NCBI GenBank assembly: GCA_009773455.1
Contig: WSXU01000028.1
Coordinates: forward strand, 62,001-126,000
Length of the DNA: 64,000 nt
Source of the DNA: Bacteroidota bacterium
Lineage (GTDB): Bacteria; Bacteroidota; Bacteroidia; Bacteroidales; Lentimicrobiaceae
Reading direction: 5' to 3'
Part shown: positions 1-64,000 of the stretch, piece by piece
How the letters are laid out: every line of letters begins with the position of its first letter
How positions within the stretch are numbered: position 1 is the first letter of the stretch
Made by a program: the position numbers and the translations under genes
The notes under the pieces: model-generated
Seen by the model: the letters and a program-made list of their open reading frames with translations, nothing else
Database searches by the model: none
Told to the model about the DNA's origin: nothing

Positions 1-146
1 TGAATGAGGTTTTACCGCAGGGCAGCAATTCCTTCTGCTGGATGGGAACAACCGGTAACGGGATAAAGCTTGGTACCGGCGTTTATTTTCTCCGGGTAGT
101 TTACAAAGGAAAGATGTTTATGCAAAAGATAGTCCGGACCAATTAG
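1..146 (+). CDS. C-terminal end of a secreted protein with a T9SS sorting / FlgD-like tail (partial)
   Basis: The reading frame is open from base 3 to the TAG at 144-146; the 5' part lies outside the window. The last 47 residues contain W-MGTTGNG-IKLGTGVYFLRV and end in MQKIVRTN. This is the pattern of type A C-terminal sorting domains (a GxYFxxV strand, then a basic ..KIV.. end) and of FlgD-like Ig tails (W.G....G...G.Y). Such tails send proteins through the T9SS to the cell surface. Nothing can be said about the passenger domain. The family call rests on a short stretch only. Confidence 0.6.
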   Translation, partial: NEVLPQGSNSFCWMGTTGNGIKLGTGVYFLRVVYKGKMFMQKIVRTN

Positions 147-195
147 ACTGCTTTGTGCTTTAATCAGGCTGAATTTTTGGTATGACGATGAACTG

Positions 196-348
196 AAGAG
201 GCTGTCTCTTAAGTTAGAATAGGCTTAGTTCCGATAACTATCGGAATCGCTCAGCCTGACATCTGATAATCAATCTATTGTCATATTGAGTCCCGATAGC
301 TATCGGGATCGAAATATAGACAATTCCTGGCTTATGAGACAGCCTCTT
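196..348. repeat. MITE/REP-like element with nested palindromes
   Basis: Two 18-bp inverted arms with one mismatch bound the element (196-213 and 331-348; core GAGGCTGTCTC / GAGACAGCCTC). Inside are TTCCGATAACTATCGGAA (229-246) and the perfect palindrome TCCCGATAGCTATCGGGA (291-308). The second is framed by TCATATTGAG on the left and CGAAATATAGAC on the right. The right arm is followed by a T run, so the element could also end transcription of the upstream plus-strand gene. No ORF is encoded. It resembles the dispersed TCATTCTGAG..CGAAGAATCT repeats of Bacteroidota genomes; another member lies at 37447-37618. Confidence 0.7.
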
Positions 349-351
349 TTT

Positions 352-2001
352 TTATTCCTTACTCCGGAACAACCATTTAAACATCACCCATATGGTGAAA
401 AACATGGTTATTCCAAAGGTGATGTGTCCGAATGTTTTCTCATCGTTCCAGACAATGAGAATGGTGGATGTAACTCCAAGCCCTGCCAGGATGATGGCCA
501 GTGCCATACGCTGGCCGAAATTGCGCAGGGCCTTCATTGCAGGTTCAGGATCTCCCAGACGGATTTCATGCTTTAATTTCCCCTGCTTTATCTTGTAAAG
601 GATTTCACTGATTTCTCCCGGGAATTCACGGAAGAGGGTGACATAGTTGTCGATGGTTTCATAAATGCCGGAGGCGAGCTTGCGTGGGTCATAGCGGCGG
701 GCGACAAGTTCACGTGCGTATGGCAGTATTACCGGACCCAGGTTAAGGCCAGGATGAAGGTTGCCTGCAAATTTCTGGATGGTGGCCAAAGCTTTCACAA
801 GCATAAATATGCTTGAAGGTATCTTCAGTTGGTATTTCACCATGAGATTGATACATTCCTGCATGATCCTGGCAAAATCGATCTTTTCAAAGGGCAGATA
901 AGCATAACTTTTCAGCAGCTGGTCTATTTCAAATTCAAGATCGCTTTCATCGTTGAAATATCGTATTCCGCATAGTGTAATCAACGATTGAGTAATGGCT
1001 GCCGCATCAGAACGATAAAATCCCATGGCAAAGTTGGCCAGGAAGTTCAGGTGGTTTGGTTTCAGCACGCCGACCATTCCGAAATCAATCAGGGCAATCA
1101 CGTTTTCAGGCAGGATGAAAATATTGCCGGGGTGAGGGTCGGCATGGAAAAATCCGTGTTTCAGGACCATTTTCAGCACGATGTCTGCACCATTGGTGGC
1201 AATCATTTCCGGATCAAGACCATTCTGCCTGAGTATTTCAGGTGAATCGGGAGTTACACCCACGACCTGCTCCATAATGAGTATGCGTCGGGTAGTGTAG
1301 TCCATAAATACTTTTGGAATATGAACCCTGGGATCATCCTTGAACATCTCGCCGAAGCGCACCAGATTGGAGGATTCATTATAATAATCGAGTTCCCTGA
1401 GTATGCTTTGCCCGAATTCATCAATCAGCCCGACAATATCTATGGCTGCAAGTTCAGGATAATTCTTTACCGCACTCTTTGCAATGTATCGCATCAGGTA
1501 AAGGTCCAGCTTGATTTTATTCTCGATGTGCGGTCGCTGTATTTTGACAATCACATCTTCGCCGGTGATCAGCCTGGCTTTATATACCTGACCAATGGAA
1601 GCCGAAGCGAAGCATTCGGTGTCGAATTCACTGAATACCTCCTCAATTTCAAGCCCAAGCTCTTTTCTGATCAGATTATGCGCATCATCATTGCTGAAAG
1701 GTTTGGCTTTCGATTGTAGCTTCTTCAGTTCATTTCTAAACCTTTCGGATACCATATCGGGCCTGTCGGCCAGAATCTGACCAAACTTGATATAGGTTGG
1801 TCCTAGTTCTTCGATGGTGATGCGGATTCGTTCAGGCGTTGAATAAACCTGTCTTTTAGGACTTTTTTTTCTTCTGAACAGCCTTTGACCGAAACGGCTC
1901 CGGTTAATCCACTCACGCATGGCATGCCTCAGGATAACAAAAATGATCTCTTTTGCCCTGATCAGCTGCAGGTATATAATATAAATTCTTCTCAGGTTCA
2001 T
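352..2001 (-). CDS. ABC1/AarF/UbiB-family atypical protein kinase-like protein
   Basis: 549 residues, the usual length for the UbiB/ADCK family. Family landmarks appear in order: the KxGQ motif (YIKFGQILADRPD, about residue 70), the Ala/Ser-rich nucleotide loop ASASIGQVYKARL with the invariant Lys following in VIVKIQRP, the catalytic-type HADPHPGN and the metal-binding IDFGM. Two hydrophobic segments near the C-terminus (LAIILAGLGVTSTILIVW and ITFGITMFFTIWVMF) would anchor it in the inner membrane. UbiB proteins support isoprenoid quinone biosynthesis and lipid homeostasis; the exact substrate here is unknown. The start lies 1 base beyond the stop of the upstream coiled-coil gene, so the two are almost certainly co-transcribed and translationally coupled. 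Confidence 0.88.
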   Translation of the reverse strand: MNLRRIYIIYLQLIRAKEIIFVILRHAMREWINRSRFGQRLFRRKKSPKRQVYSTPERIRITIEELGPTYIKFGQILADRPDMVSERFRNELKKLQSKAKPFSNDDAHNLIRKELGLEIEEVFSEFDTECFASASIGQVYKARLITGEDVIVKIQRPHIENKIKLDLYLMRYIAKSAVKNYPELAAIDIVGLIDEFGQSILRELDYYNESSNLVRFGEMFKDDPRVHIPKVFMDYTTRRILIMEQVVGVTPDSPEILRQNGLDPEMIATNGADIVLKMVLKHGFFHADPHPGNIFILPENVIALIDFGMVGVLKPNHLNFLANFAMGFYRSDAAAITQSLITLCGIRYFNDESDLEFEIDQLLKSYAYLPFEKIDFARIMQECINLMVKYQLKIPSSIFMLVKALATIQKFAGNLHPGLNLGPVILPYARELVARRYDPRKLASGIYETIDNYVTLFREFPGEISEILYKIKQGKLKHEIRLGDPEPAMKALRNFGQRMALAIILAGLGVTSTILIVWNDEKTFGHITFGITMFFTIWVMFKWLFRSKE

Positions 2002-2002
2002 A

Positions 2003-2305
2003 TCAGGCCCCCTGTTGTTTGTCGATCTTCTCTGTCAGAAGTTCAATGGCTTTTTTCAATTCCTTCAGTTCCCGGCGCAGCTCTTCCTGAGATCCTCCGG
2101 ATGACGCCCCGGCCATCTGTTCAAACTTCAGGTAATCTTTCAATTCATCCATCTGAGTAAAAAGAAAATCATACAATTTGTCCAGGTTGTCGGGATCATC
2201 CACATACCCCGAAAGCAAACGGGTGATGTGCTCTTCAAAGGCTTCACGGTTCATCAATCCATAGGAAAGGAACAGCCTGAGAAGCAGTTTCGAAGGTATT
2301 TTCAT
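2003..2305 (-). CDS. Small coiled-coil protein upstream of the UbiB-like gene
   Basis: 100 residues with no recognised family. The first half looks alpha-helical (KLLLRLFLSYGLMNREAFEEHI). The last 35 residues, after a GASSGGS linker, form a clear heptad-like charged coiled coil (ELRRELKELKKAIELLTEKI). There is no signal peptide or transmembrane segment, so it is probably cytoplasmic or membrane-peripheral. It ends 1 base before the AarF/UbiB start, which suggests an accessory or scaffold partner of that kinase-like protein. Its size and tail resemble phasin-like or PhaE-like helical proteins, but that is only a guess. Confidence 0.7.
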   Translation of the reverse strand: MKIPSKLLLRLFLSYGLMNREAFEEHITRLLSGYVDDPDNLDKLYDFLFTQMDELKDYLKFEQMAGASSGGSQEELRRELKELKKAIELLTEKIDKQQGA

Positions 2306-2408
2306 GAGATAGGGTTTTCTTTAATTCAGTTAACAAAGGTTGACGTGTTTTGTCTCTGAAATGCGGAAGTTATTACACATTAAATCTATGCGGCTATCAT
2401 TGCCGGTT

Positions 2409-3533
2409 TCAGACCAGACTCTTGCGGAAAACCCTGAAGCGTTTGACAACCGGAACGTTCAGTCGTTCAAATACTGCCCTCATCCGGGCATTTGTTTCAA
2501 GAATCAGATGGGTCTCAATGGTCTCAATGCCTGCTTTCTTTGCAGATTCCAGCATTTTCAATCCCATCCATACTTCCAGTCCGAGGCCCTGCTGATCACG
2601 GCTGACTGCTCCAAGCATGAGATTTAGCTGGGTAGCCGTTTTAATGGACCGGAGAATATGATACCATCCGAAGGGGAACAATCTGCCTCTGGCTTTCCTG
2701 AACCCCTCCGACATATTTGCAACACCCACTACATAGGCAACTATTTCACCATTGCATGAAATGATTTTAACATATTCAGGGTTAAGCACAGCCGAATATC
2801 TTTTATAAAGGTCGTGCATTTCAGCTTCCGAAAGCGGGTAAAAGCCGTAAAGATGGCTGTAGGTTTCGTTGGTCAGTCTGAGCACCGGTACAATATATGG
2901 CAAAAGGGTTTTCCTGGAAGTGAATTCCAGCAGTTCATAACGGTGGCTGTTCTCTACCCGTTGGGAAGTCCTGTTATAGACTTCCGGCAATACCAGATTC
3001 AGGTCAAAACGATATGTGAGACAATCAACAAATTTGACGAATCTGTCCTTTTCAAGGAATCCGGGCATATAGGGCAGATTGCAATTGGTGTCGATCAATG
3101 GAGGGTCATCAAATCCTTCGATCAGAAACCCCTGAGGATCTCTGTCAGAGAATCCGTAAGGTCCGTTTATACTATCCATCCCATGGTCAGTAGCCCATGC
3201 TTTTATGAAATCAAGCAGTGCTTCGGCAACAGCAGGCTCATCAAAACAATCAAAAAAACCAAACCTTGCCGATTTTTCGTTGTGCTGCTGATTGTATTCG
3301 CGATGGATAATTCCCATGATCCTTCCCCTGGGTTCATGATGAATGTAAGCAACGGCCAGTATGGTTTCACAATATCCGAATGCCTTGTTGCGCTTTGGGT
3401 CAAAGAACATTTCTTCATCGGCATAAAGCGGAGGGAGCCAGTTTTTATGCTGCGCGTGGATTTTTGACGGTAACCTGATGAAATCTTTGAGCGATTTACT
3501 GTTGTTCTCTGTGGTCCTGATTTCAGGTGTCAT
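2409..3533 (-). CDS. GNAT-fold N-acetyltransferase-like protein (YghO-like)
   Basis: 374 residues. The centre carries INGPYGFSDRDPQGFLIEGF followed by DDPPLIDTNCNLPYM, a signature of YghO-like cytoplasmic proteins of the GNAT superfamily. The C-terminal part (about residues 260-374) has the GNAT strand-helix pattern EIVAYVVGVANMS ... GLGLEVWMGLKMLESAKKAGIETIETHLILETNARMRAVFERL, where a longer-than-average helix ends in the typical N..M...FE.L acetyl-CoA side. The substrate is unknown. The ATG at 3533 follows a candidate promoter. The gene stands about 100 bases upstream of the coiled-coil/UbiB pair on the same strand but may be a separate unit. Confidence 0.72.
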   Translation of the reverse strand: MTPEIRTTENNSKSLKDFIRLPSKIHAQHKNWLPPLYADEEMFFDPKRNKAFGYCETILAVAYIHHEPRGRIMGIIHREYNQQHNEKSARFGFFDCFDEPAVAEALLDFIKAWATDHGMDSINGPYGFSDRDPQGFLIEGFDDPPLIDTNCNLPYMPGFLEKDRFVKFVDCLTYRFDLNLVLPEVYNRTSQRVENSHRYELLEFTSRKTLLPYIVPVLRLTNETYSHLYGFYPLSEAEMHDLYKRYSAVLNPEYVKIISCNGEIVAYVVGVANMSEGFRKARGRLFPFGWYHILRSIKTATQLNLMLGAVSRDQQGLGLEVWMGLKMLESAKKAGIETIETHLILETNARMRAVFERLNVPVVKRFRVFRKSLV

Positions 3534-3596
3534 GAAATTGCCTGTTTTTCTCTGGTCCGAACCTGATGTTCTGAGGCCGGTTTTGTTTTTTCAATA

Positions 3597-3628
3597 CAAA
3601 GATGATTTATTTCACCTTCAATTACAAA
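3597..3628 (-). promoter_or_regulatory. Candidate sigma-70 promoter for the GNAT-like gene
   Basis: On the minus strand, TTTG (3625-3628) is followed after 20 bases by CATCTTTG (3604-3597). This fits the Bacteroidota consensus TTTG-N17-23-TAnnTTTG with one mismatch in the -7 box. Transcription would begin near 3590, about 55 bases upstream of the ATG at 3533. Confidence 0.4.
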
Positions 3629-3647
3629 CGAAAGTATTGTAATTTAG

Positions 3648-3663
3648 TGGCATAATTGAAGCT
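3648..3663 (+). promoter_or_regulatory. Possible sigma-54 promoter upstream of the CcmF-like gene
   Basis: TGGCATAATTGAAGCT has the GG-N10-GC spacing of -24/-12 elements (GG 3649-3650, GC 3661-3662) and matches TGGCA well. The -12 side is AAGC rather than TTGC. Transcription would start near 3673, about 50 bases before the chosen ATG at 3725. Support is moderate to weak on its own; it is listed because better matches precede the cytochrome genes. Confidence 0.3.
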
Positions 3664-3724
3664 TGAAGGAGATGTACCATCATTTCCGGTTCCGTATTTC
3701 TTTCTCACTGATAAATATATACTT

Positions 3725-6103
3725 ATGACAGAAGTTGCATATATCGGGGAGCACCTGCTACCCGGTACCATTGGCCGGTTATTGGTTTACATCTCAATAA
3801 TCGCTGGTTTTACAGGTATTTATTTATACCTGCGCATGGACAAAAATGGTGGAGCAAACAAGGCGATGCACCGATATGCCCGTCTGGCGTATCTGGTTCA
3901 AACTTCCTCAATTGTCGGAGTTTGCCTGGCATTATTCTACCTGATTGTAAACCATTATTTTGAATACGCCTATGTTTACAAGCACTCATCAACACTGATG
4001 CCTGCCAAATACATAGTTTCAAGTTTCTGGGCAGGGCAGGAGGGAAGTTTCCTCTTGTGGGCCTTTTTCATAGGCCTGTATGGTATAGGCGCTATGCTTA
4101 CCGCCCGAAAACTGGAAGGTCCGGCAATGATCATCGTGATTCTGGCCCAGCTGTTGCTGATGTCGATGGTGCTCGGATTTAAAATTGCCGGATTCTCTCT
4201 GGGAAGTGATCCATTTCAGTTGTTAAGGATGGTTCCTGAAAACATGCCGAATGAATTCTTCAGGGATCCTTCCTATCTGCAATTTATAACCGATGGAAAT
4301 GGACTGAACCCGCTGCTTGAAAACCCCTGGATGGTCATTCATCCACCTTTATTGTTCATGGGTTATGCCACTGCAATCTTCCCCTTTGCTTTTGCCTTTG
4401 CCTCATTGGTTCAGAACGATAAACGCTACTGGTTTAAACCCACCCTCCCATGGATTTCACTGACCATCGGTTTGCTGGGAACCGGCCTGATCATGGGTGG
4501 AGCCTGGGCATACCAATCTCTGACTTTCGGAGGCTTCTGGGCATGGGATCCGGTTGAGAATGCCTCACTGGTGCCATGGCTGGTTATGGTTGCCGCACTG
4601 CATTATATGCTGCTGTCCTATAAAAGGGATAAATACTATCTGGGTACCTATATTTTCACCTTCCTGGGTTTTATCATGGTTCTTTATGCCAGTTATCTTA
4701 CCCGTTCAGGGGTGCTTGGTGAAACATCGGTACATGCATTTGGTGATGATGGCCGTAGTTTCCAGCTAATATTGTTCACCCTGACCTACATCTTGCTGGC
4801 AGCCTGGATTCTTTTCAAAAGACGCAAATCGATTCCGACCAGTGACCTTCCCGGAATGTTTACGCGGGAATTCCTGATGATGTATGGTTCTATCGTTCTG
4901 CTGCTGGCTGCATTCCAGGTGATAAGTACAACCTCGGTTCCGGTGATCAATAAACTCCTGGGTACCGGCCTTGCACCACCAAACGATGTCACCGGTTTCT
5001 ACAATAACTGGCAGATGCCTTTTGCCATACTGGCTACTCTGCTGCTTGGTGTGGGACAATACATATCTTACGGAAAAAACGATTCAAAGCAGTTTGTGCG
5101 TAACATTATCTATCCGCTGGGTTTATCACTGGTTATTCTTGTGATCGGATTTTTTGTGGATGATGATATGAGTTTTGCCCACCTTCTTTTTTTATTCTGT
5201 ATTTCTTTTACAATCCTGACATCAGTCGGATTTCTTTTCCGTTTTGCAGGTGGAAAGGGCAATACAGGGGCTGCTATTACCCACATTGGATTTGGTATTT
5301 TTCTGCTGGGGGTACTCATCGCCTTTTCCAACACGAAAGTGATATCCAGATCTGAAAATGCAGAAATGCCGGGCGCCGGTGAAAATGCTATGCTTTTCAA
5401 AGGTCAGGTGAAAGAAATTGGTGACTATTATGTTTGTTACAGTAATGAAAGGGAAGAGAAGGATCAGGTGTTCTTCCAGATCGACTTTCTTAAAAAAGGT
5501 GCTGATGGTCAGCTTTATTTGGAGAAATCACTTTATCCTAACATAAAGTATAACTCCAGAATGGGCAATGTGTATAATCCGAATACCTGGAATATGCTCA
5601 AAGGCGATGTCTTCATGTATCTCACTTTTGCTGAAGACCGTTCAAAACTAATGCCCGGCGGCTACGTGCTCTCAGGAACATCTGAAATCACTCCTGGCGA
5701 CACCCTTGTTGCCGGTGGCGCAAAAATACTTTTCGATTCTCTGTTTGTGAATTCGTTATCTGCCAATGGAGACGAAATAAAAATTACAGCCATGCTCCAG
5801 GCCATAGACAGTTCAGGCCTGAAAACATCCTACCCCCTTACTTATGAAGTGAAAGACGGATTTGCTCAAAACGGTATCGTGAGTCTCGAAAACAATGGGG
5901 TCAGAATAAGATTTGATAATGTATCGGATAAACCCAAGGCCATTCATGTTGGCATTTTCGAAAAACAGGCTGAATTTGTTGTGGCTAAGATTATGTTTTT
6001 CCCCTGGATATGGATTGTTTGGGCAGGTGCTATCATTATGTTTTCAGGGGTTACAGTCAGTATCTGGCGCAGGGCAGTGAAAGCAAAACAGGCCGCTGAC
6101 TGA
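3725..6103 (+). CDS. ccmF: CcmF-type cytochrome c haem lyase subunit
   Basis: 792 residues from the ATG at 3725; in-frame codons upstream of it give no plausible membrane start. It is a polytopic inner-membrane protein with CcmF/CcsA-family landmarks: WAGQEGSFLLWA, the His-containing ENPWMVIHPPLLFMGYA (about residue 205) and the tryptophan-rich WWD haem-handling segment GGFWAWDPVENASLVPW (about residue 269). Around 15 hydrophobic segments are followed by a periplasmic domain (about residues 560-750) and a final transmembrane helix. CcmF hands haem to apocytochromes in the periplasm. No ccmABCDEGH genes are present, while a CcsB-CcsA fusion lies 7 kb downstream, so this organism seems to carry parts of two maturation routes. 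Annotation pipelines often call this family CcsA. Confidence 0.88.
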   Translation: MTEVAYIGEHLLPGTIGRLLVYISIIAGFTGIYLYLRMDKNGGANKAMHRYARLAYLVQTSSIVGVCLALFYLIVNHYFEYAYVYKHSSTLMPAKYIVSSFWAGQEGSFLLWAFFIGLYGIGAMLTARKLEGPAMIIVILAQLLLMSMVLGFKIAGFSLGSDPFQLLRMVPENMPNEFFRDPSYLQFITDGNGLNPLLENPWMVIHPPLLFMGYATAIFPFAFAFASLVQNDKRYWFKPTLPWISLTIGLLGTGLIMGGAWAYQSLTFGGFWAWDPVENASLVPWLVMVAALHYMLLSYKRDKYYLGTYIFTFLGFIMVLYASYLTRSGVLGETSVHAFGDDGRSFQLILFTLTYILLAAWILFKRRKSIPTSDLPGMFTREFLMMYGSIVLLLAAFQVISTTSVPVINKLLGTGLAPPNDVTGFYNNWQMPFAILATLLLGVGQYISYGKNDSKQFVRNIIYPLGLSLVILVIGFFVDDDMSFAHLLFLFCISFTILTSVGFLFRFAGGKGNTGAAITHIGFGIFLLGVLIAFSNTKVISRSENAEMPGAGENAMLFKGQVKEIGDYYVCYSNEREEKDQVFFQIDFLKKGADGQLYLEKSLYPNIKYNSRMGNVYNPNTWNMLKGDVFMYLTFAEDRSKLMPGGYVLSGTSEITPGDTLVAGGAKILFDSLFVNSLSANGDEIKITAMLQAIDSSGLKTSYPLTYEVKDGFAQNGIVSLENNGVRIRFDNVSDKPKAIHVGIFEKQAEFVVAKIMFFPWIWIVWAGAIIMFSGVTVSIWRRAVKAKQAAD

Positions 6104-6146
6104 TACCCGCAATCGCGAAACTCATTCATGCATTAACACATTATTC

Positions 6147-6953
6147 ATGTCAGGAGAAGGAATACGAACCATTTCAATTGCCGGAACAGGCAATGTTGCC
6201 TTTAACCTGGCCCCGGCACTTTATAAAGCCGGTTTTGAAATCCGGTGTATTCTTGGGCGGAATCCTGAAAATACAGCTGAGCTCGCTTCCATGGTGCAAG
6301 CCAGACCGGTTCGTACTGTTGATGAAATAGATGCTGATACAGAACTGCTGATTCTTGCCCTTCCCGACCAGGTAATCCCCGGATTCTCACTGAGTATAAA
6401 GAATGCCGGCATGTTTAATGGTATCATGGCCCATACCTCAGGGTCGCAGTCGCTCGGCGCCATTACACAACATCATGCCGGTGGAGGTGTTTTTTATCCC
6501 TTGCAGTCATTTACAAAGTTAACCAGACCGGAATTTTCCGGGGTCCCCATCTGCATCGAAGGAGCTACGCCCCTGATTTCATCTTCCCTTGTTATGGTTG
6601 CAAAGGCGCTTTCGGGGGATGTCAGGCTGATCGACACCGGGCAACGTGCACTGATACATCTCGCTGCTGTTTTTGCCAGTAATTTTTCAAATTACATGTA
6701 TTCGGTGGCCGACTGTCTGCTGGCAAAATCAACGGTTGATCCCGATATCCTTTTACCTCTGATACGCGAAACAGCCATGAGGATTCACGGGGGTGACGCA
6801 GCTAACCTGCAAACCGGGCCGGCTGTCCGTCGTGACTGGTCAACCATTGATATGCATCTGAGCATGCTCAGAAACAACCCCGATATCAGGGAAATATATA
6901 AAACCATCAGCGAACTTATTGTTAAACTGAAAGATACAGGGGGAGCCTGTTAA
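6147..6953 (+). CDS. Rossmann-fold protein with DUF2520 domain
   Basis: 268 residues. The N-terminus is a dinucleotide-binding Rossmann fold (TISIAGTGNVAFNLAPAL, GxGNVA pattern, residues 9-26). A second conserved block (AHTSGSQSL ... GVFYPLQSFTK) and a helical C-terminal half (about residues 130-262) match the Rossmann-like/DUF2520 family. It is related to F420-dependent NADP oxidoreductases and 6-phosphogluconate-type dehydrogenases, with unknown substrate. It is the first gene of a tight run with the KdsC-like phosphatase (8-base gap), a UbiA-type prenyltransferase and maf, an order often seen in Bacteroidota. Confidence 0.85.
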   Translation: MSGEGIRTISIAGTGNVAFNLAPALYKAGFEIRCILGRNPENTAELASMVQARPVRTVDEIDADTELLILALPDQVIPGFSLSIKNAGMFNGIMAHTSGSQSLGAITQHHAGGGVFYPLQSFTKLTRPEFSGVPICIEGATPLISSSLVMVAKALSGDVRLIDTGQRALIHLAAVFASNFSNYMYSVADCLLAKSTVDPDILLPLIRETAMRIHGGDAANLQTGPAVRRDWSTIDMHLSMLRNNPDIREIYKTISELIVKLKDTGGAC

Positions 6954-6961
6954 ACCAGTCT

Positions 6962-7483
6962 ATGTCAAATTACAAAGAAAACCTGACCCGTATAACCACG
7001 TTTATTTTCGATTATGACGGTGTACTGACCAATGGTGTTGTCCTCATCACCAATACGGGTGATCAGTTGCGCACCGGACATGTTAAGGATGGCTACGCCT
7101 TGCAGCTTGCCATCAAAAGCGGGTACAGAATTGCTGTCATATCGGGAGGGTATTCTGAATCGATGCGGCATCGCTGCAATGCACTGAATCTGACGGACGT
7201 TTTCCTGGGAGTAGAAAATAAGGCTGAAGTTTTTGAGGAATACATCCGGAAAAACAATCTTTCGGTTGACGAAGTGCTGTATATGGGGGACGATATACCC
7301 GATTACCAGGTGATGAAGATGGTTGGCATGCCGGTATGCCCGGCCGATGCCGCAGAGGAAATAAAAGGCATCTCGAAATACATCAGCCACTTCCCGGGTG
7401 GAGCCGGATGTGTGCGCGACATCATCGAACAGGTGATGAAAGTTCAGGGAAAATGGATGAACGGTAATGCTTTTCACTGGTAA
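6962..7483 (+). CDS. kdsC: KdsC-like HAD phosphatase (3-deoxy-D-manno-octulosonate 8-phosphate phosphatase)
   Basis: 173 residues, the normal KdsC length with no cap domain. HAD motif I is FDYDGVLTNG (two aspartates in DYDGV, residues 17-21). Motif II is in AVISGGYSES and motif IV is MGDDIPDYQVM. KdsC hydrolyses KDO-8-phosphate to KDO for lipopolysaccharide, and the family forms a tetramer. It is cytoplasmic and part of the DUF2520-KdsC-UbiA-Maf run. A sugar-phosphatase side role cannot be excluded without a kdsA/kdsB neighbour. Confidence 0.85.
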   Translation: MSNYKENLTRITTFIFDYDGVLTNGVVLITNTGDQLRTGHVKDGYALQLAIKSGYRIAVISGGYSESMRHRCNALNLTDVFLGVENKAEVFEEYIRKNNLSVDEVLYMGDDIPDYQVMKMVGMPVCPADAAEEIKGISKYISHFPGGAGCVRDIIEQVMKVQGKWMNGNAFHW

Positions 7484-7487
7484 AGGC

Positions 7488-8453
7488 ATGGAGAGCAAGA
7501 GCGGATTTCATCTGCCTCATCTGCTGCGATTGATCCGCTGGCCCAATCTGTTGATCGTGATGATGACCCAGGTGATGATCATGTATCTGATCATAGGCAG
7601 GATTTATGCTCTTTCCGGTATTACACCCGCCCTTGGGGTACTTCCCTTTCTTGCTCTCGCATTTACGACCGTGATCATAGCAGCTGCCGGATATATCATC
7701 AATGACTATTTTGATATGCGTGCCGACCGGATTAATAAACCCGATGCTGTGGTCGTTGGTAAATTCCTGCCCCGGCGGAAAGCCATCAAACTGCATATCA
7801 TTCTTAACAGCGTTGCTATAATAGCCGGATTCATTCTGGCGTTTAAAGTGGGTTCTTTCAGACTGGGACTGATTTTCCCTTTGATGATTACCCTTTTATG
7901 GTTTTATTCGGAACGATATAAACGTACCCTGCTTGCCGGGAATCTTTCTGTTGCCGCCATGACGGCCATGGTAGTGCTTGTAGTCTGGCTGTTCGAATTC
8001 TTTGCCCTGAAGTCGGACCCTGAGAAATTTATGGCTGTTTATACCATGATAGGATTGATTAACCGCATCGTTTTTTCCTATACCCTGTTTGCCTTTCTGT
8101 TGACGCTTATCCGGGAAATGATTAAGGATGCAGAAGACATAGAAGGGGATAGGTCAACAGGATGCCGTACCCTGCCCGTTGTTTACGGAATCCGTTCTTC
8201 AAAGAATCTCACGGCTGTTATGTTGTTGCTTACTCTTATACTGGTAGTTGCCGGCTGCTATCAGCTTTATAACTATGCCTTACCTTTGCCTTCTGCCTAT
8301 TTTGGAGCAATGGTTTTTCTCCCATTGATCTATAATCTTTTCAAGGTGTTGCGTGCAACAACAAAGGCTGACTTTCACCGGATCAGCACCCTGATCAAAC
8401 TGACCATGCTCACCGGTATTCTTGGGATGTTCATACTGGCCATTTACCTGTAA
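7488..8453 (+). CDS. UbiA-family prenyltransferase (geranylgeranylglycerol-phosphate geranylgeranyltransferase-like)
   Basis: 321 residues from the ATG at 7488, 4 bases after the kdsC stop; an in-frame ATG at 7467 inside kdsC would add 7 residues. It is an integral membrane protein with about 8-9 hydrophobic segments. Both UbiA Asp-rich motifs are present: NDYFDMRADRINKPD (NDxxDxxxD, binds the prenyl diphosphate) and DAEDIEGDRSTGCRTLPVVYG. The opening HLLRLIRWPNLLIVMMTQV is typical of the Bacteroidota branch annotated as geranylgeranylglycerol-phosphate geranylgeranyltransferase. A role in menaquinone synthesis (MenA-like) is less likely given the neighbours but possible. Confidence 0.82.
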   Translation: MESKSGFHLPHLLRLIRWPNLLIVMMTQVMIMYLIIGRIYALSGITPALGVLPFLALAFTTVIIAAAGYIINDYFDMRADRINKPDAVVVGKFLPRRKAIKLHIILNSVAIIAGFILAFKVGSFRLGLIFPLMITLLWFYSERYKRTLLAGNLSVAAMTAMVVLVVWLFEFFALKSDPEKFMAVYTMIGLINRIVFSYTLFAFLLTLIREMIKDAEDIEGDRSTGCRTLPVVYGIRSSKNLTAVMLLLTLILVVAGCYQLYNYALPLPSAYFGAMVFLPLIYNLFKVLRATTKADFHRISTLIKLTMLTGILGMFILAIYL

Positions 8454-8454
8454 A

Positions 8455-9060
8455 ATGATGATGAACGATCTGAATAACTCCGGATACAAATTTATTCTGG
8501 CCTCTCAGTCTCCCCGCCGCCATTTTCTTTTAAATGAAATCGGGCTGAAATTCGATGTTATGGTTAAACCCACCGATGAGTCCTATCCTTCCGGATTGGT
8601 TTGTGAAGAGATTGCCCTCTATGTCAGCAGAATAAAATCAGAGGCTTTTAATTTCGGTGAATTGCCTGAAAATGCCCTGGTAATAACCGCAGATACCATT
8701 GTTTGGCTTGAAGGGGAATGCATCGGTAAACCGGTTGATGAAAACGATGCAAGGCAGATGTTAGGCAAATTATCCGGAAAAAAGCACACAGTGGCCACGG
8801 GAGTCTGCTTTAAAACCCTGAACAGATTTCATTCCTTTTATGTGAATACCGATGTCTTCTTCAGGGTCCTGAAACAGGAAGAAATAGACCATTATGTTCA
8901 GACTTATAAACCGTTGGATAAGGCCGGTTCCTATGGTATCCAGGAATGGATTGGCTATGTCGGCGTTGAACGGATAGAAGGATCTTATTTTAATGTGATG
9001 GGATTACCAGTACAGAAACTGTATTGTGAATTAAAGGAATTTGTAAGTCCGACGGTCTGA
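8455..9060 (+). CDS. maf: Maf-family nucleoside triphosphate pyrophosphatase
   Basis: 201 residues from the first of three consecutive ATG codons (8455, 8458, 8461), directly behind the prenyltransferase stop. Maf landmarks: FILASQSPRRHFLLNEIGLKF near the N-terminus, ALVITADTIVW with the catalytic Asp, GKPVDENDARQMLGKLSGKKHTVATGV, and DKAGSYGIQEWIGYVGVERIEGSYFNVMGLPV. Maf proteins hydrolyse non-canonical or modified NTPs (dTTP/UTP/pseudo-UTP type) and are linked to housekeeping and septation control. It is cytoplasmic and the last gene of the four-gene run. Confidence 0.9.
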   Translation: MMMNDLNNSGYKFILASQSPRRHFLLNEIGLKFDVMVKPTDESYPSGLVCEEIALYVSRIKSEAFNFGELPENALVITADTIVWLEGECIGKPVDENDARQMLGKLSGKKHTVATGVCFKTLNRFHSFYVNTDVFFRVLKQEEIDHYVQTYKPLDKAGSYGIQEWIGYVGVERIEGSYFNVMGLPVQKLYCELKEFVSPTV

Positions 9061-9137
9061 AATATTATCATCCAAAGGGGGTATCTGCTCCTGTATATCT
9101 CCAAGGGAACATGGATTCCCAGGCAGAAATCAGGCCG

Positions 9138-9380
9138 TTATAATCTGTATCGGGTGTAGATTTCTTTCCTGACCGGGCAGGAACAATAGCTTCTTTCATC
9201 GGCTTCGAGCCTGTAGGAGCAGAATTTGTCGGATTGGCAGAGTATACCGTGCAATCTGCAATTCACGCAGAATACAACCTTACATAATTCTGCCCCGGAA
9301 TCATTCAGACAGGAGAAATTTTTCCTGCAGTCTTTTGTTGCAGCTATAATCTCTTTATTTATAATGTACTTTTCATTCAT
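9138..9380 (-). CDS. Small Cys-rich protein of unknown function
   Basis: 80 residues with eight cysteines (DCRKNFSCLNDSGAELC, VFCVNC, ILCQ, FCSYRL, YCSCPVRKEIY). The regular C..C spacing and the C-terminal CSCPVRKEIY.RY pattern look like a small metal-binding or disulphide-rich fold. There is no signal peptide or transmembrane segment. I recall similar short proteins in Bacteroidota but cannot name a function. It faces maf convergently and lies divergently from the NrfJ-like lipoprotein. The opposite-strand ORF at 9226-9462 has no such pattern and is taken as its shadow. Confidence 0.6.
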   Translation of the reverse strand: MNEKYIINKEIIAATKDCRKNFSCLNDSGAELCKVVFCVNCRLHGILCQSDKFCSYRLEADERSYCSCPVRKEIYTRYRL

Positions 9381-9561
9381 CTGCTCGGATTATTTCCTGC
9401 ACAGGTCTGCCGGGAATATCCCTGTCCTGAAGCGGGAATTTAATGCCGTAAAACTAGCATAAAATCAATAAAAATCTTCCCGTGATATATTCTTTTGTAA
9501 GTTCAGCCATGGATCATGACCAAAAGGGGAATTTCTTACAGGTTATTTAGCATAACGGATA

Positions 9562-9581
9562 TTACATATGAGCATATGTAA
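9562..9581. promoter_or_regulatory. Perfect inverted repeat, likely activator site before the NrfJ-like gene
   Basis: TTACATATGAGCATATGTAA is a perfect 9+2+9 inverted repeat. It ends 11 bases before a strong -7 box (9593-9600) and covers the place where a -33 element should be; no TTTG is present there. That is the geometry of a class II activator site (for example Crp/Fnr family). No regulator gene for it is visible in the window. Confidence 0.55.
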
Positions 9582-9592
9582 CTAATAATATG

Positions 9593-9600
9593 TAATTTTG
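9593..9600 (+). promoter_or_regulatory. Bacteroidota -7 promoter element for the NrfJ-like/TPR/CcsBA genes
   Basis: TAATTTTG is a perfect TAnnTTTG match, 39 bases before the ATG at 9640. No convincing -33 TTTG lies 17-23 bases upstream; the inverted repeat at 9562-9581 occupies that position, suggesting activator dependence. Confidence 0.5.
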
Positions 9601-9639
9601 GGCCCTGATTACTCTTATTGTATTTAACAACCTGATTCA

Positions 9640-10386
9640 ATGAAACCAGTTTTCTTTCTTTTAATGATAGTCTGTCTGATCACGGCTTGTAACCCAGCCG
9701 ATAATTCAGGCGCCGGTGTATCCGGATTGCAGGATATGCATAAGGTGGAAGTTAAAGAAGTTCTTCAGACCGCCAATTATACCTATTTGCGGGTAACCGA
9801 AAAGGATATTGAAAACTGGCTGGCATTACCCAGGATGAATGCCAGGGCGGGTGATATTTATTACTACAGGAACGGATTTAAAATGACTGATTTTGAAAGC
9901 AGGGAATTAGGAAAAACGTTTAAAACAGTATATTTTCTTGAATCCATCAGTCAGTCTCCTGATCTGGTAACAAATGACCCGGCTGAAAATCCGCACTCAC
10001 CGGTCGCCCAGCTCCCAGATTCATCGTCAAAGGTTCAATACAGGGCGGCAGTTAAGGTAGAAAAGGAAGAGGTTAAGACTGAGAAGGCCGACCAGGGAAT
10101 AACCATAGCAGAACTCTATGCGAATAAAGAAAATTATTCTGGTAAAACTGTCAGGATTCGTGGAAAAGTTACCAAGTTCAACGATGCAATCCTGAAAAGG
10201 AACTGGATTCATATACAGGATGGTACCGAATTTGCGGGCAAATTTGATCTGACTGCAACTACCACAGATGAGACTGTAGTCGGCAATTCGGTCATCCTTG
10301 AAGGCAGGATATCACTCAATAAGGATTTTGGTTATGGATACGCTTATGAAGTTTTGATGGAAGACGCCGTTTTACTGGAGAAATAG
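9640..10386 (+). CDS. NrfJ-like lipoprotein with C-terminal OB-fold domain
   Basis: 248 residues. A lipoprotein signal ends in LITAC (lipid Cys17). Residues about 30-105 have the NrfJ-type pattern: a VEVKEVLQTANYTYLRV start, W.A.P, GD, and FKMTDFESRELGKTFKTVYF. After a low-complexity linker rich in K/E, residues about 150-248 read as an OB-fold nucleic-acid/solute-binding type (ITIAELYANKENYSGKTVRIRGKV ... WIHIQDG ... VILEGRI). NrfJ accompanies nrfHAI in some nitrite-ammonifying bacteria; NrfI is a CcsBA cytochrome c synthase, and a CcsBA fusion lies two genes downstream. A role in cytochrome c assembly is therefore likely but not proven. Confidence 0.65.
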   Translation: MKPVFFLLMIVCLITACNPADNSGAGVSGLQDMHKVEVKEVLQTANYTYLRVTEKDIENWLALPRMNARAGDIYYYRNGFKMTDFESRELGKTFKTVYFLESISQSPDLVTNDPAENPHSPVAQLPDSSSKVQYRAAVKVEKEEVKTEKADQGITIAELYANKENYSGKTVRIRGKVTKFNDAILKRNWIHIQDGTEFAGKFDLTATTTDETVVGNSVILEGRISLNKDFGYGYAYEVLMEDAVLLEK

Positions 10387-10440
10387 CCCTGCTACCATTG
10401 GGTTTGGTATTGATTGTTACACCTCAAAATATTTGATTTT

Positions 10441-11043
10441 ATGTTGGTCAGAACAGCCGGTCGTTTGTTGGTTATTATCATATGCGGAATAGCAGTTTTC
10501 TCATGCAATCGTTCCGATAAATCCGGAGCAATAGAAAATAACAGGAATTCGGGCACAGGTAACGGTAGTGTCGTGATGCCATCTGCCGATGGGCCTGAAG
10601 TTTACGAAAAAATGCTTCAGACTGATTCATTGAATACCGATGTGAGATTGCGGCTGGCTGCCTATTTCTACTCTCTCAAGGATCTCGAGAAGGCAATGTT
10701 TCATAATTTGATTGTCAACCGGATTGATTCGAACAATATGGCAGCAGTATTTAACCTGGGAAATATTTACTATGATTTACAGCAGAATGAGCAGGCCATC
10801 AGGTATTATGAACGTTTTCTGAAGTTTGATCACGGCAATTGCAATGTGAGGTGCGATCTTGCTACCTGTTACATGCGGCTGAATGACAACGAAACTGCAA
10901 TTTCATTGCTTCAGGAAAATATCCGGATCAATCAGAGTCATCCGCAATCGCATTACAACCTGTCTGTCTTTTTAAAGGAAAAGGGTAAGCTAAAGGAAGC
11001 CGAAAAGGAAATGGCTATTTACAATAGTCTTGTTTCCAGGTAA
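10441..11043 (+). CDS. TPR-repeat lipoprotein
   Basis: 200 residues from the ATG at 10441, which gives a clean lipoprotein signal (IAVFSC, lipid Cys22). Residues about 55-200 form four tetratricopeptide repeats (LNTDVRLRLAAYFYSLKDLEKAM, NMAAVFNLGNIYYDLQQNEQAIRYYERFLKF, CNVRCDLATCYMRLNDNETAI, PQSHYNLSVFLKEKGKLKEAEKEM). TPR lipoproteins face the periplasm and often hold apocytochromes during maturation, as the CcmH/CcmI TPR part does. Its position between the NrfJ-like protein and the CcsBA synthase supports such a chaperone role (inference). Confidence 0.78.
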   Translation: MLVRTAGRLLVIIICGIAVFSCNRSDKSGAIENNRNSGTGNGSVVMPSADGPEVYEKMLQTDSLNTDVRLRLAAYFYSLKDLEKAMFHNLIVNRIDSNNMAAVFNLGNIYYDLQQNEQAIRYYERFLKFDHGNCNVRCDLATCYMRLNDNETAISLLQENIRINQSHPQSHYNLSVFLKEKGKLKEAEKEMAIYNSLVSR

Positions 11044-11114
11044 GCGATTTTTTCTGTATCCGGTTTGATTGCCTGTTTATAGTTATACATTCCCATAATT
11101 TAAACCACCACTCA

Positions 11115-14100
11115 ATGAAGCGCATTACAAAATTCATCTTCTCATCTCCTATGACCATATTGTTGTTGTCCTTACTCGCATTGGTGCTGGGGTTAGCCAC
11201 CTTCATCGAAGAGGCATACGACACTGAAACCGCCAGGCAGGTGGTTTATCAGGCCAAATGGTTTGAATTAATTTTCTTTCTGCTGATACTGAATTTGTTC
11301 GGTCATATCAGGCAGTACAAATTGTTGAGCCGTAAAAAATGGGCAGGATTGGTATTTCATGTGGCATTTATTGTGATCATTATCGGGGCCGGAATTACAA
11401 GGTATTTTGGCTTTGAAGGAAGTATGCATATCCGGGAAGGGCAGTCTTCTAATGTGATCTATTCGGCCGAACCGTATATTCAGGTAATCATTGATGAGAA
11501 CGGACGTACTTCTGAATTCAGCAGGCCATTTAACATCAGCAGCCTGGGGCGGAATGCATTCCGTATGGATTACAATTCAGAGGCCAGTGGAAAGGTTGAA
11601 GTTTCATACAAGGACTTTATCCGGAATGCAGTACAGGCAATTGAAGAGAATGTGCCTTCCGGTAAAAACATCGTCAAACTCATCGTTGCCAATGGCGATG
11701 GCCAGCAGGAAGTTTTAATCGAAGAGGGTGGCAGAAAAAGCGTCTCGGGGTTGAACATCGGATACAACAACAACGATGCCGGCAATATGCTGAGTTTGTC
11801 GGAAGAAAACGGGGTGGTCAGGTTTATTTCAACCTCAGATGTAATTGTTGCCGATATGTCGATGAAAGCGGTTGATACCATTGCTGCGGATACCATTACA
11901 ACGCTGGCTGGAGAAAACATTTATGGTTTGAATGGATCCGTGGTTCATCTTACCGGTTTTTACCGCAATGCCGCGACCAAATGGGTAAACGGCACAGGTG
12001 AAGGCGAAGAAAAAGGCACGGATGTAATGTTAATGAATGTGACGGTAAATGGAGTGGTTCATGAAGTTGCTGTGCCGGGTGGTCCCGGGTATATCCTTAA
12101 TCATCAGAACTTTGATTTTGAAAATATAGCATTTAAGATCGGCTATGGTGAGATGCCGGTGGAACTTCCGTTTTCGATCTTCCTGAAGGATTTTATTCTT
12201 GATCGCTACCCGGGCTCAATGAGTCCGTCATCCTATGCAAGCGAAGTTACACTGATCGATGAGAGAAACGGATTAAAGGAGGATCACAGGGTTTTCATGA
12301 ACAATGTTCTCGATTACAATAAATACAGGTTTTTCCAGTCTTCGTATGATCAGGATGAGCAGGGAACCATCCTTTCGGTAAATCATGATTATTATGGTAC
12401 CAGGGTAACTTACCTGGGATATATTCTGCTGATTGCCGGTTTTATTTTGTCCTTGTTCAACAGGCACTCAAGGTTCTATATGCTCGGAAAGAAGGTGAGT
12501 GAAATCAGAAATAGCAGAAAGGCGCTCACGATGATTCCTGTATTCATCATCGGCTTAAGCCTGGTGTCGTATGCCCAATCGGAAGTCCCCAAACCTGTAA
12601 ATGCTGAGCATGCTGAAAAATTCGGACATCTGATCAGTCAGACATTTGACGGGCGGTTTGAGCCAGTTCACTCCCAGGCTTATGATGTGATGCATAAAAT
12701 TTCACGAAAAGATGAATTCAGCATCGAAGGCAGGGGAGATATGAATGCCATGCAGATACTGATCGATATGCTGTTGTATCCTGAATTTTGGAAACAACAG
12801 AACATGATCTATGTCAGGGAAAAATCAGTCAGGGATATTGTCGGCATCGACGGTAAGTATGCTTCATTTAACGACTTTTTCAACAATGGAAGCGAATATA
12901 AATTGCAACAGTTTGTTGAAGAGGCATTCAGGAAGAAACAATCTGAGCAGAACAGCTTTGATAAGGAAATCATCAGGGTGGATGAGCGTCTGAATATTTT
13001 TGTGATGGCCACGCAGGGCAGCATGCTTAAAATATTTCCTGACCAGAACTCGACCAACAACAAATGGATCAGTATTGACGACAAAAATACCCTGCAGCCG
13101 CTCACAGGTGCCATAGGCATCATCAACGATGATCTGCAGCTCAGTCAGCTGAATTACAGGAACATTATGATCGCTTACCTTACTGAAGTTGCCAATGCGT
13201 CATCAACGGGCGATTACAACAACGCTGATAAAATTCTGGGCTATTTAAGCAGCATTCAGCGACAGTCGGCCGGTACCGAGATGATGGCTTCCGAATCAAA
13301 AATAAATACGGAGGTTCTCTATAACAAATTGCAGATTTTCATCGTGCTCCGCAATGTTTATGCAATGCTCAGTGTCCTGCTTCTGATACTGGCCTTTGTT
13401 GATAATCTGAAAATTAAAAAGAACAGCATAATTACCTGGGCGCTCAACATTTCTATTGGTATGCTGGGTCTTGCATTTCTTTATCATACTTTCGGGATGA
13501 TTCTCAGGTGGTATCTTACAGGACATGCTCCGTGGAGCAATGGTTATGAATCGCTCATCCTGGTGGCCTGGGGAGGTCTGCTGGCCGGTTTTAGTTTTAT
13601 CAGGTATTCTAAAATCACCCTTGCTGCAACTGCTTTGCTTGCTTTCTTTATGCTGATGACGGCCAGCCACAGCAGTTATGATCCTCAGCTTACCAACCTT
13701 CAGCCGGTACTCAAGTCTTACTGGCTGATCATTCACGTGGCAACGCTGACCATCAGCTACGGTTTTCTAGGACTGGGCTTCTTTCTGGGTTTGATGAATC
13801 TTTCCATCAACCTGTTTAAAAACAGGGGCAATCAAAAACGTCTCGATTTAATCATATCTGAGTTGACCAGTATCAATGAAATGAACCTTACTGTTGGTAT
13901 TGTGCTGGCTACCATCGGCACATTCCTCGGCGGGGTATGGGCAAATGAATCGTGGGGGAGGTACTGGGGCTGGGATGCCAAGGAGACCTGGGCTCTCATC
14001 ATTGTGATTGCCTATACGCTGGTCTTGCACATAAGGTTTATTCCTAAAATGGGCAGCACCTATGCTTTCAATGTTGCTTCAGTGATCGGATTCGGAAGTG

Positions 14101-14291
14101 TGATCATGACCTTTGTCGGGGTCAACTATTACCTTTCAAAAGGGATGCATAGTTATGGAGCAGGTGATACCCCTGTTTTCCCGATATGGGCATGGGTCGT
14201 TATTCTGTCAATTCTTGCTCTTATTCTGGCTTCAGGATATAAGCAGAAAAAGCTCAGCGCCGGTCAGCAGGATGACATGATTAACCCATAG
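11115..14291 (+). CDS. ccsBA: CcsB-CcsA (ResB-ResC) fusion cytochrome c synthase
   Basis: 1058 residues. The N-terminal third is ResB/CcsB-like: transmembrane helices near residues 12-32, 50-68 and 75-100, then a large periplasmic domain and a further helix near residue 435. A second periplasmic stretch (about 490-730) leads to the CcsA/ResC half with about eight helices. That half carries TGHAPWSNGYESLI (external His loop), the WWD haem-handling motif WANESWGRYWGWDAKETWA (residues 942 on) and final helices with conserved His. CcsBA exports haem and ligates it to CXXCH sites in the periplasm (system II). The fused form matches NrfI-type proteins of anaerobes. It follows the NrfJ-like and TPR lipoproteins on the same strand and would serve the cytochrome genes downstream. 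Confidence 0.9.
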   Translation: MKRITKFIFSSPMTILLLSLLALVLGLATFIEEAYDTETARQVVYQAKWFELIFFLLILNLFGHIRQYKLLSRKKWAGLVFHVAFIVIIIGAGITRYFGFEGSMHIREGQSSNVIYSAEPYIQVIIDENGRTSEFSRPFNISSLGRNAFRMDYNSEASGKVEVSYKDFIRNAVQAIEENVPSGKNIVKLIVANGDGQQEVLIEEGGRKSVSGLNIGYNNNDAGNMLSLSEENGVVRFISTSDVIVADMSMKAVDTIAADTITTLAGENIYGLNGSVVHLTGFYRNAATKWVNGTGEGEEKGTDVMLMNVTVNGVVHEVAVPGGPGYILNHQNFDFENIAFKIGYGEMPVELPFSIFLKDFILDRYPGSMSPSSYASEVTLIDERNGLKEDHRVFMNNVLDYNKYRFFQSSYDQDEQGTILSVNHDYYGTRVTYLGYILLIAGFILSLFNRHSRFYMLGKKVSEIRNSRKALTMIPVFIIGLSLVSYAQSEVPKPVNAEHAEKFGHLISQTFDGRFEPVHSQAYDVMHKISRKDEFSIEGRGDMNAMQILIDMLLYPEFWKQQNMIYVREKSVRDIVGIDGKYASFNDFFNNGSEYKLQQFVEEAFRKKQSEQNSFDKEIIRVDERLNIFVMATQGSMLKIFPDQNSTNNKWISIDDKNTLQPLTGAIGIINDDLQLSQLNYRNIMIAYLTEVANASSTGDYNNADKILGYLSSIQRQSAGTEMMASESKINTEVLYNKLQIFIVLRNVYAMLSVLLLILAFVDNLKIKKNSIITWALNISIGMLGLAFLYHTFGMILRWYLTGHAPWSNGYESLILVAWGGLLAGFSFIRYSKITLAATALLAFFMLMTASHSSYDPQLTNLQPVLKSYWLIIHVATLTISYGFLGLGFFLGLMNLSINLFKNRGNQKRLDLIISELTSINEMNLTVGIVLATIGTFLGGVWANESWGRYWGWDAKETWALIIVIAYTLVLHIRFIPKMGSTYAFNVASVIGFGSVIMTFVGVNYYLSKGMHSYGAGDTPVFPIWAWVVILSILALILASGYKQKKLSAGQQDDMINP

Positions 14292-14600
14292 TTACATTAT
14301 CGTTTCACTGCTGATACAGGGGGATGTTGTATCTGTTGGCTGATGCATTCAGGGGTTTGATCCTGTCATGCCAGTGGGTTTTCCGGCAAGCCCGGGTACC
14401 TTTTACGAAGAATGTGTAAGCCGTCACTGATGGTTGAAATCTTCCTGAAGGTGGAGACAATCAATACAATCCGGAAAGGATGTAAGCTAAAATTATCGTT
14501 TCCGGACGTTCGCAGAAAGCAGATAATTCAGGACTTCTATACTGAATTAAATTGTTGAATATCTGTAATTTAGAGGGTAATCCAACATAAGTGCTGAATG

Positions 14601-14615
14601 TAGCATGAAAATTGC
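14601..14615 (+). promoter_or_regulatory. Candidate sigma-54 promoter before the NHL/11-haem operon
   Basis: TAGCATGAAAATTGC fits TGGCACG-N4-TTGC with correct spacing and a perfect TTGCT at -12, but AG replaces GG at -24. It lies 66 bases before the ATG at 14681. A sigma-70 alternative overlaps it: TTG (14612-14614), 17 bases, TTAATTTG (14632-14639). The rest of the 389-base gap (14292-14680) holds no gene, terminator or repeat I can support. Confidence 0.35.
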
Positions 14616-14680
14616 TTTCAGCATTCCAGGCTTAATTTGGAAACCCGCTTTACATTAAGTTACTCTGACATTCTTTTTTT

Positions 14681-15715
14681 ATGAACCTTATCAGGTCCGG
14701 AATTCTTACTTCTAAGATCATTACTTTGCTGATCTGGTCAGTTTACTGCGGCTCTGTATATGCCCAGGAGTCCGGCTCCGCTGCAACTTCGGCAATGACC
14801 GGTTATCCGCAGGTAGAATGGATTAAAAGCTGGCCATCAAAAGAAAGCAGTCAGCATTCCAGAAGTTTCAAAGAATACCTGAATTCCATTTTCTTTGGGA
14901 TTCAACGGCCCGAATTGCTTAATCCGGTTGCGGTACTGGCTGAAAATCCCGCCGGTTTTATGATTTTGGATCAGGGCAATCAAACGATGTTCCAGGTTGA
15001 TGATGAAGTGGGTGATATCCCCCAATCTGTGCTGAAGTCAGATTTTCAGATGTCTTCACTGGTTGGACTATGTTATGGTCCTGATTCAAGTATTCTGTTT
15101 ACAGATTCCAAATCGGGAAGTATTTATAAAATGGTCCCCGGAAAGAAGAAACTCAGGCTGCTGAATGACACGCTTAAACTTGATCAGCCTACCGGAATCG
15201 CCTTTGACCCGGTCAAGAAAGAGATATTTGTCATTGAAACCAGATCGCACCGGATATGTGTACTGAATGAAAACGGGACACTGATCAGAAGAATAGGGAT
15301 CAGGGGCAACGGTACAGGGGAGTTTAATTATCCGACACACCTTTGGATCAGTAAGCAGGGCAATATATATGTAACGGATGCAATGAACTTCAGGATCCAG
15401 GTATTGGATCACGAAGGCAGGGTTATCTCTGTTTTCGGGGAGGCAGGCGATGCCACCGGCTATCTGGCAAGGCCCAAGGGAATTGCAACCGATTCGTCCG
15501 GTAATATTTATATTGTTGATGCACTCTTTCATGCGATTCAGGTTTTCAATATTAAAGGGGTGTTTCTGTATAGTTTTGGAAAGCAGGGACATGGTAATGG
15601 TGAGTTCTGGATGCCTTCAGGAATCTGCATTGATGATCATGATTTCATCTATGTGGCGGATACCTATAATTCCAGGATACAGGTTTTTCATTTAATTCAG
15701 AAGGAGAAAGAATGA
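14681..15715 (+). CDS. Secreted NHL-repeat beta-propeller protein
   Basis: 344 residues with an N-terminal signal peptide (hydrophobic residues about 10-24, cleavage after VYAQ). From about residue 85 to the end it has six NHL/6-bladed propeller repeats, each with a GI..D..G.IYV.D...H.IQV pattern, for example GIAFDPVKKEIFVIETRSHR, GNIYVTDAMNFRIQVLDHEG, GNIYIVDALFHAIQVFN and FIYVADTYNSRIQVFH. NHL propellers act as binding platforms. The gene overlaps the 11-haem cytochrome start by 4 bases (ATGA), so the two proteins are made together. A second NHL protein sits beside cytochromes at 21590. Confidence 0.85.
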   Translation: MNLIRSGILTSKIITLLIWSVYCGSVYAQESGSAATSAMTGYPQVEWIKSWPSKESSQHSRSFKEYLNSIFFGIQRPELLNPVAVLAENPAGFMILDQGNQTMFQVDDEVGDIPQSVLKSDFQMSSLVGLCYGPDSSILFTDSKSGSIYKMVPGKKKLRLLNDTLKLDQPTGIAFDPVKKEIFVIETRSHRICVLNENGTLIRRIGIRGNGTGEFNYPTHLWISKQGNIYVTDAMNFRIQVLDHEGRVISVFGEAGDATGYLARPKGIATDSSGNIYIVDALFHAIQVFNIKGVFLYSFGKQGHGNGEFWMPSGICIDDHDFIYVADTYNSRIQVFHLIQKEKE

Positions 15716-17373
15716 GAAGAATAATTATATTTAACCTGATGGTTTTTGTCTGGTTGCCTTTGATGGTTAGTGCCCAGTCAATTGTCAATACAAAGCACAA
15801 CCTGTCGGTGTCGGGACCCGGCACTGTTAAGGCTGTCAGCGAAGCGGAGATCTGCCTTTTCTGTCATACGCCCCACAACAGCCGGCCAGTCGCTCCATTG
15901 TGGAACAGGAATGATCCCGGAGCTACCTATACACTTTACACAAGTTCCATGCTTCAGGCATTGCCGGGCCAGCCGGATGGAACGTCCATTCTTTGTCTTT
16001 CGTGTCATGATGGAACGGTAGCTTTGGGAAGTGTGCTGAGTCGTCCAGCTACCATCGGAATGACGACAGGGACTTTTATGCCGGCCGGAGTCAGCAACCT
16101 TACGACCAACCTGAGGAATGATCATCCCGTTTCTTTTACTTATGATGCGGCACTTGCAACGGCCGACGGGCAGCTGAAGCCACCCGGTGGTATTACACCA
16201 CCGGTTTCACTTGCGAATGGTAACGATCCCCACAAAAACATTTATTCCGATTTCCTGGTAGCTACCTCCCAGAATTCGAACCTCTGCAACAGTTGCCATC
16301 AGCGCACTTACTGGACGTCCAGCACCCACAGCTCTTCGACCAGGACTTGGAACGGTGTAGCCCCCGATCCCTGGCCTTACACCGATCCCGCTATGACTAC
16401 GGTTGCCCAGAATGCCTGCGAAAGCTGCCACAATCCGCACAACTCAGGCGGGAACCTGATGTTGCTGAAATATCAGGCTGAAGAGAGCAACTGCAATGAT
16501 TGTCACAATGGCAATGTCGCTTCAAAAAACGTTACCGCCCAGTTTGCGAAAACATACAGGCACAATGTTACAGGTTACACCAATGTGCATGTGGCCAATG
16601 AGCCTGCTGCGGTTACAACCATGCATGTCGAATGTGTTGATTGCCATAATCCTCATGCTGCACTTAACCAGACGGCAGTAGCTCCCAATGTCAACGGATT
16701 TTTAACCGGAGTTAAAGGGGTGAATCAGAGTGGGGCAGCCGTTAATCCTGCAGTTTATTCCTATGAGATATGTTACCGTTGTCATGCAGGCAGTCCGGGC
16801 GCACCTGCTGCAGTAACTCCCAGGGTAATTGTACAGAATAATGTTCGCCTTGAATTTGCACCCGGGAATCCATCCTATCATTCTGTGGCAGCTGCCGGTG
16901 TAAATACGAATGTACCCAGCCTGATTGCCCCATGGACCACTTCCAGCCGGCTATATTGCACCGATTGCCATGCCAGCGATGGCGCCAGTTCACCTGCCGG
17001 ACCACACGGGTCAATTTATCCGCATATCCTGAAACGGCAATACTCCACAGCAGACAATACCACCGAATCAGCTGCGGCATATGCCCTCTGTTATGGATGT
17101 CACAACCGTACATCCATTCTGAACAATTCCTCTTTCGGTGAACACAATCTGCATATAGTGGGTGAGCGAACCCCATGCAACACCTGTCACGACCCCCACG
17201 GCATCAGCAGTACCCAGGGAAACAGTACCAATAATTCAAACCTGATTAATTTCTGGACAACAATCGTAACCAATAGTTCGGGTGGTATAAGGCGGTTCGA
17301 CGATCAGGGACTCTACAGGGGTCGCTGTTATCTGACCTGTCATGGCGAAAATCATAACCCATTGAGCTACTAA
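15712..17373 (+). CDS. Multihaem c-type cytochrome (10 CXXCH plus one CX3CH)
   Basis: 553 residues with signal peptide (cleavage after LMVSAQ). Haem motifs in order: CLFCH (48-52), CLSCH, CNSCH, CESCH, CNDCH, CVDCH, CYRCH, CTDCH, CYGCH, CNTCH and a C-terminal CYLTCH (539-544), a CX3CH variant. Many are followed by NPH or TPHN, as in doubled-CXXCH cytochromes. Free histidines are plentiful for bis-His ligation. The protein is periplasmic or exported; no lipobox is present. The first 150 residues are clearly homologous to the 4-haem cytochrome at 20825 (shared ICxxCHTPHN, APLWN, YTLY, GQPDG, LCLSCHDGTVAL, NDHP, YDAALA.ADG). It is translationally coupled to the NHL protein and followed 21 bases later by the haem-sensor kinase. 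Confidence 0.9.
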   Translation: MRRIIIFNLMVFVWLPLMVSAQSIVNTKHNLSVSGPGTVKAVSEAEICLFCHTPHNSRPVAPLWNRNDPGATYTLYTSSMLQALPGQPDGTSILCLSCHDGTVALGSVLSRPATIGMTTGTFMPAGVSNLTTNLRNDHPVSFTYDAALATADGQLKPPGGITPPVSLANGNDPHKNIYSDFLVATSQNSNLCNSCHQRTYWTSSTHSSSTRTWNGVAPDPWPYTDPAMTTVAQNACESCHNPHNSGGNLMLLKYQAEESNCNDCHNGNVASKNVTAQFAKTYRHNVTGYTNVHVANEPAAVTTMHVECVDCHNPHAALNQTAVAPNVNGFLTGVKGVNQSGAAVNPAVYSYEICYRCHAGSPGAPAAVTPRVIVQNNVRLEFAPGNPSYHSVAAAGVNTNVPSLIAPWTTSSRLYCTDCHASDGASSPAGPHGSIYPHILKRQYSTADNTTESAAAYALCYGCHNRTSILNNSSFGEHNLHIVGERTPCNTCHDPHGISSTQGNSTNNSNLINFWTTIVTNSSGGIRRFDDQGLYRGRCYLTCHGENHNPLSY

Positions 17374-17394
17374 TCCATAGCGATAATAATCAGT

Positions 17395-18852
17395 ATGAGA
17401 AATTTTAGTTTCCGGGTTAAAATTGTGGTAACCATTGTAGCGGTGGTCTCCCTGTTCTCCCTGGTTTCATTTACAGTATTCAATATTTTTCTCAGAAATA
17501 AACTGCTTACAACCACAGAAGAAACATACAACCAGATCAATCTTCTCAGAGACCAGTATTACTTTACCATCAGCCAGCACGATGGCCGAATCATCAAATC
17601 AATGCTTAAAAACATTGAAAAAGACAAGGATGTGCTTCGTACATTCCTCGTCGATTCAGGGTTGAATGTGGTATATCCTGAAAACTATGCTGCATTGTCA
17701 GGTGACACGGCAAGTTTCAGGGAATTATTTGCGGAGGAAAAAAACATATCCATCAAGCCATACAACAAGGATAAGAATCCGTATTACCGGGTTTTTATCA
17801 GGATGCAGAATAACAAGGCCTGCTATTCCTGTCACAGCCCCACTCAAAAAAATCTTGGTATGATTGTGATGGATTTGTCTAGTCACGAAACCCAGGGCAT
17901 CATAGCTTTTACCAAACGGTTTAGCATTTTTTATACGCTGTTTATTCTCTTATCTATATTTGGATTGGTTGCATATCTGCATTTCAAATACATTAAGAAA
18001 TCCATAAAGCAGTTCAGATCCACCATTTACCGGATAAACCGCGGAGAGCTCAGTGCCAGGCTCGAGATTCCGGAAGTCAGGGAACTGGGCAGTCTGGGAA
18101 AGAATTTCAATGAGATGCTGGAAACTTTTGAGAGAACGCAGAAAGAACTTCAGCTATATCATCAGAAGGAATTGCAGAATTCACAAAAACTTGCCACCAT
18201 CGGAGAGATGTCGGCCAGGATAGCACATGAAATCAGGAATCCCATCACTGGCATTTCCAGGGCGATGGAAGTCATCGTTTCAGAGATGAAAGATACTGAT
18301 AACAAACCCATACTGGAAGAAATTCAGCGGCAGGCAAATCGCGTGAATCAGGCGATTTCAAACTTGCTGCGATATTCGAGATCCAAGGACATATACATGC
18401 AACCGGGTGATGTAAATGAAACGGTCAGATCATTGGTGTTTTTCCTGAAAAATCAGGCGCATGACAAGGAGGTGGAATTTATTATGAATCTGGGGGAGAA
18501 TTTGCCAGTGGTCTCATATGATCAGGAATTGATTGAAAATGTATTGCTTAACCTGAGTTTTAATGCCATGCAGGCTTTTGCAGAGAGAGGAACCATTACT
18601 TATTCTTCCATGTTTGATCCGGTCGCCAGGATTGTGATTCTCTTAGTTGCTGATAACGGAAGCGGCATTCCTCAGGAAGCAGGTCAGGAAATTTTTAAAC
18701 CGTTTTTTACAACCAGGACAAAAGGTACTGGCCTGGGTCTGGCGATTTCGAAAGACATTGTTGAAAAGCATGGTGGTGAACTATGGTATGAAAATAATGC
18801 AGGGCCGGGTTGTACATTTTTTATATCATTACCCGCATATGCAGTATCTTAG
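17395..18852 (+). CDS. Membrane histidine kinase with periplasmic c-type haem motif
   Basis: 485 residues. A transmembrane helix at about 8-33 is followed by a periplasmic domain (34-172) carrying CYSCH (residues 143-147), a covalent haem c site. A second helix (about 176-198), a HAMP domain and a coiled coil lead to a HisKA domain with the H-box ARIAHEIRNPI (His278) and an ATPase domain (N-box NVLLNLSFNAMQAF, G1 DNGSGIP, G2 GTGLGLAI). The haem would let the kinase sense periplasmic redox state or a gas/ligand (inference). It lies between the 11-haem cytochrome and the sigma-54 regulator, which is probably its partner. c-haem sensor domains are known in some metal reducers. Confidence 0.88.
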   Translation: MRNFSFRVKIVVTIVAVVSLFSLVSFTVFNIFLRNKLLTTTEETYNQINLLRDQYYFTISQHDGRIIKSMLKNIEKDKDVLRTFLVDSGLNVVYPENYAALSGDTASFRELFAEEKNISIKPYNKDKNPYYRVFIRMQNNKACYSCHSPTQKNLGMIVMDLSSHETQGIIAFTKRFSIFYTLFILLSIFGLVAYLHFKYIKKSIKQFRSTIYRINRGELSARLEIPEVRELGSLGKNFNEMLETFERTQKELQLYHQKELQNSQKLATIGEMSARIAHEIRNPITGISRAMEVIVSEMKDTDNKPILEEIQRQANRVNQAISNLLRYSRSKDIYMQPGDVNETVRSLVFFLKNQAHDKEVEFIMNLGENLPVVSYDQELIENVLLNLSFNAMQAFAERGTITYSSMFDPVARIVILLVADNGSGIPQEAGQEIFKPFFTTRTKGTGLGLAISKDIVEKHGGELWYENNAGPGCTFFISLPAYAVS

Positions 18853-18957
18853 TTTGTCAGAATCCGGATTTCTGGCATTGCCGGTGATGGGTGACCCTGT
18901 GAGTCCCGGCCTGTCAGGTAAACCATCATCAGGCTGCTGTAATTAAAATTGTTAACG

Positions 18958-20373
18958 ATGAAACAGTTAAAAATTCTGATCATTGATGATGAAAAGCTGA
19001 TCCGCTGGTCACTTGAAAAGCACCTCACGGCGAAAGGCTATTCTGCATTCTCTGCCGAAACCGGAGAAGAAGGGGTCAGGCTTTTTGATTTGCACCATCC
19101 TGAAGTTGTTTTTGTCGATAATAAACTTCCAGGGATGCAAGGGCTTGATGTAATTTTGAAGCTTAAATCGCTGGATGATGAAACGGCCATTGTTTTTATG
19201 ACAGCCTACGGATCAATTGAAACGGCAGTAAATGCAATGAAGGCCGGTGCAGCAGAGTATATTAACAAACCGTTTTCCTTTGAGGAAATTGATGTTATCC
19301 TGGAGAGCATTAAAACAAAGATTAAGATCAGCAAGGAGATACAATTGTTGCGAAGGCAGCAGAAAGACGTTGTAACTTTTGACCACATCATCGGTGATAC
19401 CCCTTTGTTCAGGCAGATTATCCAGCTTGCAAAAAAAATATCGAGAACCAAGACCACAACCATTCTGCTACTGGGTGAAAGTGGTACCGGTAAGGATATG
19501 TTTGCTCATGCCATTCACAACGAAAGTACCCGAAATGAAAAACCCTTTGTAACGATCAATTGTTCCTCGCTGCCTGAATCTCTTCTGGAAAGCGAGTTGT
19601 TTGGTCATGAGAAGGGAGCTTTTACAGATGCCCGGCAATTGAAAAAGGGGCTGTTTGAAATTGCCGAAGGGGGTACAGTATTTCTGGATGAAATCGGTGA
19701 AATCAACCAGGCAACACAGATTAAATTGCTTGGCGTACTTGAGAACAGGGTGGTACGACGGTTGGGCGGCACAGTAAATATACCTGTTGATATCAGAATT
19801 ATTGCCGCTACGAACAGGGATCTGAAAAAAGCAGTTGATGAGAAATCCTTTCGCGAAGATTTGTATTACAGGTTGAAGGTATTTCAGATTACCCTTCCGG
19901 CTTTACGGGAGAGACTAGAGGATATTCCGATACTGGCCGACTATTTTATCAGGCACTATAATCAGCAGTTCCAGAAGAATATCAAGAACATCAGTGATAC
20001 GGTCAGGCAGTTGCTTATGAAATATCACTGGCCGGGTAACATCAGGGAATTGAGGAATGTGATAGAGCGGGCGGTAATCCTTGAATCAATGTCGTATCTT
20101 CAGTCTGAAAGTCTCCCGGGAGAGATTGTATCCCTGAGTGAGAACAGAATGAGCAGAAGCCTGCATTCAGAGGATATTCCTGTTTCTGTTGAGCGGAATC
20201 ATCTGCCCTTCGAATTAAATATCCCGTCCGAAGGTGTTTCTCTTTATGAAATCGAGAAACAGATCATTTTGCAGGCACTTGAAACAACAGGATACAATCA
20301 GACAAAAACTTCTGTTTTACTTGGAATTTCAAGGGATACACTAAGATATAAGATGAAAAAATATGATCTGTAA
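18958..20373 (+). CDS. NtrC-family sigma-54-dependent response regulator
   Basis: 471 residues from the ATG at 18958. The receiver domain (1-120) has ILIIDDEK, the phospho-acceptor Asp54 in VFVDNKLPG, and MTAYGS / NKPF. The AAA+ domain (about 140-370) has Walker A GESGTGKD, the sigma-54 contact loop as GAFTDA (standard form GAFTGA), Walker B TVFLDEIGE and R-finger region RLKVFQITLPALRERLEDIP. A Fis-type HTH closes the protein (EKQIILQALETTGYNQTKTS, then GISRDTLRYKMKKY). It activates sigma-54 promoters when phosphorylated. It lies 105 bases behind the haem-c kinase, and twin palindromes start 2 bases after its stop codon. Confidence 0.93.
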   Translation: MKQLKILIIDDEKLIRWSLEKHLTAKGYSAFSAETGEEGVRLFDLHHPEVVFVDNKLPGMQGLDVILKLKSLDDETAIVFMTAYGSIETAVNAMKAGAAEYINKPFSFEEIDVILESIKTKIKISKEIQLLRRQQKDVVTFDHIIGDTPLFRQIIQLAKKISRTKTTTILLLGESGTGKDMFAHAIHNESTRNEKPFVTINCSSLPESLLESELFGHEKGAFTDARQLKKGLFEIAEGGTVFLDEIGEINQATQIKLLGVLENRVVRRLGGTVNIPVDIRIIAATNRDLKKAVDEKSFREDLYYRLKVFQITLPALRERLEDIPILADYFIRHYNQQFQKNIKNISDTVRQLLMKYHWPGNIRELRNVIERAVILESMSYLQSESLPGEIVSLSENRMSRSLHSEDIPVSVERNHLPFELNIPSEGVSLYEIEKQIILQALETTGYNQTKTSVLLGISRDTLRYKMKKYDL

Positions 20374-20374
20374 C

Positions 20375-20418
20375 TTGAGTGGGTTATATAACCCACTCAA
20401 TGTGGGTCATATGACCCA
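20375..20418. promoter_or_regulatory. Twin palindromic operator (likely enhancer site of the NtrC-type regulator)
   Basis: A perfect 26-bp palindrome (20375-20400, core TGGGTTATATAACCCA) is followed by a perfect 16-bp palindrome TGGGTCATATGACCCA (20403-20418). The shared core is TGGGTYATATRACCCA, and the centres are 23 bases apart, about two helical turns. No T tract or loop follows, so terminator function is unlikely. Paired sites of this kind suit a dimeric Fis-type activator acting at a distance. The remaining AT-rich spacer to 20764 shows no gene I believe. Confidence 0.7.
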
Positions 20419-20764
20419 GCGGATTGTTCCGATATCATGAATAAAGATAGGTATATATAAACATATAAATATCAATATTTTAGGAAGAAGTATGTAAACT
20501 GATTTCCGGTGTCAAATAATATACATCGATCACGTTTGAGTTCCTTCTTACAGTCAGATGTATTTAGGAAGGAATAGCAATTTTTGGGTGTGCAAATTAA
20601 ATCACTGTATATCAAATTATTACAAAATCTATTTAGTAGGTTATTCGTTTTGTTCCCCCGTTCCGGTTTCTTCAAATCCTATCTCACCAGGTACATCTGG
20701 AAATCAGTGCTTTTCATGATCCATCTATTATGTAAAGCTCATAAAATGAGCAATATACAACTTT

Positions 20765-20779
20765 TGGCACATGTTTTGA
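20765..20779 (+). promoter_or_regulatory. Sigma-54 promoter of the 4-haem cytochrome gene
   Basis: TGGCACATGTTTTGA matches TGGCACG-N4-TTGC at TGGCAC and TTG with exact GG-N10 spacing; the -12 box ends GA instead of GC. It lies 46 bases before the ATG at 20825 and about 350 bases downstream of the twin palindromes, consistent with activation by looping. Confidence 0.6.
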
Positions 20780-20824
20780 CTTGTCCGGAAACAAGATATT
20801 CTCAATCACTCTAAATCGAAAACA

Positions 20825-21451
20825 ATGAATAAATTAAACGTATTTTTCACCTGTGCATTCCTCGTTGCAGTGGTTCAATTCGGATCAGCACAAACCATTG
20901 TTGGTTCAGCACATGATTTTTCAGGTCAGAGTTGGAACACTACTACAGAAATCTGTATTGTCTGCCACACCCCGCACAATGCCGACATATCTGTGGCCGA
21001 CGCCCCACTGTGGAACCACAGCCTTTCAGCAGTGGCAACCTATACACTGTATGCCAGTGGCACAATGAACTCAGTTCCGGGTCAGCCCGACGGAAGTTCA
21101 AAACTTTGCCTGAGTTGTCATGACGGTACCGTTGCACTCGAGAATTTTGGCGGAGTCACTTCAGGTACAAATTTTATGAGCGGTGATGCTTTGATTGGAA
21201 CTTCTTTGAGTAATGACCATCCTATTTCAATTGATTACGATGCCGCATTGGCACTCGCCGATGGCGGACTTCATAATCCAGCCACAACCTCATCAGGATT
21301 GGGCGGAACCATTGCTGAGGATATGCTTATTTCAGGAAAAATGCAGTGCTCCTCATGCCACGATGTGCACAACAGTGCAGTCGGTACAAGCAGCCTGTTG
21401 CTGAAATCAAATGCAGCCAGCGCATTGTGTCTGACCTGTCATGACAAATAA
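20825..21451 (+). CDS. Tetrahaem c-type cytochrome
   Basis: 208 residues with a signal peptide (about 1-22, cleavage after FGSAQ). Four haem motifs: CIVCH, CLSCH, CSSCH and CLTCH, with HTPHN and DVHN after the first and third. It is homologous over nearly its whole length to the first 150 residues of the 11-haem cytochrome at 15712, so it looks like the compact version of that module. It is exported and soluble as far as can be seen. It probably shuttles electrons in the periplasm or at the surface. A sigma-54 promoter precedes it and a strong terminator follows, so it is likely transcribed alone. Confidence 0.9.
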   Translation: MNKLNVFFTCAFLVAVVQFGSAQTIVGSAHDFSGQSWNTTTEICIVCHTPHNADISVADAPLWNHSLSAVATYTLYASGTMNSVPGQPDGSSKLCLSCHDGTVALENFGGVTSGTNFMSGDALIGTSLSNDHPISIDYDAALALADGGLHNPATTSSGLGGTIAEDMLISGKMQCSSCHDVHNSAVGTSSLLLKSNAASALCLTCHDK

Positions 21452-21486
21452 AAAAGACATATTCGTTTTATTACGGATATTTTCAG

Positions 21487-21512
21487 AGGGGCGGAGATTT
21501 TCGCCCCTTTTT
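21487..21512 (+). terminator. Rho-independent terminator after the tetrahaem cytochrome
   Basis: AGGGGCG and CGCCCCT form a 7-bp stem with an 8-base loop, followed by TTTT. It begins 36 bases after the stop codon and separates this gene from the downstream NHL/conduit operon. Confidence 0.8.
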
Positions 21513-21566
21513 CCTGCTTAAAGCATATATCAACATATATAAATGTATAATAAGCGGGCGAAAGTT

Positions 21567-21574
21567 TAAATTTG
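21567..21574 (+). promoter_or_regulatory. Candidate -7 promoter element for the conduit operon
   Basis: TAAATTTG is a perfect TAnnTTTG box 16 bases before the ATG at 21590, so the leader would be only about 10 bases. There is no clear -33 TTTG. The AT-rich core TATATAAATG lies just upstream at 21536-21545 and is shared with two adhesin upstream regions. Confidence 0.4.
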
Positions 21575-21589
21575 CCAAAAAATACCCGA

Positions 21590-22735
21590 ATGACCCTGAG
21601 ATATCTCTTTCTTATAGGTGTGATTGCCATCACCTCTTCCTGTTCCAGAACCACTTATTCAGGAGCAGAAACAGATAACCTGATCATCTTTCCTTCTCCC
21701 CCCGACACTGCCAGGATACAGTTCCTGACAAGAATAAGCGGGTCGCAGGATATTACCGGCAACCGCAATTCATTCTCCAGGTTTTTATTCGGGGAGGCGG
21801 AAAATATACCGATCAACAAACCTTACGGCATTGCTGTACACAACGGTAAGATCCTGATCTGCGACACTTTTATCCACGGCCTGGTTAAAATCGATATGGC
21901 GCAAAATACCTTCGAGCAGTTTATTCCCGGAGGGAAAGGGGAACTGAAAGTTCCTGTAAATTGTTTTGTCGATGAAAAGGGATACCTCTACATCGCTGAT
22001 TCGGAAAGAAAGCAGATTGTTGTTTTTGATGATCAGGGTAACTATTTCAACAGCTTTGGTGAATCAGAGAATTTTAAACCGGTTGATGTTTTTGCCCATG
22101 ACAATAAAATCTGGGTTTCAAACCTAGCCGGTCATCAGGTACATGTCTATTCAGGCGACTCCACATTCGAATTACTTAACACTTTCCCGGAGCCGGGTAC
22201 AGGGGAGACCAGCCTGTTTTCGCCTACCAACCTGTTTGTTCACGACAGCAATGTTTATGTAACCGATTTCGGCGATTTTAAGATCAAGAAGTATTCATTC
22301 GACGGCGAATTTATAAGTTCATTCGGGACCTACGGGCAGGGAATTGGACAACTGGCAAGGCCCAAGGGCATCGCTGTTGACCGGGATGCAAATCTTTTTG
22401 TTGTTGATGCCGGTTTTGAGAACGTTCAGATTTTTAACCGTGAAGGCAAACTGCTGATGCATTTCGGTGGCAGTTACAAAGGTCCCGGCGATATGTGGTT
22501 GCCGGCAAAGGTTGTTCTCGATTACGACAACCTCAGGTTTTTTGAAAAATTCGTTGATCCCGCCTATAAATTAAAGTACCTCGTTTTTGTGACCAATCAG
22601 TTTGGCCCTGATAAGTTCAACGTGTATGGTGCTGTTGAGCCTTTAAAAAACTTTAAGTCTGAGAAATCACAGGCAGGCGGAAAGAATATAAAGAAGCCGA
22701 AAAAGAGAAGTAAAGTCAAACAACCCATGTTTTAA
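21590..22735 (+). CDS. NHL-repeat beta-propeller lipoprotein
   Basis: 381 residues from the ATG at 21590; this start gives a proper lipoprotein signal (VIAITSSC, lipid Cys18), whereas the upstream in-frame TTG sits inside the -7 promoter box. From about residue 65 to 310 there are six NHL-type blades (KPYGIAVHNGKILICDTF, GYLYIADSERKQIVVFDDQG, SNVYVTDFGDFKIKKYSFDG, RPKGIAVDRDANLFVVDAG and others). The C-terminus is Lys-rich and basic. It heads an operon with the 5-haem lipoprotein, the beta-barrel and the 9-haem cytochrome. It may scaffold the cytochromes on a membrane leaflet (inference). It is the second NHL/cytochrome pairing in the window. Confidence 0.87.
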   Translation: MTLRYLFLIGVIAITSSCSRTTYSGAETDNLIIFPSPPDTARIQFLTRISGSQDITGNRNSFSRFLFGEAENIPINKPYGIAVHNGKILICDTFIHGLVKIDMAQNTFEQFIPGGKGELKVPVNCFVDEKGYLYIADSERKQIVVFDDQGNYFNSFGESENFKPVDVFAHDNKIWVSNLAGHQVHVYSGDSTFELLNTFPEPGTGETSLFSPTNLFVHDSNVYVTDFGDFKIKKYSFDGEFISSFGTYGQGIGQLARPKGIAVDRDANLFVVDAGFENVQIFNREGKLLMHFGGSYKGPGDMWLPAKVVLDYDNLRFFEKFVDPAYKLKYLVFVTNQFGPDKFNVYGAVEPLKNFKSEKSQAGGKNIKKPKKRSKVKQPMF

Positions 22736-22776
22736 AAGTCAACAGTTTTTAATCCGGATTTTAAGCAAAAGAAATT

Positions 22777-23367
22777 TTGAAGACATTAATCCATAAATCA
22801 TTTAAACAAGGCAGGATGTTCCTGCTTTTTGTGTTGATGATTGTTATGGTATTTCAATCGGGATGCTCTTCAACCAATCATTATAAAATTCTCTCCTTCT
22901 TTTTCGACGGTGTTCCTGATCCTTCTGCAGGGGATTTGCAAAAAGGGGATTCAATAAAAGCAGTAGATACAACTTCATTCGCCCAGAATGCCGTGAACAG
23001 GCCGGTTGATATGACGCATCTTCATCCCCCGTATAAGGATAAGCAGTGCAGCACCTGTCATGATCAGGGAAGTATGGGAAAACTCAGGGTTGCGCAGCCG
23101 GGCCTTTGCTACCAGTGCCACGACGATTTCGCCAACCGTTTCAAAGTCCTGCACGGACCTGTTGGCGGGGGGCAATGTACCATGTGCCACAGTCCGCATA
23201 TGTCAGTAAACGAAGCGTTTGCAATCCGCACTGGTCAGGATCTCTGCCTTCATTGTCATGAAACAGACCAGGTTATGGCAAATGAATCACACAGGGATAT
23301 AGGTGATACCGGCTGTACCAAATGCCATAACCCGCATGGGGGAAACGACAATAACCTTTTACGCTGA
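22777..23367 (+). CDS. Pentahaem c-type cytochrome lipoprotein
   Basis: 196 residues using a TTG start at 22777, which supplies the basic n-region (MKTLIHKSFKQGR) expected before the lipoprotein h-region; an ATG at 22816 would begin directly in the hydrophobic stretch. The lipobox FQSGC places the lipid on Cys30. Haem motifs: CSTCH, CYQCH, CTMCH, CLHCH and CTKCH, several followed by SPH or NPHGG as in doubled-CXXCH families. It ends 4 bases before the start of the outer-membrane barrel. A small lipid-anchored multihaem protein beside a barrel fits the periplasmic or plug component of a porin-cytochrome conduit. Confidence 0.88.
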   Translation: MKTLIHKSFKQGRMFLLFVLMIVMVFQSGCSSTNHYKILSFFFDGVPDPSAGDLQKGDSIKAVDTTSFAQNAVNRPVDMTHLHPPYKDKQCSTCHDQGSMGKLRVAQPGLCYQCHDDFANRFKVLHGPVGGGQCTMCHSPHMSVNEAFAIRTGQDLCLHCHETDQVMANESHRDIGDTGCTKCHNPHGGNDNNLLR

Positions 23368-23371
23368 AAGG

Positions 23372-25339
23372 ATGAAAGGACCCGGTAAATACGCGCTGAT
23401 GCTGCCGATTCTGTTGGCCTTGTCGATTAATGCGTATTCTCAGAACGGGAATAATGCCCTGTATTTCTGGAAATTTCATGCTGTTTCGGGTGAAGCCAGG
23501 CTGAACGGCCTTTACAGGGAGCAGGAAAGGACAGGTCGTGATTTCAACGAGTATCAGAAAAGTGCTTACCTGTCGGGCGGATTGATGCTCAATGCACAAA
23601 GTTCCATACTGCACCAGAATTTCCTGATGCTGAACCTCAATGCCGGATATTTCCCGGAAACGAGCCGCGACAACTTTATTGTAGTTCCTGACCAGTCTGA
23701 AGTCCGGACAACGAAGAAACTCGGATTCGATGCCACTTTTCTGAAACATAAGAAAATCACACTCAACGTATTCGGAAATTATGATGAGAGTTATTCTTCG
23801 CGCGAAAATCTTACCGATATAAAGTCAGTGAGTAAGATTGCAGGGGCTGAGCTGGGTTACAGCAACAGCTACCTCCCTTTATCGATGAAAATTCAACGCA
23901 GGAACTGGAATGAGGAGGAGATAAAGACAGGAAGAAAGTACTCACTTGACCAGAAATTATTTGAAGCCCGGTTGTCGAGGTCATTTTCAAAACGTGATAA
24001 AAGTGAACTTAACTTCTCACACGATGAAAATGTAAACGTGAACCAGAACTTGCTGCGGGTTGCCAGCACCATCGATCATATTGAGTTTTTCAATTCATTG
24101 TACCTGGATTCCGGTCATGATTACAATCTCATTACAAGGGTTTCTGATTTCATCCAGTCGGGGAATTCGGACCTGAACCGTTTTCAGGCCAGCGAATATC
24201 TGCAGTTTCAGCTACCCTTGAACTTGTCGCTTTACAGCAATTATAATTTTTACAACATCACCCAGCAATCGGGCGACCTGAAGCAACACAGTGTAAACTC
24301 CAGTTTAAGTCATAAACTATACAAAAGCCTTCAATCCGCAATAAATCTGGATGTCAATAGCATAAAACATTCTGTATATAAGGAATTCAATACCAAAGCG
24401 GGGATTGAACTGAACTACTCCAAGAAGATTCCGACCGGACAGTTTATGATGTCCTACCGGTTCGACCGCTATCACCAGGATTATACTTCTGATCCGGTAG
24501 AACTGAATATAACCAACGAGCAATATACCTTGTCCGATAGTAAAATTGTGCTTCTCAGGCTTCCCGACGTACATCTTTCCTCTGTTGTGGTCAGGGATAT
24601 AACCACAACGCTGACTTATCAGAACGGACTGGATTATATATTGATTGAAAGAAACAGGTACATTGAAATCAGGCGGATCCCCGGAGGTGCTATCCCCGAC
24701 AACGGACCTGTCTTCATTGATTACACGGCAAATCAGCCGGGTTCTTACAGCTACGATGCGAATGCACATGTCTTTACCTCTGGAATTTACCTGCTGAATA
24801 GTCTGCTGTCATTAAATTACCGGTTTTCGACGCAGGACTATTTAAATCTTGACAGGACCGAGTTTGTTACATTAAACTATTACACCCAGCATGTTTTCGG
24901 ATTCAGACTCGATTTTAAGTTTATTAACGCCGGAGCGGAATACGAGGATTATAAAAGCTCTATTCTACCATACAGGATGCTGAAATATTATGTGAACTTC
25001 CAGAAAAATCTGGGAAGTAAGGCAACGGTAATGCTGAACTGGAATATGCAGGATTATAAAATGCTGGATGAGCCCGTCATAAAGTACCAGAAATACATGG
25101 ACCTTACCGGTAGGGTAACGTATTCCATTTTCAGGCAAACTAGTTTCAATACGGATGTGATGTACAGGAAGCAGACTGGCCGGGGCATCGAACTTAACCT
25201 TCTGACTGCCAGGAGTGAAATTACATCCTCGGTCAACAGACTTTACTTTTCACTTGGAGTTGAACTTTACAGGCGTAATTATGTGGGTGAAAGGATAAAT
25301 TTCAAAGGTTGTTATGCAAAAATTGTCAGAAAGTTCTAA
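23372..25339 (+). CDS. Outer-membrane beta-barrel protein of a putative porin-cytochrome conduit
   Basis: 655 residues from the ATG at 23372. A signal peptide (ALMLPILLALSINAYSQ) is followed almost entirely by alternating-polarity beta strands (KITLNVFGNYDESYSS, ALSLYSNYNFYNI-like, ATVMLNWNMQDYKM, RLYFSLGVELYRRNYV), with a C-terminal Phe as in many outer-membrane proteins. A small inserted domain near residues 400-465 has GLDYILIERNRYIEIRRIPG and PVFIDYTA. No CXXC motif typical of MtrB/PioB was seen and only one Cys is present. The 5-haem lipoprotein lies upstream and the 9-haem cytochrome begins 2 bases after the stop, the layout of electron conduits. Homology to a named barrel family could not be established by eye. 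Confidence 0.75.
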   Translation: MKGPGKYALMLPILLALSINAYSQNGNNALYFWKFHAVSGEARLNGLYREQERTGRDFNEYQKSAYLSGGLMLNAQSSILHQNFLMLNLNAGYFPETSRDNFIVVPDQSEVRTTKKLGFDATFLKHKKITLNVFGNYDESYSSRENLTDIKSVSKIAGAELGYSNSYLPLSMKIQRRNWNEEEIKTGRKYSLDQKLFEARLSRSFSKRDKSELNFSHDENVNVNQNLLRVASTIDHIEFFNSLYLDSGHDYNLITRVSDFIQSGNSDLNRFQASEYLQFQLPLNLSLYSNYNFYNITQQSGDLKQHSVNSSLSHKLYKSLQSAINLDVNSIKHSVYKEFNTKAGIELNYSKKIPTGQFMMSYRFDRYHQDYTSDPVELNITNEQYTLSDSKIVLLRLPDVHLSSVVVRDITTTLTYQNGLDYILIERNRYIEIRRIPGGAIPDNGPVFIDYTANQPGSYSYDANAHVFTSGIYLLNSLLSLNYRFSTQDYLNLDRTEFVTLNYYTQHVFGFRLDFKFINAGAEYEDYKSSILPYRMLKYYVNFQKNLGSKATVMLNWNMQDYKMLDEPVIKYQKYMDLTGRVTYSIFRQTSFNTDVMYRKQTGRGIELNLLTARSEITSSVNRLYFSLGVELYRRNYVGERINFKGCYAKIVRKF

Positions 25340-25341
25340 TC

Positions 25342-26283
25342 ATGGGAAAATCTCTGTTTATATATTCACTCCTGCCTTTTATATCCCTGTTCGGGTTGGT
25401 ATTACAGGAGTCCGTTGATCTTACTGGTAACAGCGAAGTCAAAGACCAGATCCACTCAGGTCTGGTTACAGAGGATCCTAAATGCCTGGATTGTCACAGC
25501 GATCTTATTGAAAGTGCGTTTCAACACAAGCCGGCATCGGCGTCATGTTCTGAATGTCATCAGGTGAACATAACCGATCATACCGTGAATGGTGCAAGGG
25601 GTTTAATGCTCAGCGCTGAGGTTCCTCAGTTATGCTATTCCTGTCATGGTGATCTGAAGCAGATTATTGATACTTCCAAAAATATCCATCAGGCAGTACT
25701 TGCTGAGGGTCAATGCACCATTTGCCATTCGCCGCATTCTTCTGACGAGAAAAAGCTGCTCGTTACCGGGCAGAAAAAACTTTGTCTGAGTTGTCACAAT
25801 AAGGATATTTCGGAAGATGGCAAAAAAGTGGTTAACATTAAAAAACTGATTTCTGTAAGCAAGGTCATACATCCACCGGTTGAGAACAGCGGATGTGTTG
25901 TCTGTCATCAGCCCCATGCTTCATCAAACAATTATCTGTTAATCAGTGCTTTCCCGAAGGGTAATTATGCGAAGGCAACCCTGGATAATTTTGCTTTTTG
26001 CTGGGAATGCCACGACAGCGATCTGCTTGAGGTGTCAAATACTACCTCTGCGACCAACTTCAGGGATGGTGACAGGAATCTGCACTTTGTACACATGAAT
26101 GCTGAAAAAGGGCGGAGTTGCGTCATGTGCCACAATGTCCATGCTACAATGAATGAGCATCTGATTGAAACCAAAGTGAAATTTGGTGAATGGGAATTGC
26201 CGGTGAAATTTACCCCTTCCGAAAAGGGTGGATCCTGTTTCCCGGGGTGTCATGCTGAAAAATCATACAATAACGTTGATTGA
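25342..26283 (+). CDS. Multihaem c-type cytochrome (8 CXXCH plus one CX3CH)
   Basis: 313 residues from the ATG at 25342. An N-terminal hydrophobic segment (SLFIYSLLPFISLFGLVL) acts as signal or anchor; no lipobox is seen. Haem motifs: CLDCH, CSECH, CYSCH, CTICH, CLSCH, CVVCH, CWECH, CVMCH and a C-terminal CFPGCH (299-304), a CX3CH variant like that closing the 11-haem protein. Spacing follows the doubled-CXXCH pattern with SPH/QPH/NVH after every second motif. It is directly coupled to the barrel gene (2-base gap). By position it is either the periplasmic or the outer-surface terminal cytochrome of the conduit. Confidence 0.9.
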   Translation: MGKSLFIYSLLPFISLFGLVLQESVDLTGNSEVKDQIHSGLVTEDPKCLDCHSDLIESAFQHKPASASCSECHQVNITDHTVNGARGLMLSAEVPQLCYSCHGDLKQIIDTSKNIHQAVLAEGQCTICHSPHSSDEKKLLVTGQKKLCLSCHNKDISEDGKKVVNIKKLISVSKVIHPPVENSGCVVCHQPHASSNNYLLISAFPKGNYAKATLDNFAFCWECHDSDLLEVSNTTSATNFRDGDRNLHFVHMNAEKGRSCVMCHNVHATMNEHLIETKVKFGEWELPVKFTPSEKGGSCFPGCHAEKSYNNVD

Positions 26284-26354
26284 GAGATTTTTTTGTCTGC
26301 ATCAGCGCGATTAGCAAGGTTAAAATTTAATGGTAATATTCCGGAAATCTTTCC

Positions 26355-26370
26355 CGGTATTATCATTGCT
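26355..26370 (+). promoter_or_regulatory. Candidate sigma-54 promoter of the TPR-like giant gene
   Basis: CGGTATTATCATTGCT has GG (26356-26357), ten bases, GC (26368-26369) and a perfect TTGCT at -12. The -24 box matches only GG and A. It lies about 70 bases before the ATG at 26441. Confidence 0.4.
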
Positions 26371-26440
26371 TCAAATGGTTGAACCTAAATCTGGTTCCGC
26401 TGTTTTAAGTAAATCATTCTGATTATTTTAGAAAACAATC

Positions 26441-29400
26441 ATGTTGTCTCATCCATCCGTGGATACACGGGGTATTTTGGTGTTGGCCAGGAAATTGTTA
26501 TTTCCCGGCCTGCTGTTGTTTTCTTATTGTATCAGTGCACAAAAGCCAAAGGAAATTCCTGAGAATTCAGCCTACGACATCGCCATCAGGAATGCAGATA
26601 ATCTGCTGATGGCAGGATCTTACCTTCGTTCCATCAATGAATATGAAAGGGCCTGGGTTCTTTATCCCCGGCAAAAGTATCCTGAAAAGAAGATAGATCA
26701 GATCTATAAAACCATAGCCAATCTGCAACTTACGCCCAGGTTGTTTGGTGAAGCGGTTAAAGCCGGTGACAGTTGCTTCAGTGCCGGAGATTATAAAAAT
26801 GCCAATATTGCTTATTTTAATGCGGTTAGCCTCAATCCCGATGATGCTTATGTAAAGGAGAGACTGACCCTTATTTCGAAGCAATTCGATGATCCTGAGA
26901 ATGAAACCAGGTACCGGATAGTCCTCATTCATGCCGGAAAATCGCTTGAAAAGTCGCACTTTGCCAGGGCTGTCGACTTCTACCGACAAGCCCTTCTGAT
27001 GAAACCTGACGAAACCTGGCTGGTCAGAAAGATAGATGAAGTGAATGCCCTCAGGGATAAGAAAGCTTCAGCCATGGATGCTTATACCAGGCTGCTTGAT
27101 GAAGCTGACCATCTCCTGGAGCAGAAAAAGCTGGCTGAAGCCCGTGAAGAATATGTAAAGGCATCATCAATAAAGCCTAAGGAGAATTACCCGGCTGCGA
27201 AAATATTCCTGATTGATCATCTGCTGGCATTTGAATATACGGGTCAGCAAACCTATGCTTCCCTGATAAAGGATGCGGACATGTTTTACAAACTGGAGGA
27301 CTTTGAGAATGCAGGAATTCATTACCAGCAGGCATTGAACCTTCAGCCCGGCGAACAGCATCCCAAAAATATGCTCAGGAAAATTACACACAACAATATT
27401 CATGGTGACACCTATCTTTCGAGTTATGAAAGCCCTGTAATCAATGCCGATATCCTGGCAATGGCCGGGGATAATGAGGCTGCCGTGATCGGTTACCGCC
27501 GGTGCCTCGATCTGTTTCCCGATGATCCTTATTTGTTGTCCAGGATAAAGGAATTGTCCAAAGTATCGGGTGATGGCAATGGTCCCCGTGATGCCTACCA
27601 GCTGGCCGTTGAAAATGGTGAAAAGTCTATGGCTTCATTAAATTACAGCAAGGCATTGACCGAATTCAGATACGCTTCCAGGTTAAAGCCTGATGAGTCA
27701 TACCCGAAAGCAAAGATGGAAGTATTGCAACAGCTGATTGCTCAGGAAACAGCCGAAAAACAGAATGCTTCCGCCGAAACTGCGCACATCGGAAAGGAAG
27801 AAGCCAAAGAAAGTCCGCCTGTTTTGCCGGTTGAAAATCAATCTGAGCCAGCAAATGCTCCTGTTGATCAGCTTCAGGGGGAGGCGGTTGCCTTGTCGGA
27901 CAAAAAATCCGATAACATGGTTCTGGTACCGGATAATTATCAGGCTCTGATTGATTCAGCGGACCATGCTTTCGCTGAAAAGAATTACACACTGGCAATC
28001 AGCGCTTATGATGCTGCGTTGAAATGCAGGCCCGAAGAAAAATACCCCCGTGAGAAAGCGGTGGAATGCAGGTTGCTGATCGATGAGTTGAACAGAGCAC
28101 AGGATGGGTACGCTCAGCTTATTGCATCTGCCGATAATTATTTCAATACCAAGGATTATCAGGCGGCTTTGAAAGCCTTCAGTGCTGCCCTGGAGATCAG
28201 GAAGGAAGAAATTTACCCGAAGCAGCAGATTTCGGCCATCAATGCCATCATGGAGAAACAAAAAGAAGTACTTGTCGCTGAAGCTTCAAAACCTTTGGAG
28301 ATGTCCCCGGTGAATGCAAGTTCTTCCGGAAAACCCGGGCCGGAAAAGGTTACACCCCCGGAAAAGAAAACCCGCACGAATTCACCACCGGTCAAACAGC
28401 CGGGTACTGACGACGGGAATTACAATAAGGCCATTGAATTTGCCGATAATTCATACAATGACAAGAAATATGCCCAGGCACTGAATGGCTACAGCGCTGC
28501 ACTGAGGCAGCGGCCCGGCATGAAATATCCTCAGGAAAGGATCGACCTGATCAGAAATCTGCTGAAAGTCTCACAGGATAAGTACAATCAGATCATCCTT
28601 GCCGGTGATGATGCTTTCGTTAATGAGGATTACACAGGAGCAAAAGACCTCTATGAATCCGCCCTTGAACTGATGCCCGGGCAAAAATATCCACAGGCAC
28701 GGATTTCCGCCATCAATGCCATTGTCGGCAAGCAACTCGCTGCGCGGGAGGGATACAATCGGGCCATTGTTTTTGCCGATCAGTCCTTCGACGCGGGGAA
28801 TTATACGGAAGCCTTGTCGGGATATCAGTTTGCTTCCGGTTTGTTGCCCGGGGAAAGTTACCCAAAGGAGAGGATTCTTGTCATCAATAACCTGCTCGGG
28901 CAATCAAAGGAGCAGCTGCTCAGTTATCACAAAGCCATTGCAGAAGCCGATCGTGCCTACCAGGCCATGGATTATCCCAAAGCACTCAGCGGATACGAAA
29001 CAGCGCTTTCCGTCAGACCTTCGGAAGTGTATCCGAAACAAAAAATAGCCGCCATCAATGTTACGCTGGGTCAGCTGAAGGCAAGGAAGGATAAGTATAA
29101 CACCTGTGTTGAAAACGGAGATCTCGCTTTTGGAGAAAGGGATTATGTTGCGGCAATTACAGCCTATAAAGCTGCACTGGATGTTTATCCTGCCGAATCA
29201 TACCCGAAAGAACGAATTGAAGCGGTAAATGCAAAGCTGAAAGATCTGAAAGTGATCCAGGATAACTATTCCAGGGCTGTTTTCATGGCTGAAAAGGCAC
29301 TGGCAGCCAAAGATTATTCGTCGGCAATGGCATTTTTTGAAACGGCTTCCGGTTATAAGCCGGATGAAATATACCCCAGAGAACGGATATTGGAGATCAG

Positions 29401-30112
29401 CCGTATTATTGCCGGAAACAGGGAGAAACTGGACAGACAATACAACGATTACCTTGGGCAGGCTGAATTATTTTTTGCCGGCCAGAAACTGGAGGAAGCA
29501 CAGAAAGCCTATAAAATTGCATCCATGATAAAGCCTGAGGAGTCTTATCCGAAACAGCGGGCTGATGAAATTGCTTTACTGATCACTCAAAGGGCCGGAA
29601 TGATCAGGGAATCCTATAACAAGGCCATTGCTGAGGCAGATAAAGCATACAAATCTCTCATACTTGATGAAGCGATCAGACTGTATACCAGTGCCCTTGA
29701 AATCAAACCCGGAGAACCTTATCCCGGACAAATGATTTACAGAATCAGAAAATATATGATGCAAAACTCAGTGGTGGAAGTAACCTCTGAGCAATTTGTT
29801 TTAAAAAACAATTCGGAAAAATCATTCAGTTTCAAACCTGTTGATGTGAGGCTTCGCAGTAAGAATTACCTTGTGATAAGGGCACGGAGCAGCAGTGCTA
29901 TTCAGCCAAAACTCTATGTTAATTTTGGTCGTGACAAAATGAAGAACGGAGGTATGGTTCTGAAAACCATCAATTCAGAATTGATTTATGATTTCGTTGT
30001 GAATGTCAGTATGCAGGATAAATGGTTCAGGGAGGATAACAACTGGCTGAGTTTATACTCGGAGAACGGGGATATTGAAGTGTCGTCTATCAGGATTTCA
30101 CAGGGCAGATAA
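26441..30112 (+). CDS. Large exported protein of about 57-residue TPR-like repeats
   Basis: 1223 residues. A long basic n-region and hydrophobic core (LLFPGLLLFSYCISAQ) form a signal peptide. About a dozen or more repeats follow, each of the type YNKAI..AD..Y....Y..AL..Y..AL...PG..YP..RI..I, roughly 57 residues long, as in YNKAIEFADNSYNDKKYAQA and YSRAVFMAEKALAAKDYSSA. Two low-complexity linkers rich in E, P, S and K interrupt the array near residues 430-490 and 610-650. The last 110 residues are not repetitive and look beta-rich (SFKPVDVRLRSKNYLVIRA ... NNWLSLYSENGDIEVSSIRI), like a carbohydrate-binding or DUF-type domain. TPR-like arrays bind proteins; the partner is unknown. It sits between the cytochrome island and the adhesin array. 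Confidence 0.75.
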   Translation: MLSHPSVDTRGILVLARKLLFPGLLLFSYCISAQKPKEIPENSAYDIAIRNADNLLMAGSYLRSINEYERAWVLYPRQKYPEKKIDQIYKTIANLQLTPRLFGEAVKAGDSCFSAGDYKNANIAYFNAVSLNPDDAYVKERLTLISKQFDDPENETRYRIVLIHAGKSLEKSHFARAVDFYRQALLMKPDETWLVRKIDEVNALRDKKASAMDAYTRLLDEADHLLEQKKLAEAREEYVKASSIKPKENYPAAKIFLIDHLLAFEYTGQQTYASLIKDADMFYKLEDFENAGIHYQQALNLQPGEQHPKNMLRKITHNNIHGDTYLSSYESPVINADILAMAGDNEAAVIGYRRCLDLFPDDPYLLSRIKELSKVSGDGNGPRDAYQLAVENGEKSMASLNYSKALTEFRYASRLKPDESYPKAKMEVLQQLIAQETAEKQNASAETAHIGKEEAKESPPVLPVENQSEPANAPVDQLQGEAVALSDKKSDNMVLVPDNYQALIDSADHAFAEKNYTLAISAYDAALKCRPEEKYPREKAVECRLLIDELNRAQDGYAQLIASADNYFNTKDYQAALKAFSAALEIRKEEIYPKQQISAINAIMEKQKEVLVAEASKPLEMSPVNASSSGKPGPEKVTPPEKKTRTNSPPVKQPGTDDGNYNKAIEFADNSYNDKKYAQALNGYSAALRQRPGMKYPQERIDLIRNLLKVSQDKYNQIILAGDDAFVNEDYTGAKDLYESALELMPGQKYPQARISAINAIVGKQLAAREGYNRAIVFADQSFDAGNYTEALSGYQFASGLLPGESYPKERILVINNLLGQSKEQLLSYHKAIAEADRAYQAMDYPKALSGYETALSVRPSEVYPKQKIAAINVTLGQLKARKDKYNTCVENGDLAFGERDYVAAITAYKAALDVYPAESYPKERIEAVNAKLKDLKVIQDNYSRAVFMAEKALAAKDYSSAMAFFETASGYKPDEIYPRERILEISRIIAGNREKLDRQYNDYLGQAELFFAGQKLEEAQKAYKIASMIKPEESYPKQRADEIALLITQRAGMIRESYNKAIAEADKAYKSLILDEAIRLYTSALEIKPGEPYPGQMIYRIRKYMMQNSVVEVTSEQFVLKNNSEKSFSFKPVDVRLRSKNYLVIRARSSSAIQPKLYVNFGRDKMKNGGMVLKTINSELIYDFVVNVSMQDKWFREDNNWLSLYSENGDIEVSSIRISQGR

Positions 30113-30375
30113 GCGTGAAGGCTTTCAGTGTATTCCGGAATTGATGTGATAATCGTTTTTCCGATTCTGACAGGAAGGAATTTAGTCTCCATGAGATCAT
30201 GAGACTGAATTTTATTGAATGCATTTTCTGAGTTACCCGGCGATTTCAAAGATGTTAAAGGAACTTATCCTTTGATGTGTGGCGGAAATCAGTTATCAGG
30301 ATTTTTTTGTTGCAGGCAATTCAGATAAGGCTGAACTTTTTAATGAACCCCCGGTTAATAGCCTCTGTGTTCTTC
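30113..30375. other. Intergenic stretch without recognised features
   Basis: I see no gene, strong terminator or repeat here. It lies between the TPR-like gene and the conserved 31-base element upstream of the adhesin array. Confidence 0.5.
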
Positions 30376-30406
30376 GTTGTATCGAAATATCTATATAAAT
30401 GACTAT
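30376..30406 (+). promoter_or_regulatory. Conserved upstream element, copy 1 (core TATATAAATG)
   Basis: 27 of 31 bases match the segment at 39236-39266. Both lie at a similar distance from a header-protein start (131 and 120 bases). The shared pieces are GTTGTAT, AAATAT, TATATAAATGA and TAT. The surrounding sequence is not similar, which suggests a binding site or promoter part. Confidence 0.5.
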
Positions 30407-30467
30407 CTGATTTCTGTTTTCTGTTCCTGTAATTCAGCCATCAGTATACCCGGCATATTGATCTGCA

Positions 30468-30483
30468 AGGCACTGGCTTTGCT
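30468..30483 (+). promoter_or_regulatory. Sigma-54 promoter of the first head-repeat adhesin gene
   Basis: AGGCACTGGCTTTGCT agrees with TGGCACG-N4-TTGCW at GGCAC and TTGCT with exact GG-N10-GC spacing (GG 30469-30470, GC 30481-30482). It is the best -24/-12 match in the window. The start point would be near 30494, about 43 bases before the ATG. Confidence 0.6.
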
Positions 30484-30536
30484 AAATCACTGTTTTTGAA
30501 TGAAATCACCATGAAAATAATTTAACGCTGAAAATT

Positions 30537-32753
30537 ATGAAAAACTTACTATTGATTAGCTTTTTGCTGGTGGTTTCATTTGTCAGGGCGCAGGTGGCTG
30601 TCAATGCTGATGGCTCTTTGCCCGATAATTCAGCCATGCTCGATATAAAGAGTACTGAAAAGGGATTGCTGGTTCCCCGTTTGACACTCGTTCAGCGGAA
30701 TGCCATTCCAAATCCGGCCAACGGGCTGATGATCTTTCAGTCGGATGGGATTTCGGGCTTTTACTATAATTCAGGGTCTCCTGCAACTCCGGTCTGGACA
30801 ATAGTTGGAACAGGTTCTGGGTGGAGCCTTTCAGGAAACAGCGGAACATCAGCCGGAACCAACTTTATAGGGACAACGGACAACGTTGCGCTGACTTTCA
30901 GGGTAAATAATCAGAACGCCGGTATGATTGATCCTGTTTCCAATACTTCTCTTGGGTATCAGTCGATGCTTGCAAATACAAGCGGCAATCAGAATGCCTC
31001 TTTTGGATTCCAGTCACTCATGACCAATACGGCAGGCGTCCAGAATACTGCTGTGGGGTATCAGGCTTTGCGGTCAAATACCAATGGAAACTACAATCTT
31101 GGGATTGGGCACAGTGCAATGTATTCAAATACCGTTGGTGACGACAATGCCGGTGTAGGATATTATGCTCTTAATTCAAACATATCCGGTCACCACAATT
31201 CGGCATTTGGTAACTTTTCGTTACGGTTCAACACCAATGGATACGGCAACAGTGCTATGGGATTTAATGCCATGTATTCGAATACCTCAGGAGTTTATAA
31301 TACTGCTTTAGGGATAAATGCGTTGTCGGCCAATACCATCGGGACTGAAAATGTGGCTGCCGGCAGCTCTTCAATGAATGGAAATATATCCGGAAACAAC
31401 AATGCAGCGTATGGTGCTTATTCATTATACACCAATACTACCGGATCGTTCAATACCGCCATCGGATATCAGACTCTGTACAACAGCACAACAGCATCCT
31501 ACAATGTTGCCAATGGGTATCAGTCATTATTCTCCAACGTTGCCGGTAGCGAAAACACCGCATCGGGATTTCAGTCGCTTTACAGCAACACTTCAGGATA
31601 TAGCAATGCAGCGGCAGGGATGCTGTCGATGTTCTACAATACAACCGGGTATAACAATACGGCATTCGGGGCGAGAAGCTTGTATTCCAACACCTCAGGT
31701 CACCACAACACAGCAATCGGGATGATGTCAATGATTGACAATACAGTAGGATATTCAAATACAGCTGTTGGGAATGGCGCTTTGGCCTCAAATTCTAACG
31801 GCAACAACAATACAGCTGTTGGAACGGGAGCTTTGGCCTCCAGCTCATCAGGAAATGAAAATACTGCTTTGGGCGTAAATGCCCTGGGGGGTAATAATAC
31901 CGGTAATTATAGCATTGCCATCGGAGTCAATGCCCTGGGTTCAAGTGCCTGGGGAAATGACAATACCGTGGGGGGTCACGCTGCAATGTACTATAACTTT
32001 TCCGGAAATTATAATTCAGCCTGGGGGCGTGAAGCATTGATTAACAGCACCTCTGACCACAATACCGGAATCGGATACCATGCTGCCTATTCAACAACTT
32101 CAGGATTTCAGAACACAGCCATGGGGTCTAATTCCCTGGTTAACAATACCACCGGCTCCTACAATACCGCTGTTGGCTATAACACAGGTCCAAACTCAGC
32201 AAATCTTTCCAATACCACAACTCTTGGTATTGATGCCCGTGCCACCGCCACCGACCAGGTGCGCATAGGCAATGTTTTTGTCAGTTCCATCGGCGGCTAC
32301 GCCAACTGGAGCAACATCTCTGATGGGCGCTTCAAGGAAGAACTCAATGAAAATGTGCCGGGTTTATCTTTCATTACTCAGCTCCGGCCTGTTACCTACC
32401 GCCTGAACCGCAATGCCATCAACGCTTATCTTGGAATTGAAGCAGCATACAAAGGGGAAACCATGAGTGGAATTACCTCCGGTTTTGTGGCCCAGGAAGT
32501 GGAAAAGGCCGCTCAGCTATTGGGGTATGATTTTTCCGGAGTGGATGCTCCGAAGAATGAAAAGGATGTGTATGCACTGAGATATTCTGATTTTGTAGTG
32601 CCTTTAGTGAAGGCAGTGCAGGAGCTGAATGAAGAGAATTTGAATCAGAAAAAGCGCATTGCTGAACAGGCAGATGAAATTGCACTGTTGAAAGCCATGT
32701 TTGAACAGTTGAAAGAAGAAACTGCCGCCTCGTTGAATGAACTGAAAAATTAA
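30537..32753 (+). CDS. YadA-like head-repeat surface protein with S74 chaperone tail
   Basis: 738 residues. The signal peptide ([15 protein letters not shown]) leads to the array's shared header ([20 protein letters not shown] ... [15 protein letters not shown]). Residues about 120-590 are tandem Hep_Hag/YadA-type repeats of the form NT.G..NTA.GY.AL, which build a trimeric left-handed beta-roll. About residue 595 begins a peptidase S74 intramolecular chaperone domain ([31 protein letters not shown]); Ser of SDGRFK is the expected self-cleavage residue. A short coiled coil ends the protein. Such proteins form trimeric fibres or stalks; surface location is likely but the export route is not shown. 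It is almost identical to the next gene in its last 200 residues. Confidence 0.85.
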
Positions 32754-32777
32754 AGTAGATTACAAAATCCTTTGCCT

Positions 32778-34589
32778 ATGAAAAAGATTGGTTTGCTGTT
32801 GCTGTTACTCATAAGTTTAAACGCACAATCACAAATTGCCATCAATTCTGACGGATCTGTCCCTGATAATTCTGCTATGCTTGATGTAAAAAGCACAGAT
32901 AAGGGTTTTCTTGTACCCAGGATGACCCAGGCTCAGAAAACAGCCATTCCCAATCCTGCCACAGGTTTAATCATTTATCAGACAGATGGTTCGATCGGAC
33001 TTTATTTTAATGAAGGGTCATCTGCAACCCCAAACTGGATAAAGGTTGGGTCAGGCAGCGGACAGTGGACCAGCAGTGGTAACAATATTTACTACAACTC
33101 AGGTAACGTAGGTATCGGAACAACAACGCCGTCTGCATTGTTTGATGTTAATGGTGATGCAAAGATTAATGGGATTATTGTTGGTCGGGGTAATGGAAAT
33201 ATTGGCACAAACACTGCTGCCGGGAATGCAGCACTGAGCATCAACGCTACCGGATATGGCAATACAGCCGCTGGAAGCAGCGCACTTTTTATGAATACCC
33301 ATGGATTTGAAAACTCTGCGTTGGGGTACAATACCCTTTATGCCAATACAAATGGATACAAAAACACAGCCGTTGGCTCTCATGCCCTGTATGCCAATGT
33401 TTTGGGATATAGCAATACTGCCAATGGTTACTTTGCGCTTGCTGCCAACACTGGAAATTCTAATACGGCAAATGGTTGTGAGGCTCTCAGAAATAACATT
33501 GGTGGAGAAATGAATACTGCCAATGGCTGCTTTTCGCTTTATTATAATTCTTACGGAAGTAAAAACACAGCCACAGGTATGTATTCTCTTTATTCCAATT
33601 CAAGCGGCTATTACAACACCGCTGCCGGTACGTGGGCCTTGTATTCCAACACCATCGGGTATTACAATACAGCCACTGGCACCAATTCACTTTACGATAA
33701 CACTACAGGATCTAGAAATACCGCTACCGGCAATTGGGCTCTTTTTTTTAACACCACCGGTAATGGGAATACCGCCAGTGGTGCGGATGCCCTCCATCGC
33801 AGCACTTCCGGGGATAACAATACCGCCCTGGGCTTTGAAACACTTTACTCAAATAGTACCGGGTCGTATAACACAGCCAGTGGCGCTGGTTCTCTCTATT
33901 CCTGCACTACAGGAAATCAAAATACCGCTTTCGGCAATCTTGCATCTAGTACAACAACTACCGGCTTCCAAAATACTTCAATTGGTGCATATTCCCTTGT
34001 TAGCAATACCACCGGCTCCTATAATACAGCTGTTGGCTATAACACCGGCCCCAATGCTGCGAACCTGTCTAATACAACCACCCTGGGCATTGATGCTTCA
34101 GCAACAGCCACCGATCAGGTGCGTATTGGCAATGTTTTCGTCAATTCCATCGGTGGTTATGTCAACTGGAGCAATATCTCCGATGGCCGCTTCAAGGAAG
34201 ACCTCAGTGAAAATGTTCCCGGCCTCTCATTTATCAACCAGCTCCGGCCTGTCACCTATCGACTGAATCGCAATGCCATCAACACTTATCTTGGAGTCGA
34301 AGCTGCTTATAAAGGCGAAGCCATGAGTGGAATTACCTCTGGTTTTGTTGCCCAGGAAGTGGAAAAGACAGCTCAGCAACTGGGGTATGATTTTTCAGGT
34401 GTAGATGCTCCGAAAAATGAAAAGGATGTGTATGCCCTGAGATATGCCGATTTTGTGGTGCCTTTGGTGAAGGCGGTGCAGGAGCTGAATGAAAAAATCA
34501 TGGCTCAGGAGAACGCAATGGAGGAATTAAGGCAAATCAACGAAAAGCTGAGAATGCAGAATGAACAGTTGTTGCAGACCATTAAATAG
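32778..34589 (+). CDS. YadA-like head-repeat surface protein with S74 chaperone tail (paralogue)
   Basis: 603 residues from the ATG at 32778, 24 bases after the previous gene, so probably in its operon. Signal peptide (GLLLLLLISLNAQSQ), header [20 protein letters not shown]-like (with I for V), a VGIGTTTPSALFDVNGDAKI tail-fibre-type segment, then head repeats (NTAAGSSALFMNTHG, NTASGADALHRSTSGDNNTA). The S74 domain begins at [16 protein letters not shown], and the coiled-coil end has a Q/E-rich heptad (ENAMEELRQINEKLRMQNEQ). Compared with the first paralogue it has fewer repeats but the same C-terminal domain, indicating duplication with change in repeat number. Confidence 0.85.
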   Translation: MKKIGLLLLLLISLNAQSQIAINSDGSVPDNSAMLDVKSTDKGFLVPRMTQAQKTAIPNPATGLIIYQTDGSIGLYFNEGSSATPNWIKVGSGSGQWTSSGNNIYYNSGNVGIGTTTPSALFDVNGDAKINGIIVGRGNGNIGTNTAAGNAALSINATGYGNTAAGSSALFMNTHGFENSALGYNTLYANTNGYKNTAVGSHALYANVLGYSNTANGYFALAANTGNSNTANGCEALRNNIGGEMNTANGCFSLYYNSYGSKNTATGMYSLYSNSSGYYNTAAGTWALYSNTIGYYNTATGTNSLYDNTTGSRNTATGNWALFFNTTGNGNTASGADALHRSTSGDNNTALGFETLYSNSTGSYNTASGAGSLYSCTTGNQNTAFGNLASSTTTTGFQNTSIGAYSLVSNTTGSYNTAVGYNTGPNAANLSNTTTLGIDASATATDQVRIGNVFVNSIGGYVNWSNISDGRFKEDLSENVPGLSFINQLRPVTYRLNRNAINTYLGVEAAYKGEAMSGITSGFVAQEVEKTAQQLGYDFSGVDAPKNEKDVYALRYADFVVPLVKAVQELNEKIMAQENAMEELRQINEKLRMQNEQLLQTIK

Positions 34590-35140
34590 TGGGTATCGGC
34601 TGTTTCATCGAACATGGATATTAAATCCTTTTCAGACATAGGTTATACTTCAACTTTAAATTTAACTGTAAATCAAACATTAACAATATATTAACATTAT
34701 TTATTTAAAATCATTCTAAATTAGCGGAGCATTTGACCAGCTTATTTTTGACTCCTTCAGAGGATTAAACAAATCGGCAAAATTGAATGCTGGATATCTG
34801 AATATTGCCTGGTGTGCAATCGGGTAGCACTAAAGCAGATTAAACTCCGGATCAGAGTTGTTTTCATTTCAACAATATGTTAAATCGACTCAACCCTAAC
34901 TGTTGAAACATTTGATTTGCTTTATTGGCTGTATATCAAACCATTGATAACAATTGTATAAGTTCTTTGCATCGCAGCTCTGCTGATTTTCTAAAATATC
35001 TTACATAACTCTGGTATTGCCTTTGTAAAGCAATATTTCCTTCCCCTTTTCTGAATTATCCCATCTGAAACCGGCCTTTTCCGGTTGCTTTTCCTGTAAC
35101 CTATTTCATTGAATTGTATATTTTTTTAATCATCCTGAAT
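34590..35140. other. AT-rich intergenic region with weak sigma-54-like motif
   Basis: 550 bases without a believable gene. One weak candidate promoter, TGGTATTGCCTTTGT (35012-35026), has GG-N10 spacing and resembles the 30468 site in layout, but its -12 box ends GT. No terminator with a T tract follows the previous gene. Confidence 0.3.
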
Positions 35141-36523
35141 ATGAAATCAAGCCTTCTGGTTTTTCTGATACTTATTACATCCGGCCTTTACGCCCAGGTA
35201 GCCATCAACACCGATGGTTCCAACCCCGACAATTCAGCCATGCTGGATGTTAAATCCATCGACAAAGGTTTACTGATCCCGCGGGTGGCCCTTACCGGGA
35301 CCCTGGATGTTGCAACCATCGCATCGCCGGCCATAAGCCTGCTGATCTACAATACGGCAACGGCAGGTACCTCGCCCGACAATGTAACCCCCGGATATTA
35401 TTACTGGAACGGCACTTCCTGGGCAACCTTAGCCAACGGCCCCTGGACGGTGAATGGGAATGATATCTATGCCAATATCACCGGAAATGCGGGTATCGGA
35501 ACCACCCTCCCGGATGATAAACTGCATCTGTTTGATTCAACCAATCTGAGGATATTGATAGAAACCCCTGATAATTTTTATGCCGGTGTCCGCACCAGGA
35601 ATTCCCAGCGTGAATATTTTATGGGTACCATCGGCGATCGTTGGTCAGTTTTTGATAACAATGTGGGTGGCGAAAGAATCAGTGTGCTTCCGGATGGAAA
35701 TGTTGGGATCTCTACCACTACTCCGGCTTCATCGGCAGCGCTGGATGTCAACTCTACAACCAAAGGATTCCTGCCGCCACGTATGAACACCACCCAGCGA
35801 AATGACATTTCCTCGCCTGTAGAAGGACTGGTTGTTTATAATACAGATGAAAAAGCATTGAATGTATTTAATGGAACAGAATGGTCTTCCATGAAACCTT
35901 TTCCGCCCTGCGGTTTTCCGGTCAGGGTCAACCACCTGGCTTCAAGGGGTGTTGCCCCGGTTGATAAATCGGTTACATATGGCACCGTAAACGGTATCCC
36001 CGGCGAACCCGAAAAATGCTGGATTACAAGTAATCTCGGCGCAGACCAACAGGCTACGGCAGTTGACGATGCCTCCGAGACTTCTGCCGGCTGGTACTGG
36101 CAGTTTAATCGAAAACAGGGGTACAAACACGATGGTGTTAACAGGATACCCAACACTCCCTTGATTAATCCAATCTATGAAAACGCTGACTGGCAGTCTT
36201 CTAATGATCCTTGTGCCCTTGAACTAGGTACCGGCTGGAGAATCCCCACTTATTCAGAATGGTTAAATGTGACTTCATTCGGGGCCTGGACAACATTCGA
36301 CGGGCCCTGGAACTCAAATCTGAAGATCCATCTTGCCGGAGCTTTGGGTGGTTATGGTGGCGGATTAGACTCAAGGGGTGGAGTCGGAGTATACTGGAGC
36401 AATACACAAGGTGGCACTGACTCAGGCTGGGCGCTATATATCAATGGTATATATAATTACCTTTTAAATTTTAATATCGGCAAAGGTGATGTCTATACAC
36501 TTCGTTGCCTCAGGGATTATTGA
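35141..36523 (+). CDS. Header protein with FISUMP/lectin-like C-terminal domain
   Basis: 460 residues from the ATG at 35141. Signal peptide (LLVFLILITSGLYAQ) and header [21 protein letters not shown] second, partial header-like block follows near residue 200 (SSAALDVNSTTKGFLPPRMN), so the header is present twice. The last 200 residues match the Fibrobacter succinogenes major paralogous (FISUMP) type: WITSNLGADQQA, WYWQFNRKQGYKHDG, LGTGWRIPTYSEWLNV, VYWSNTQGGTDSGWALYING and an RCLRDY end. This C-type-lectin/FGE-like fold often binds surface ligands. Exported, function unknown. Confidence 0.8.
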   Translation: MKSSLLVFLILITSGLYAQVAINTDGSNPDNSAMLDVKSIDKGLLIPRVALTGTLDVATIASPAISLLIYNTATAGTSPDNVTPGYYYWNGTSWATLANGPWTVNGNDIYANITGNAGIGTTLPDDKLHLFDSTNLRILIETPDNFYAGVRTRNSQREYFMGTIGDRWSVFDNNVGGERISVLPDGNVGISTTTPASSAALDVNSTTKGFLPPRMNTTQRNDISSPVEGLVVYNTDEKALNVFNGTEWSSMKPFPPCGFPVRVNHLASRGVAPVDKSVTYGTVNGIPGEPEKCWITSNLGADQQATAVDDASETSAGWYWQFNRKQGYKHDGVNRIPNTPLINPIYENADWQSSNDPCALELGTGWRIPTYSEWLNVTSFGAWTTFDGPWNSNLKIHLAGALGGYGGGLDSRGGVGVYWSNTQGGTDSGWALYINGIYNYLLNFNIGKGDVYTLRCLRDY

Positions 36524-36655
36524 TCTGTTTTGGCTCATTTTTACCTTAACCTGTTTGCCAGCAAATATTCCGCATAGATACATATTTTCCACATTCAGTC
36601 AGGCTTATCAGGGGGTGAACATTTGAACTTTAAAAATCAATTTAAGCATTACTTT

Positions 36656-37411
36656 ATGAAACATCTGTTTATTTTTCTTTTCCTGGCCTTCGGCCTTAGC
36701 GCCTCATCACAGGTAGCCATCAACACCGATGGAACCGACCCCGATAATTCAGCCATGCTGGATGTGAGCTCCACATCCAGGGGATTTCTGCCCCCAAGAA
36801 TGACTCACCTGGAACGTGATGCCATCGCTGATCCGGCCCAGGGGCTTGTCATCTATTGCACCGACTGCGGTGAATTGCAGGTGTTTAGCGGAGTTGTCTG
36901 GACTAATCTGGCTGGCAGTATGGCCAATCCGGGACTGGCCATAGGTAATAACTACCAGGGGGGTATCATTGCTTATATTCTGCAACCCGGTGACCCGGGA
37001 TACATTGCCAGAGAGTTTCATGGACTCATTGCCACTCCAGGCAACCAAACTGCTGGCTCTCCATGGGGCTGTTACGGATCCTCAATTACCGGAGCTGATG
37101 GCACAGCATTTGGGACCGGCATTCAGAACACCATAGACATCATGGCTGGCTGTGCCGAAACGGGAATAGCTGCAAGAATATGCGGAGACCTTGTTTTGAA
37201 CGGTTTCAGCGACTGGTATCTGCCTTCAATCGATGAATTGAACAAGCTTTACCTGAACAGGGCTGTGATTGGTGGTTTCGTTAATACCGCCTATTGGAGT
37301 TCTTCCGAGACGGATCCAAACAACGCTTGGCTGCTGAACTTCGTTACCAGTGCACAGCTCTCAATCGGGAAGTTCAACAATAACTATGTCCGTGCTGTAA
37401 GGGCTTTTTAA
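36656..37411 (+). CDS. Header protein with DUF1566 (Lcl-type) domain
   Basis: 251 residues from the ATG at 36656, which begins a normal signal peptide (HLFIFLFLAFGLSASSQ). Header [20 protein letters not shown]. The C-terminal 140 residues follow the DUF1566/Lcl pattern: GGIIAYILQPGDPGY, DLVLNGFSDWYLPSIDELNK, LYLNRAVIGGF, YWSSSETDPNNAWLLNF, VRAVRAF. This is again a lectin/FGE-like fold, related to but distinct from the FISUMP domain of the preceding gene. An exported surface or matrix protein is likely; its ligand is unknown. Confidence 0.82.
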   Translation: MKHLFIFLFLAFGLSASSQVAINTDGTDPDNSAMLDVSSTSRGFLPPRMTHLERDAIADPAQGLVIYCTDCGELQVFSGVVWTNLAGSMANPGLAIGNNYQGGIIAYILQPGDPGYIAREFHGLIATPGNQTAGSPWGCYGSSITGADGTAFGTGIQNTIDIMAGCAETGIAARICGDLVLNGFSDWYLPSIDELNKLYLNRAVIGGFVNTAYWSSSETDPNNAWLLNFVTSAQLSIGKFNNNYVRAVRAF

Positions 37412-37446
37412 CCATTTATCAATTTAACCATTTCATAATCACTGTT

Positions 37447-37618
37447 GTCCGGTAAAAAATATGAGATTCTTCGCTAACGCTCAGAATGACTTTGATTTAC
37501 ATGGTATTTTAGAAGAGGGGGGCTTGGTGGTGGCGTTGCCGCCACCAAGCCCCCCCTCCCGCATGTGCGGGAAAGTGAAGTGAAGAATCTCACGAATAAT
37601 TTTAAAAGTTTACCGGAC
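37447..37618. repeat. Nested inverted-repeat element (REP/MITE-like)
   Basis: Four nested inverted repeats: outer GTCCGGTAAA / TTTACCGGAC (37447-37456, 37609-37618); TGAGATTCTTC / GAAGAATCTCA (37462-37472, 37582-37592); an 18-bp hairpin with one mismatch, GGGGGGCTTGG... / ...CCAAGCCCCCC (37517-37534, 37538-37555); and TCCCGCATGTGCGGGA (37557-37572). The left part reads GTCATTCTGAGCG-type on the minus strand, as in dispersed Bacteroidota repeats. No ORF. Confidence 0.8.
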
Positions 37619-37731
37619 GATACTGATTTTATAATTACCGCAAAGCGGACGGAGTTTTGAAAACAGCATTGTATTGCGACTTAGCGGTTTTCTCTGATAC
37701 GCTGTGGAAAAACAAACTAAAAAGTAACCGT

Positions 37732-38889
37732 ATGAAAAACCTGTTCATTCTATTGTTTCTCACGGCCGGGCTGGGCGCCTGGTCACAGGTAGCCATCAAT
37801 GCCGATGGATCTTTACCGAATAGTTCAGCCATGCTGGATGTTAAATCCACAAGCAGGGGGCTGCTGCTTCCCCGTATGACGGCTGCACAGCGCGATGCCA
37901 TTGTATCACCGGCCACCGGATTGCTGATTTTCTGCACGGACAATGGCTTTTATTATTCCAACAACGGGACACCTGCAACCCCGGATTGGGTAATTGTAAA
38001 CAGCCAATGGCAGTCCGATGCGAATGGGATTTATTATAGTGGAGGAAGAGTCGGGATAGGCACGGCACCTACCATCTATAATCTGGAGGTGCAGGGATCA
38101 TACCCGTTTCAGCGGATTAAAGCAACTTATGGCTGGGCCGGTATTGCCATAGATAAAGCGGCAGCCACCGATAACGGATATCTTGTGCATCAGCAGGGGG
38201 GGATTGATTTATGGGCTGAAGGAACTGTTGGTGATAATAATTTCTGTATTCGCAACTGGGGTTTAGCAAGTGATGCCATGAATGTGAACTGGGCCAATAA
38301 TAAAGTAATATTTTCAGGCAAAGTCGGAGTTAAAACCGATCCCGCTTATGATCTGCACATCAACTCGTCTGATTACACTGCAGGACATATTACCACTCCA
38401 TACAACGGATGCACTGCCTTTGAAGTGATCGCAACAAGTACTTCAGCAGGAACATGGGCGCTCTATTCCTATGCTTCTGCTGCCGGCTATGCCGCATATT
38501 TTTCGGGTAATGTTTATTGTTCGGGAACCTACCTGCCTTCGGATGAAAAACTGAAAGACAATATTCAACCGATGAAAAACAGCTTGGATAAAATCATGCA
38601 ACTTGATGTTATGACCTACAATTATAAAACTTCCGGATTTCCGGAGCTTAACCTGCCGTCCGACCGGCAGAATGGTTTCACAGCTCAGAACCTCGAAAGT
38701 GTTTTCCCGGAACTGGTGAAGCTGAATCCGGCTAAAAAGGAACAACCGGTTGATTTCAAGGCGGTGAATTATACAGGCCTGATCCCGGTGTTGACAAAGG
38801 CCGTTCAGGAGCAGCAGGCTATGATCGAAAACCTGGAAAATCTCAATGCAGAGTTGGTCAAACGCATCGAAAAACTTGAATCCAGATAA
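37732..38889 (+). CDS. Header protein with S74 chaperone tail
   Basis: 385 residues from the ATG at 37732. Signal peptide (LFILLFLTAGLGAWSQ) and header [20 protein letters not shown]. The middle region (about residues 110-285) resembles phage tail-fibre shafts (VGIGTAPTIYNLEV, VGVKTDPAYDLHI). The S74 domain starts at residue 277 or so with PSDEKLKDNIQPMKNSLDKI, NGFTAQNLESVFPELV, and the C-terminal coiled coil is EQQAMIENLENLNAELVKRI. No head repeats are present. It is probably a trimeric secreted fibre. A repeat element fills the gap upstream, and a decayed paralogue follows 16 bases later. Confidence 0.82.
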   Translation: MKNLFILLFLTAGLGAWSQVAINADGSLPNSSAMLDVKSTSRGLLLPRMTAAQRDAIVSPATGLLIFCTDNGFYYSNNGTPATPDWVIVNSQWQSDANGIYYSGGRVGIGTAPTIYNLEVQGSYPFQRIKATYGWAGIAIDKAAATDNGYLVHQQGGIDLWAEGTVGDNNFCIRNWGLASDAMNVNWANNKVIFSGKVGVKTDPAYDLHINSSDYTAGHITTPYNGCTAFEVIATSTSAGTWALYSYASAAGYAAYFSGNVYCSGTYLPSDEKLKDNIQPMKNSLDKIMQLDVMTYNYKTSGFPELNLPSDRQNGFTAQNLESVFPELVKLNPAKKEQPVDFKAVNYTGLIPVLTKAVQEQQAMIENLENLNAELVKRIEKLESR

Positions 38890-38905
38890 TCCTGAAGATA
38901 TTGAT

Positions 38906-39262
38906 ATGAAAAAGATTTTGTGTCTTCAGCCTATGATCTTCACAATGTCAGTCAATGTCCGGTTTGCCATCAACACTGATGCCTTAACCCCCGACATTTC
39001 AGCCATGCCGGATGTGATGTTTGCCAGCCGGAGTAAGTTATTGCCCGGGTCGACTTCAGCTATGCCTGCAGCCATAGCGACGCAGTCCACCAGGTCGGGT
39101 TTCGGGCTCTTAATGAACTTTAAATCCGGCAAAATAAATCAAATGTTCATGCCAGAGCCGATAAGTGCATTCGGCATTATTTCCGTATTAATGCTCCTTC
39201 AGACTTTTGTGGCTAAACATTCTTTATCCCGTTTTGTTGTATTCAAATATGTATATAAATGA
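38906..39262 (+). pseudogene. Decayed header-protein paralogue
   Basis: The 118-codon ORF opens with MKKILCLQPMIFTMSVNVRF and then FAINTDALTPDISAMPDVMF, plainly the family header ([18 protein letters not shown]) with many substitutions. The conserved LLPRMT..QR block has become LLPGSTSAMP, and the signal peptide has lost its hydrophobic core. After about 70 codons similarity ends and no domain follows. The frame is open by chance or by recent decay. It is best read as the 5' remnant of an eleventh array member. Confidence 0.75.
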
Positions 39263-39266
39263 ATAT
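39236..39266 (+). promoter_or_regulatory. Conserved upstream element, copy 2 (core TATATAAATG)
   Basis: 27 of 31 bases match 30376-30406. It lies 120 bases before the ATG at 39386 and overlaps the last bases of the decayed paralogue's ORF. The rest of the gap (39267-39385) is AT-rich and holds a one-mismatch -7 box, TCAATTTG, at 39371-39378. Confidence 0.5.
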
Positions 39267-39385
39267 GTAGTTTACTGATTGAATCTCGGCTTTCTCCTTT
39301 CTGCTCTTTTATACCCATTCCACTACATTTAAAAATCTCGTTAATAACCTGATTTACAAATAAATAATAATCAATTTGTGCTTGT

Positions 39386-40801
39386 ATGAAAGTCTTGTTT
39401 TTGCAAATACTTTTGCTGTTTGCTGTGTGTATTCAGGCCCAGGTAGCAGTGAATACCGATGGTACCTCTCCTGATCCGAGCGCCATGCTCGATGTAAAAA
39501 GTACAAACCGTGGTATGCTGGTGCCCAGGATGACCACGGCTCAACGCAACACTATAGCCTCTCCGGCTTCAGGTTTGCTGGTTTTTGACAACGATACCCA
39601 GAGTTTCTGGTTTTACAGTGCGGGTTCCTGGCTTGAACTCACCGATCAAAGCTCACAGCAATGGACTGCCAGCGGAAGCAGTATTTACTATAATTCGGGA
39701 CAAGTTGGTATCGGTGATGCTTCACCCGTATCCACACTGACCGTTGGCGATGGTGATAAGTTTCAGGTTAGCGGAATTGAAGGGGATGTTGTTTTTTCTG
39801 ATGATAATGCCAACATCCGTTTCCCTGCTACTGCCATTCCAAATAGTCCGATGATCTATATGTTCACAAGCGGAACCCAGAATGCAGACCGTATGGTAAT
39901 CGGACACTCACCATCATTCCCCACCTGGGGATTGCAATATCACGATACGACCGATATACTCTATATGAGATCATCTGTGGGCCGAAACTTAGCATTCAGG
40001 TTAAATCCCGGTTATATCGGTATAGGTACTGAATCTCCGGAATTTCCTCTTGATGCTGTAGGCAGACTGCGTTTGCGCTCCGATGGAAACATGTCTAACT
40101 CCCCCGGTATCTGGTTCAACAACCAGACAAATACCTTTAGCAGGGCCTTTCTGGGAATGTCGAGACCCGATTCAACATTGGGAATTTACAGTCAGCATCT
40201 CGGAAGATATGCCATTGAATTTGATGTGATGAGGGAGCCAAGAATCGGTATCAATTGTTCCCCGGAAGGTCCTGTCCGTTCAGAACTACATGTTGTACAT
40301 ACCAATCTGGGTGGTCTGAATGATGGTATCAGAATTGAAAACGAGGGGGCCAACCGGTACAATTGGAACCTCTATACCTCTAATAATACCGGGGATTTTG
40401 AGTTTTTCTGGGAAGGCTTGGTCAGGGCCAGAATCAACAGCGCCAGTGGAGCCTATACCGCTGTTTCGGATGAAAAACTGAAAACGGATGTAAGCCCGAT
40501 GAGTGACATCATGGAAAAGCTGATGCTGCTTAATCCCAAAAGGTACCGCTTTGCTGCAGATACCATCCATAAAAGCCATTACAACGGATTTCTTGCCCAG
40601 GAAGTGGAAAAAATCTTTCCTGAACTCGTAACCAGCCTTGGCGATGGGGGCAGTAATGGAATTTACACCATGGATTACAGTGGTTTCGGGGTTATTGCCA
40701 TCAAAGCCATCCAGGAGCAACAGGCAGTCATCGAAAACCAACAACAACAAATTGATGAGCTGAGGTCTTTGATTAATGCAATGCAAAAGAAAATTGAATA
40801 A
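39386..40801 (+). CDS. Header protein with S74 chaperone tail
   Basis: 471 residues. Signal peptide ([14 protein letters not shown]), header [20 protein letters not shown] and [13 protein letters not shown]. The central shaft has [20 protein letters not shown] and [17 protein letters not shown] segments. The S74 domain begins at [20 protein letters not shown] and runs through [16 protein letters not shown]; the C-terminal end is a Gln-rich coiled coil ([19 protein letters not shown]). Its first 190 residues are very close to those of the next gene at 40812, although the two C-terminal domains are different, so this pair documents tail exchange. Confidence 0.84.
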
Positions 40802-40811
40802 AACTCTGATT

Positions 40812-42794
40812 ATGAAAGGAATATACCTCTTTATAGTTGTCCTGATTCTGTTGGCTGTTCAATCGAAGGCCCAGGTTGCTGTAAATACCGATGGAACAAA
40901 CCCCGATCCGAGCGCTATGCTCGATGTGAAAAGCACCAGCCGCGGAATGCTGGTACCAAGAATGACCACTGCACAGCGTACCGCTATTGCTGCCCCGGCT
41001 TTCGGGTTGCTGGTATTTGACAATACCACCCAGAGTTTCTGGTTTTACAGTGCCGGTTCCTGGGTAGAACTCACCGATCAGGGATCCCTGCAATGGACTC
41101 CCAACGGTAGTAATATTTCCTACTCAGCCGGCAATGTTGGTATTGGGGATGCTACCCCGGCCTCAACATTAACCGTAGGAAACGGCGACAAGTTTCAGGT
41201 GAGCGGCACCCAGGGTGACGTTACTTTTACCGATGATGAGGCCACCATTCAGTTCCCGGCCACCACCAACCCCAACAGCCCGATGATGTACATGTTTAGT
41301 GCAGGTACACAGAATGCTGACCGTATGGTGATTGGCCATTCTCCTTCTTTCCCGAAATGGGGGATTGAATACCATGATAGTTTGGATTTTGTTTATTTCA
41401 GGAATTCAGCATCCCGGATAGCGGGCTTCAATCTGAATGGTTCGGTGGGATTCGGAGAGGCTGCTGAGAGTCATGAGGCTACTTTCCATGTTAAAGGGCA
41501 GTCTTATGGCAGAACCGCCGTTTTCGGCACTCCGGTCGGATTGGATTTTACCAGCAACAACGTCTCATTTGGTAACGATGCAGGATCTGTGAGGCTTTTT
41601 ATAGGGAAAAACGAAACGGACAATGGCGAAATCCGATGGAATTACAGTCCGAACCCTTCAGAAGGCTATATGAGTATACTCACTCCGGGTGGTTCACAAA
41701 CCCTTTCATTGCAGGAGTCAGGCGGAAAGGTTGGCGTCGGCACCACTTTACCCCAGTCAAAATTTGAAGTGTTCTACAACAACAACAATTATGTTCAGCT
41801 TGGTATCACCGAAGTTACGGGGAACTACTTTTACCAAAATCAGACTCCGGCCCTTGGATATGGTCAGAGCGCCCTTTTAGCCGTTCGCTACAGGGTTTCA
41901 TCTACTCCCGGTGCCGGCTATGATTTTCTTTCTTCAGGTGCGGCTATGAAGGTCTATTCAGACTACGGGGATCCCTTTACTTTTGCCATGGCTGCCCATA
42001 ACTGGAATGACTTCGGAAGATCCGGTGCTGTTTTTGGTGCCGATAATGCTGGCTCATACTTCGGAGCTCTTGCTTACAAAAACAGTAGTAATAACAATTA
42101 TGGCGGATATTTTACCAGCTCAACCAATGGTGCCGGTAAAGGTACTCTTGCCAAAACCGGCATAGGCATCGGAGCCTGGGGCGAATTGTTTGGTGCCGAA
42201 ATTCATGGTGAAGTTTATGGTTTGTACGCAGAAGGCGGCGATTACGCGCTCTACGCCGACGGAACCTCCTTTCAGAACGGACCCCAGGTACACCTGCAGC
42301 CCAACGGAACCGATCAGCAGACCGTCCTCTATGCCAATGTTTCCACCGATATGACGGTGCAAACCAGTGGCTTTGCTGAGATGAATGCCGGTAAAGCCAC
42401 CATCACCTTTGATGAATCATTCCGGAATTCGGTTTCGGCTGATTTTCCGGTAGTGGTAACCGTCACACCTGTGGGAGTTTCTCAGGGGATTTACCTTACC
42501 GAAACCAATACAACCGGATTCAGCGTAGCTGAAGCCGGTGACGCAAAAAGCAATGTCCGGTTTGCCTTTATCGCCATTGGGAAACGCGCAGGATATGAAA
42601 ATCCTGTGATACCTTATGAGGTGACCCGAAAAGATTATTCGTCAAAAATCAGCAGGGGTCTGCACAACGATGCCGATATCAAATCGGAAGGTGAGGGACT
42701 TTATTACGAAAACGGCAAATTGTCGGTAGGAAAACACCCTTCAACCAATGTGGATCGCATTGAAGCTGCCAGGCAAACACAGCCGGTTAAATAA
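40812..42794 (+). CDS. Header protein with one 93-residue module and array-specific C-terminal domain
   Basis: 660 residues from the ATG at 40812, 10 bases after the previous stop. Signal peptide (YLFIVVLILLAVQSKAQ) and header [20 protein letters not shown]. One copy of a roughly 93-residue module (TAVFGTPVGLDF ... IRWNYSPNPSEGYMSIL ... VGVGTTLPQSKFEV) is followed by a region ending GIGIGAWGELFGAEIHGEVY. The last 200 residues (VTVQTSG-like, VTVTPVGVSQGIYL, AIGKRAGYENP, RGLHNDADI, GLYYENGKLSVGKHPST) form a C-terminal domain shared only with 42936 and 48614. I do not recognise this domain. It occupies the place of S74 in the neighbours, so a folding or anchoring role is possible. Confidence 0.75.
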   Translation: MKGIYLFIVVLILLAVQSKAQVAVNTDGTNPDPSAMLDVKSTSRGMLVPRMTTAQRTAIAAPAFGLLVFDNTTQSFWFYSAGSWVELTDQGSLQWTPNGSNISYSAGNVGIGDATPASTLTVGNGDKFQVSGTQGDVTFTDDEATIQFPATTNPNSPMMYMFSAGTQNADRMVIGHSPSFPKWGIEYHDSLDFVYFRNSASRIAGFNLNGSVGFGEAAESHEATFHVKGQSYGRTAVFGTPVGLDFTSNNVSFGNDAGSVRLFIGKNETDNGEIRWNYSPNPSEGYMSILTPGGSQTLSLQESGGKVGVGTTLPQSKFEVFYNNNNYVQLGITEVTGNYFYQNQTPALGYGQSALLAVRYRVSSTPGAGYDFLSSGAAMKVYSDYGDPFTFAMAAHNWNDFGRSGAVFGADNAGSYFGALAYKNSSNNNYGGYFTSSTNGAGKGTLAKTGIGIGAWGELFGAEIHGEVYGLYAEGGDYALYADGTSFQNGPQVHLQPNGTDQQTVLYANVSTDMTVQTSGFAEMNAGKATITFDESFRNSVSADFPVVVTVTPVGVSQGIYLTETNTTGFSVAEAGDAKSNVRFAFIAIGKRAGYENPVIPYEVTRKDYSSKISRGLHNDADIKSEGEGLYYENGKLSVGKHPSTNVDRIEAARQTQPVK

Positions 42795-42935
42795 TACGGG
42801 CGATAGCCAGGCGTTGTCAAAGCCACACAATCTGAATTAAATAGTAAACCAAACAAAAGAAGAATTTCGGATTAAAGATTTAGTTTCAATAAATTCAATC
42901 AATAAGCAGTAAACAAACCGATAATATAGCAAACT

Positions 42936-45089
42936 ATGAGAAACCTGTACCTGTTTATAATCCTGTTCATCGCGCTGAACGCCCATGCCCAGGTCGCTGT
43001 CAATACCGATGGCACAGCACCCGACAATTCGGCCATGCTGGATGTAAAAAGCACCACCAGGGGCTTCCTGGCCCCCAGAATGACCCTGGCCCAGCGGAAT
43101 GCCATTCTCAATCCGGCCTCCGGGCTGGTAGTATTCCAGACAAACAGTTCGCCAGGCCTTTATATTAACTCAGGTACACCAGCCGCTCCGTCGTGGAACC
43201 TGGTTGGAACCAACTCAGGACAATGGCTGAACAATGGTACCAGTATTTATTATAATTCCGGTAATGTAGGCATCGGAACCAATGCACCTGCTGCACCATT
43301 TCATGTAGCAAACAGCAGCTCAGGGAATGCGGCTTTATTCGGATCAAATATTTTCGGATTTCCCGGTACCACGAGTGTTTCCATTGGCTACGACACCGGT
43401 GAATCCCTTTTATATGTCGGGCAGTCTGATAATAATAAAGGCTATCTGATTTGGAATTATAACCCGGATCCGGCCTTAGCCAATTTTTATATAGGCACCT
43501 ACAGTGGTTCAAACCCTCTGATATTACAGCCATATAATGGTAAAGTAGGAATAGGCAATGGCATTCCATCCGGTATGCTTCATGTGGCAAAAGTCAGTGG
43601 TACACCAACAGGAATATTCGGAACGCCTCTAAGTAATTTTAATTCAGTTACCAATTTATCTGTTGGGGATGATGCCGGCACTGCACTTTTATATGTGGGT
43701 CAGTCGGAATTCTACAAAGGCTTCCTGAAGTGGAATTATGATCCGACGCCTGCAAATGCCCAATTCTGGATTGGATCCTACAATGGTTCGAATCCACTCA
43801 TAATTCAGCCGGAGGGTGGTAATGTCGGAATCGGTACCATTACACCTGTTTCCAGGTTGCATGTGGAGTTAGATGACAATGGTCTGACTTTTTCGGGGTA
43901 TAGTAATATTTATACCAATTATTTTTACCATGCGGAAGTTCCTGTGAATGGTTACGGACAGACTAACTTATATTCTTTCAGAACCCGTACTTCTCAAAAC
44001 GATGGAGCCGGCTATGCCTATAATTTAAGTAACAGTGCAACGAAGGGCTTTTCCTTTTGGGGTGATCTTTATTCCTTTGGCTTATCAGGATTCAATTACA
44101 ACGATTATACCCGTTGCGGTGGGATTTTAGGGGCTGAGCAGGGTGGTTTTTACTGGGGATCGCTGGGCTATAGGAATAGCGGATCAACCAGTTATGGTGG
44201 ATATTTCACCAGTTACACGATCGGAGGCGGCAAAAGCAGCCAGGCAGACATAGGAATTGGCATTGGAGCCTGGGGCGACCTGATGGGTGCCGATATCCAT
44301 GGAAAGGTTTATGGCATATATGCAGAAGGAGGGAACTACGCGATGTATTCCAACGGTGTAGTCTTTAAAAACAACCTCGATGTACATCTGCAGGAAAATG
44401 GAACCGAGACCAATACTGTTCTTTATACCAATGTATCCACCGATGTTACGGTACAGACCAGCGGCTATGCCACCCTGTCGGATGGAAAAGTCAGTATCGA
44501 TTTTGATCCGGCCTTTGCTGCTGCAGTTTCCACTGAAACACCTGTGGTAGTTACCGTTACCCCAACCGGAAGCTCCAATGGGGTCTATCTGGCTGAAGTT
44601 TCGGGCAAAGGATTTAAGGTGGCCGAAAACAACGATGGTAAAAGCTCCGTAACCATTTCATACATTGCCATCGGTAAACGGGCCGGCTATGAAAATCCAA
44701 GCCTTCCCCGTGAAGTAATCAGTGCCGGTTACAATCAGAATCTTGCCCGTGGTTTGCACAACGATGCTGATACCCATACCAATGGCGAAGGCCTTTATTA
44801 TGAGAACGGAAACCTGGTAGTTGGAAAACACGCATCAACTTTACCTGATCCGAACAAGCCTTCTGAAGAATCCGTAAGGCCGAAACCCGGAGTTGCGGCT
44901 GTAAACACGCAGAATTCCGGCAGTGTGGATACACCATCCGGTTCACGCGGACAAAAAGGTTCCACGCAAAATGTGCCTCAGGTTAAGAAAGCGATTGAAG
45001 ATCTTTCAAAGCCTTCAGCAGCAGGTAACCCCTTGCCGGTGAAGGCTTCCGGAGCCGTTAACAGTTCATCAGCCGGTCAATCCAATTGA
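42936..45089 (+). CDS. Header protein with two 93-residue modules and array-specific C-terminal domain
   Basis: 717 residues. Signal peptide (NLYLFIILFIALNAHAQ), header [20 protein letters not shown]. Two copies of the module FG....G.T..S(I/V)G.D.G..LLYVGQ...KG(Y/F)L.WNY.P.PA.A.F.IG.Y.GSNPL lie between about residues 110 and 310. Then come FSFWGDLYSFGLSGFNYNDY, GIGIGAWGDLMGADIHGKVY and the same C-terminal domain as 40812 (AIGKRAGYENPSLPREVI, RGLHNDADTHTNGEGLYYEN). A Ser/Pro/Gly-rich tail of about 70 residues ends the protein. It is followed directly by a dockerin-like gene, an arrangement repeated at 48614/51476. Confidence 0.75.
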   Translation: MRNLYLFIILFIALNAHAQVAVNTDGTAPDNSAMLDVKSTTRGFLAPRMTLAQRNAILNPASGLVVFQTNSSPGLYINSGTPAAPSWNLVGTNSGQWLNNGTSIYYNSGNVGIGTNAPAAPFHVANSSSGNAALFGSNIFGFPGTTSVSIGYDTGESLLYVGQSDNNKGYLIWNYNPDPALANFYIGTYSGSNPLILQPYNGKVGIGNGIPSGMLHVAKVSGTPTGIFGTPLSNFNSVTNLSVGDDAGTALLYVGQSEFYKGFLKWNYDPTPANAQFWIGSYNGSNPLIIQPEGGNVGIGTITPVSRLHVELDDNGLTFSGYSNIYTNYFYHAEVPVNGYGQTNLYSFRTRTSQNDGAGYAYNLSNSATKGFSFWGDLYSFGLSGFNYNDYTRCGGILGAEQGGFYWGSLGYRNSGSTSYGGYFTSYTIGGGKSSQADIGIGIGAWGDLMGADIHGKVYGIYAEGGNYAMYSNGVVFKNNLDVHLQENGTETNTVLYTNVSTDVTVQTSGYATLSDGKVSIDFDPAFAAAVSTETPVVVTVTPTGSSNGVYLAEVSGKGFKVAENNDGKSSVTISYIAIGKRAGYENPSLPREVISAGYNQNLARGLHNDADTHTNGEGLYYENGNLVVGKHASTLPDPNKPSEESVRPKPGVAAVNTQNSGSVDTPSGSRGQKGSTQNVPQVKKAIEDLSKPSAAGNPLPVKASGAVNSSSAGQSN

Positions 45090-45115
45090 TTGTAAACTAA
45101 TTTTACTTATATTTG
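45085..45115 (+). promoter_or_regulatory. Sigma-70 promoter of the first dockerin-like gene
   Basis: ATTG (45085-45088), 19 bases, then TATATTTG (45108-45115), a perfect TAnnTTTG. Transcription would begin about 45122, a few bases before the ATG at 45134. It starts within the stop codon region of the upstream adhesin gene. Confidence 0.5.
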
Positions 45116-45133
45116 TTTTTTAATAAAGTCAAC

Positions 45134-46627
45134 ATGATGAGAAATATTAATATAAATAAACTGAGCGGATTCAAAGGTCTCCGTATGCTCAGTTCTGCAG
45201 TCGCCCTGTTGCTCAGCACAAGCCTGCCTGCCGAAAATATTGTTTCTTCCGGTACATCCATCAGGGTGACAGCGGGAACTTCACTGGTCAGCCCGACCGG
45301 GTTGACCATTCAGAATGGCGGAACGCTGAATAATCTGGGAACGGTTATATTGGGTGGTAATCTTAACAATCAGAACGGCACTGCCAATAATCTGGGGGCA
45401 GGAACACTGGTTATATCCGGGACTGCAGCCCAGACGGTTTCAGGACAGAATATCATTGGCAATCTTACTTTGAACAATGCTGCAGGGGTTAACCTTGCCG
45501 GCAATACCACTGTAAATGGTGTACTGACTTTCACTTCAGGAAACATCGTCCTTGGCTCCAATAACCTTTCTCTTGGTACTTCAGCAACAGTTGCCGGAGC
45601 GCCTTCAGCAACATCCATGGTTGTTGCCACGGGAAGTGGTCAGTTGAGGAAGTCATTCAGCGCCGCAGGAAGTTTTACCTTTCCTGTCGGGGATAACACC
45701 GGGACGGCAGAATATGCTCCGGTTACAACGACTTTTACCGGTGGGTCATTCGGTTCAGGCAATTATCTTGGTGTAAATCTGGTCAATTCGGCCTATCCGG
45801 GTGCCATTGGCAGTTATATCAACCGTTACTGGAATGTAACCCCTAGTGGGATCACAGGATTCACCTGCAACGCCACGTTTAAATATATGCCGGCCGATGT
45901 GGTGGGCACCGAAAGCCTGCTTTTCTGCCTTCGGGTGAACCCCACCTCTGTGGTTTATTTCAGCGCCACCAATACGGCAACTGACATTCTAACGGCCAAT
46001 GGCCTCACCGAATTCGGGTCGTTTACCGGTCTTCAGCAGCTGACAAACAAAACACTGAACCTGACTGCTTTTCTCGAAGGGTTATACAATGGATCGGGAA
46101 CCATGCGCAAGGCACAGAATGAATTTGGCCCTCAGTATCCGGGCCTCACCGCCGATCAGGTGAGCATCGAGTTACACAATTCTGCTGCTTATGCCACTAA
46201 AGTTCTGACTGTGAACAACGTTAACCTGAGTACCACAGGTACTACAGCCGTTACACTGCCAGGTCTTTACAGCGGATCTTATTATGTGACAGTACGTCAC
46301 CGCAACAGCATTGAAACTACCACTGCATCTCCGGTTTCTTTTGCAGGTACAACGGTTAACTACAGTTTTGATGCCCCGGCCAAGGCTTATGGTGGAAACC
46401 TTCTCCTGATGGCTGGCCCTGGTTCATATTATGCCATTTACGGAGGCGATGTTAACCAGGACGGATCGGTCGATACCGGTGACTCAACCCCGGTTGACAA
46501 TGATTCCGCAGCCTTTGTTACCGGTTATGTGGCTACCGATGTGAATGGAGATGCCAGTGTGGATACCGGGGATGTTACCATTATCGACAACAATGGTGCA
46601 GCCTTTGTGACTTCTGTGACACCCTGA
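45134..46627 (+). CDS. Secreted beta-repeat protein with C-terminal dockerin-like Ca-binding repeats
   Basis: 497 residues from the ATG at 45134. A signal peptide ends near LLLSTSLPAEN. The N-terminal part has short repeats of beta-helix type (TIQNGGTLNNLGTVILGGNL, NQNGTANNLGAGTLVISGTA). The middle (residues about 165-330) is a beta-domain with a conserved RYWNVTPSGITGFTCNATFK block. The end carries two dockerin type I-like EF-hand loops, DVNQDGSVDTGDSTPVDND and DVNGDASVDTGDVTIIDNN, each with DxNxDGxxDxxD calcium ligands. Dockerins bind cohesin modules; no cohesin gene is in the window, so a simpler Ca-stabilised tail is also possible. A near-complete paralogue, now frameshifted, is at 51476. 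Confidence 0.82.
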   Translation: MMRNININKLSGFKGLRMLSSAVALLLSTSLPAENIVSSGTSIRVTAGTSLVSPTGLTIQNGGTLNNLGTVILGGNLNNQNGTANNLGAGTLVISGTAAQTVSGQNIIGNLTLNNAAGVNLAGNTTVNGVLTFTSGNIVLGSNNLSLGTSATVAGAPSATSMVVATGSGQLRKSFSAAGSFTFPVGDNTGTAEYAPVTTTFTGGSFGSGNYLGVNLVNSAYPGAIGSYINRYWNVTPSGITGFTCNATFKYMPADVVGTESLLFCLRVNPTSVVYFSATNTATDILTANGLTEFGSFTGLQQLTNKTLNLTAFLEGLYNGSGTMRKAQNEFGPQYPGLTADQVSIELHNSAAYATKVLTVNNVNLSTTGTTAVTLPGLYSGSYYVTVRHRNSIETTTASPVSFAGTTVNYSFDAPAKAYGGNLLLMAGPGSYYAIYGGDVNQDGSVDTGDSTPVDNDSAAFVTGYVATDVNGDASVDTGDVTIIDNNGAAFVTSVTP

Positions 46628-46685
46628 GTATGATATAAATTCATAATAGGTGAATAGATGATTTATCTTTAAACCAGATTTATTG

Positions 46686-46714
46686 ATGCCCCGGGGATTC
46701 CCGGGGCATTTTTT
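46686..46714 (+). terminator. Rho-independent terminator after the dockerin-like gene
   Basis: ATGCCCCGGG and CCCGGGGCAT form a perfect 10-bp stem (46686-46695, 46100s arm at 46700-46709) with loop GATT, followed by a T6 run. The remainder of the gap to 46955 holds only an AT-rich leader; an apparent ORF across it is not believed. Confidence 0.9.
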
Positions 46715-46954
46715 ATCCGGAATCAATAAAATGTTAGTCGGTTTTAATTCGGGCATAATTTGTTTGCTTTTTGCTTTTAAATTTCGTATTTTAACATCAT
46801 TAAAACCTCCTGCCAGGGTACGTTTTAAATTTCCAGGTAATTGTAGCTTCCCGCCTTACTCTTGTTTAACCTTCCCGGTTTCAGGCAGTGTTTCCAGTAT
46901 TTCGGAATGTTTGATTTATCACATATGGTATATTGAATTTTTAATCCGGATTTT

Positions 46955-48517
46955 ATGAAAGCATTGTTATTATGTTGCCTCCTGGCTGCCGGAGTTGCAG
47001 TTGAGGCTCAGATTGCCATCAACACCGATGGCAGTATTCCCGATAATTCAGCGATGCTGGATGTCAAGTCAGCCAGTAAGGGCCTTCTGATTCCGAGAAT
47101 TGCCCTGACTGGTGCATACGATAATACCACCGTTGTAAATCCTGCCAACAGCCTGCTGATCTTTAATACCACTGCAGCAGGTTCCGGAGAAGATGCCGTA
47201 ATTCCCGGTTTTTATTACTGGGATGGTCCTGCCGGTCACTGGAAGGGTTTGGTCACTAATGTTACCCAATCATGTGATGTAATGATCGATGGGAACAACA
47301 ACCTTATTTCCTCGAACAGCAGCAACCAGTCCCTTGAAGGATCCACCAATGTTGTGCTGGGTAACGATGCTTTCGGGGATCTTGGCGGGCCCTCCAATTA
47401 TGTGATTGCCATCGGGCAGGGAGTTTGTAATTCAGAGTCAACCATGGGTGACGCTTATGTGGTGGCACTTGGGCTGAACACTGCATTCTATAATAGCGGG
47501 AAATACCTGAACGCCTTCGGCCCGGATGCAGCCAACACCAACAGTGGCGAGCATGTTAATGCTATGGGTCAGTATGCTGCTTTTGGCAATACTGCTTATT
47601 CAGTGAACGCTTTCGGGGTGTATGCAGCCGGTGGGAATACAGGATCAAATGTAAATGCTCTGGGCTCAAGCGCAGCGCAGACCAACCAGGGGGAATACGT
47701 AAATGCCATCGGGCAATCGGCTTGCTTCAGCAACACCGGCTTAAATGTGAATGCCATCGGCTATGAGGCAGCTTATAACAACTCGGAGCAGGATGTGAAT
47801 GCTTTTGGCTTTCAGGCTGCTTTTTCCAACACACAATGGGCCGTAAATGCCCTGGGGGCTGTATCGGCGCGGAACAACACAGGCTATCTCGTTAATTCAC
47901 TTGGATCACAATCGTGTGAGAATAACAGTGGCAATTCGGTGAATGGGCTGGGTCATTTGTCGGCGCAGGAGAATCAGGGTAGTGAAGTCAATGCTTTGGG
48001 TGCCATGTCGGCCCAGTTTAACACAAATCACAGCGTCAATGCATTTGGCAATAAATCGGCGCAGAACAATACCGGCTGGAGCCTGAATGCATTTGGACCG
48101 GAGGCTGCCCAATTCAACAGCGGAGGTGGCGTTAATGCCCTTGGGGCACAGGCAGCCCGGTACAACAACGGTGACCACGCCATAGCCATCGGTGAGCGCG
48201 CGCTGAACGGGGGAGAGTTCATCAATGAAGGGCCCGGGAATATAGCCATTGGTTACCAGGCTGCTACCAATATCGGTACGGGTTCCAATAACATTGCGAT
48301 AGGCTTCGATACCCAGCTGATAAACGGGGACTCTTCCGGACAGATCAATATCGGAAACAGCATTGTCAGGGACGAATGGGGAGTGATCCAACTGAAAGAC
48401 CTGATACAACTTACACCCACCAGTGAACCGGCAATGCCTTCAGCCGGAATGATTTATTTTGACAGTACTTCCAATATGCTCCGGTATTTTAACGGCAGCC
48501 TCTGGGTTGACCTCTAG
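46955..48517 (+). CDS. Header protein with VNA(F/L/I)G head repeats
   Basis: 520 residues. Signal peptide (LLLCCLLAAGVAVEAQ), header [20 protein letters not shown]-like (IAINTDG). Residues about 160-440 are a tandem array of 14-16-residue head repeats with consensus N.G..VNA(F/L/I)G..AA..N, as in VNAFGVYAAGGNTGSNVNAL. This is a second, distinct version of the YadA-type roll used by 30537 and 32778. The C-terminus (NIGNSIVRDEWGVIQLKDLI ... GMIYFDSTSNMLRYFNGSLW) has no S74 or other tail domain. It lies between the two adhesin-dockerin blocks. Confidence 0.8.
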   Translation: MKALLLCCLLAAGVAVEAQIAINTDGSIPDNSAMLDVKSASKGLLIPRIALTGAYDNTTVVNPANSLLIFNTTAAGSGEDAVIPGFYYWDGPAGHWKGLVTNVTQSCDVMIDGNNNLISSNSSNQSLEGSTNVVLGNDAFGDLGGPSNYVIAIGQGVCNSESTMGDAYVVALGLNTAFYNSGKYLNAFGPDAANTNSGEHVNAMGQYAAFGNTAYSVNAFGVYAAGGNTGSNVNALGSSAAQTNQGEYVNAIGQSACFSNTGLNVNAIGYEAAYNNSEQDVNAFGFQAAFSNTQWAVNALGAVSARNNTGYLVNSLGSQSCENNSGNSVNGLGHLSAQENQGSEVNALGAMSAQFNTNHSVNAFGNKSAQNNTGWSLNAFGPEAAQFNSGGGVNALGAQAARYNNGDHAIAIGERALNGGEFINEGPGNIAIGYQAATNIGTGSNNIAIGFDTQLINGDSSGQINIGNSIVRDEWGVIQLKDLIQLTPTSEPAMPSAGMIYFDSTSNMLRYFNGSLWVDL

Positions 48518-48613
48518 CAACAGACCCGGTATTTCCCATTTTGTCAGAGCCTTACCAGGTTATCTTAATCTTAAAGTGAAAAACGAATTTTAATCTTTAA
48601 AAATCAACTGCTT

Positions 48614-51412
48614 ATGAAAAAAGTATTGTTTTTTCTGCTGATGGTTACGGGATTAAATGTTTTTTCCCAGGTCGCCATCAATACAGACGGCACGGCACCC
48701 GACAACTCGGCCATGCTGGATGTGAAAAGTACAACCAGGGGTTTTCTGGCGCCCCGGATGACCCTTACCCAGCGAAATGCCATTGTCACGCCTGCGACAG
48801 GGCTTGTCGTTTTTCAGACAAATGGCACTCCGGGGTATTACTACAATTCGGGCACACCTGCTGCGCCGGTATGGGCTTTGGTGGGAAGCAATGCCGGACA
48901 ATGGACAACCAATGGCACCAGTATCTATTATAATCTGGGAAATGTTGGGATTGGAACCGTTGCGCCACTTGAAAAACTGCAAGTCGACGGATATATTCAT
49001 TTGTCCAACACAACCGGAGGCTATCCCTTTGTCAGATTCAACAACACATACACCGGAGGGAACAGCGGGCTGGAATTTAATGAAAGCGGCGCCAATAAAG
49101 CCTGGATATTTTACAACGGTACAAATAATTCGTTGATCCTGAATGCCGATAACGATGGGGGCTATACTCCGGATCTTGTTGTGAGGAATGGAGGAAATAT
49201 CGGCATTGGGGTTATGACGCCTACAACAAGATTACAGGTTGTTGAAAATGCCCCCGGCTACACAGCAGCATTCGGAGCACCCGTGAGCCCCTGGACTTCA
49301 GGTACCAATGTTGCGGTTGGAAATGATAACGAAGATGCCGTACTCTATGTTGGGCAGGCCCCCGGAAGTGAAGGATTCCTGATCTGGCAGTACAACTCCG
49401 ATCCTGCTTTAGGATACTACAGCATTGGCACCTACAATGGAAGCAATCCCCTGACGCTGCAGGAATATGGGGGTAATGTAGGGGTCCGGACCAATGCACC
49501 TGCTGCATTACTGCATGTCGCAGAAGAGAGTCCCGGACACACAGCTATCTTTGGTTCACTGGTGAGTGGATATACCACGGGGACTAATGTATCAATCGGC
49601 GACGAGAATGCCAATTCACTGATTCATATAGGTCAGAGCAGCAGCAATAAGGGGTATATCATCTGGCAATACAATTCAACCCCCGCCAACGCCTACTTCA
49701 GCCTGGGTTCTTATGGAGGTAGCAATCCTTTGGTTTTGCAGGAAGCAGGCGGCAATGTCGGTATTGATGTTACTTCACCCCTGGCAAAAATACATGTTAA
49801 CAACACAGCCGGATCCTATACCGGTTTGTTTGGTGACCAGATCGGCGGTTATAGTGGCGGGACAAATTTATCCATCGGGGATGACGCCGCCACATCGTTA
49901 TTATATTTAGGACAGGGCTACAGCAACAAGGGATATTTAATCTGGAATTACAATGTCACCCCTGCCAGTGCCTACTTCAGTGTAGGCACATATTCGGGTA
50001 ACAATCCTTTGGTCCTTCAGGATGCAGGAGGGAATGTGGGGATAGGCACAACATCCCCTGTCTCGCGTCTGCAGGTTGATTATAATGCCAATGGACACAG
50101 TTACCTGGGCTATAGTTCTGTTTTTTCAGCTCATTTTTACCATATTGAACAGACAGCTGAAGGTGATGGTCAGGCAGGTGTTTATGCGTTAAGATCACGC
50201 AGCACCCAGAATGATGGTATCGGGTATTCGGTGAATACCTGTAACTCAGCCATCAATGGATATTCTTTCTGGGGTGATCTTTACACTTTTGGGACCAGCG
50301 GATTCAATTACAATGATTATACGCGTTGCGGTGGTATTTTAGGCAGCAACGCAAACGGGAATTATTGGGGATCACTGGGATATAAAAACAGTGGCGGCAC
50401 TACTTACGGGGGTTATTTCACCAGTTCCACCAATGGTACCGGTAAATCAGCCGGTCAGGTTGAAACAGGTATCGGCATCGGAGCCTGGGGTGATATGATG
50501 GGTGCTGATATTCATGGAAGGGTTTATGGCCTTTATGCTGAAGGGGAAAACTACGCCATGTTCTCGAATGGCGATGTATATAAAAACAGGCTTGATGTGC
50601 ATCTGCAGGATAACGGAACAGGGACAAATACGGTACTTTATACCAATGTATCAACCGATGTTACCATTCAGACCAGCGGTGTGGCAACCCTTTCAAACGG
50701 AAAGGCGAATATAGCTTTTGATCCTTCCTTTGCTGCTTCCGTCTCAACTGAAGCCCCGGTGATTGTTACGGTAACTCCGGTTGGAAATTCCAACGGCGTT
50801 TATCTTGCTGATGTTTCCGGAGCCGGATTTACCGTTGTGGAGAACAATGCCGGTAAGAGCAATGTATCAGTGAACTATATTGCCATCGGTAAAAGGGCAG
50901 GATACGAGAACCCTAACCTGCCACGTGAAGTGATTGATGCCGGATATACCGGCAAACTGGCAGCCGGGCTGCACAACGATGCTGATACACAAACCAACGG
51001 GCAAGGACTTTATTATGAAAACGGACAGTTGACAGCGGGAATACATGCTTCAACCCTGCCTGATCCTAATAAGCCTGCTATTGAAACTATCATGCCCAGG
51101 CCGTCAGTACCTTCAGGCGAAGGCATGGGTGTTGAAGGAATCAGTTCAGGAGTTATTGATCCCGGACAGGTTCAGCCAAACGTTCCGGTTCGCCGGATTC
51201 CCGAGAACGGGACAATTTCCGGAAAAACAGGAGAACCGGCACAGAACCCGGAGAGGGCTGCTGCCAGAGAACTGCCCGCCATCGAAACAGCTGGCAGTGG
51301 CAACGGAAAACCTCAGCCGGTTTCGCAGGCATCGCCTAAGGATGAAAGTGACACGAATAAAAATGGTTCATCTGTCAGCATGCCACCCTATCATCCGGCA
51401 AACATCAAATAA
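48614..51412 (+). CDS. Header protein with three 93-residue modules and array-specific C-terminal domain
   Basis: 932 residues. Signal peptide (VLFFLLMVTGLNVFSQ), header [21 protein letters not shown] short shaft block (VGIGTVAPLEKLQVDGYIHL) is followed by three copies of the 93-residue module, each containing LY(V/L/I)GQ..SNKGYLIWQYN.TPA.AYFS.G.Y.GSNPL.LQ, between about residues 200 and 480. The region GYSFWGDLYTFGTSGFNYND, GIGIGAWGDMMGADIHGRVY and the C-terminal domain (AIGKRAGYENPNLPREVIDA, AGLHNDADTQTNGQGLYYEN) closely match 42936. A 120-residue Pro/Gly/Glu-rich tail follows. A dockerin-like gene comes next, as after 42936. Confidence 0.76.
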   Translation: MKKVLFFLLMVTGLNVFSQVAINTDGTAPDNSAMLDVKSTTRGFLAPRMTLTQRNAIVTPATGLVVFQTNGTPGYYYNSGTPAAPVWALVGSNAGQWTTNGTSIYYNLGNVGIGTVAPLEKLQVDGYIHLSNTTGGYPFVRFNNTYTGGNSGLEFNESGANKAWIFYNGTNNSLILNADNDGGYTPDLVVRNGGNIGIGVMTPTTRLQVVENAPGYTAAFGAPVSPWTSGTNVAVGNDNEDAVLYVGQAPGSEGFLIWQYNSDPALGYYSIGTYNGSNPLTLQEYGGNVGVRTNAPAALLHVAEESPGHTAIFGSLVSGYTTGTNVSIGDENANSLIHIGQSSSNKGYIIWQYNSTPANAYFSLGSYGGSNPLVLQEAGGNVGIDVTSPLAKIHVNNTAGSYTGLFGDQIGGYSGGTNLSIGDDAATSLLYLGQGYSNKGYLIWNYNVTPASAYFSVGTYSGNNPLVLQDAGGNVGIGTTSPVSRLQVDYNANGHSYLGYSSVFSAHFYHIEQTAEGDGQAGVYALRSRSTQNDGIGYSVNTCNSAINGYSFWGDLYTFGTSGFNYNDYTRCGGILGSNANGNYWGSLGYKNSGGTTYGGYFTSSTNGTGKSAGQVETGIGIGAWGDMMGADIHGRVYGLYAEGENYAMFSNGDVYKNRLDVHLQDNGTGTNTVLYTNVSTDVTIQTSGVATLSNGKANIAFDPSFAASVSTEAPVIVTVTPVGNSNGVYLADVSGAGFTVVENNAGKSNVSVNYIAIGKRAGYENPNLPREVIDAGYTGKLAAGLHNDADTQTNGQGLYYENGQLTAGIHASTLPDPNKPAIETIMPRPSVPSGEGMGVEGISSGVIDPGQVQPNVPVRRIPENGTISGKTGEPAQNPERAAARELPAIETAGSGNGKPQPVSQASPKDESDTNKNGSSVSMPPYHPANIK

Positions 51413-51475
51413 CTGGTTTAGAATAAGGTATTATTAATCTGATCCACAGCGGATTATAACTTAAAACCATTCAAC

Positions 51476-52519
51476 ATGAGAACATTGTCAAAAATCAGGA
51501 AACCAACAAATTGTGTATATTTCCTGATGATCATCTCTTCCGTTTTTCTGTTTCAGGATCGTTTGATGGCCGACAATATCATAACTTCCGGCACAACAAT
51601 GAGGGTGACAGCGGGTACAACCGTGGTAAGTCAGACTTCAGTTACCATTCAAAACGGGGCTACACTCAACAACCTTGGAACCTTAGTTCTTTCAGGCAAT
51701 CTGACCAACCAGAATGCGTCGGCCAACAGCCTGGGAACAGGAACCATTGTCATGTCCGGAACATCGGTCCAGGCTATCAGCGGGCAGAACATCTTTGGTA
51801 ATCTTACGCTGAATAATGCTTCCGGGATTACCCTCGGAGGTAATTCCACCCTTAACGGATCAATTACATTTACCAGCGGCAGAATAACCCTCGGATCGAA
51901 CAACCTGTTGCTGGGAACAGCTGCCCTGGTTGCAGGAGCGCCTTCGGCAACATCAATGGTGGTTGCCACCGGTTCCGGGCAACTGCGAAAGTCGTTCAGT
52001 GGAACCGGAAGTTTCACATTTCCGGTTGGCGATGCCATTGGTACGGTTGAATACACTCCGGTGACCGTTAATTTTACTGCCGGCTCTTTCGCTGCAGGTA
52101 ATTATGCCGGGGTAAATCTGACGAATTCGGCCTATCCGGGTGCTACAGGAAGTTACATCAACCGGTTTTGGGGTGTAGCACAGAGTGGCATCACCGGATT
52201 CACCTGCAACGCAACTTTTAAATATATGCCGGCCGATGTTGTGGGTACTGAGAACCTGATCTACTGCCTGCGTATTACCCCGGTTTCGGTGGTGTATTTC
52301 AGCGTTGCCAATACTGCATCGGATCTGCTGACAGCCAACGGTATAACAGAATTCGGCACGTTCACCGGAATTCAGCAACTCGCGAATAAAACACTGAATC
52401 TTACGGCATTGCTTGAGGGATTATACTTACCGGAACAACGGCAGACCAGATCAGCATTGAATTACACAATCCGGCCAGCTATGCTTCGAAATTGTTTACT
52501 GCCGGAAATGTTAACCTGA
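51476..52519 (+). pseudogene. Dockerin-like paralogue, N-terminal portion (frameshifted gene)
   Basis: 347 codons with signal peptide (YFLMIISSVFLFQDRLMAD). It is strongly similar to the first 320 residues of the 45134 protein (shared TIQNGATLNNLGTLVLSGNL, SATSMVVATGSGQLRKSFSG, GITGFTCNATFKYMPADVVG). At LEGLY the frame leaves the paralogue and ends after 30 unrelated codons. Alignment shows a net loss of 49 bases here compared with 45134 (66 bases against 17 between LEGLY and ADQ), which shifts the frame by one. The missing part continues in another frame as the next entry. Either the gene is inactive or a shortened protein without dockerin is made. Confidence 0.82.
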
Positions 52520-52917
52520 GCACTACCGGAGCTTCATCCGTTACCATTCCCGGGCTATACAACGGATCATATTACGTTACCGTGCGTCACCGCAACAGCA
52601 TTGAAACTACTACGGCAACGCCCGTCTCTTTTGCCGGGGGTACCATAAACTACAGTTTTGATGCTCCCTCCAAGGCTTATGGAAGCAACCTCATCCTGAT
52701 GGCAGGCCCGGGTACCTGGTATGCAATTTACGGCGGTGATGTAACCCAGGACGGTTCTGTCGATACCGGGGACATGACCCCGGTAGACAATGATGCTGCA
52801 GCTTTCGTTGCCGGTTATGTGGTAACAGATGTCAATGGCGATGGTTCGGTGGATACGGCCGATATTACCATCATCGATAATAACAGTGCAGCATTCGTAA
52901 CATCTGCCACACCATAG
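52492..52917 (+). pseudogene. Dockerin-like paralogue, C-terminal portion (frameshifted gene)
   Basis: 141 codons that continue the 51476 gene in a different frame. The true homologous frame is already readable from about 52433 (TGTTADQISIELHNPASYAS), then GNVNLSTTGASSVTIPGLYN and VTVRHRNSIETTTATPVSFA. It ends with two dockerin-like loops (DVTQDGSVDTGDMTPVDND, DVNGDGSVDTADITIIDNN). No signal peptide or start of its own is evident (the listed start is a TTG in the middle of the domain). The intact reading frame suggests the 49-base loss is recent or lies in a strain variant. Confidence 0.75.
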
Positions 52918-52954
52918 GAATATTCGGGTTTCTTCAGGTTTTTCATTGAATCAG

Positions 52955-52985
52955 AACCCTCTGCAGGAATGCGGAGGGTTTTTTT
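52955..52985 (+). terminator. Terminator after the second dockerin-like gene
   Basis: ACCCTC and GGAGGGT arms around a short loop are followed by TTTTTTT. It lies 38 bases after the stop codon at 52917. Confidence 0.8.
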
Positions 52986-53032
52986 GGTAAAAATGGCTTT
53001 TCCAGTTTTACTTTTCGTATGCCATCATTGAC

Positions 53033-53040
53033 TACCTTTG
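53033..53040 (+). promoter_or_regulatory. -7 promoter element of the DUF502 gene
   Basis: TACCTTTG followed by C is a perfect Bacteroidota -7 box, 60 bases before the ATG. A weak TTTT/TTTC element stands 17-18 bases upstream. Confidence 0.5.
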
Positions 53041-53099
53041 CGGGGTCTTTCCTTCAATCCGGGATTAGATAAACATATTGAATATCAAGTTATTAAGAT

Positions 53100-53726
53100 A
53101 TGGGTGATAAGAAACTTTCAAAAAATCTGCTGGCCTGGTTTCTCCAGGGCCTGCTTTTTACTGCCCCGGTTTCATTAACGATCTATATCATCTATAAATC
53201 CTTCAGGATCGTTGATGGTATCCTTACGGATGTCATTCTAGGAATTTTCGGCTTCAGAATCCCCGGCCTGGGTATGGTTGTGATTCTCGGAACCATTACA
53301 CTGATCGGATTTCTCGGATCCTCCATTGTTTTCAGGCCGTTACTGTCATATCTTGACAAGCTGATCAGCCAGGCTCCGTTGGTTAAAATCATCTATACCT
53401 CCATCAAAGACTTTATGTCGGCCTTTGTCGGCAAGGAACGAAGATTTACAGAACCGGTGCTGGTAAAGGTAAGCAAGGACGCCAACCTAGAAAAAATGGG
53501 GTTTATCACCCAGAAAGATCTGTCAAACCTGGGAATACCCAAAGGGAAAGTGGCGGTTTATCTGCCTCATTCCTATAATTTTTCGGGCAATCTGTTCATT
53601 GTCCCTGTCGAAAATATAACCCCGCTGGCGGCCCATCCGGCCGAAGTGATGAAATTTATTGTGAGTGCAGGCGTTACCAGTGTTGACAGTAAACAAACAC
53701 AACATCAGGCGGAGGAGAATGAGTTG

Positions 53727-53729
<3 letters not shown>
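53100..53729 (+). CDS. DUF502 family membrane protein
   Basis: 209 residues. Two transmembrane helices (about 14-38 [15 protein letters not shown] and 58-80 [16 protein letters not shown]) are followed by the conserved [20 protein letters not shown] and [18 protein letters not shown] blocks, a beta-rich soluble part ([19 protein letters not shown]) and a charged C-terminus. This is the DUF502 layout. The function is unknown; distant links to membrane stress proteins have been proposed for the family. The gene runs directly into the heptamer-repeat spacer. Confidence 0.88.
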
Positions 53730-54125
<396 letters not shown>

Positions 54126-54247
54126 TAGAAAGAGTCTGAAGTATTGTGTTTTTTACAGGCAGAAGTAGAAAATAATGCATGAATCCATTGGTCGGTTAAT
54201 GATGGGTTTTCATGCAAAATGGAATGATAATCGAAAATAATATCTGA

Positions 54248-55030
54248 ATGACAAAACCTTTGATACTGATTACCAACGACGATGGCATTCATGCCCCCGG
54301 GCTCAGAACCCTGATCAGGGTGATGCGACAACTCGGTGATGTGCTGGTTGTTGCACCTGATAAAGCCATGTCGGGAATGGGCCATGCGGTCACCATAACT
54401 TCCCCGCTGAGGGTGCATAAACTTGCCGAAGAAACCGGCTATACAGAGTATTCCTGCACCGGAACACCTGCTGATTGTATAAAGCTTGGACAGAAAGCCA
54501 TTCTGGGGCGGAATCCGGATCTGATCGTGTCGGGCATCAACCATGGCTCGAATTCTTCTGTCAATGTGATCTACTCCGGCACAATGGCTGCCGTGCTTGA
54601 AGGTGCCATGGAAAATATTCCTTCCATCGGGTTTTCGCTGAACGACTATGCGTATGCGGCCGATTTCAGTAAATGTGAACCCTATATCCTATCCATTGCC
54701 ACGAATGTAATCGATAAGGGATTACCGGCTTATACCTGTCTGAATGTGAACATCCCGGCTGTGAATGGCTCCCCGATAAAGGGAATCAAAGTAGTAAGGC
54801 AGGCCATGGCTTTCTGGGACGAGAAATTCGACCAGCGGAAGGATCCGCATCAGCGCGACTATTTCTGGCTCACCGGTATCTTCAGAAACCGGGATGAGGG
54901 TGAGGATACCGATGAATGGGCACTCAGCAACAATTATGTTTCGGTCGTTCCTGTTCATTTCGATCTGACTTCCCATAAAACCATACCTTTGCTCAGGGAA
55001 TGGGAAACGGGCAATCTTGACCATCATTAG
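54248..55030 (+). CDS. surE: 5'/3'-nucleotidase SurE
   Basis: 260 residues. The N-terminal LILITNDDGIHAPGLRTLIR gives the DD metal-binding pair and the conserved GIxAPG. Further SurE blocks are VVAPDKAMSGMGHAVT, CTGTPADCIKLG, PDLIVSGINHGSN and YSGTMAAVLEGAM, holding the Asn/Ser ligands. SurE dephosphorylates nucleoside monophosphates with a divalent metal in stationary phase or stress. It is cytoplasmic. It begins the surE - membrane protein - lpxB order that recurs in Bacteroidota. Confidence 0.93.
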   Translation: MTKPLILITNDDGIHAPGLRTLIRVMRQLGDVLVVAPDKAMSGMGHAVTITSPLRVHKLAEETGYTEYSCTGTPADCIKLGQKAILGRNPDLIVSGINHGSNSSVNVIYSGTMAAVLEGAMENIPSIGFSLNDYAYAADFSKCEPYILSIATNVIDKGLPAYTCLNVNIPAVNGSPIKGIKVVRQAMAFWDEKFDQRKDPHQRDYFWLTGIFRNRDEGEDTDEWALSNNYVSVVPVHFDLTSHKTIPLLREWETGNLDHH

Positions 55031-55136
55031 ATCTCACGGGAAACAATCGGCTGACTTCTTTGTCTTTTGTCATAAACAACCATTCAAAGCAAGCACTTTT
55101 AGCTTTTGATATTATTTTTCAGACCTGACACCGGCT

Positions 55137-55439
55137 ATGTGGAAACATGATAATTTCTTTATTGGTGCTTTTGCAGCCCTTATACTGAGCCTTGCTGCTG
55201 CGCTCCTGGTCATTGCAACAGCTCCGTTGGTTTACAGGCAGTTTTCCGACTTTCTGCCGCAGAACAAATTTTTGTTGCTCGCTTTCATTCCTTCGATACT
55301 ACTGATGAGGCAGTATATCCGCAGGCTGCATTTCGAAAAAGCCGGCATGGGTGCCTTAACCATGACTTTCCTGCTCATTATTCTGTATTTCGTATTGCTC
55401 GATAAAAGTACCTTCAGCATCTTCTTTCTCAATTTATGA
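55137..55439 (+). CDS. Small inner-membrane protein upstream of lpxB
   Basis: 100 residues with three hydrophobic segments (about 8-30, 45-60 and 76-98) separated by short basic loops, including MRQYIRRLHFEKAG. Its stop overlaps the lpxB start by 4 bases (ATGA), so the two are translationally coupled. I do not recognise the family. Its position suggests an accessory role in lipid A or envelope synthesis. Confidence 0.72.
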   Translation: MWKHDNFFIGAFAALILSLAAALLVIATAPLVYRQFSDFLPQNKFLLLAFIPSILLMRQYIRRLHFEKAGMGALTMTFLLIILYFVLLDKSTFSIFFLNL

Positions 55440-56533
55440 AGTACTATATTATAGCCGGGGAGGCATCCGGCGACCTTCATGCTTCCAACCTTATCAGGGA
55501 GATCAGAAAACTCGATGCCACAGCGGAGTTTCGCTGCTGGGGCGGTGACCTGATGGAGAAACAGGGTGCCGTAGTGGTTAAACATTACCGCGATCTGGCA
55601 TTTATGGGATTTCTTGAAGTGCTGGCTAACCTTAGTACCATTCTCGGCAACCTCACTTTTTGTAAAAGAGATATCATTGATTACAAGCCAGATGCATTGA
55701 TACTGGTTGATTATCCAGGGTTTAATCTGCGTATTGCCAGGTTTGCCCACAGCCTGAAAATACCGGTCATTTATTATATATCCCCGCAGTTGTGGGCCTG
55801 GAAACAATCACGGATTAAGACCATCCGGCGTTCGGTGGATAAAATGATTGTCATCCTTCCTTTTGAGAAGAGTTATTATGCACAGCACGGGGTTGAAGTT
55901 GAGTTTTCTGGTCATCCGCTCCTTGATGCACTGGCAGAGAAAACAGCAAGTCCTGTGTTCCCTGCCAACGGGAAAAAACTGGTAGCCCTGCTTCCCGGAA
56001 GCAGGCGGCAGGAGATCAGGAAAGTGCTTCCGGTTATGCTATCCGTAACCCGGGATTTCCCTGAGGTTGATTTTGCCATTGCCGGCGTTTCGACACTGGG
56101 AGAAGAATTCTATAAAGAACTGATGCCTGATTCGGCTATCCCTGTGGTTATGAACCGTACCTATGACCTGCTGAAACAATCATCGGCTGCCCTGGTAACA
56201 TCCGGCACTGCCACACTTGAAACAGCCCTGATCGGTACACCTGAAGTTGTTTGCTATAAAGGGGGTATGATCTCATATCTTATTGCCCGTCAGGTGATTA
56301 AAGTAAAGTATATTTCATTGGTAAACCTGATTATGGATAAGCTGATTGTCAGGGAACTTATCCAGGGTGAACTAAACAGACAAAATCTTATGACAGAACT
56401 CAACCTGTTATTGAATGATACAGCTTACCGGACAAAGATGATTGTTGAATTTGACCGCCTCCGCGAACTTCTGGGAGGAACCGGCGCTTCGGCAAAAGCA
56501 GCATTTGCTGTGGTTAACTTCCTTGCCAGGTAA
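55436..56533 (+). CDS. lpxB: Lipid-A-disaccharide synthase LpxB
   Basis: 365 residues, the normal length. It opens with YYIIAGEASGDLHASNLIRE and continues with FRCWGGDLMEKQGA, LILVDYPGFNLRIARF, YYISPQLWAWKQSRI, EFSGHPLLDAL, ALLPGSRRQEIRKVLPVML, SSAALVTSGTATLETALIG and VKYISLVNLIMDKLIVREL, all LpxB signatures (GT19). It condenses UDP-2,3-diacylglucosamine with lipid X in the inner-membrane/cytoplasmic step of lipid A synthesis. Confidence 0.95.
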   Translation: MKYYIIAGEASGDLHASNLIREIRKLDATAEFRCWGGDLMEKQGAVVVKHYRDLAFMGFLEVLANLSTILGNLTFCKRDIIDYKPDALILVDYPGFNLRIARFAHSLKIPVIYYISPQLWAWKQSRIKTIRRSVDKMIVILPFEKSYYAQHGVEVEFSGHPLLDALAEKTASPVFPANGKKLVALLPGSRRQEIRKVLPVMLSVTRDFPEVDFAIAGVSTLGEEFYKELMPDSAIPVVMNRTYDLLKQSSAALVTSGTATLETALIGTPEVVCYKGGMISYLIARQVIKVKYISLVNLIMDKLIVRELIQGELNRQNLMTELNLLLNDTAYRTKMIVEFDRLRELLGGTGASAKAAFAVVNFLAR

Positions 56534-56551
56534 TCGTTCGCACACAAGCCA

Positions 56552-56584
56552 GTTGCCGGTCAATTTGATTTCTCCTTACCTTTG
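56552..56584 (+). promoter_or_regulatory. Promoter of the TPR lipoprotein gene
   Basis: GTTG (56552-56555), 21 bases, TACCTTTG (56577-56584). The -7 box is a perfect TAnnTTTG match followed by C. Transcription would begin about 56591, 11 bases before the ATG at 56602. Confidence 0.5.
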
Positions 56585-56601
56585 CTCAATATTGTCAAAA
56601 A

Positions 56602-57633
56602 ATGAAACATCTGAAATCATCTTTTTTCTTCTCCTTACTGTTTGCAGTCGTAATCATGGTTTCATGCAAAAACGACCAGAAGGCTCCTGTTACTGCCCAA
56701 CCGGATTCTGTTAATAATCTGCAGGCGGTTGTTCCTTCAACCGATACAACGGCTAATGCTTCCGCTGCCGCTCAGGGTGATTTTGACCAGATTCCATTGG
56801 TGGATAATTATGCACAGGGCAAAAAGCAGTTGCCTGAAGCCGATCGTAAAGCTAAGATGTTCGAGCAGATCAAATTCAGGGGAAAGGGTGCTGAAGAAAG
56901 AAAACTTGGAATTCAGATGGCTTCAAAAGGTGACCTGAATGGTGCCATTGAACAATTTTCCAAATCGATAGAAATATTCCAGCGTAATCCCGATGCTTAT
57001 TTTTACAGGGGTAAAGCGAAATGGGAATTAAAGGATTACAAAGGGGCTGATGAAGACTTCACCCAATCGATCCGGATAAGGCCGATGCAGGCTGCCTATT
57101 ACTATTACCGCGGACAGATGTACCTGGAATTGCAGCGTTATTCAGAGGCGCTTTCCGACTTCAGCGCCACCATTGAACGGGCACCCAACTATACCGATGC
57201 CATTAATTATAAGGGTGTTGTGCTTGCCAAACTTGGCAAACACCAGGAAGCCATTGCCGCTTATGATGAAGCCATTGCCAAGGTGCCGACCCATGCGCTG
57301 GCTTATTATAACAAAGGGACTTCACTTGCTTCACTGAAGAAATTCAACGAAGCAGATGATATGTTTACCCGGTCGCTGAACCTCGACCCGGATTATACCC
57401 AGGCTTATGTAAACCGCGGTAATTGCCGTTTCATGCTTGAGCGGTTTATTGATGCCACCGATGACTATACCAGGGCAGTAACCAGACAGCCCGGGAATGC
57501 CGAAACCTATTACAACCGGGCCTTTGCGTACCAGCGAACCGGCAAGAAAACCGAAGCCTGTGACGACTGGAAGAAAGCGGTTGAACTGGGCCATCGCAAT
57601 GCCGTCAATATGCTGGAGAAGTATTGTAAGTAA
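56602..57633 (+). CDS. TPR-repeat lipoprotein
   Basis: 343 residues. The lipoprotein signal ends in VIMVSC (lipid Cys22). After a Thr/Ala/Ser-rich linker, residues about 105-340 form seven TPR units, for example AYFYRGKAKWELKDYKGADE, DAINYKGVVLAKLGKHQEAI, AYYNKGTSLASLKKFNEADD and TYYNRAFAYQRTGKKTEACD. It is a periplasmic, lipid-anchored adaptor. It has its own promoter and lies between lpxB and comEC. The partner is not known. Confidence 0.85.
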   Translation: MKHLKSSFFFSLLFAVVIMVSCKNDQKAPVTAQPDSVNNLQAVVPSTDTTANASAAAQGDFDQIPLVDNYAQGKKQLPEADRKAKMFEQIKFRGKGAEERKLGIQMASKGDLNGAIEQFSKSIEIFQRNPDAYFYRGKAKWELKDYKGADEDFTQSIRIRPMQAAYYYYRGQMYLELQRYSEALSDFSATIERAPNYTDAINYKGVVLAKLGKHQEAIAAYDEAIAKVPTHALAYYNKGTSLASLKKFNEADDMFTRSLNLDPDYTQAYVNRGNCRFMLERFIDATDDYTRAVTRQPGNAETYYNRAFAYQRTGKKTEACDDWKKAVELGHRNAVNMLEKYCK

Positions 57634-57641
57634 ATCGTTTC

Positions 57642-57672
57642 TTTCCTGCGATTGAACAATAAAATATATTTG
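57642..57672 (+). promoter_or_regulatory. Promoter of the comEC gene
   Basis: TTTC (57642-57645), 19 bases, TATATTTG (57665-57672), followed by C. The -7 box is perfect. The leader to the TTG start at 57749 is about 70 bases. Confidence 0.5.
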
Positions 57673-57748
57673 CAAATCATCTGCTGATTTATTATATTTA
57701 TAAGCCGAAGAAATAAACAGTAAAACCATTTACTGGCGGCTTATCAGA

Positions 57749-59872
57749 TTGAAAACCTGGACCCGTTTCCCTTTTGTGAGAATGCTTTTTCCGCTGCTGG
57801 CGGGAATAGTATTGTATGGCCTGTTTCCGGTAAATCCACGCACAGGCATTGCTTACCTTTCTGTTGTTTCCTCCCTGTTTTTGCTGCTTGTTCTGGCCGG
57901 ATTAAGGATTAAAGTTTATCGTTCCAGGTGGATTTTCGGCCTTGGAATGAATGGATTCTTCGCAGGTCTGGGTTATTTTTTATCCCTGATCAATAATCAG
58001 CAGAATCATGCCGCACATTTCTCGTATTTTACAGCCAATGAAAAGGTTATTTATACCGGAGTCCTGACTGAACCGCCTGCTGAGCGCGAGAATTCATACA
58101 AATTCCCGTTGGAGATCAAGAAGGTTTATACCAATGGAAAGCAATTCCGGGTTAAGGGTAAAGTGCTCGCTTATGCACAGAAAGATCAGCTGATTAACAC
58201 CCTGGATTATGGATCGGAAATTTTGTTTTCTATCACCCCTGAGCCTGTCCGGAAGCCATCGAATCCGGGAGAATTCGATTATGCCCGGTACCTGGCGGTA
58301 AACAATGTTTTTCATCAGGTATATTTCGCAAAGGGTGGTTTTTCAAACAGCGGAATCAACAAAGGCCAATGGCTGAAAAAGTTTGCGCTGCAGGCCCGCA
58401 GCCGCTTGCTGGAGATGATGAAACAAAACGGCATAACCGGACGGGAGTATGCTGTTGCAGCCGCTTTGCTGATCGGTTATGATGATCTCCTTGATGCAGC
58501 GCAACGTCAGGAATATTCGGGCGCCGGTGTTGTTCATATTCTTTGTGTATCTGGACTTCATGTCGGGATTGTATTTCTGATTGCCGATTATCTGTTCTTT
58601 TTTCTGCGGAAGCAAAAGAAGGCAGTCTGGCTCAGGCCGTTGCTCATTATCCTGGTTATCTGGCTTTATTCCGTAATCACCGGGCTGGCTCCCTCGGTTC
58701 TGCGGGCATCGCTGATGTTTTCACTGATTACCATCGGAAAATCACTCAACCGGCAGTCGCATACCTTCAATACACTGGCAGCTTCCGCTTTTATCCTGCT
58801 TGTGATCAATCCGGCGATGCTTTATGATCTTGGCTTTCAGCTATCGTACGGGGCGGTGGCGGGAATCGTCGCTTTTCAGCCACACATCCGCCCGGTTTTT
58901 ATTTCAACAAACAAAGTGACCTCCTACATCTGGGGGATGATCAATGTTTCCATTGCCGCCCAGTTACTGGTTACTCCCATCTCTATCTATTATTTTCACC
59001 AGTTTCCCAATTATTTCCTGATCGCAAACCTGATCGCTATTCCGCTTTCGGGCGTGCTGATCTATTCAGGGGTCATCTTTATTTTCCTGTCCTTCATTCC
59101 GCTGCTGGGGAAAATAACTGCCTCCCTTTTAATTCTGCAGATTAAACTGCTCAACAATTCAGTGGCGTTTATCGAAGGCTTGCCCGGGGCAGTCAGTCAT
59201 AACCTGTATCTGAATCCCTTTGCTACCATTGTCTTGTATCTGTTGCTATTCTCCTGTTTTTTCGGATTCCTGTATCGAAAGCGGATCTGGTTGTATCCGG
59301 CCCTCACAGCCTGCCTGTTGCTTGCCGCTGATTATTCCTGTGTTGCCCTGAGCAGGTCGGCGCAGCAACGGATGGTTGTTCATTCTTTAAAGAAACATTC
59401 AGCCATCAGTTTTACCAGCGGAAGAAATCAGCACCTGATGGTCGACTCCCTGGTGATGACTGATCCTTCACTGCTTAACTATCCTTTAAGTGGTTCCAGA
59501 ATTAAATCGGGTATAAAGGAGATTTCATACAGCTGTCTGGACGCTGGCCTGCCAGAAAGGCAAAAGTTACCCGGGCTGAAAATATATTCAAACGGTTTTT
59601 TTATTTTCAATGGCAGGAGGGGAGTCGTTGTTACCCAATCAACGACATTGCCTGAATCGGGTAAGCACCTGAAAATTGATCTCGTGATTCTGACTTCTGA
59701 TACCCGGCTGAAACTTCAGAAACTGAAGGAATTTTTCCCCGGTGCCCGTTTTATAGCGGATGCTTCAAACTCTTTGCGAAAATGCAAATCGTGGGCGGAA
59801 GAGGCTCAGAAATCAGGACTGCTGTTTTATTCTGTGAGGGAATCGGGTGCATGGGTGTGGGATGTAAGGTGA
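57749..59872 (+). CDS. comEC: ComEC/Rec2-family competence protein
   Basis: 707 residues with a TTG start; its N-terminus (FPFVRMLFPLLAGIVLYGLF) aligns with the usual R.PF...L..F..GI opening of Bacteroidota ComEC, whereas the next ATG (57782) would lose it. A DUF4131-like OB region lies near residues 60-190. The competence domain follows with the hallmark YSGAGVVHILCVSGLHVGIV and about eight transmembrane helices (residues about 255-520). The C-terminal soluble part (about 545-707) corresponds to the beta-lactamase-like domain but lacks the HxHxDH metal motif. ComEC carries single-stranded DNA across the inner membrane in natural transformation. A repeat-rich spacer follows. Confidence 0.88.
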   Translation: MKTWTRFPFVRMLFPLLAGIVLYGLFPVNPRTGIAYLSVVSSLFLLLVLAGLRIKVYRSRWIFGLGMNGFFAGLGYFLSLINNQQNHAAHFSYFTANEKVIYTGVLTEPPAERENSYKFPLEIKKVYTNGKQFRVKGKVLAYAQKDQLINTLDYGSEILFSITPEPVRKPSNPGEFDYARYLAVNNVFHQVYFAKGGFSNSGINKGQWLKKFALQARSRLLEMMKQNGITGREYAVAAALLIGYDDLLDAAQRQEYSGAGVVHILCVSGLHVGIVFLIADYLFFFLRKQKKAVWLRPLLIILVIWLYSVITGLAPSVLRASLMFSLITIGKSLNRQSHTFNTLAASAFILLVINPAMLYDLGFQLSYGAVAGIVAFQPHIRPVFISTNKVTSYIWGMINVSIAAQLLVTPISIYYFHQFPNYFLIANLIAIPLSGVLIYSGVIFIFLSFIPLLGKITASLLILQIKLLNNSVAFIEGLPGAVSHNLYLNPFATIVLYLLLFSCFFGFLYRKRIWLYPALTACLLLAADYSCVALSRSAQQRMVVHSLKKHSAISFTSGRNQHLMVDSLVMTDPSLLNYPLSGSRIKSGIKEISYSCLDAGLPERQKLPGLKIYSNGFFIFNGRRGVVVTQSTTLPESGKHLKIDLVILTSDTRLKLQKLKEFFPGARFIADASNSLRKCKSWAEEAQKSGLLFYSVRESGAWVWDVR

Positions 59873-59879
59873 GTTAGAT

Positions 59880-60674
59880 GTTGGGCGTTGGACGTTAGGC
59901 GTTTGAGGTTGGGTGTTCGGAGTTTGACGTTAGGCGTTTGAAGTTCAAAGCCCTTCGGGCGTTCAATTGTTCAAATGTTTAATGCTTCGCGTTCAATGCG
60001 CTTCGCGCGTCCAGGGTTGGAAAGGGTGAACAAAGCGACTTAAGCGAAAAGAAGCGACGTAAGCGAGGGAGAGAGGGAGCGACAATGCGACTTAAACAAT
60101 GGCATGATTATGAGTCAAATGGGCTCTAATCCCGGCAAAGTGACCGGGACAAGTTGTGCCTATTGTGGTAAATTTTTTCAGTTCAAATGTTCAATGGCTG
60201 TGCCGTTCAAAGCCCTTCGGGCGTTCAATGTTTGACGTTCTAGGTTTGTTGTCGGGCGTTTGAGGTTGGAAGGAGCGAGGGAGCGACTTAAGTGAATGAA
60301 TCGACTTAAGCGAAAGATAGCGACTTCAGCGGCAGTTAGCGATTACATAATTAAAAGTCAAATGTGCCCAAATGTGCCTATGTGGTGATCTTTTTCTATT
60401 CAATTGTTCGATTGTTCAATGCTTCGCGTTCAATGCGCTTCGCGCGTCCAGAGTTGGAAAGGGTGAACAAAGCGACTTAAGCGGAAAGAAGCGACTTAAG
60501 CGAGAGAGAGGGAGCGACAATGCGACTTAAACAATGGCATGATTATAAGTAAAATGTGCTCTAATCCCGGCAAAGTGACCGGGACAAGTTGTGCCTATTG
60601 TGGTGAAAATACGGGGTGTGAAGTAGAGAAGGATTGTTGGGTGCGACATTATCTGAACTTCAGACATAATATCG
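59880..60674. repeat. Spacer with a 207-bp direct repeat and GCGACTTAAGCG motifs
   Basis: A block at 59964-60170 recurs with few changes at 60400-60605. Both copies contain GCTTCGCG, GTTGGAAAGGGTGAACAAAG, GCGACTTAAGCG, AGGGAGCGACAATGCGACTT and AAGTGACCGGGACAAGTTGT. The motif GCGACTTAAGCG or close variants occurs about nine times across the spacer. AGCCCTTCGGGCGTTCAA is also repeated (59949 and 60212). No protein-coding pattern was found. Confidence 0.8.
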
Positions 60675-61724
60675 TCAGTACCTGAGGTAAAGCAGTATCG
60701 GCAGATGGTCGCTGAAACCTCCCAGGTAGGCCGGGCCGTTGAACGTTCTGAAAGGTTTGGTGCCGTTAAAATTACGGTCATCCTCCAGCAGGAAGGGCGC
60801 CCTGAAAATTTCTGCTTCCTTTTCTGACACTCTGAGCCCTGTTTTCCTGTTCAGCAAAGCTGAGGAAACAATAAACTGGTCGATGATGCTCCACTCTTCC
60901 CTGAATTTGTGAGAACCAACATCCCATTTTCCCATCAGGCTGTACATCAGATTATAGAGATAATATCCAGCAGAATCGGGCTGACCATGCCTTGCCTCCA
61001 GGTGAACCGAAACACTCTCATCCGACGGCTGATCGTTGAAATCTCCGGTGATCACAATCAACGCTTCCGGATCCCGCCTGGCAATAGAATCGCTTACTGA
61101 TTTCAGCAACAGGGCGGCATCCCTTCTTTTCGGAATGGTTGCTGCTGCCCCGCCATATTTCGATGGCCAGTGGTTGACAAATACATGCAGGGTATCCCCG
61201 TTCGGAACAAGTCCTTTGACATAAAGAATATCACGCGAGGTTGCCACACTGTCCCCCTCAAAAATCAGCGGAATAGCCCGGTGGTAAAGTTCCCGGAAAC
61301 GGTCGGGACGATAAATCAGGGCAACATCAATGCCGCGTGCGTCCGGTGAATCTTCGTGGACGATCCGGTAACCGAAGGGTTCGAGCGGTGTTCTTTTCAG
61401 CAGCTGAATCAGGGCGAACCGGTTTTCGAGTTCACACATCCCGACGATTTCGGGAGGCCGCCAGCCCCCTGCACTGATGATCACCTTTGCGGTGTGCTGC
61501 AGCTTCCTTTCAAATTTCTTCCACGTCCAGCCCCGCATACCCTGCGGGAGGAATTCATTATCATCTTTCAGACTATCGTCGAAAGGGTCATACATGTTCT
61601 CCAGATTATAGAACATGATCTTAAACCCGTTGCCCAGCCCTGTTTCATCCTGGGCTGCCGGTCTGAGACTGAGGATAATTCCTGCAAGGATCAGTGTTCC
61701 TGTCAGGAAGTCTTTTGATCGCAT
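60675..61724 (-). CDS. Secreted endonuclease/exonuclease/phosphatase-family protein
   Basis: 349 residues from the ATG at 61724, which begins a signal peptide (FLTGTLILAGIILSLRPAAQ); further-upstream in-frame starts are not convincing. EEP-superfamily motifs: MFYNLENMYDPFDD (N and E metal site), VGMCELENR, ALIYRPDR, VFVNHWPSKYGG, IVITGDFNDQPSDESV (DFND catalytic pair) and GGFSDHLPILLYLRY (SDH). It is a Mg-dependent hydrolase of the DNase I/sphingomyelinase/inositol phosphatase fold; the substrate is unknown. Export suggests it acts on extracellular DNA or lipid in the periplasm or outside. It faces comEC convergently across the repeat spacer. Confidence 0.87.
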   Translation of the reverse strand: MRSKDFLTGTLILAGIILSLRPAAQDETGLGNGFKIMFYNLENMYDPFDDSLKDDNEFLPQGMRGWTWKKFERKLQHTAKVIISAGGWRPPEIVGMCELENRFALIQLLKRTPLEPFGYRIVHEDSPDARGIDVALIYRPDRFRELYHRAIPLIFEGDSVATSRDILYVKGLVPNGDTLHVFVNHWPSKYGGAAATIPKRRDAALLLKSVSDSIARRDPEALIVITGDFNDQPSDESVSVHLEARHGQPDSAGYYLYNLMYSLMGKWDVGSHKFREEWSIIDQFIVSSALLNRKTGLRVSEKEAEIFRAPFLLEDDRNFNGTKPFRTFNGPAYLGGFSDHLPILLYLRY

Positions 61725-61744
61725 GCGTGCCTGCTTTGCTGATT

Positions 61745-61776
61745 CAAACTTAATCAAAATCAGGGAAATAGTCAAC
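61745..61776 (-). promoter_or_regulatory. Promoter of the EEP-family gene
   Basis: On the minus strand GTTG (61776-61773), 20 bases, then TAAGTTTG (61752-61745), a perfect TAnnTTTG. The leader is about 14 bases. This supports the start at 61724. Confidence 0.55.
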
Positions 61777-61909
61777 AGCAAGTTGTCAACAGTTGTGAGT
61801 CGCACCGGCATTGACAACAAATCTGATTCTTTTTGTGAATCATGATCTCTGCCTGATAAACACATTCCGGTTTAATTGATGCTATTTAAAACCTTTCTGA
61901 ATTACTGCG

Positions 61910-61944
61910 GTTGCCCGACGGACCTGAATAAGTTCATACTTTTG
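61910..61944 (+). promoter_or_regulatory. Promoter of the polyferredoxin gene
   Basis: GTTG (61910-61913), 23 bases, TACTTTTG (61937-61944), a perfect TAnnTTTG. Transcription would start about 61951, some 24 bases before the ATG at 61975. Confidence 0.5.
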
Positions 61945-61974
61945 AAGTGAAGTAGCTCACCTGATTCAATAGTT

Positions 61975-63882
61975 ATGGCAAAAGTTGTTAAAAAGAATTA
62001 TTACCGGACAGCGCTGCAGTGGCTGGTGCTCCTGATGCTCGGTTACCTGTTGGTGAGACCGGCAGTTGACAAAGCCTACACGGCCGATTTTGAAGCCTAT
62101 TGTCCTTTCGGTGGACTACAGGCTTTTTCTTCTTTCCTGGCAAACAACTCACTGGCCTGTTCCATGACCACCACCCAGATTGGTATGGGGCTGGCACTGA
62201 TACTGGGTATCTTTCTCTTCAGTAAGCTGTTCTGCAGTTTTCTGTGTCCGATCGGAACCTTCACCGAATGGCTGGGCCGCACAGGGAAGAAGCTGAAAAT
62301 GAATTTTATCATCACCGGGATTGCCGACCGCCTTCTCCGGGTTTTCAAATATGCCATCCTGTTTATCACCTTCTATTTTTCAGTAACCAGCAGTGAATTA
62401 TTTTGTAAAACCTTCGATCCCTATTATGCTGTTTTCTCAGGATTCAGCTCTGACGTGGTGCTGAGTTACGCGATCATGGCCCTGTTTCTTGCCATTCCCG
62501 GGTCTTTCTTTATCAGGCAGTTCTGGTGCAAATATTTCTGTCCGCTGAGTGCCGCCTCCAATATTTTCACCTATGGCTATGTGTTTCTTGGTTTAACAGC
62601 CCTGTATTTTCTTTTGGTTACGGTGGCCGGACTGAACATTGGATGGATCTGGCTGCTTGGGGCACTCAGCCTTGCCGGTGTGCTGCTTGAAACAGTCAGG
62701 ATGAAATCGTGGGGGTTGCCTTTGTTTAAAATCACCCGGAATGCCACTACCTGCACGTCGTGCACATTGTGCGACAAGGTTTGCCCGATGGCAATCAAAA
62801 TCTCTGACCAGCCCAGGATCGATCACATCGACTGTCACCTCTGCGGGGATTGCATTACCCGTTGTCCGGAAAAGGATACACTGCAGATAAACCGTAAGAA
62901 ACTTGACTGGCTTCCGGCAACGGCAACCGTTGTTCTGGTGGCAGCAGGACTTGTTTTCGCGGCTTTCACCGATATCCCGACCATCAATCAGCGTTGGGGC
63001 ACTCCTGAACAGATGGAAAATGCGGGGGTTTACCGTCAGTCGGGTCTCACAAGCATCAAATGTTTCGGAAGCTCCATGTCGTTTGCCAACCATATGAAGG
63101 AGCTTGAAGGGGTGCTCGGGGTGGAAACCTATGTCGGCGATCACAGTGTGAAAGTCTTTTACGACAAAGAAATACTGACTGCTGAGCAAATACGTCAGGC
63201 CATATTTACACCGGTTAGTTCGGTGATTGCTGCTCCGGAACCAGGCTCAGCCGGGGTTTCTGTCGCTGAAGCCGCCATCGATCAGTTCTTTGATCCGAAG
63301 GATGCAATGTTGCTCGGAATCCGCTTCGGTCAGAACAAAGGCATCCTGGCCATACAGACCGTTTTCGGGGAACCGGTTCATACCCTTGTTTATTTTGACA
63401 GCCGGTATATCAACAGTGAAAAAATCCGGACCCTGATTGAGGAGAAACGGGTTACCTGGACCACCGATGGCGAAACATCCGCTGCGGAGACCGATTTCAG
63501 GGTGGCCAGCCTTGGCAAAAAAGAGCAGGATCTGCCCTTGTCAGAATATCTTGCCCTGATGTATGAGCCGGTAGTAATGAGTTTTAACGATGCTGAAAGT
63601 TACCTGCCGGATGAGCTTGATTCACTGGAGCTTGATTTTTCTGCTGCCGCTGATCCTGACATTGCCGATCTGCCCTGGTACCTGCTGAGCCATGTGAGCA
63701 ACGATAAGGGCGTGGTGAAATTTGCTACCCGGTTTACCGACGAAGGCATCAGGCTGGTGCTGACCTTTGTTCCCGCAATCACCGGAAGGGAGAAGATTGT
63801 ATCCTTGCTGAATGAACCGGAGTTGAAGGTTCATATGAGCGATGGCACAAAACAGACCATGGAAAACCCTTTCCGGTTCTGA
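61975..63882 (+). CDS. NapH/NosR-like membrane 4Fe-4S protein with C-terminal HMA-like repeats
   Basis: 635 residues. Five or six transmembrane helices in the first 250 residues include the NapH-type CPFGGLQAF, CSFLCPIGTFTEW and KYFCPLSAASN motifs. Two 4Fe-4S clusters follow (CTSCTLCDKVCP from about residue 260, and CHLCGDCITRCP). After one more helix (about 312-332), the C-terminal 290 residues contain two or three heavy-metal-associated-like folds (TSIKCFGSSMSFANHMKELE, MLLGIRFGQNKGILAIQTVF, GVVKFATRFTDEGIRLVLTF), none with the usual CxxC metal pair. NapH-type proteins oxidise quinol and pass electrons to periplasmic partners. The HMA-like tail is periplasmic or cytoplasmic, depending on helix number. 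Its electron acceptor is unknown. Confidence 0.8.
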   Translation: MAKVVKKNYYRTALQWLVLLMLGYLLVRPAVDKAYTADFEAYCPFGGLQAFSSFLANNSLACSMTTTQIGMGLALILGIFLFSKLFCSFLCPIGTFTEWLGRTGKKLKMNFIITGIADRLLRVFKYAILFITFYFSVTSSELFCKTFDPYYAVFSGFSSDVVLSYAIMALFLAIPGSFFIRQFWCKYFCPLSAASNIFTYGYVFLGLTALYFLLVTVAGLNIGWIWLLGALSLAGVLLETVRMKSWGLPLFKITRNATTCTSCTLCDKVCPMAIKISDQPRIDHIDCHLCGDCITRCPEKDTLQINRKKLDWLPATATVVLVAAGLVFAAFTDIPTINQRWGTPEQMENAGVYRQSGLTSIKCFGSSMSFANHMKELEGVLGVETYVGDHSVKVFYDKEILTAEQIRQAIFTPVSSVIAAPEPGSAGVSVAEAAIDQFFDPKDAMLLGIRFGQNKGILAIQTVFGEPVHTLVYFDSRYINSEKIRTLIEEKRVTWTTDGETSAAETDFRVASLGKKEQDLPLSEYLALMYEPVVMSFNDAESYLPDELDSLELDFSAAADPDIADLPWYLLSHVSNDKGVVKFATRFTDEGIRLVLTFVPAITGREKIVSLLNEPELKVHMSDGTKQTMENPFRF

Positions 63883-63896
63883 CTTGTATTGTTTAT

Positions 63897-63935
63897 AAAA
63901 AAAGAGCAGGGGCACGACCTGTCGCATCCCTGCTT
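63897..63935. terminator. Bidirectional terminator between converging genes
   Basis: AGCAGGG (63906-63912) and CCCTGCT (63929-63935) form a 7-bp stem. Eight A residues lie just left of it, giving a U tract for the minus-strand gene. The plus-strand polyferredoxin ends 15 bases before. Confidence 0.6.
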
Positions 63936-63962
63936 AAAACAATAAACAGATCCCGCTGTATA

Positions 63963-64000
63963 CTATTTTACAATAAACCGTCCCGAATCAAACCGCTGGT
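63963..64000 (-). CDS. C-terminal end of a protein, probably with a T9SS tail (partial)
   Basis: On the minus strand the frame reads QRFDSGRFIVK and stops at 63965-63963. A final ..G.FIVK is a usual ending of T9SS type A sorting domains. Only 11 residues lie in the window, so the call is tentative. Confidence 0.35.
   Translation of the reverse strand, partial: QRFDSGRFIVK

Follow-up and report, generated by a model that had tools for sequence, protein, structure and literature searches.

Extent and gene content of the island

The question raised by this locus was whether the genes at positions 20825–26283 of the window (the whole 64,000-nucleotide stretch of DNA that was analysed) code for a porin–cytochrome conduit with a barrel unlike that of MtrB, as the original prediction had it, and whether that interval holds the entire system. 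A conduit of this kind is supported by the barrel model, an MtrA homologue, a conserved gene trio and the lack of any MtrB_PioB match. The interval was right only in part: the trio and its neighbours are real, but it is too short, as the system reaches upstream and probably starts at ~9.6 kb. It appears to be an accessory extracellular electron transfer island that occupies ~9.6–26.3 kb of the window, or ~17,000 bases (Table 1), in a bacterium allied to the Bacteroidales. The island site is empty in four of the five same-genus genomes examined, and all nine of the genome's Paired_CXXCH_1 matches fall inside the island.

The cassette runs in the order NHL, 11-haem, c-haem kinase and NtrC regulator (a pair found at some loci), OmcE-like, NHL, 5-haem, barrel and MtrA-like gene. 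Parts of it that the earlier interval left out or did not identify were the OmcE-like identity of the 4-haem protein, the 11-haem cytochrome with its OmcE-like N-terminus, the second NHL protein and the regulator pair, to which the island adds the haem lyase. The ORF coordinates confirmed that the NHL lipoprotein gene and the 4-haem ORF precede the trio, whose members are separated by gaps of 4 and 2 nt. The haem motifs of the four cytochromes, put at 29 or more in the earlier reading, were recovered as 27 CXXCH and two CX3CH, or 29 in all: 10 and one in the 11-haem protein, four in the 4-haem protein, five in the 5-haem lipoprotein, and eight and one in the 9-haem protein. Scanning the window for Rfam families and tRNAs found nothing, and a plasmid search gave no match.

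Table 1. Features of the island, with positions in the window
Feature	Position	Strand	Basis or remark
Lipoprotein, 248 aa	9640..10386	+	between Maf (8422-9060) and haem lyase
TPR lipoprotein, 209 aa	10414..11043	+	TPR match
Fused ResB-CcsA type cytochrome c haem lyase, 1058 aa	11115..14291	+	Pfam matches
NHL beta-propeller protein A	14681..15715	+	NHL 8.4e-27; directly before 11-haem gene
11-haem cytochrome (10 CXXCH + 1 CX3CH)	15712..17373	+	motif count, OmcE match
Sensor histidine kinase, one c-haem motif (CYSCH, residue 143) in sensor part	17395..18852	+	domain matches
NtrC-type sigma-54 response regulator	18949..20373	+	Response_reg, Sigma54_activat 1e-67, HTH_8
Sigma-54 (-24/-12) promoter-like site TGGCACATGTTTTGA	20765..20779	+	60 nt before OmcE-like gene
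4-haem OmcE-type cytochrome, 208 aa, putative nanowire subunit	20825..21451	+	OmcE homology
NHL beta-propeller lipoprotein	21572..22735	+	Pfam NHL
5-haem lipoprotein, MtrA-like repeats, lipobox QSGC	22777..23367	+	ORF, MtrA match
Outer-membrane beta-barrel, 655 aa, putative new family, ~30 strands, insert ~388-444	23372..25339	+	AlphaFold2, Foldseek, profiles
9-haem MtrA-like cytochrome, 313 aa (8 CXXCH + CFPGCH)	25342..26283	+	MtrA profile, fold

The predicted outer-membrane barrel

The MtrB barrel has 26 strands, and the MtrB and PioB barrels carry an N-terminal CXXC. In agreement with its earlier reading as an outer-membrane barrel, the 655-residue protein was predicted by AlphaFold2 to form a barrel (pLDDT 86.3, pTM 0.70) of, by our own count, ~30 strand elements that ends in a terminal Phe, and, judged by their titles, the 50 Foldseek matches listed were outer-membrane barrels. 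Among those listed MtrB had the highest TM-score to the model, 0.44, which is below 0.5. The predicted lack of an MtrB-type CXXC held, as there is one Cys in the whole protein. The profile PF11854 (MtrB_PioB) matched neither the window barrel, nor anything in its own genome, nor any of 38 family members, no NCBIfam model matched the barrel, and PDB searches with the single sequence and with a profile returned no relative. The barrel is thus outside every Pfam and NCBIfam family, which bears out the suggestion that it may represent a new one. A DMAP1_like match (E 0.008) on the window barrel, and matches to five other families in one each of the 38 members (best RVP_2 at 2.8e-5, LamB porin at 0.0033), were taken as chance.

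The insert carries the motif DYxL...EIxRIPGG, and invariant positions are denser there than in the wall of the barrel: seven of the 33 invariant columns in alignment A1 lie in residues 421–451, which is <5% of the length. This alignment was made by full-length search and holds the window sequence and 19 of the 25 other loci from the genome search (of the six left out, L006 was partial, L022 and L026 were the same gene with internal stops, and L023–L025 were fragments or a weak match). In alignment A2 (the window and 37 of 72 loci) nine of the 10 invariant columns are in the insert, in part by selection, because the loci were fetched by a motif inside it. An insert so rich in invariant residues could suit a protein-handling plug, and an NHL gene lies upstream of the barrel at all 58 loci with enough sequence; both would fit a secretion or assembly pore for cytochromes with NHL proteins as chaperones. 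We consider such a pore quite improbable, given that an MtrA homologue with a strongly conserved C-terminal haem region is coded 2 nt downstream of the barrel.

The cytochromes that flank the barrel

By sequence, the 9-haem protein is an MtrA homologue, and MtrA was by far its best PDB match (phmmer 2.3e-8; profile 1.1e-24, the next PDB match being at 8.4e-8). Further multihaem chains likewise matched the profile (1e-7 to 4e-4), and the E-values may be flattered because CXXCH repeats are common to multihaem proteins. The predicted fold agrees, with MtrA as the sole Foldseek match below 0.001 (E 2.4e-5), in a model that is a weak basis, being the best of five that disagreed (pLDDT 78.5 versus 45–63). 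The global TM-scores of the barrel to MtrB and of the 9-haem protein to MtrA are only 0.43–0.50. The 9-haem protein scored 65.9 bits against TIGR03508 (DmsE), whose cut-off is 192.2, placing it outside that curated subfamily, and it has nine haems where ten are expected of MtrA/DmsE. Its CX3CH motif, CFPGCH, is invariant in 26 of 26 aligned homologues and is therefore probably a real haem site; this alignment (A4) comprised the window and 25 of the 31 homologues from 34 chosen loci (L038, L048, L053, L055, L076 and L095 were left out). We propose that the 9-haem cytochrome is the wire inside the barrel. At other barrel loci the downstream ORFs have up to 26 CXXCH.

Octahaem nitrite reductases also match the 9-haem protein weakly (best E 0.0029), as would be expected if the island coded for a specific reductase or a periplasmic electron store beside an unrelated porin. 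Those matches are far below that of MtrA, dropped out of the profile search (threshold E 0.001) and had a fold E-value of 0.28, and the conserved gene order also speaks against such an island. We rejected the octahaem reductase and the unrelated porin as main readings and judge this alternative highly improbable.

The cytochrome on the other side of the barrel, the 5-haem lipoprotein, matched MtrA (6r2q_A) at E 2.9e-11, so both flanking cytochromes look MtrA-like. Its true start is probably the ATG at 22816, and no obvious surface-export signal was seen in it, as judged by the usual rule.

The OmcE-type and 11-haem cytochromes

On sequence comparison, the 4-haem gene codes for a full-length homologue of OmcE with four CXXCH in register. 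Its product has a signal peptide, as judged by eye, and residues 10–208 aligned to 12–232 of PDB 7TFS, which we take to be the OmcE nanowire of Geobacter sulfurreducens, at E 3.5e-28; 9yuq matched at E 9.1e-27. The haem-ligand His were assigned from the register with OmcE rather than from its structure, as four proximal and four distal residues (H48, H99, H179 and H206, and H30, H51, H132 and H182). Seven are invariant and H206 is kept in at least 90% of the 33 aligned 4-haem sequences (alignment A3, 32 of 34 chosen loci and the window).

One alternative is a conduit as originally predicted but without a nanowire, the OmcE-like protein acting as a monomer that carries electrons in the periplasm or at the surface. 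Homology to OmcE alone is no proof of polymerisation; of the genes compared, the OmcE-like one follows the divergence of the barrel least closely (Mantel r 0.42), and at 4 of 53 loci it is absent from the ~5 kb upstream. We nevertheless consider a monomeric carrier rather unlikely, since the homology is full-length, with the four CXXCH in register and four more conserved His likewise, and since one OmcE haem is described as taking its His from the next subunit (PMC9473688).

In the 11-haem protein, residues 18–198 are OmcE-like (7tfs, E 1.9e-31) and most of the haems lie C-terminal to them.

Conservation of the cassette

Relatives of the barrel were found at 72 loci, in Bacteroidota, Calditrichota and KSB1 apart from four in other phyla, mostly with the same gene order; the search for these loci used the IPGG motif and missed relatives that lack it. 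One named strain was noticed among the 72, Aestuariivivens sediminis S-DT1-15 (locus L093). Two of the 23 order matches were poor, one in G084 (E 2.5e-5, 69 aa, at a locus without a haem ORF) and the other a fragment in G278. A multihaem ORF lies directly upstream of the barrel at 63 of 65 loci with enough sequence and directly downstream at 61 of 69. The OmcE-like gene is upstream at 49 of 53. Among 27 fully flanked loci, 25 have the 11-haem gene, which NHL protein A adjoins in 24. Barrel and multihaem cytochromes are thus coded and kept together more often than chance would give, as in a porin–cytochrome conduit. The NHL lipoprotein is also well kept: Cys24 is invariant in 35 sequences (alignment A5, all 34 chosen loci and the window), and 34 of the 35 match Pfam NHL. 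Since CXXCH also fits the lipobox pattern, lipobox counts were disregarded for the 9-haem and 4-haem proteins. Over 40 loci, the barrel and each of the six other genes show correlated divergence (Mantel r 0.42–0.79; 0/2000 permutations each), a signal that co-inheritance of the cassette and shared organismal history would give alike.

Regulation and cytochrome maturation

The kinase–regulator pair is present at only 8 of the 27 fully flanked loci. Of 22 ORFs homologous to the kinase, 21 retain a CXXCH, the exception being a 248-aa ORF. Scanned with the plain sigma-54 consensus, the window as a whole gave 50 sites where 66.9 were expected, which is not above chance; information comes only from comparing loci. 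In 24 regulator-bearing sequences, sites were enriched 5' of the OmcE-like gene, with a mean best score of 8.15 compared with 6.57 (sd 0.13) after mononucleotide shuffling, and none of 200 shuffles scored as high. The 29 loci without the regulator were slightly above their shuffles (6.98 versus 6.53; 1/200), with scattered positions.

The haem lyase matched ResB (3.6e-25) and Cytochrom_C_asm (2.3e-34), and CcsB at 5.2e-48, which is under that model's cut-off. A homologue occurs at 12 of the 72 barrel loci, and in other same-genus genomes there were weak partial matches only (3/18). The 248-aa lipoprotein at the upstream end had no Pfam or NCBIfam match and no match in five same-genus stretches; from its position alone, we propose that it is a cytochrome-maturation accessory.

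Proposed path of the electrons

Our best reading, which we think probable, is an extracellular electron transfer island in which a conduit like MtrAB works together with a filament of the OmcE type; that the filament polymerises, how the parts assemble and which way electrons flow are inferred. One paper disputes that cytochrome filaments serve as conduits (PMC11077965). Electrons from the menaquinol pool would enter the periplasm, possibly through the NrfH- or NapC-type cytochromes coded elsewhere in the genome (NrfHA and a 499-aa NapC/NirT-like cytochrome), and would pass the membrane-anchored 5-haem lipoprotein. They would then cross the outer membrane along the 9-haem MtrA-like cytochrome, presumably threaded in the barrel, and be handed over outside to a putative filament of the 4-haem cytochrome. 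With its OmcE-like N-terminal part, the 11-haem protein is likely an adaptor, tip or base of that filament, which the two NHL propellers probably help to anchor or assemble. The c-haem kinase and NtrC regulator may switch on the OmcE-like gene through the conserved sigma-54 site, and the haem lyase would mature the cytochromes.

Direction of flow is not fixed by sequence, and such pathways are described as able to run both ways (PMC8258643), so the same conduit might work inward, taking up electrons from Fe(II), minerals or a partner cell. Uptake seems unlikely to us, as NrfHA in the genome fits an anaerobic, menaquinol-oxidising respiratory chain.

More tentatively, electron export by a conduit and filament could be extended to a complete nanowire machine, self-contained, in which the MtrA-like wire in the new barrel feeds the OmcE-type filament directly, the 11-haem protein is the socket or cap linking conduit to filament, the two NHL propellers are dedicated to anchoring or assembly and the island travels. 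We rate this version possible but doubtful. If true, a nanowire-machine island passing between lineages would turn an ordinary anaerobe into an electron exporter.

Relation to known systems

As in MtrAB, PioAB and MtoAB (PDB 6R2Q), a large outer-membrane barrel is coded beside an MtrA-homologous multihaem cytochrome. The island differs in that its barrel is outside PF11854, with no family above cut-off, no CXXC, ~30 strands and an insert, in its nine haems with a C-terminal CxPGCH, in having two MtrA-like proteins, and in that no MtrC/OmcB-type extracellular cytochrome was recognised. The OmcE nanowire (PDB 7TFS) shares whole-length homology and eight His in register with the 4-haem protein; in the island the gene for the latter belongs to a conserved cassette that also codes for a conduit, NHL proteins and the 11-haem cytochrome, itself partly OmcE-like.

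Putative porin–cytochrome conduits of Bacteroidetes and Verrucomicrobia have been called novel from gene order (PMC6344600, PMC5615132, PMC8258643). Compared by description, these likewise combine a barrel with multihaem cytochromes and may include the family of the island barrel, but the passages that describe them mention neither NHL proteins nor an island, and the Bacteroidetes_1 cluster is given as six cytochromes with the barrel as the only other protein. The nearest precedent for coupling a conduit with a nanowire appears to be the OetABI-type cassettes, in which genes for a periplasmic cytochrome, a porin and OmcS/OmcX-type proteins are reported together (PMC10553843); the nanowire type differs, and the main text of that paper has neither 'NHL' nor 'beta-propeller'. 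NHL proteins are coded among multihaem cytochromes in Desulfovibrio ferrophilus, according to the account of DFE_0448-0451 and DFE_0461-0465 (PMC9769857).

A 2025 review (PMC12307469) counts the membrane anchoring of cytochrome nanowires, and the point at which electrons enter them, among the open challenges. With a conduit, an OmcE-type subunit and a propeller pair retained together across lineages, the cassette supplies candidate parts and allows the question to be tested by removing genes. Many Bacteroidota, Calditrichota and KSB1, mostly known from MAGs, would also join the likely exporters of electrons, and the EI-x-R-IPGG insert provides a protein signature by which the cassette can be found.

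Gene content of the cassette

The cassette (Table) is best read as encoding an MtrAB-like conduit that is coupled to a filament of the OmcE type. Support for this came from computation on five points: the barrel fold, the homology of two cytochromes to MtrA, the homology of a third to OmcE together with its haem ligands, the conservation of the cassette and the empty sites in same-genus genomes. A cytochrome would be located inside the barrel and the OmcE-like protein would form filaments; what the NHL and 11-haem proteins do, and in which direction electrons flow, we likewise infer rather than observe. The window belongs to one contig of a 4.8 Mb genome, and an ORF and motif re-count of it returned the same intergenic distances, protein lengths and haem counts as the original prediction of a porin–cytochrome conduit. 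A CcmF/NrfE-like haem lyase that scored below curated cut-offs is also encoded upstream of the housekeeping genes. Candidates for electron entry, NrfHA (with NrfH scoring over its cut-off) and a NapC/NirT-like cytochrome of 499 aa, are encoded elsewhere in the genome.

Table. Features of the window in gene order
Feature	Position	Strand
CcmF/NrfE-like haem lyase	3656-6103	
Maf	8422-9060	
Cassette, whole	9640-26283	+
248-aa lipoprotein without family		+
TPR lipoprotein		+
Fused ResB-CcsA haem lyase		+
NHL protein A	14681-15715	+
11-haem cytochrome	15712-17373	+
Sensor kinase with one CXXCH		+
NtrC-type regulator		+
OmcE-like 4-haem cytochrome	20825-21451	+
NHL lipoprotein	21572-22735	+
5-haem lipoprotein	22777-23367	+
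655-aa barrel	23372-25339	+
9-haem cytochrome	25342-26283	+
1223-aa TPR protein	26441-30112	
S74 block	30537-52519	
Genes found near Maf in same-genus genomes	53100-63882	

The barrel and its family

The 655-aa protein, which had been predicted to be an outer-membrane barrel, was modeled with AlphaFold2 from an alignment of 20 sequences (29-60% identity to that of the window), and the resulting model was mostly strand (pLDDT 86.3, pTM 0.70). The MtrB barrel has 26 strands, whereas a hand count from the DSSP list of our model gave ~30, with 85-94 merged with 96-102 and three short strands in 406-435 omitted. The best 50 of 764 Foldseek matches were outer-membrane barrels as far as their titles tell, and among those 50 MtrB (6r2q_B) had the highest TM-score (0.44) and the fourth-best E-value (2.3e-7). 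As this TM-score is below 0.5, the model shows a likeness to MtrB and not family membership. The proposal that the barrel family is new was borne out to the extent that PF11854 (MtrB_PioB) matched nothing in the genome and none of 38 family members.

Seven of the 33 invariant columns in the alignment of 20 were within residues 421-451 (<5% of the length), inside or at the edge of a segment that interrupts the barrel (~388-444). In a second alignment, of the window and 37 of 72 barrel loci, nine of ten invariant columns were in the same segment, but those loci had been fetched by a motif from it. Based on this clustering, EI-x-R-IPGG is a usable sequence signature of the putative family, although members without the motif escape detection.

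Single-sequence searches did not identify the barrel in any of the 18 other genomes from the genus. They identified it in two of 60 genomes of relatives (our genome and G056), in 23 of the 393 searched in the order (counting our own and two poor matches) and in two of the 395 searched in the phylum (our own and G565). The closest named relative (62% identical) is at locus L039, in a MAG titled uncultured Bacteroidales. In genome G141 the barrel copy was reported in two pieces (L022, L026), and the frame that joins them contains stop codons.

MtrA-like and OmcE-like cytochromes

The best PDB sequence match of the 9-haem protein was MtrA (6r2q_A, 2.3e-8; next 0.0029), and a profile of 26 homologues also matched MtrA (1.1e-24) ahead of other multihaem chains (from 8.4e-8 down). 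Its AlphaFold2 model was weak (best pLDDT 78.5, the other four 45-63), and with this weak model MtrA was the sole Foldseek match <0.001 (E 2.4e-5, TM 0.43/0.50, 27% identity). In sequence alignment the 9-haem protein and MtrA share GRSCxxCH followed by VH; among the aligned homologues the last CxPGCH is invariant, and added haem repeats follow the second haem and precede a C-terminal part that stays constant. The 5-haem lipoprotein also matched MtrA in the PDB (2.9e-11). Since both proteins were far under the cut-off of the NCBIfam DmsE model, their sequences place them as MtrA-like but outside that curated subfamily. Cytochrome ORFs with more haem motifs occur at some loci, with 25 and 26 CXXCH 3' of the barrel in L036 and L042, and series of further large multihaem ORFs (14, 16, 19 CXXCH) after the cassette in L049 and L085.

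The best PDB match of the 4-haem protein was 7tfs, the OmcE filament (titled 'Cytochrome c'), over its full length (3.5e-28), and the alignment keeps all four CXXCH and a further four His in register; the second match, at 9.1e-27, was to the 16 chains of 9yuq ('putative multiheme cytochrome c'). Among 33 4-haem sequences H30, H48, H51, H99, H132, H179 and H182 were invariant and H206 was conserved in at least 90%. In OmcE a His of the adjacent subunit is reported to ligate one haem (PMC9473688). The same OmcE-like domain makes up residues 18-198 of the 11-haem protein (7tfs, 1.9e-31). Mean pairwise identity in 40 loci was 56% for the 11-haem protein versus 34% for the barrel, and because of this better conservation the 11-haem protein may lie at the functional core of the system. 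More than one ORF had the OmcE-like 4-haem protein as its best window match at 18 of 58 loci, a few being long multihaem ORFs with weak scores; additional OmcE-like ORFs (4 or 5 haems) lie 3' of the barrel at L040, L055, L061, L065, L071, L072 and L084.

Surface lipoproteins of Bacteroidota carry acidic residues after the lipid Cys. Of 64 ORFs of each kind, 49 had a recognised lipobox, and among these 36 of the 5-haem and 47 of the NHL lipoproteins had no D/E at +2 to +6, which favours a periplasmic face for both.

Conservation and regulation of the cassette

A single scan of named genome contigs with the alignment of 20 yielded 72 barrel loci, of which two share a contig; going by the record titles, the 72 come from Bacteroidota (including Bacteroidales, Flavobacteriaceae and Ignavibacteriaceae), Calditrichota, KSB1 and further groups. 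Four are distant (Verrucomicrobia, two Planctomycetota, Lentisphaerae), and the three of these in the second alignment were 20-21% identical. Counting only loci with enough sequence, a multihaem ORF was directly upstream of the barrel in 63/65 and directly downstream in 61/69 (the four distant loci are among the eight without one), an NHL gene was within ~3.8 kb upstream in 58/58 (identity confirmed by Pfam in 34/35) and an OmcE-like gene was within ~5 kb upstream in 49/53. The 11-haem gene was present in 25/27 loci, NHL A adjoined it in 24/27, and the kinase and regulator were found in 8/27. The order deviates in L095 (NHL gene, barrel, 9-haem). In the 40 loci holding all genes, barrel divergence correlated with that of six others (r 0.42 for OmcE-like to 0.79 for the NHL lipoprotein; 0/2000 permutations each), a pattern that shared organismal history could also explain. 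The 1223-aa TPR protein adjoining the cassette has homologues at only three of the 72 loci (L028, L029, L039) and is thus a lineage-specific neighbour.

All but one of 22 homologous kinase ORFs retain a CXXCH motif, and therefore the sequences suggest a c-haem sensor. Scored with the -24/-12 consensus, the best site began 41 to 111 nt upstream of the OmcE-like gene's predicted start in 20 of 24 regulator-bearing sequences (window included), and their mean best score exceeded all 200 mononucleotide shuffles; in 29 loci without the regulator scores were slightly above shuffles and positions were scattered. We infer that the regulator acts at this site upstream of the OmcE-like gene.

In the literature, gene-order conduits without homology to known ones were reported from Bacteroidetes and Verrucomicrobia (PMC6344600, PMC5615132), one barrel with six cytochromes from an anode Bacteroidetes MAG (PMC8258643), and conduit and nanowire genes in one cassette for OetABI with OmcS/OmcX (PMC10553843). 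The combination of barrel, MtrA-like, OmcE-like and NHL genes was not described in the main-text passages and paper listings searched.

Empty sites and the variable block

For five of the 18 other genomes in the genus, the stretches beside Maf were compared. In G001, G012, G018 and G005 the genes from the end of the window come 0.2 to ~3 kb after Maf, although G018 lacks one of them, and none of the intervening window genes had a match beside Maf. In G011, with ~4.5 kb of contig beyond Maf, the S74-type block follows Maf and no cassette gene was found within that distance. Whole-genome searches of the 18 genomes identified no OmcE-like protein save one weak partial match and no haem lyase of the cassette's type save three weak partial matches. 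We call the cassette accessory based on these empty sites. All nine Paired_CXXCH_1 matches in our own genome fall in the island. With G+C of 0.43-0.44 in the cassette and 0.45 and 0.47 in the flanks, base composition speaks neither for nor against recent transfer. Four S74 'chaperone of endosialidase' proteins are encoded in the S74 block, together with large neighbours that match no Pfam family, some apparently paralogous; absent from the site in four same-genus genomes but present right after Maf in G011, the block is a variable surface-protein hot spot.
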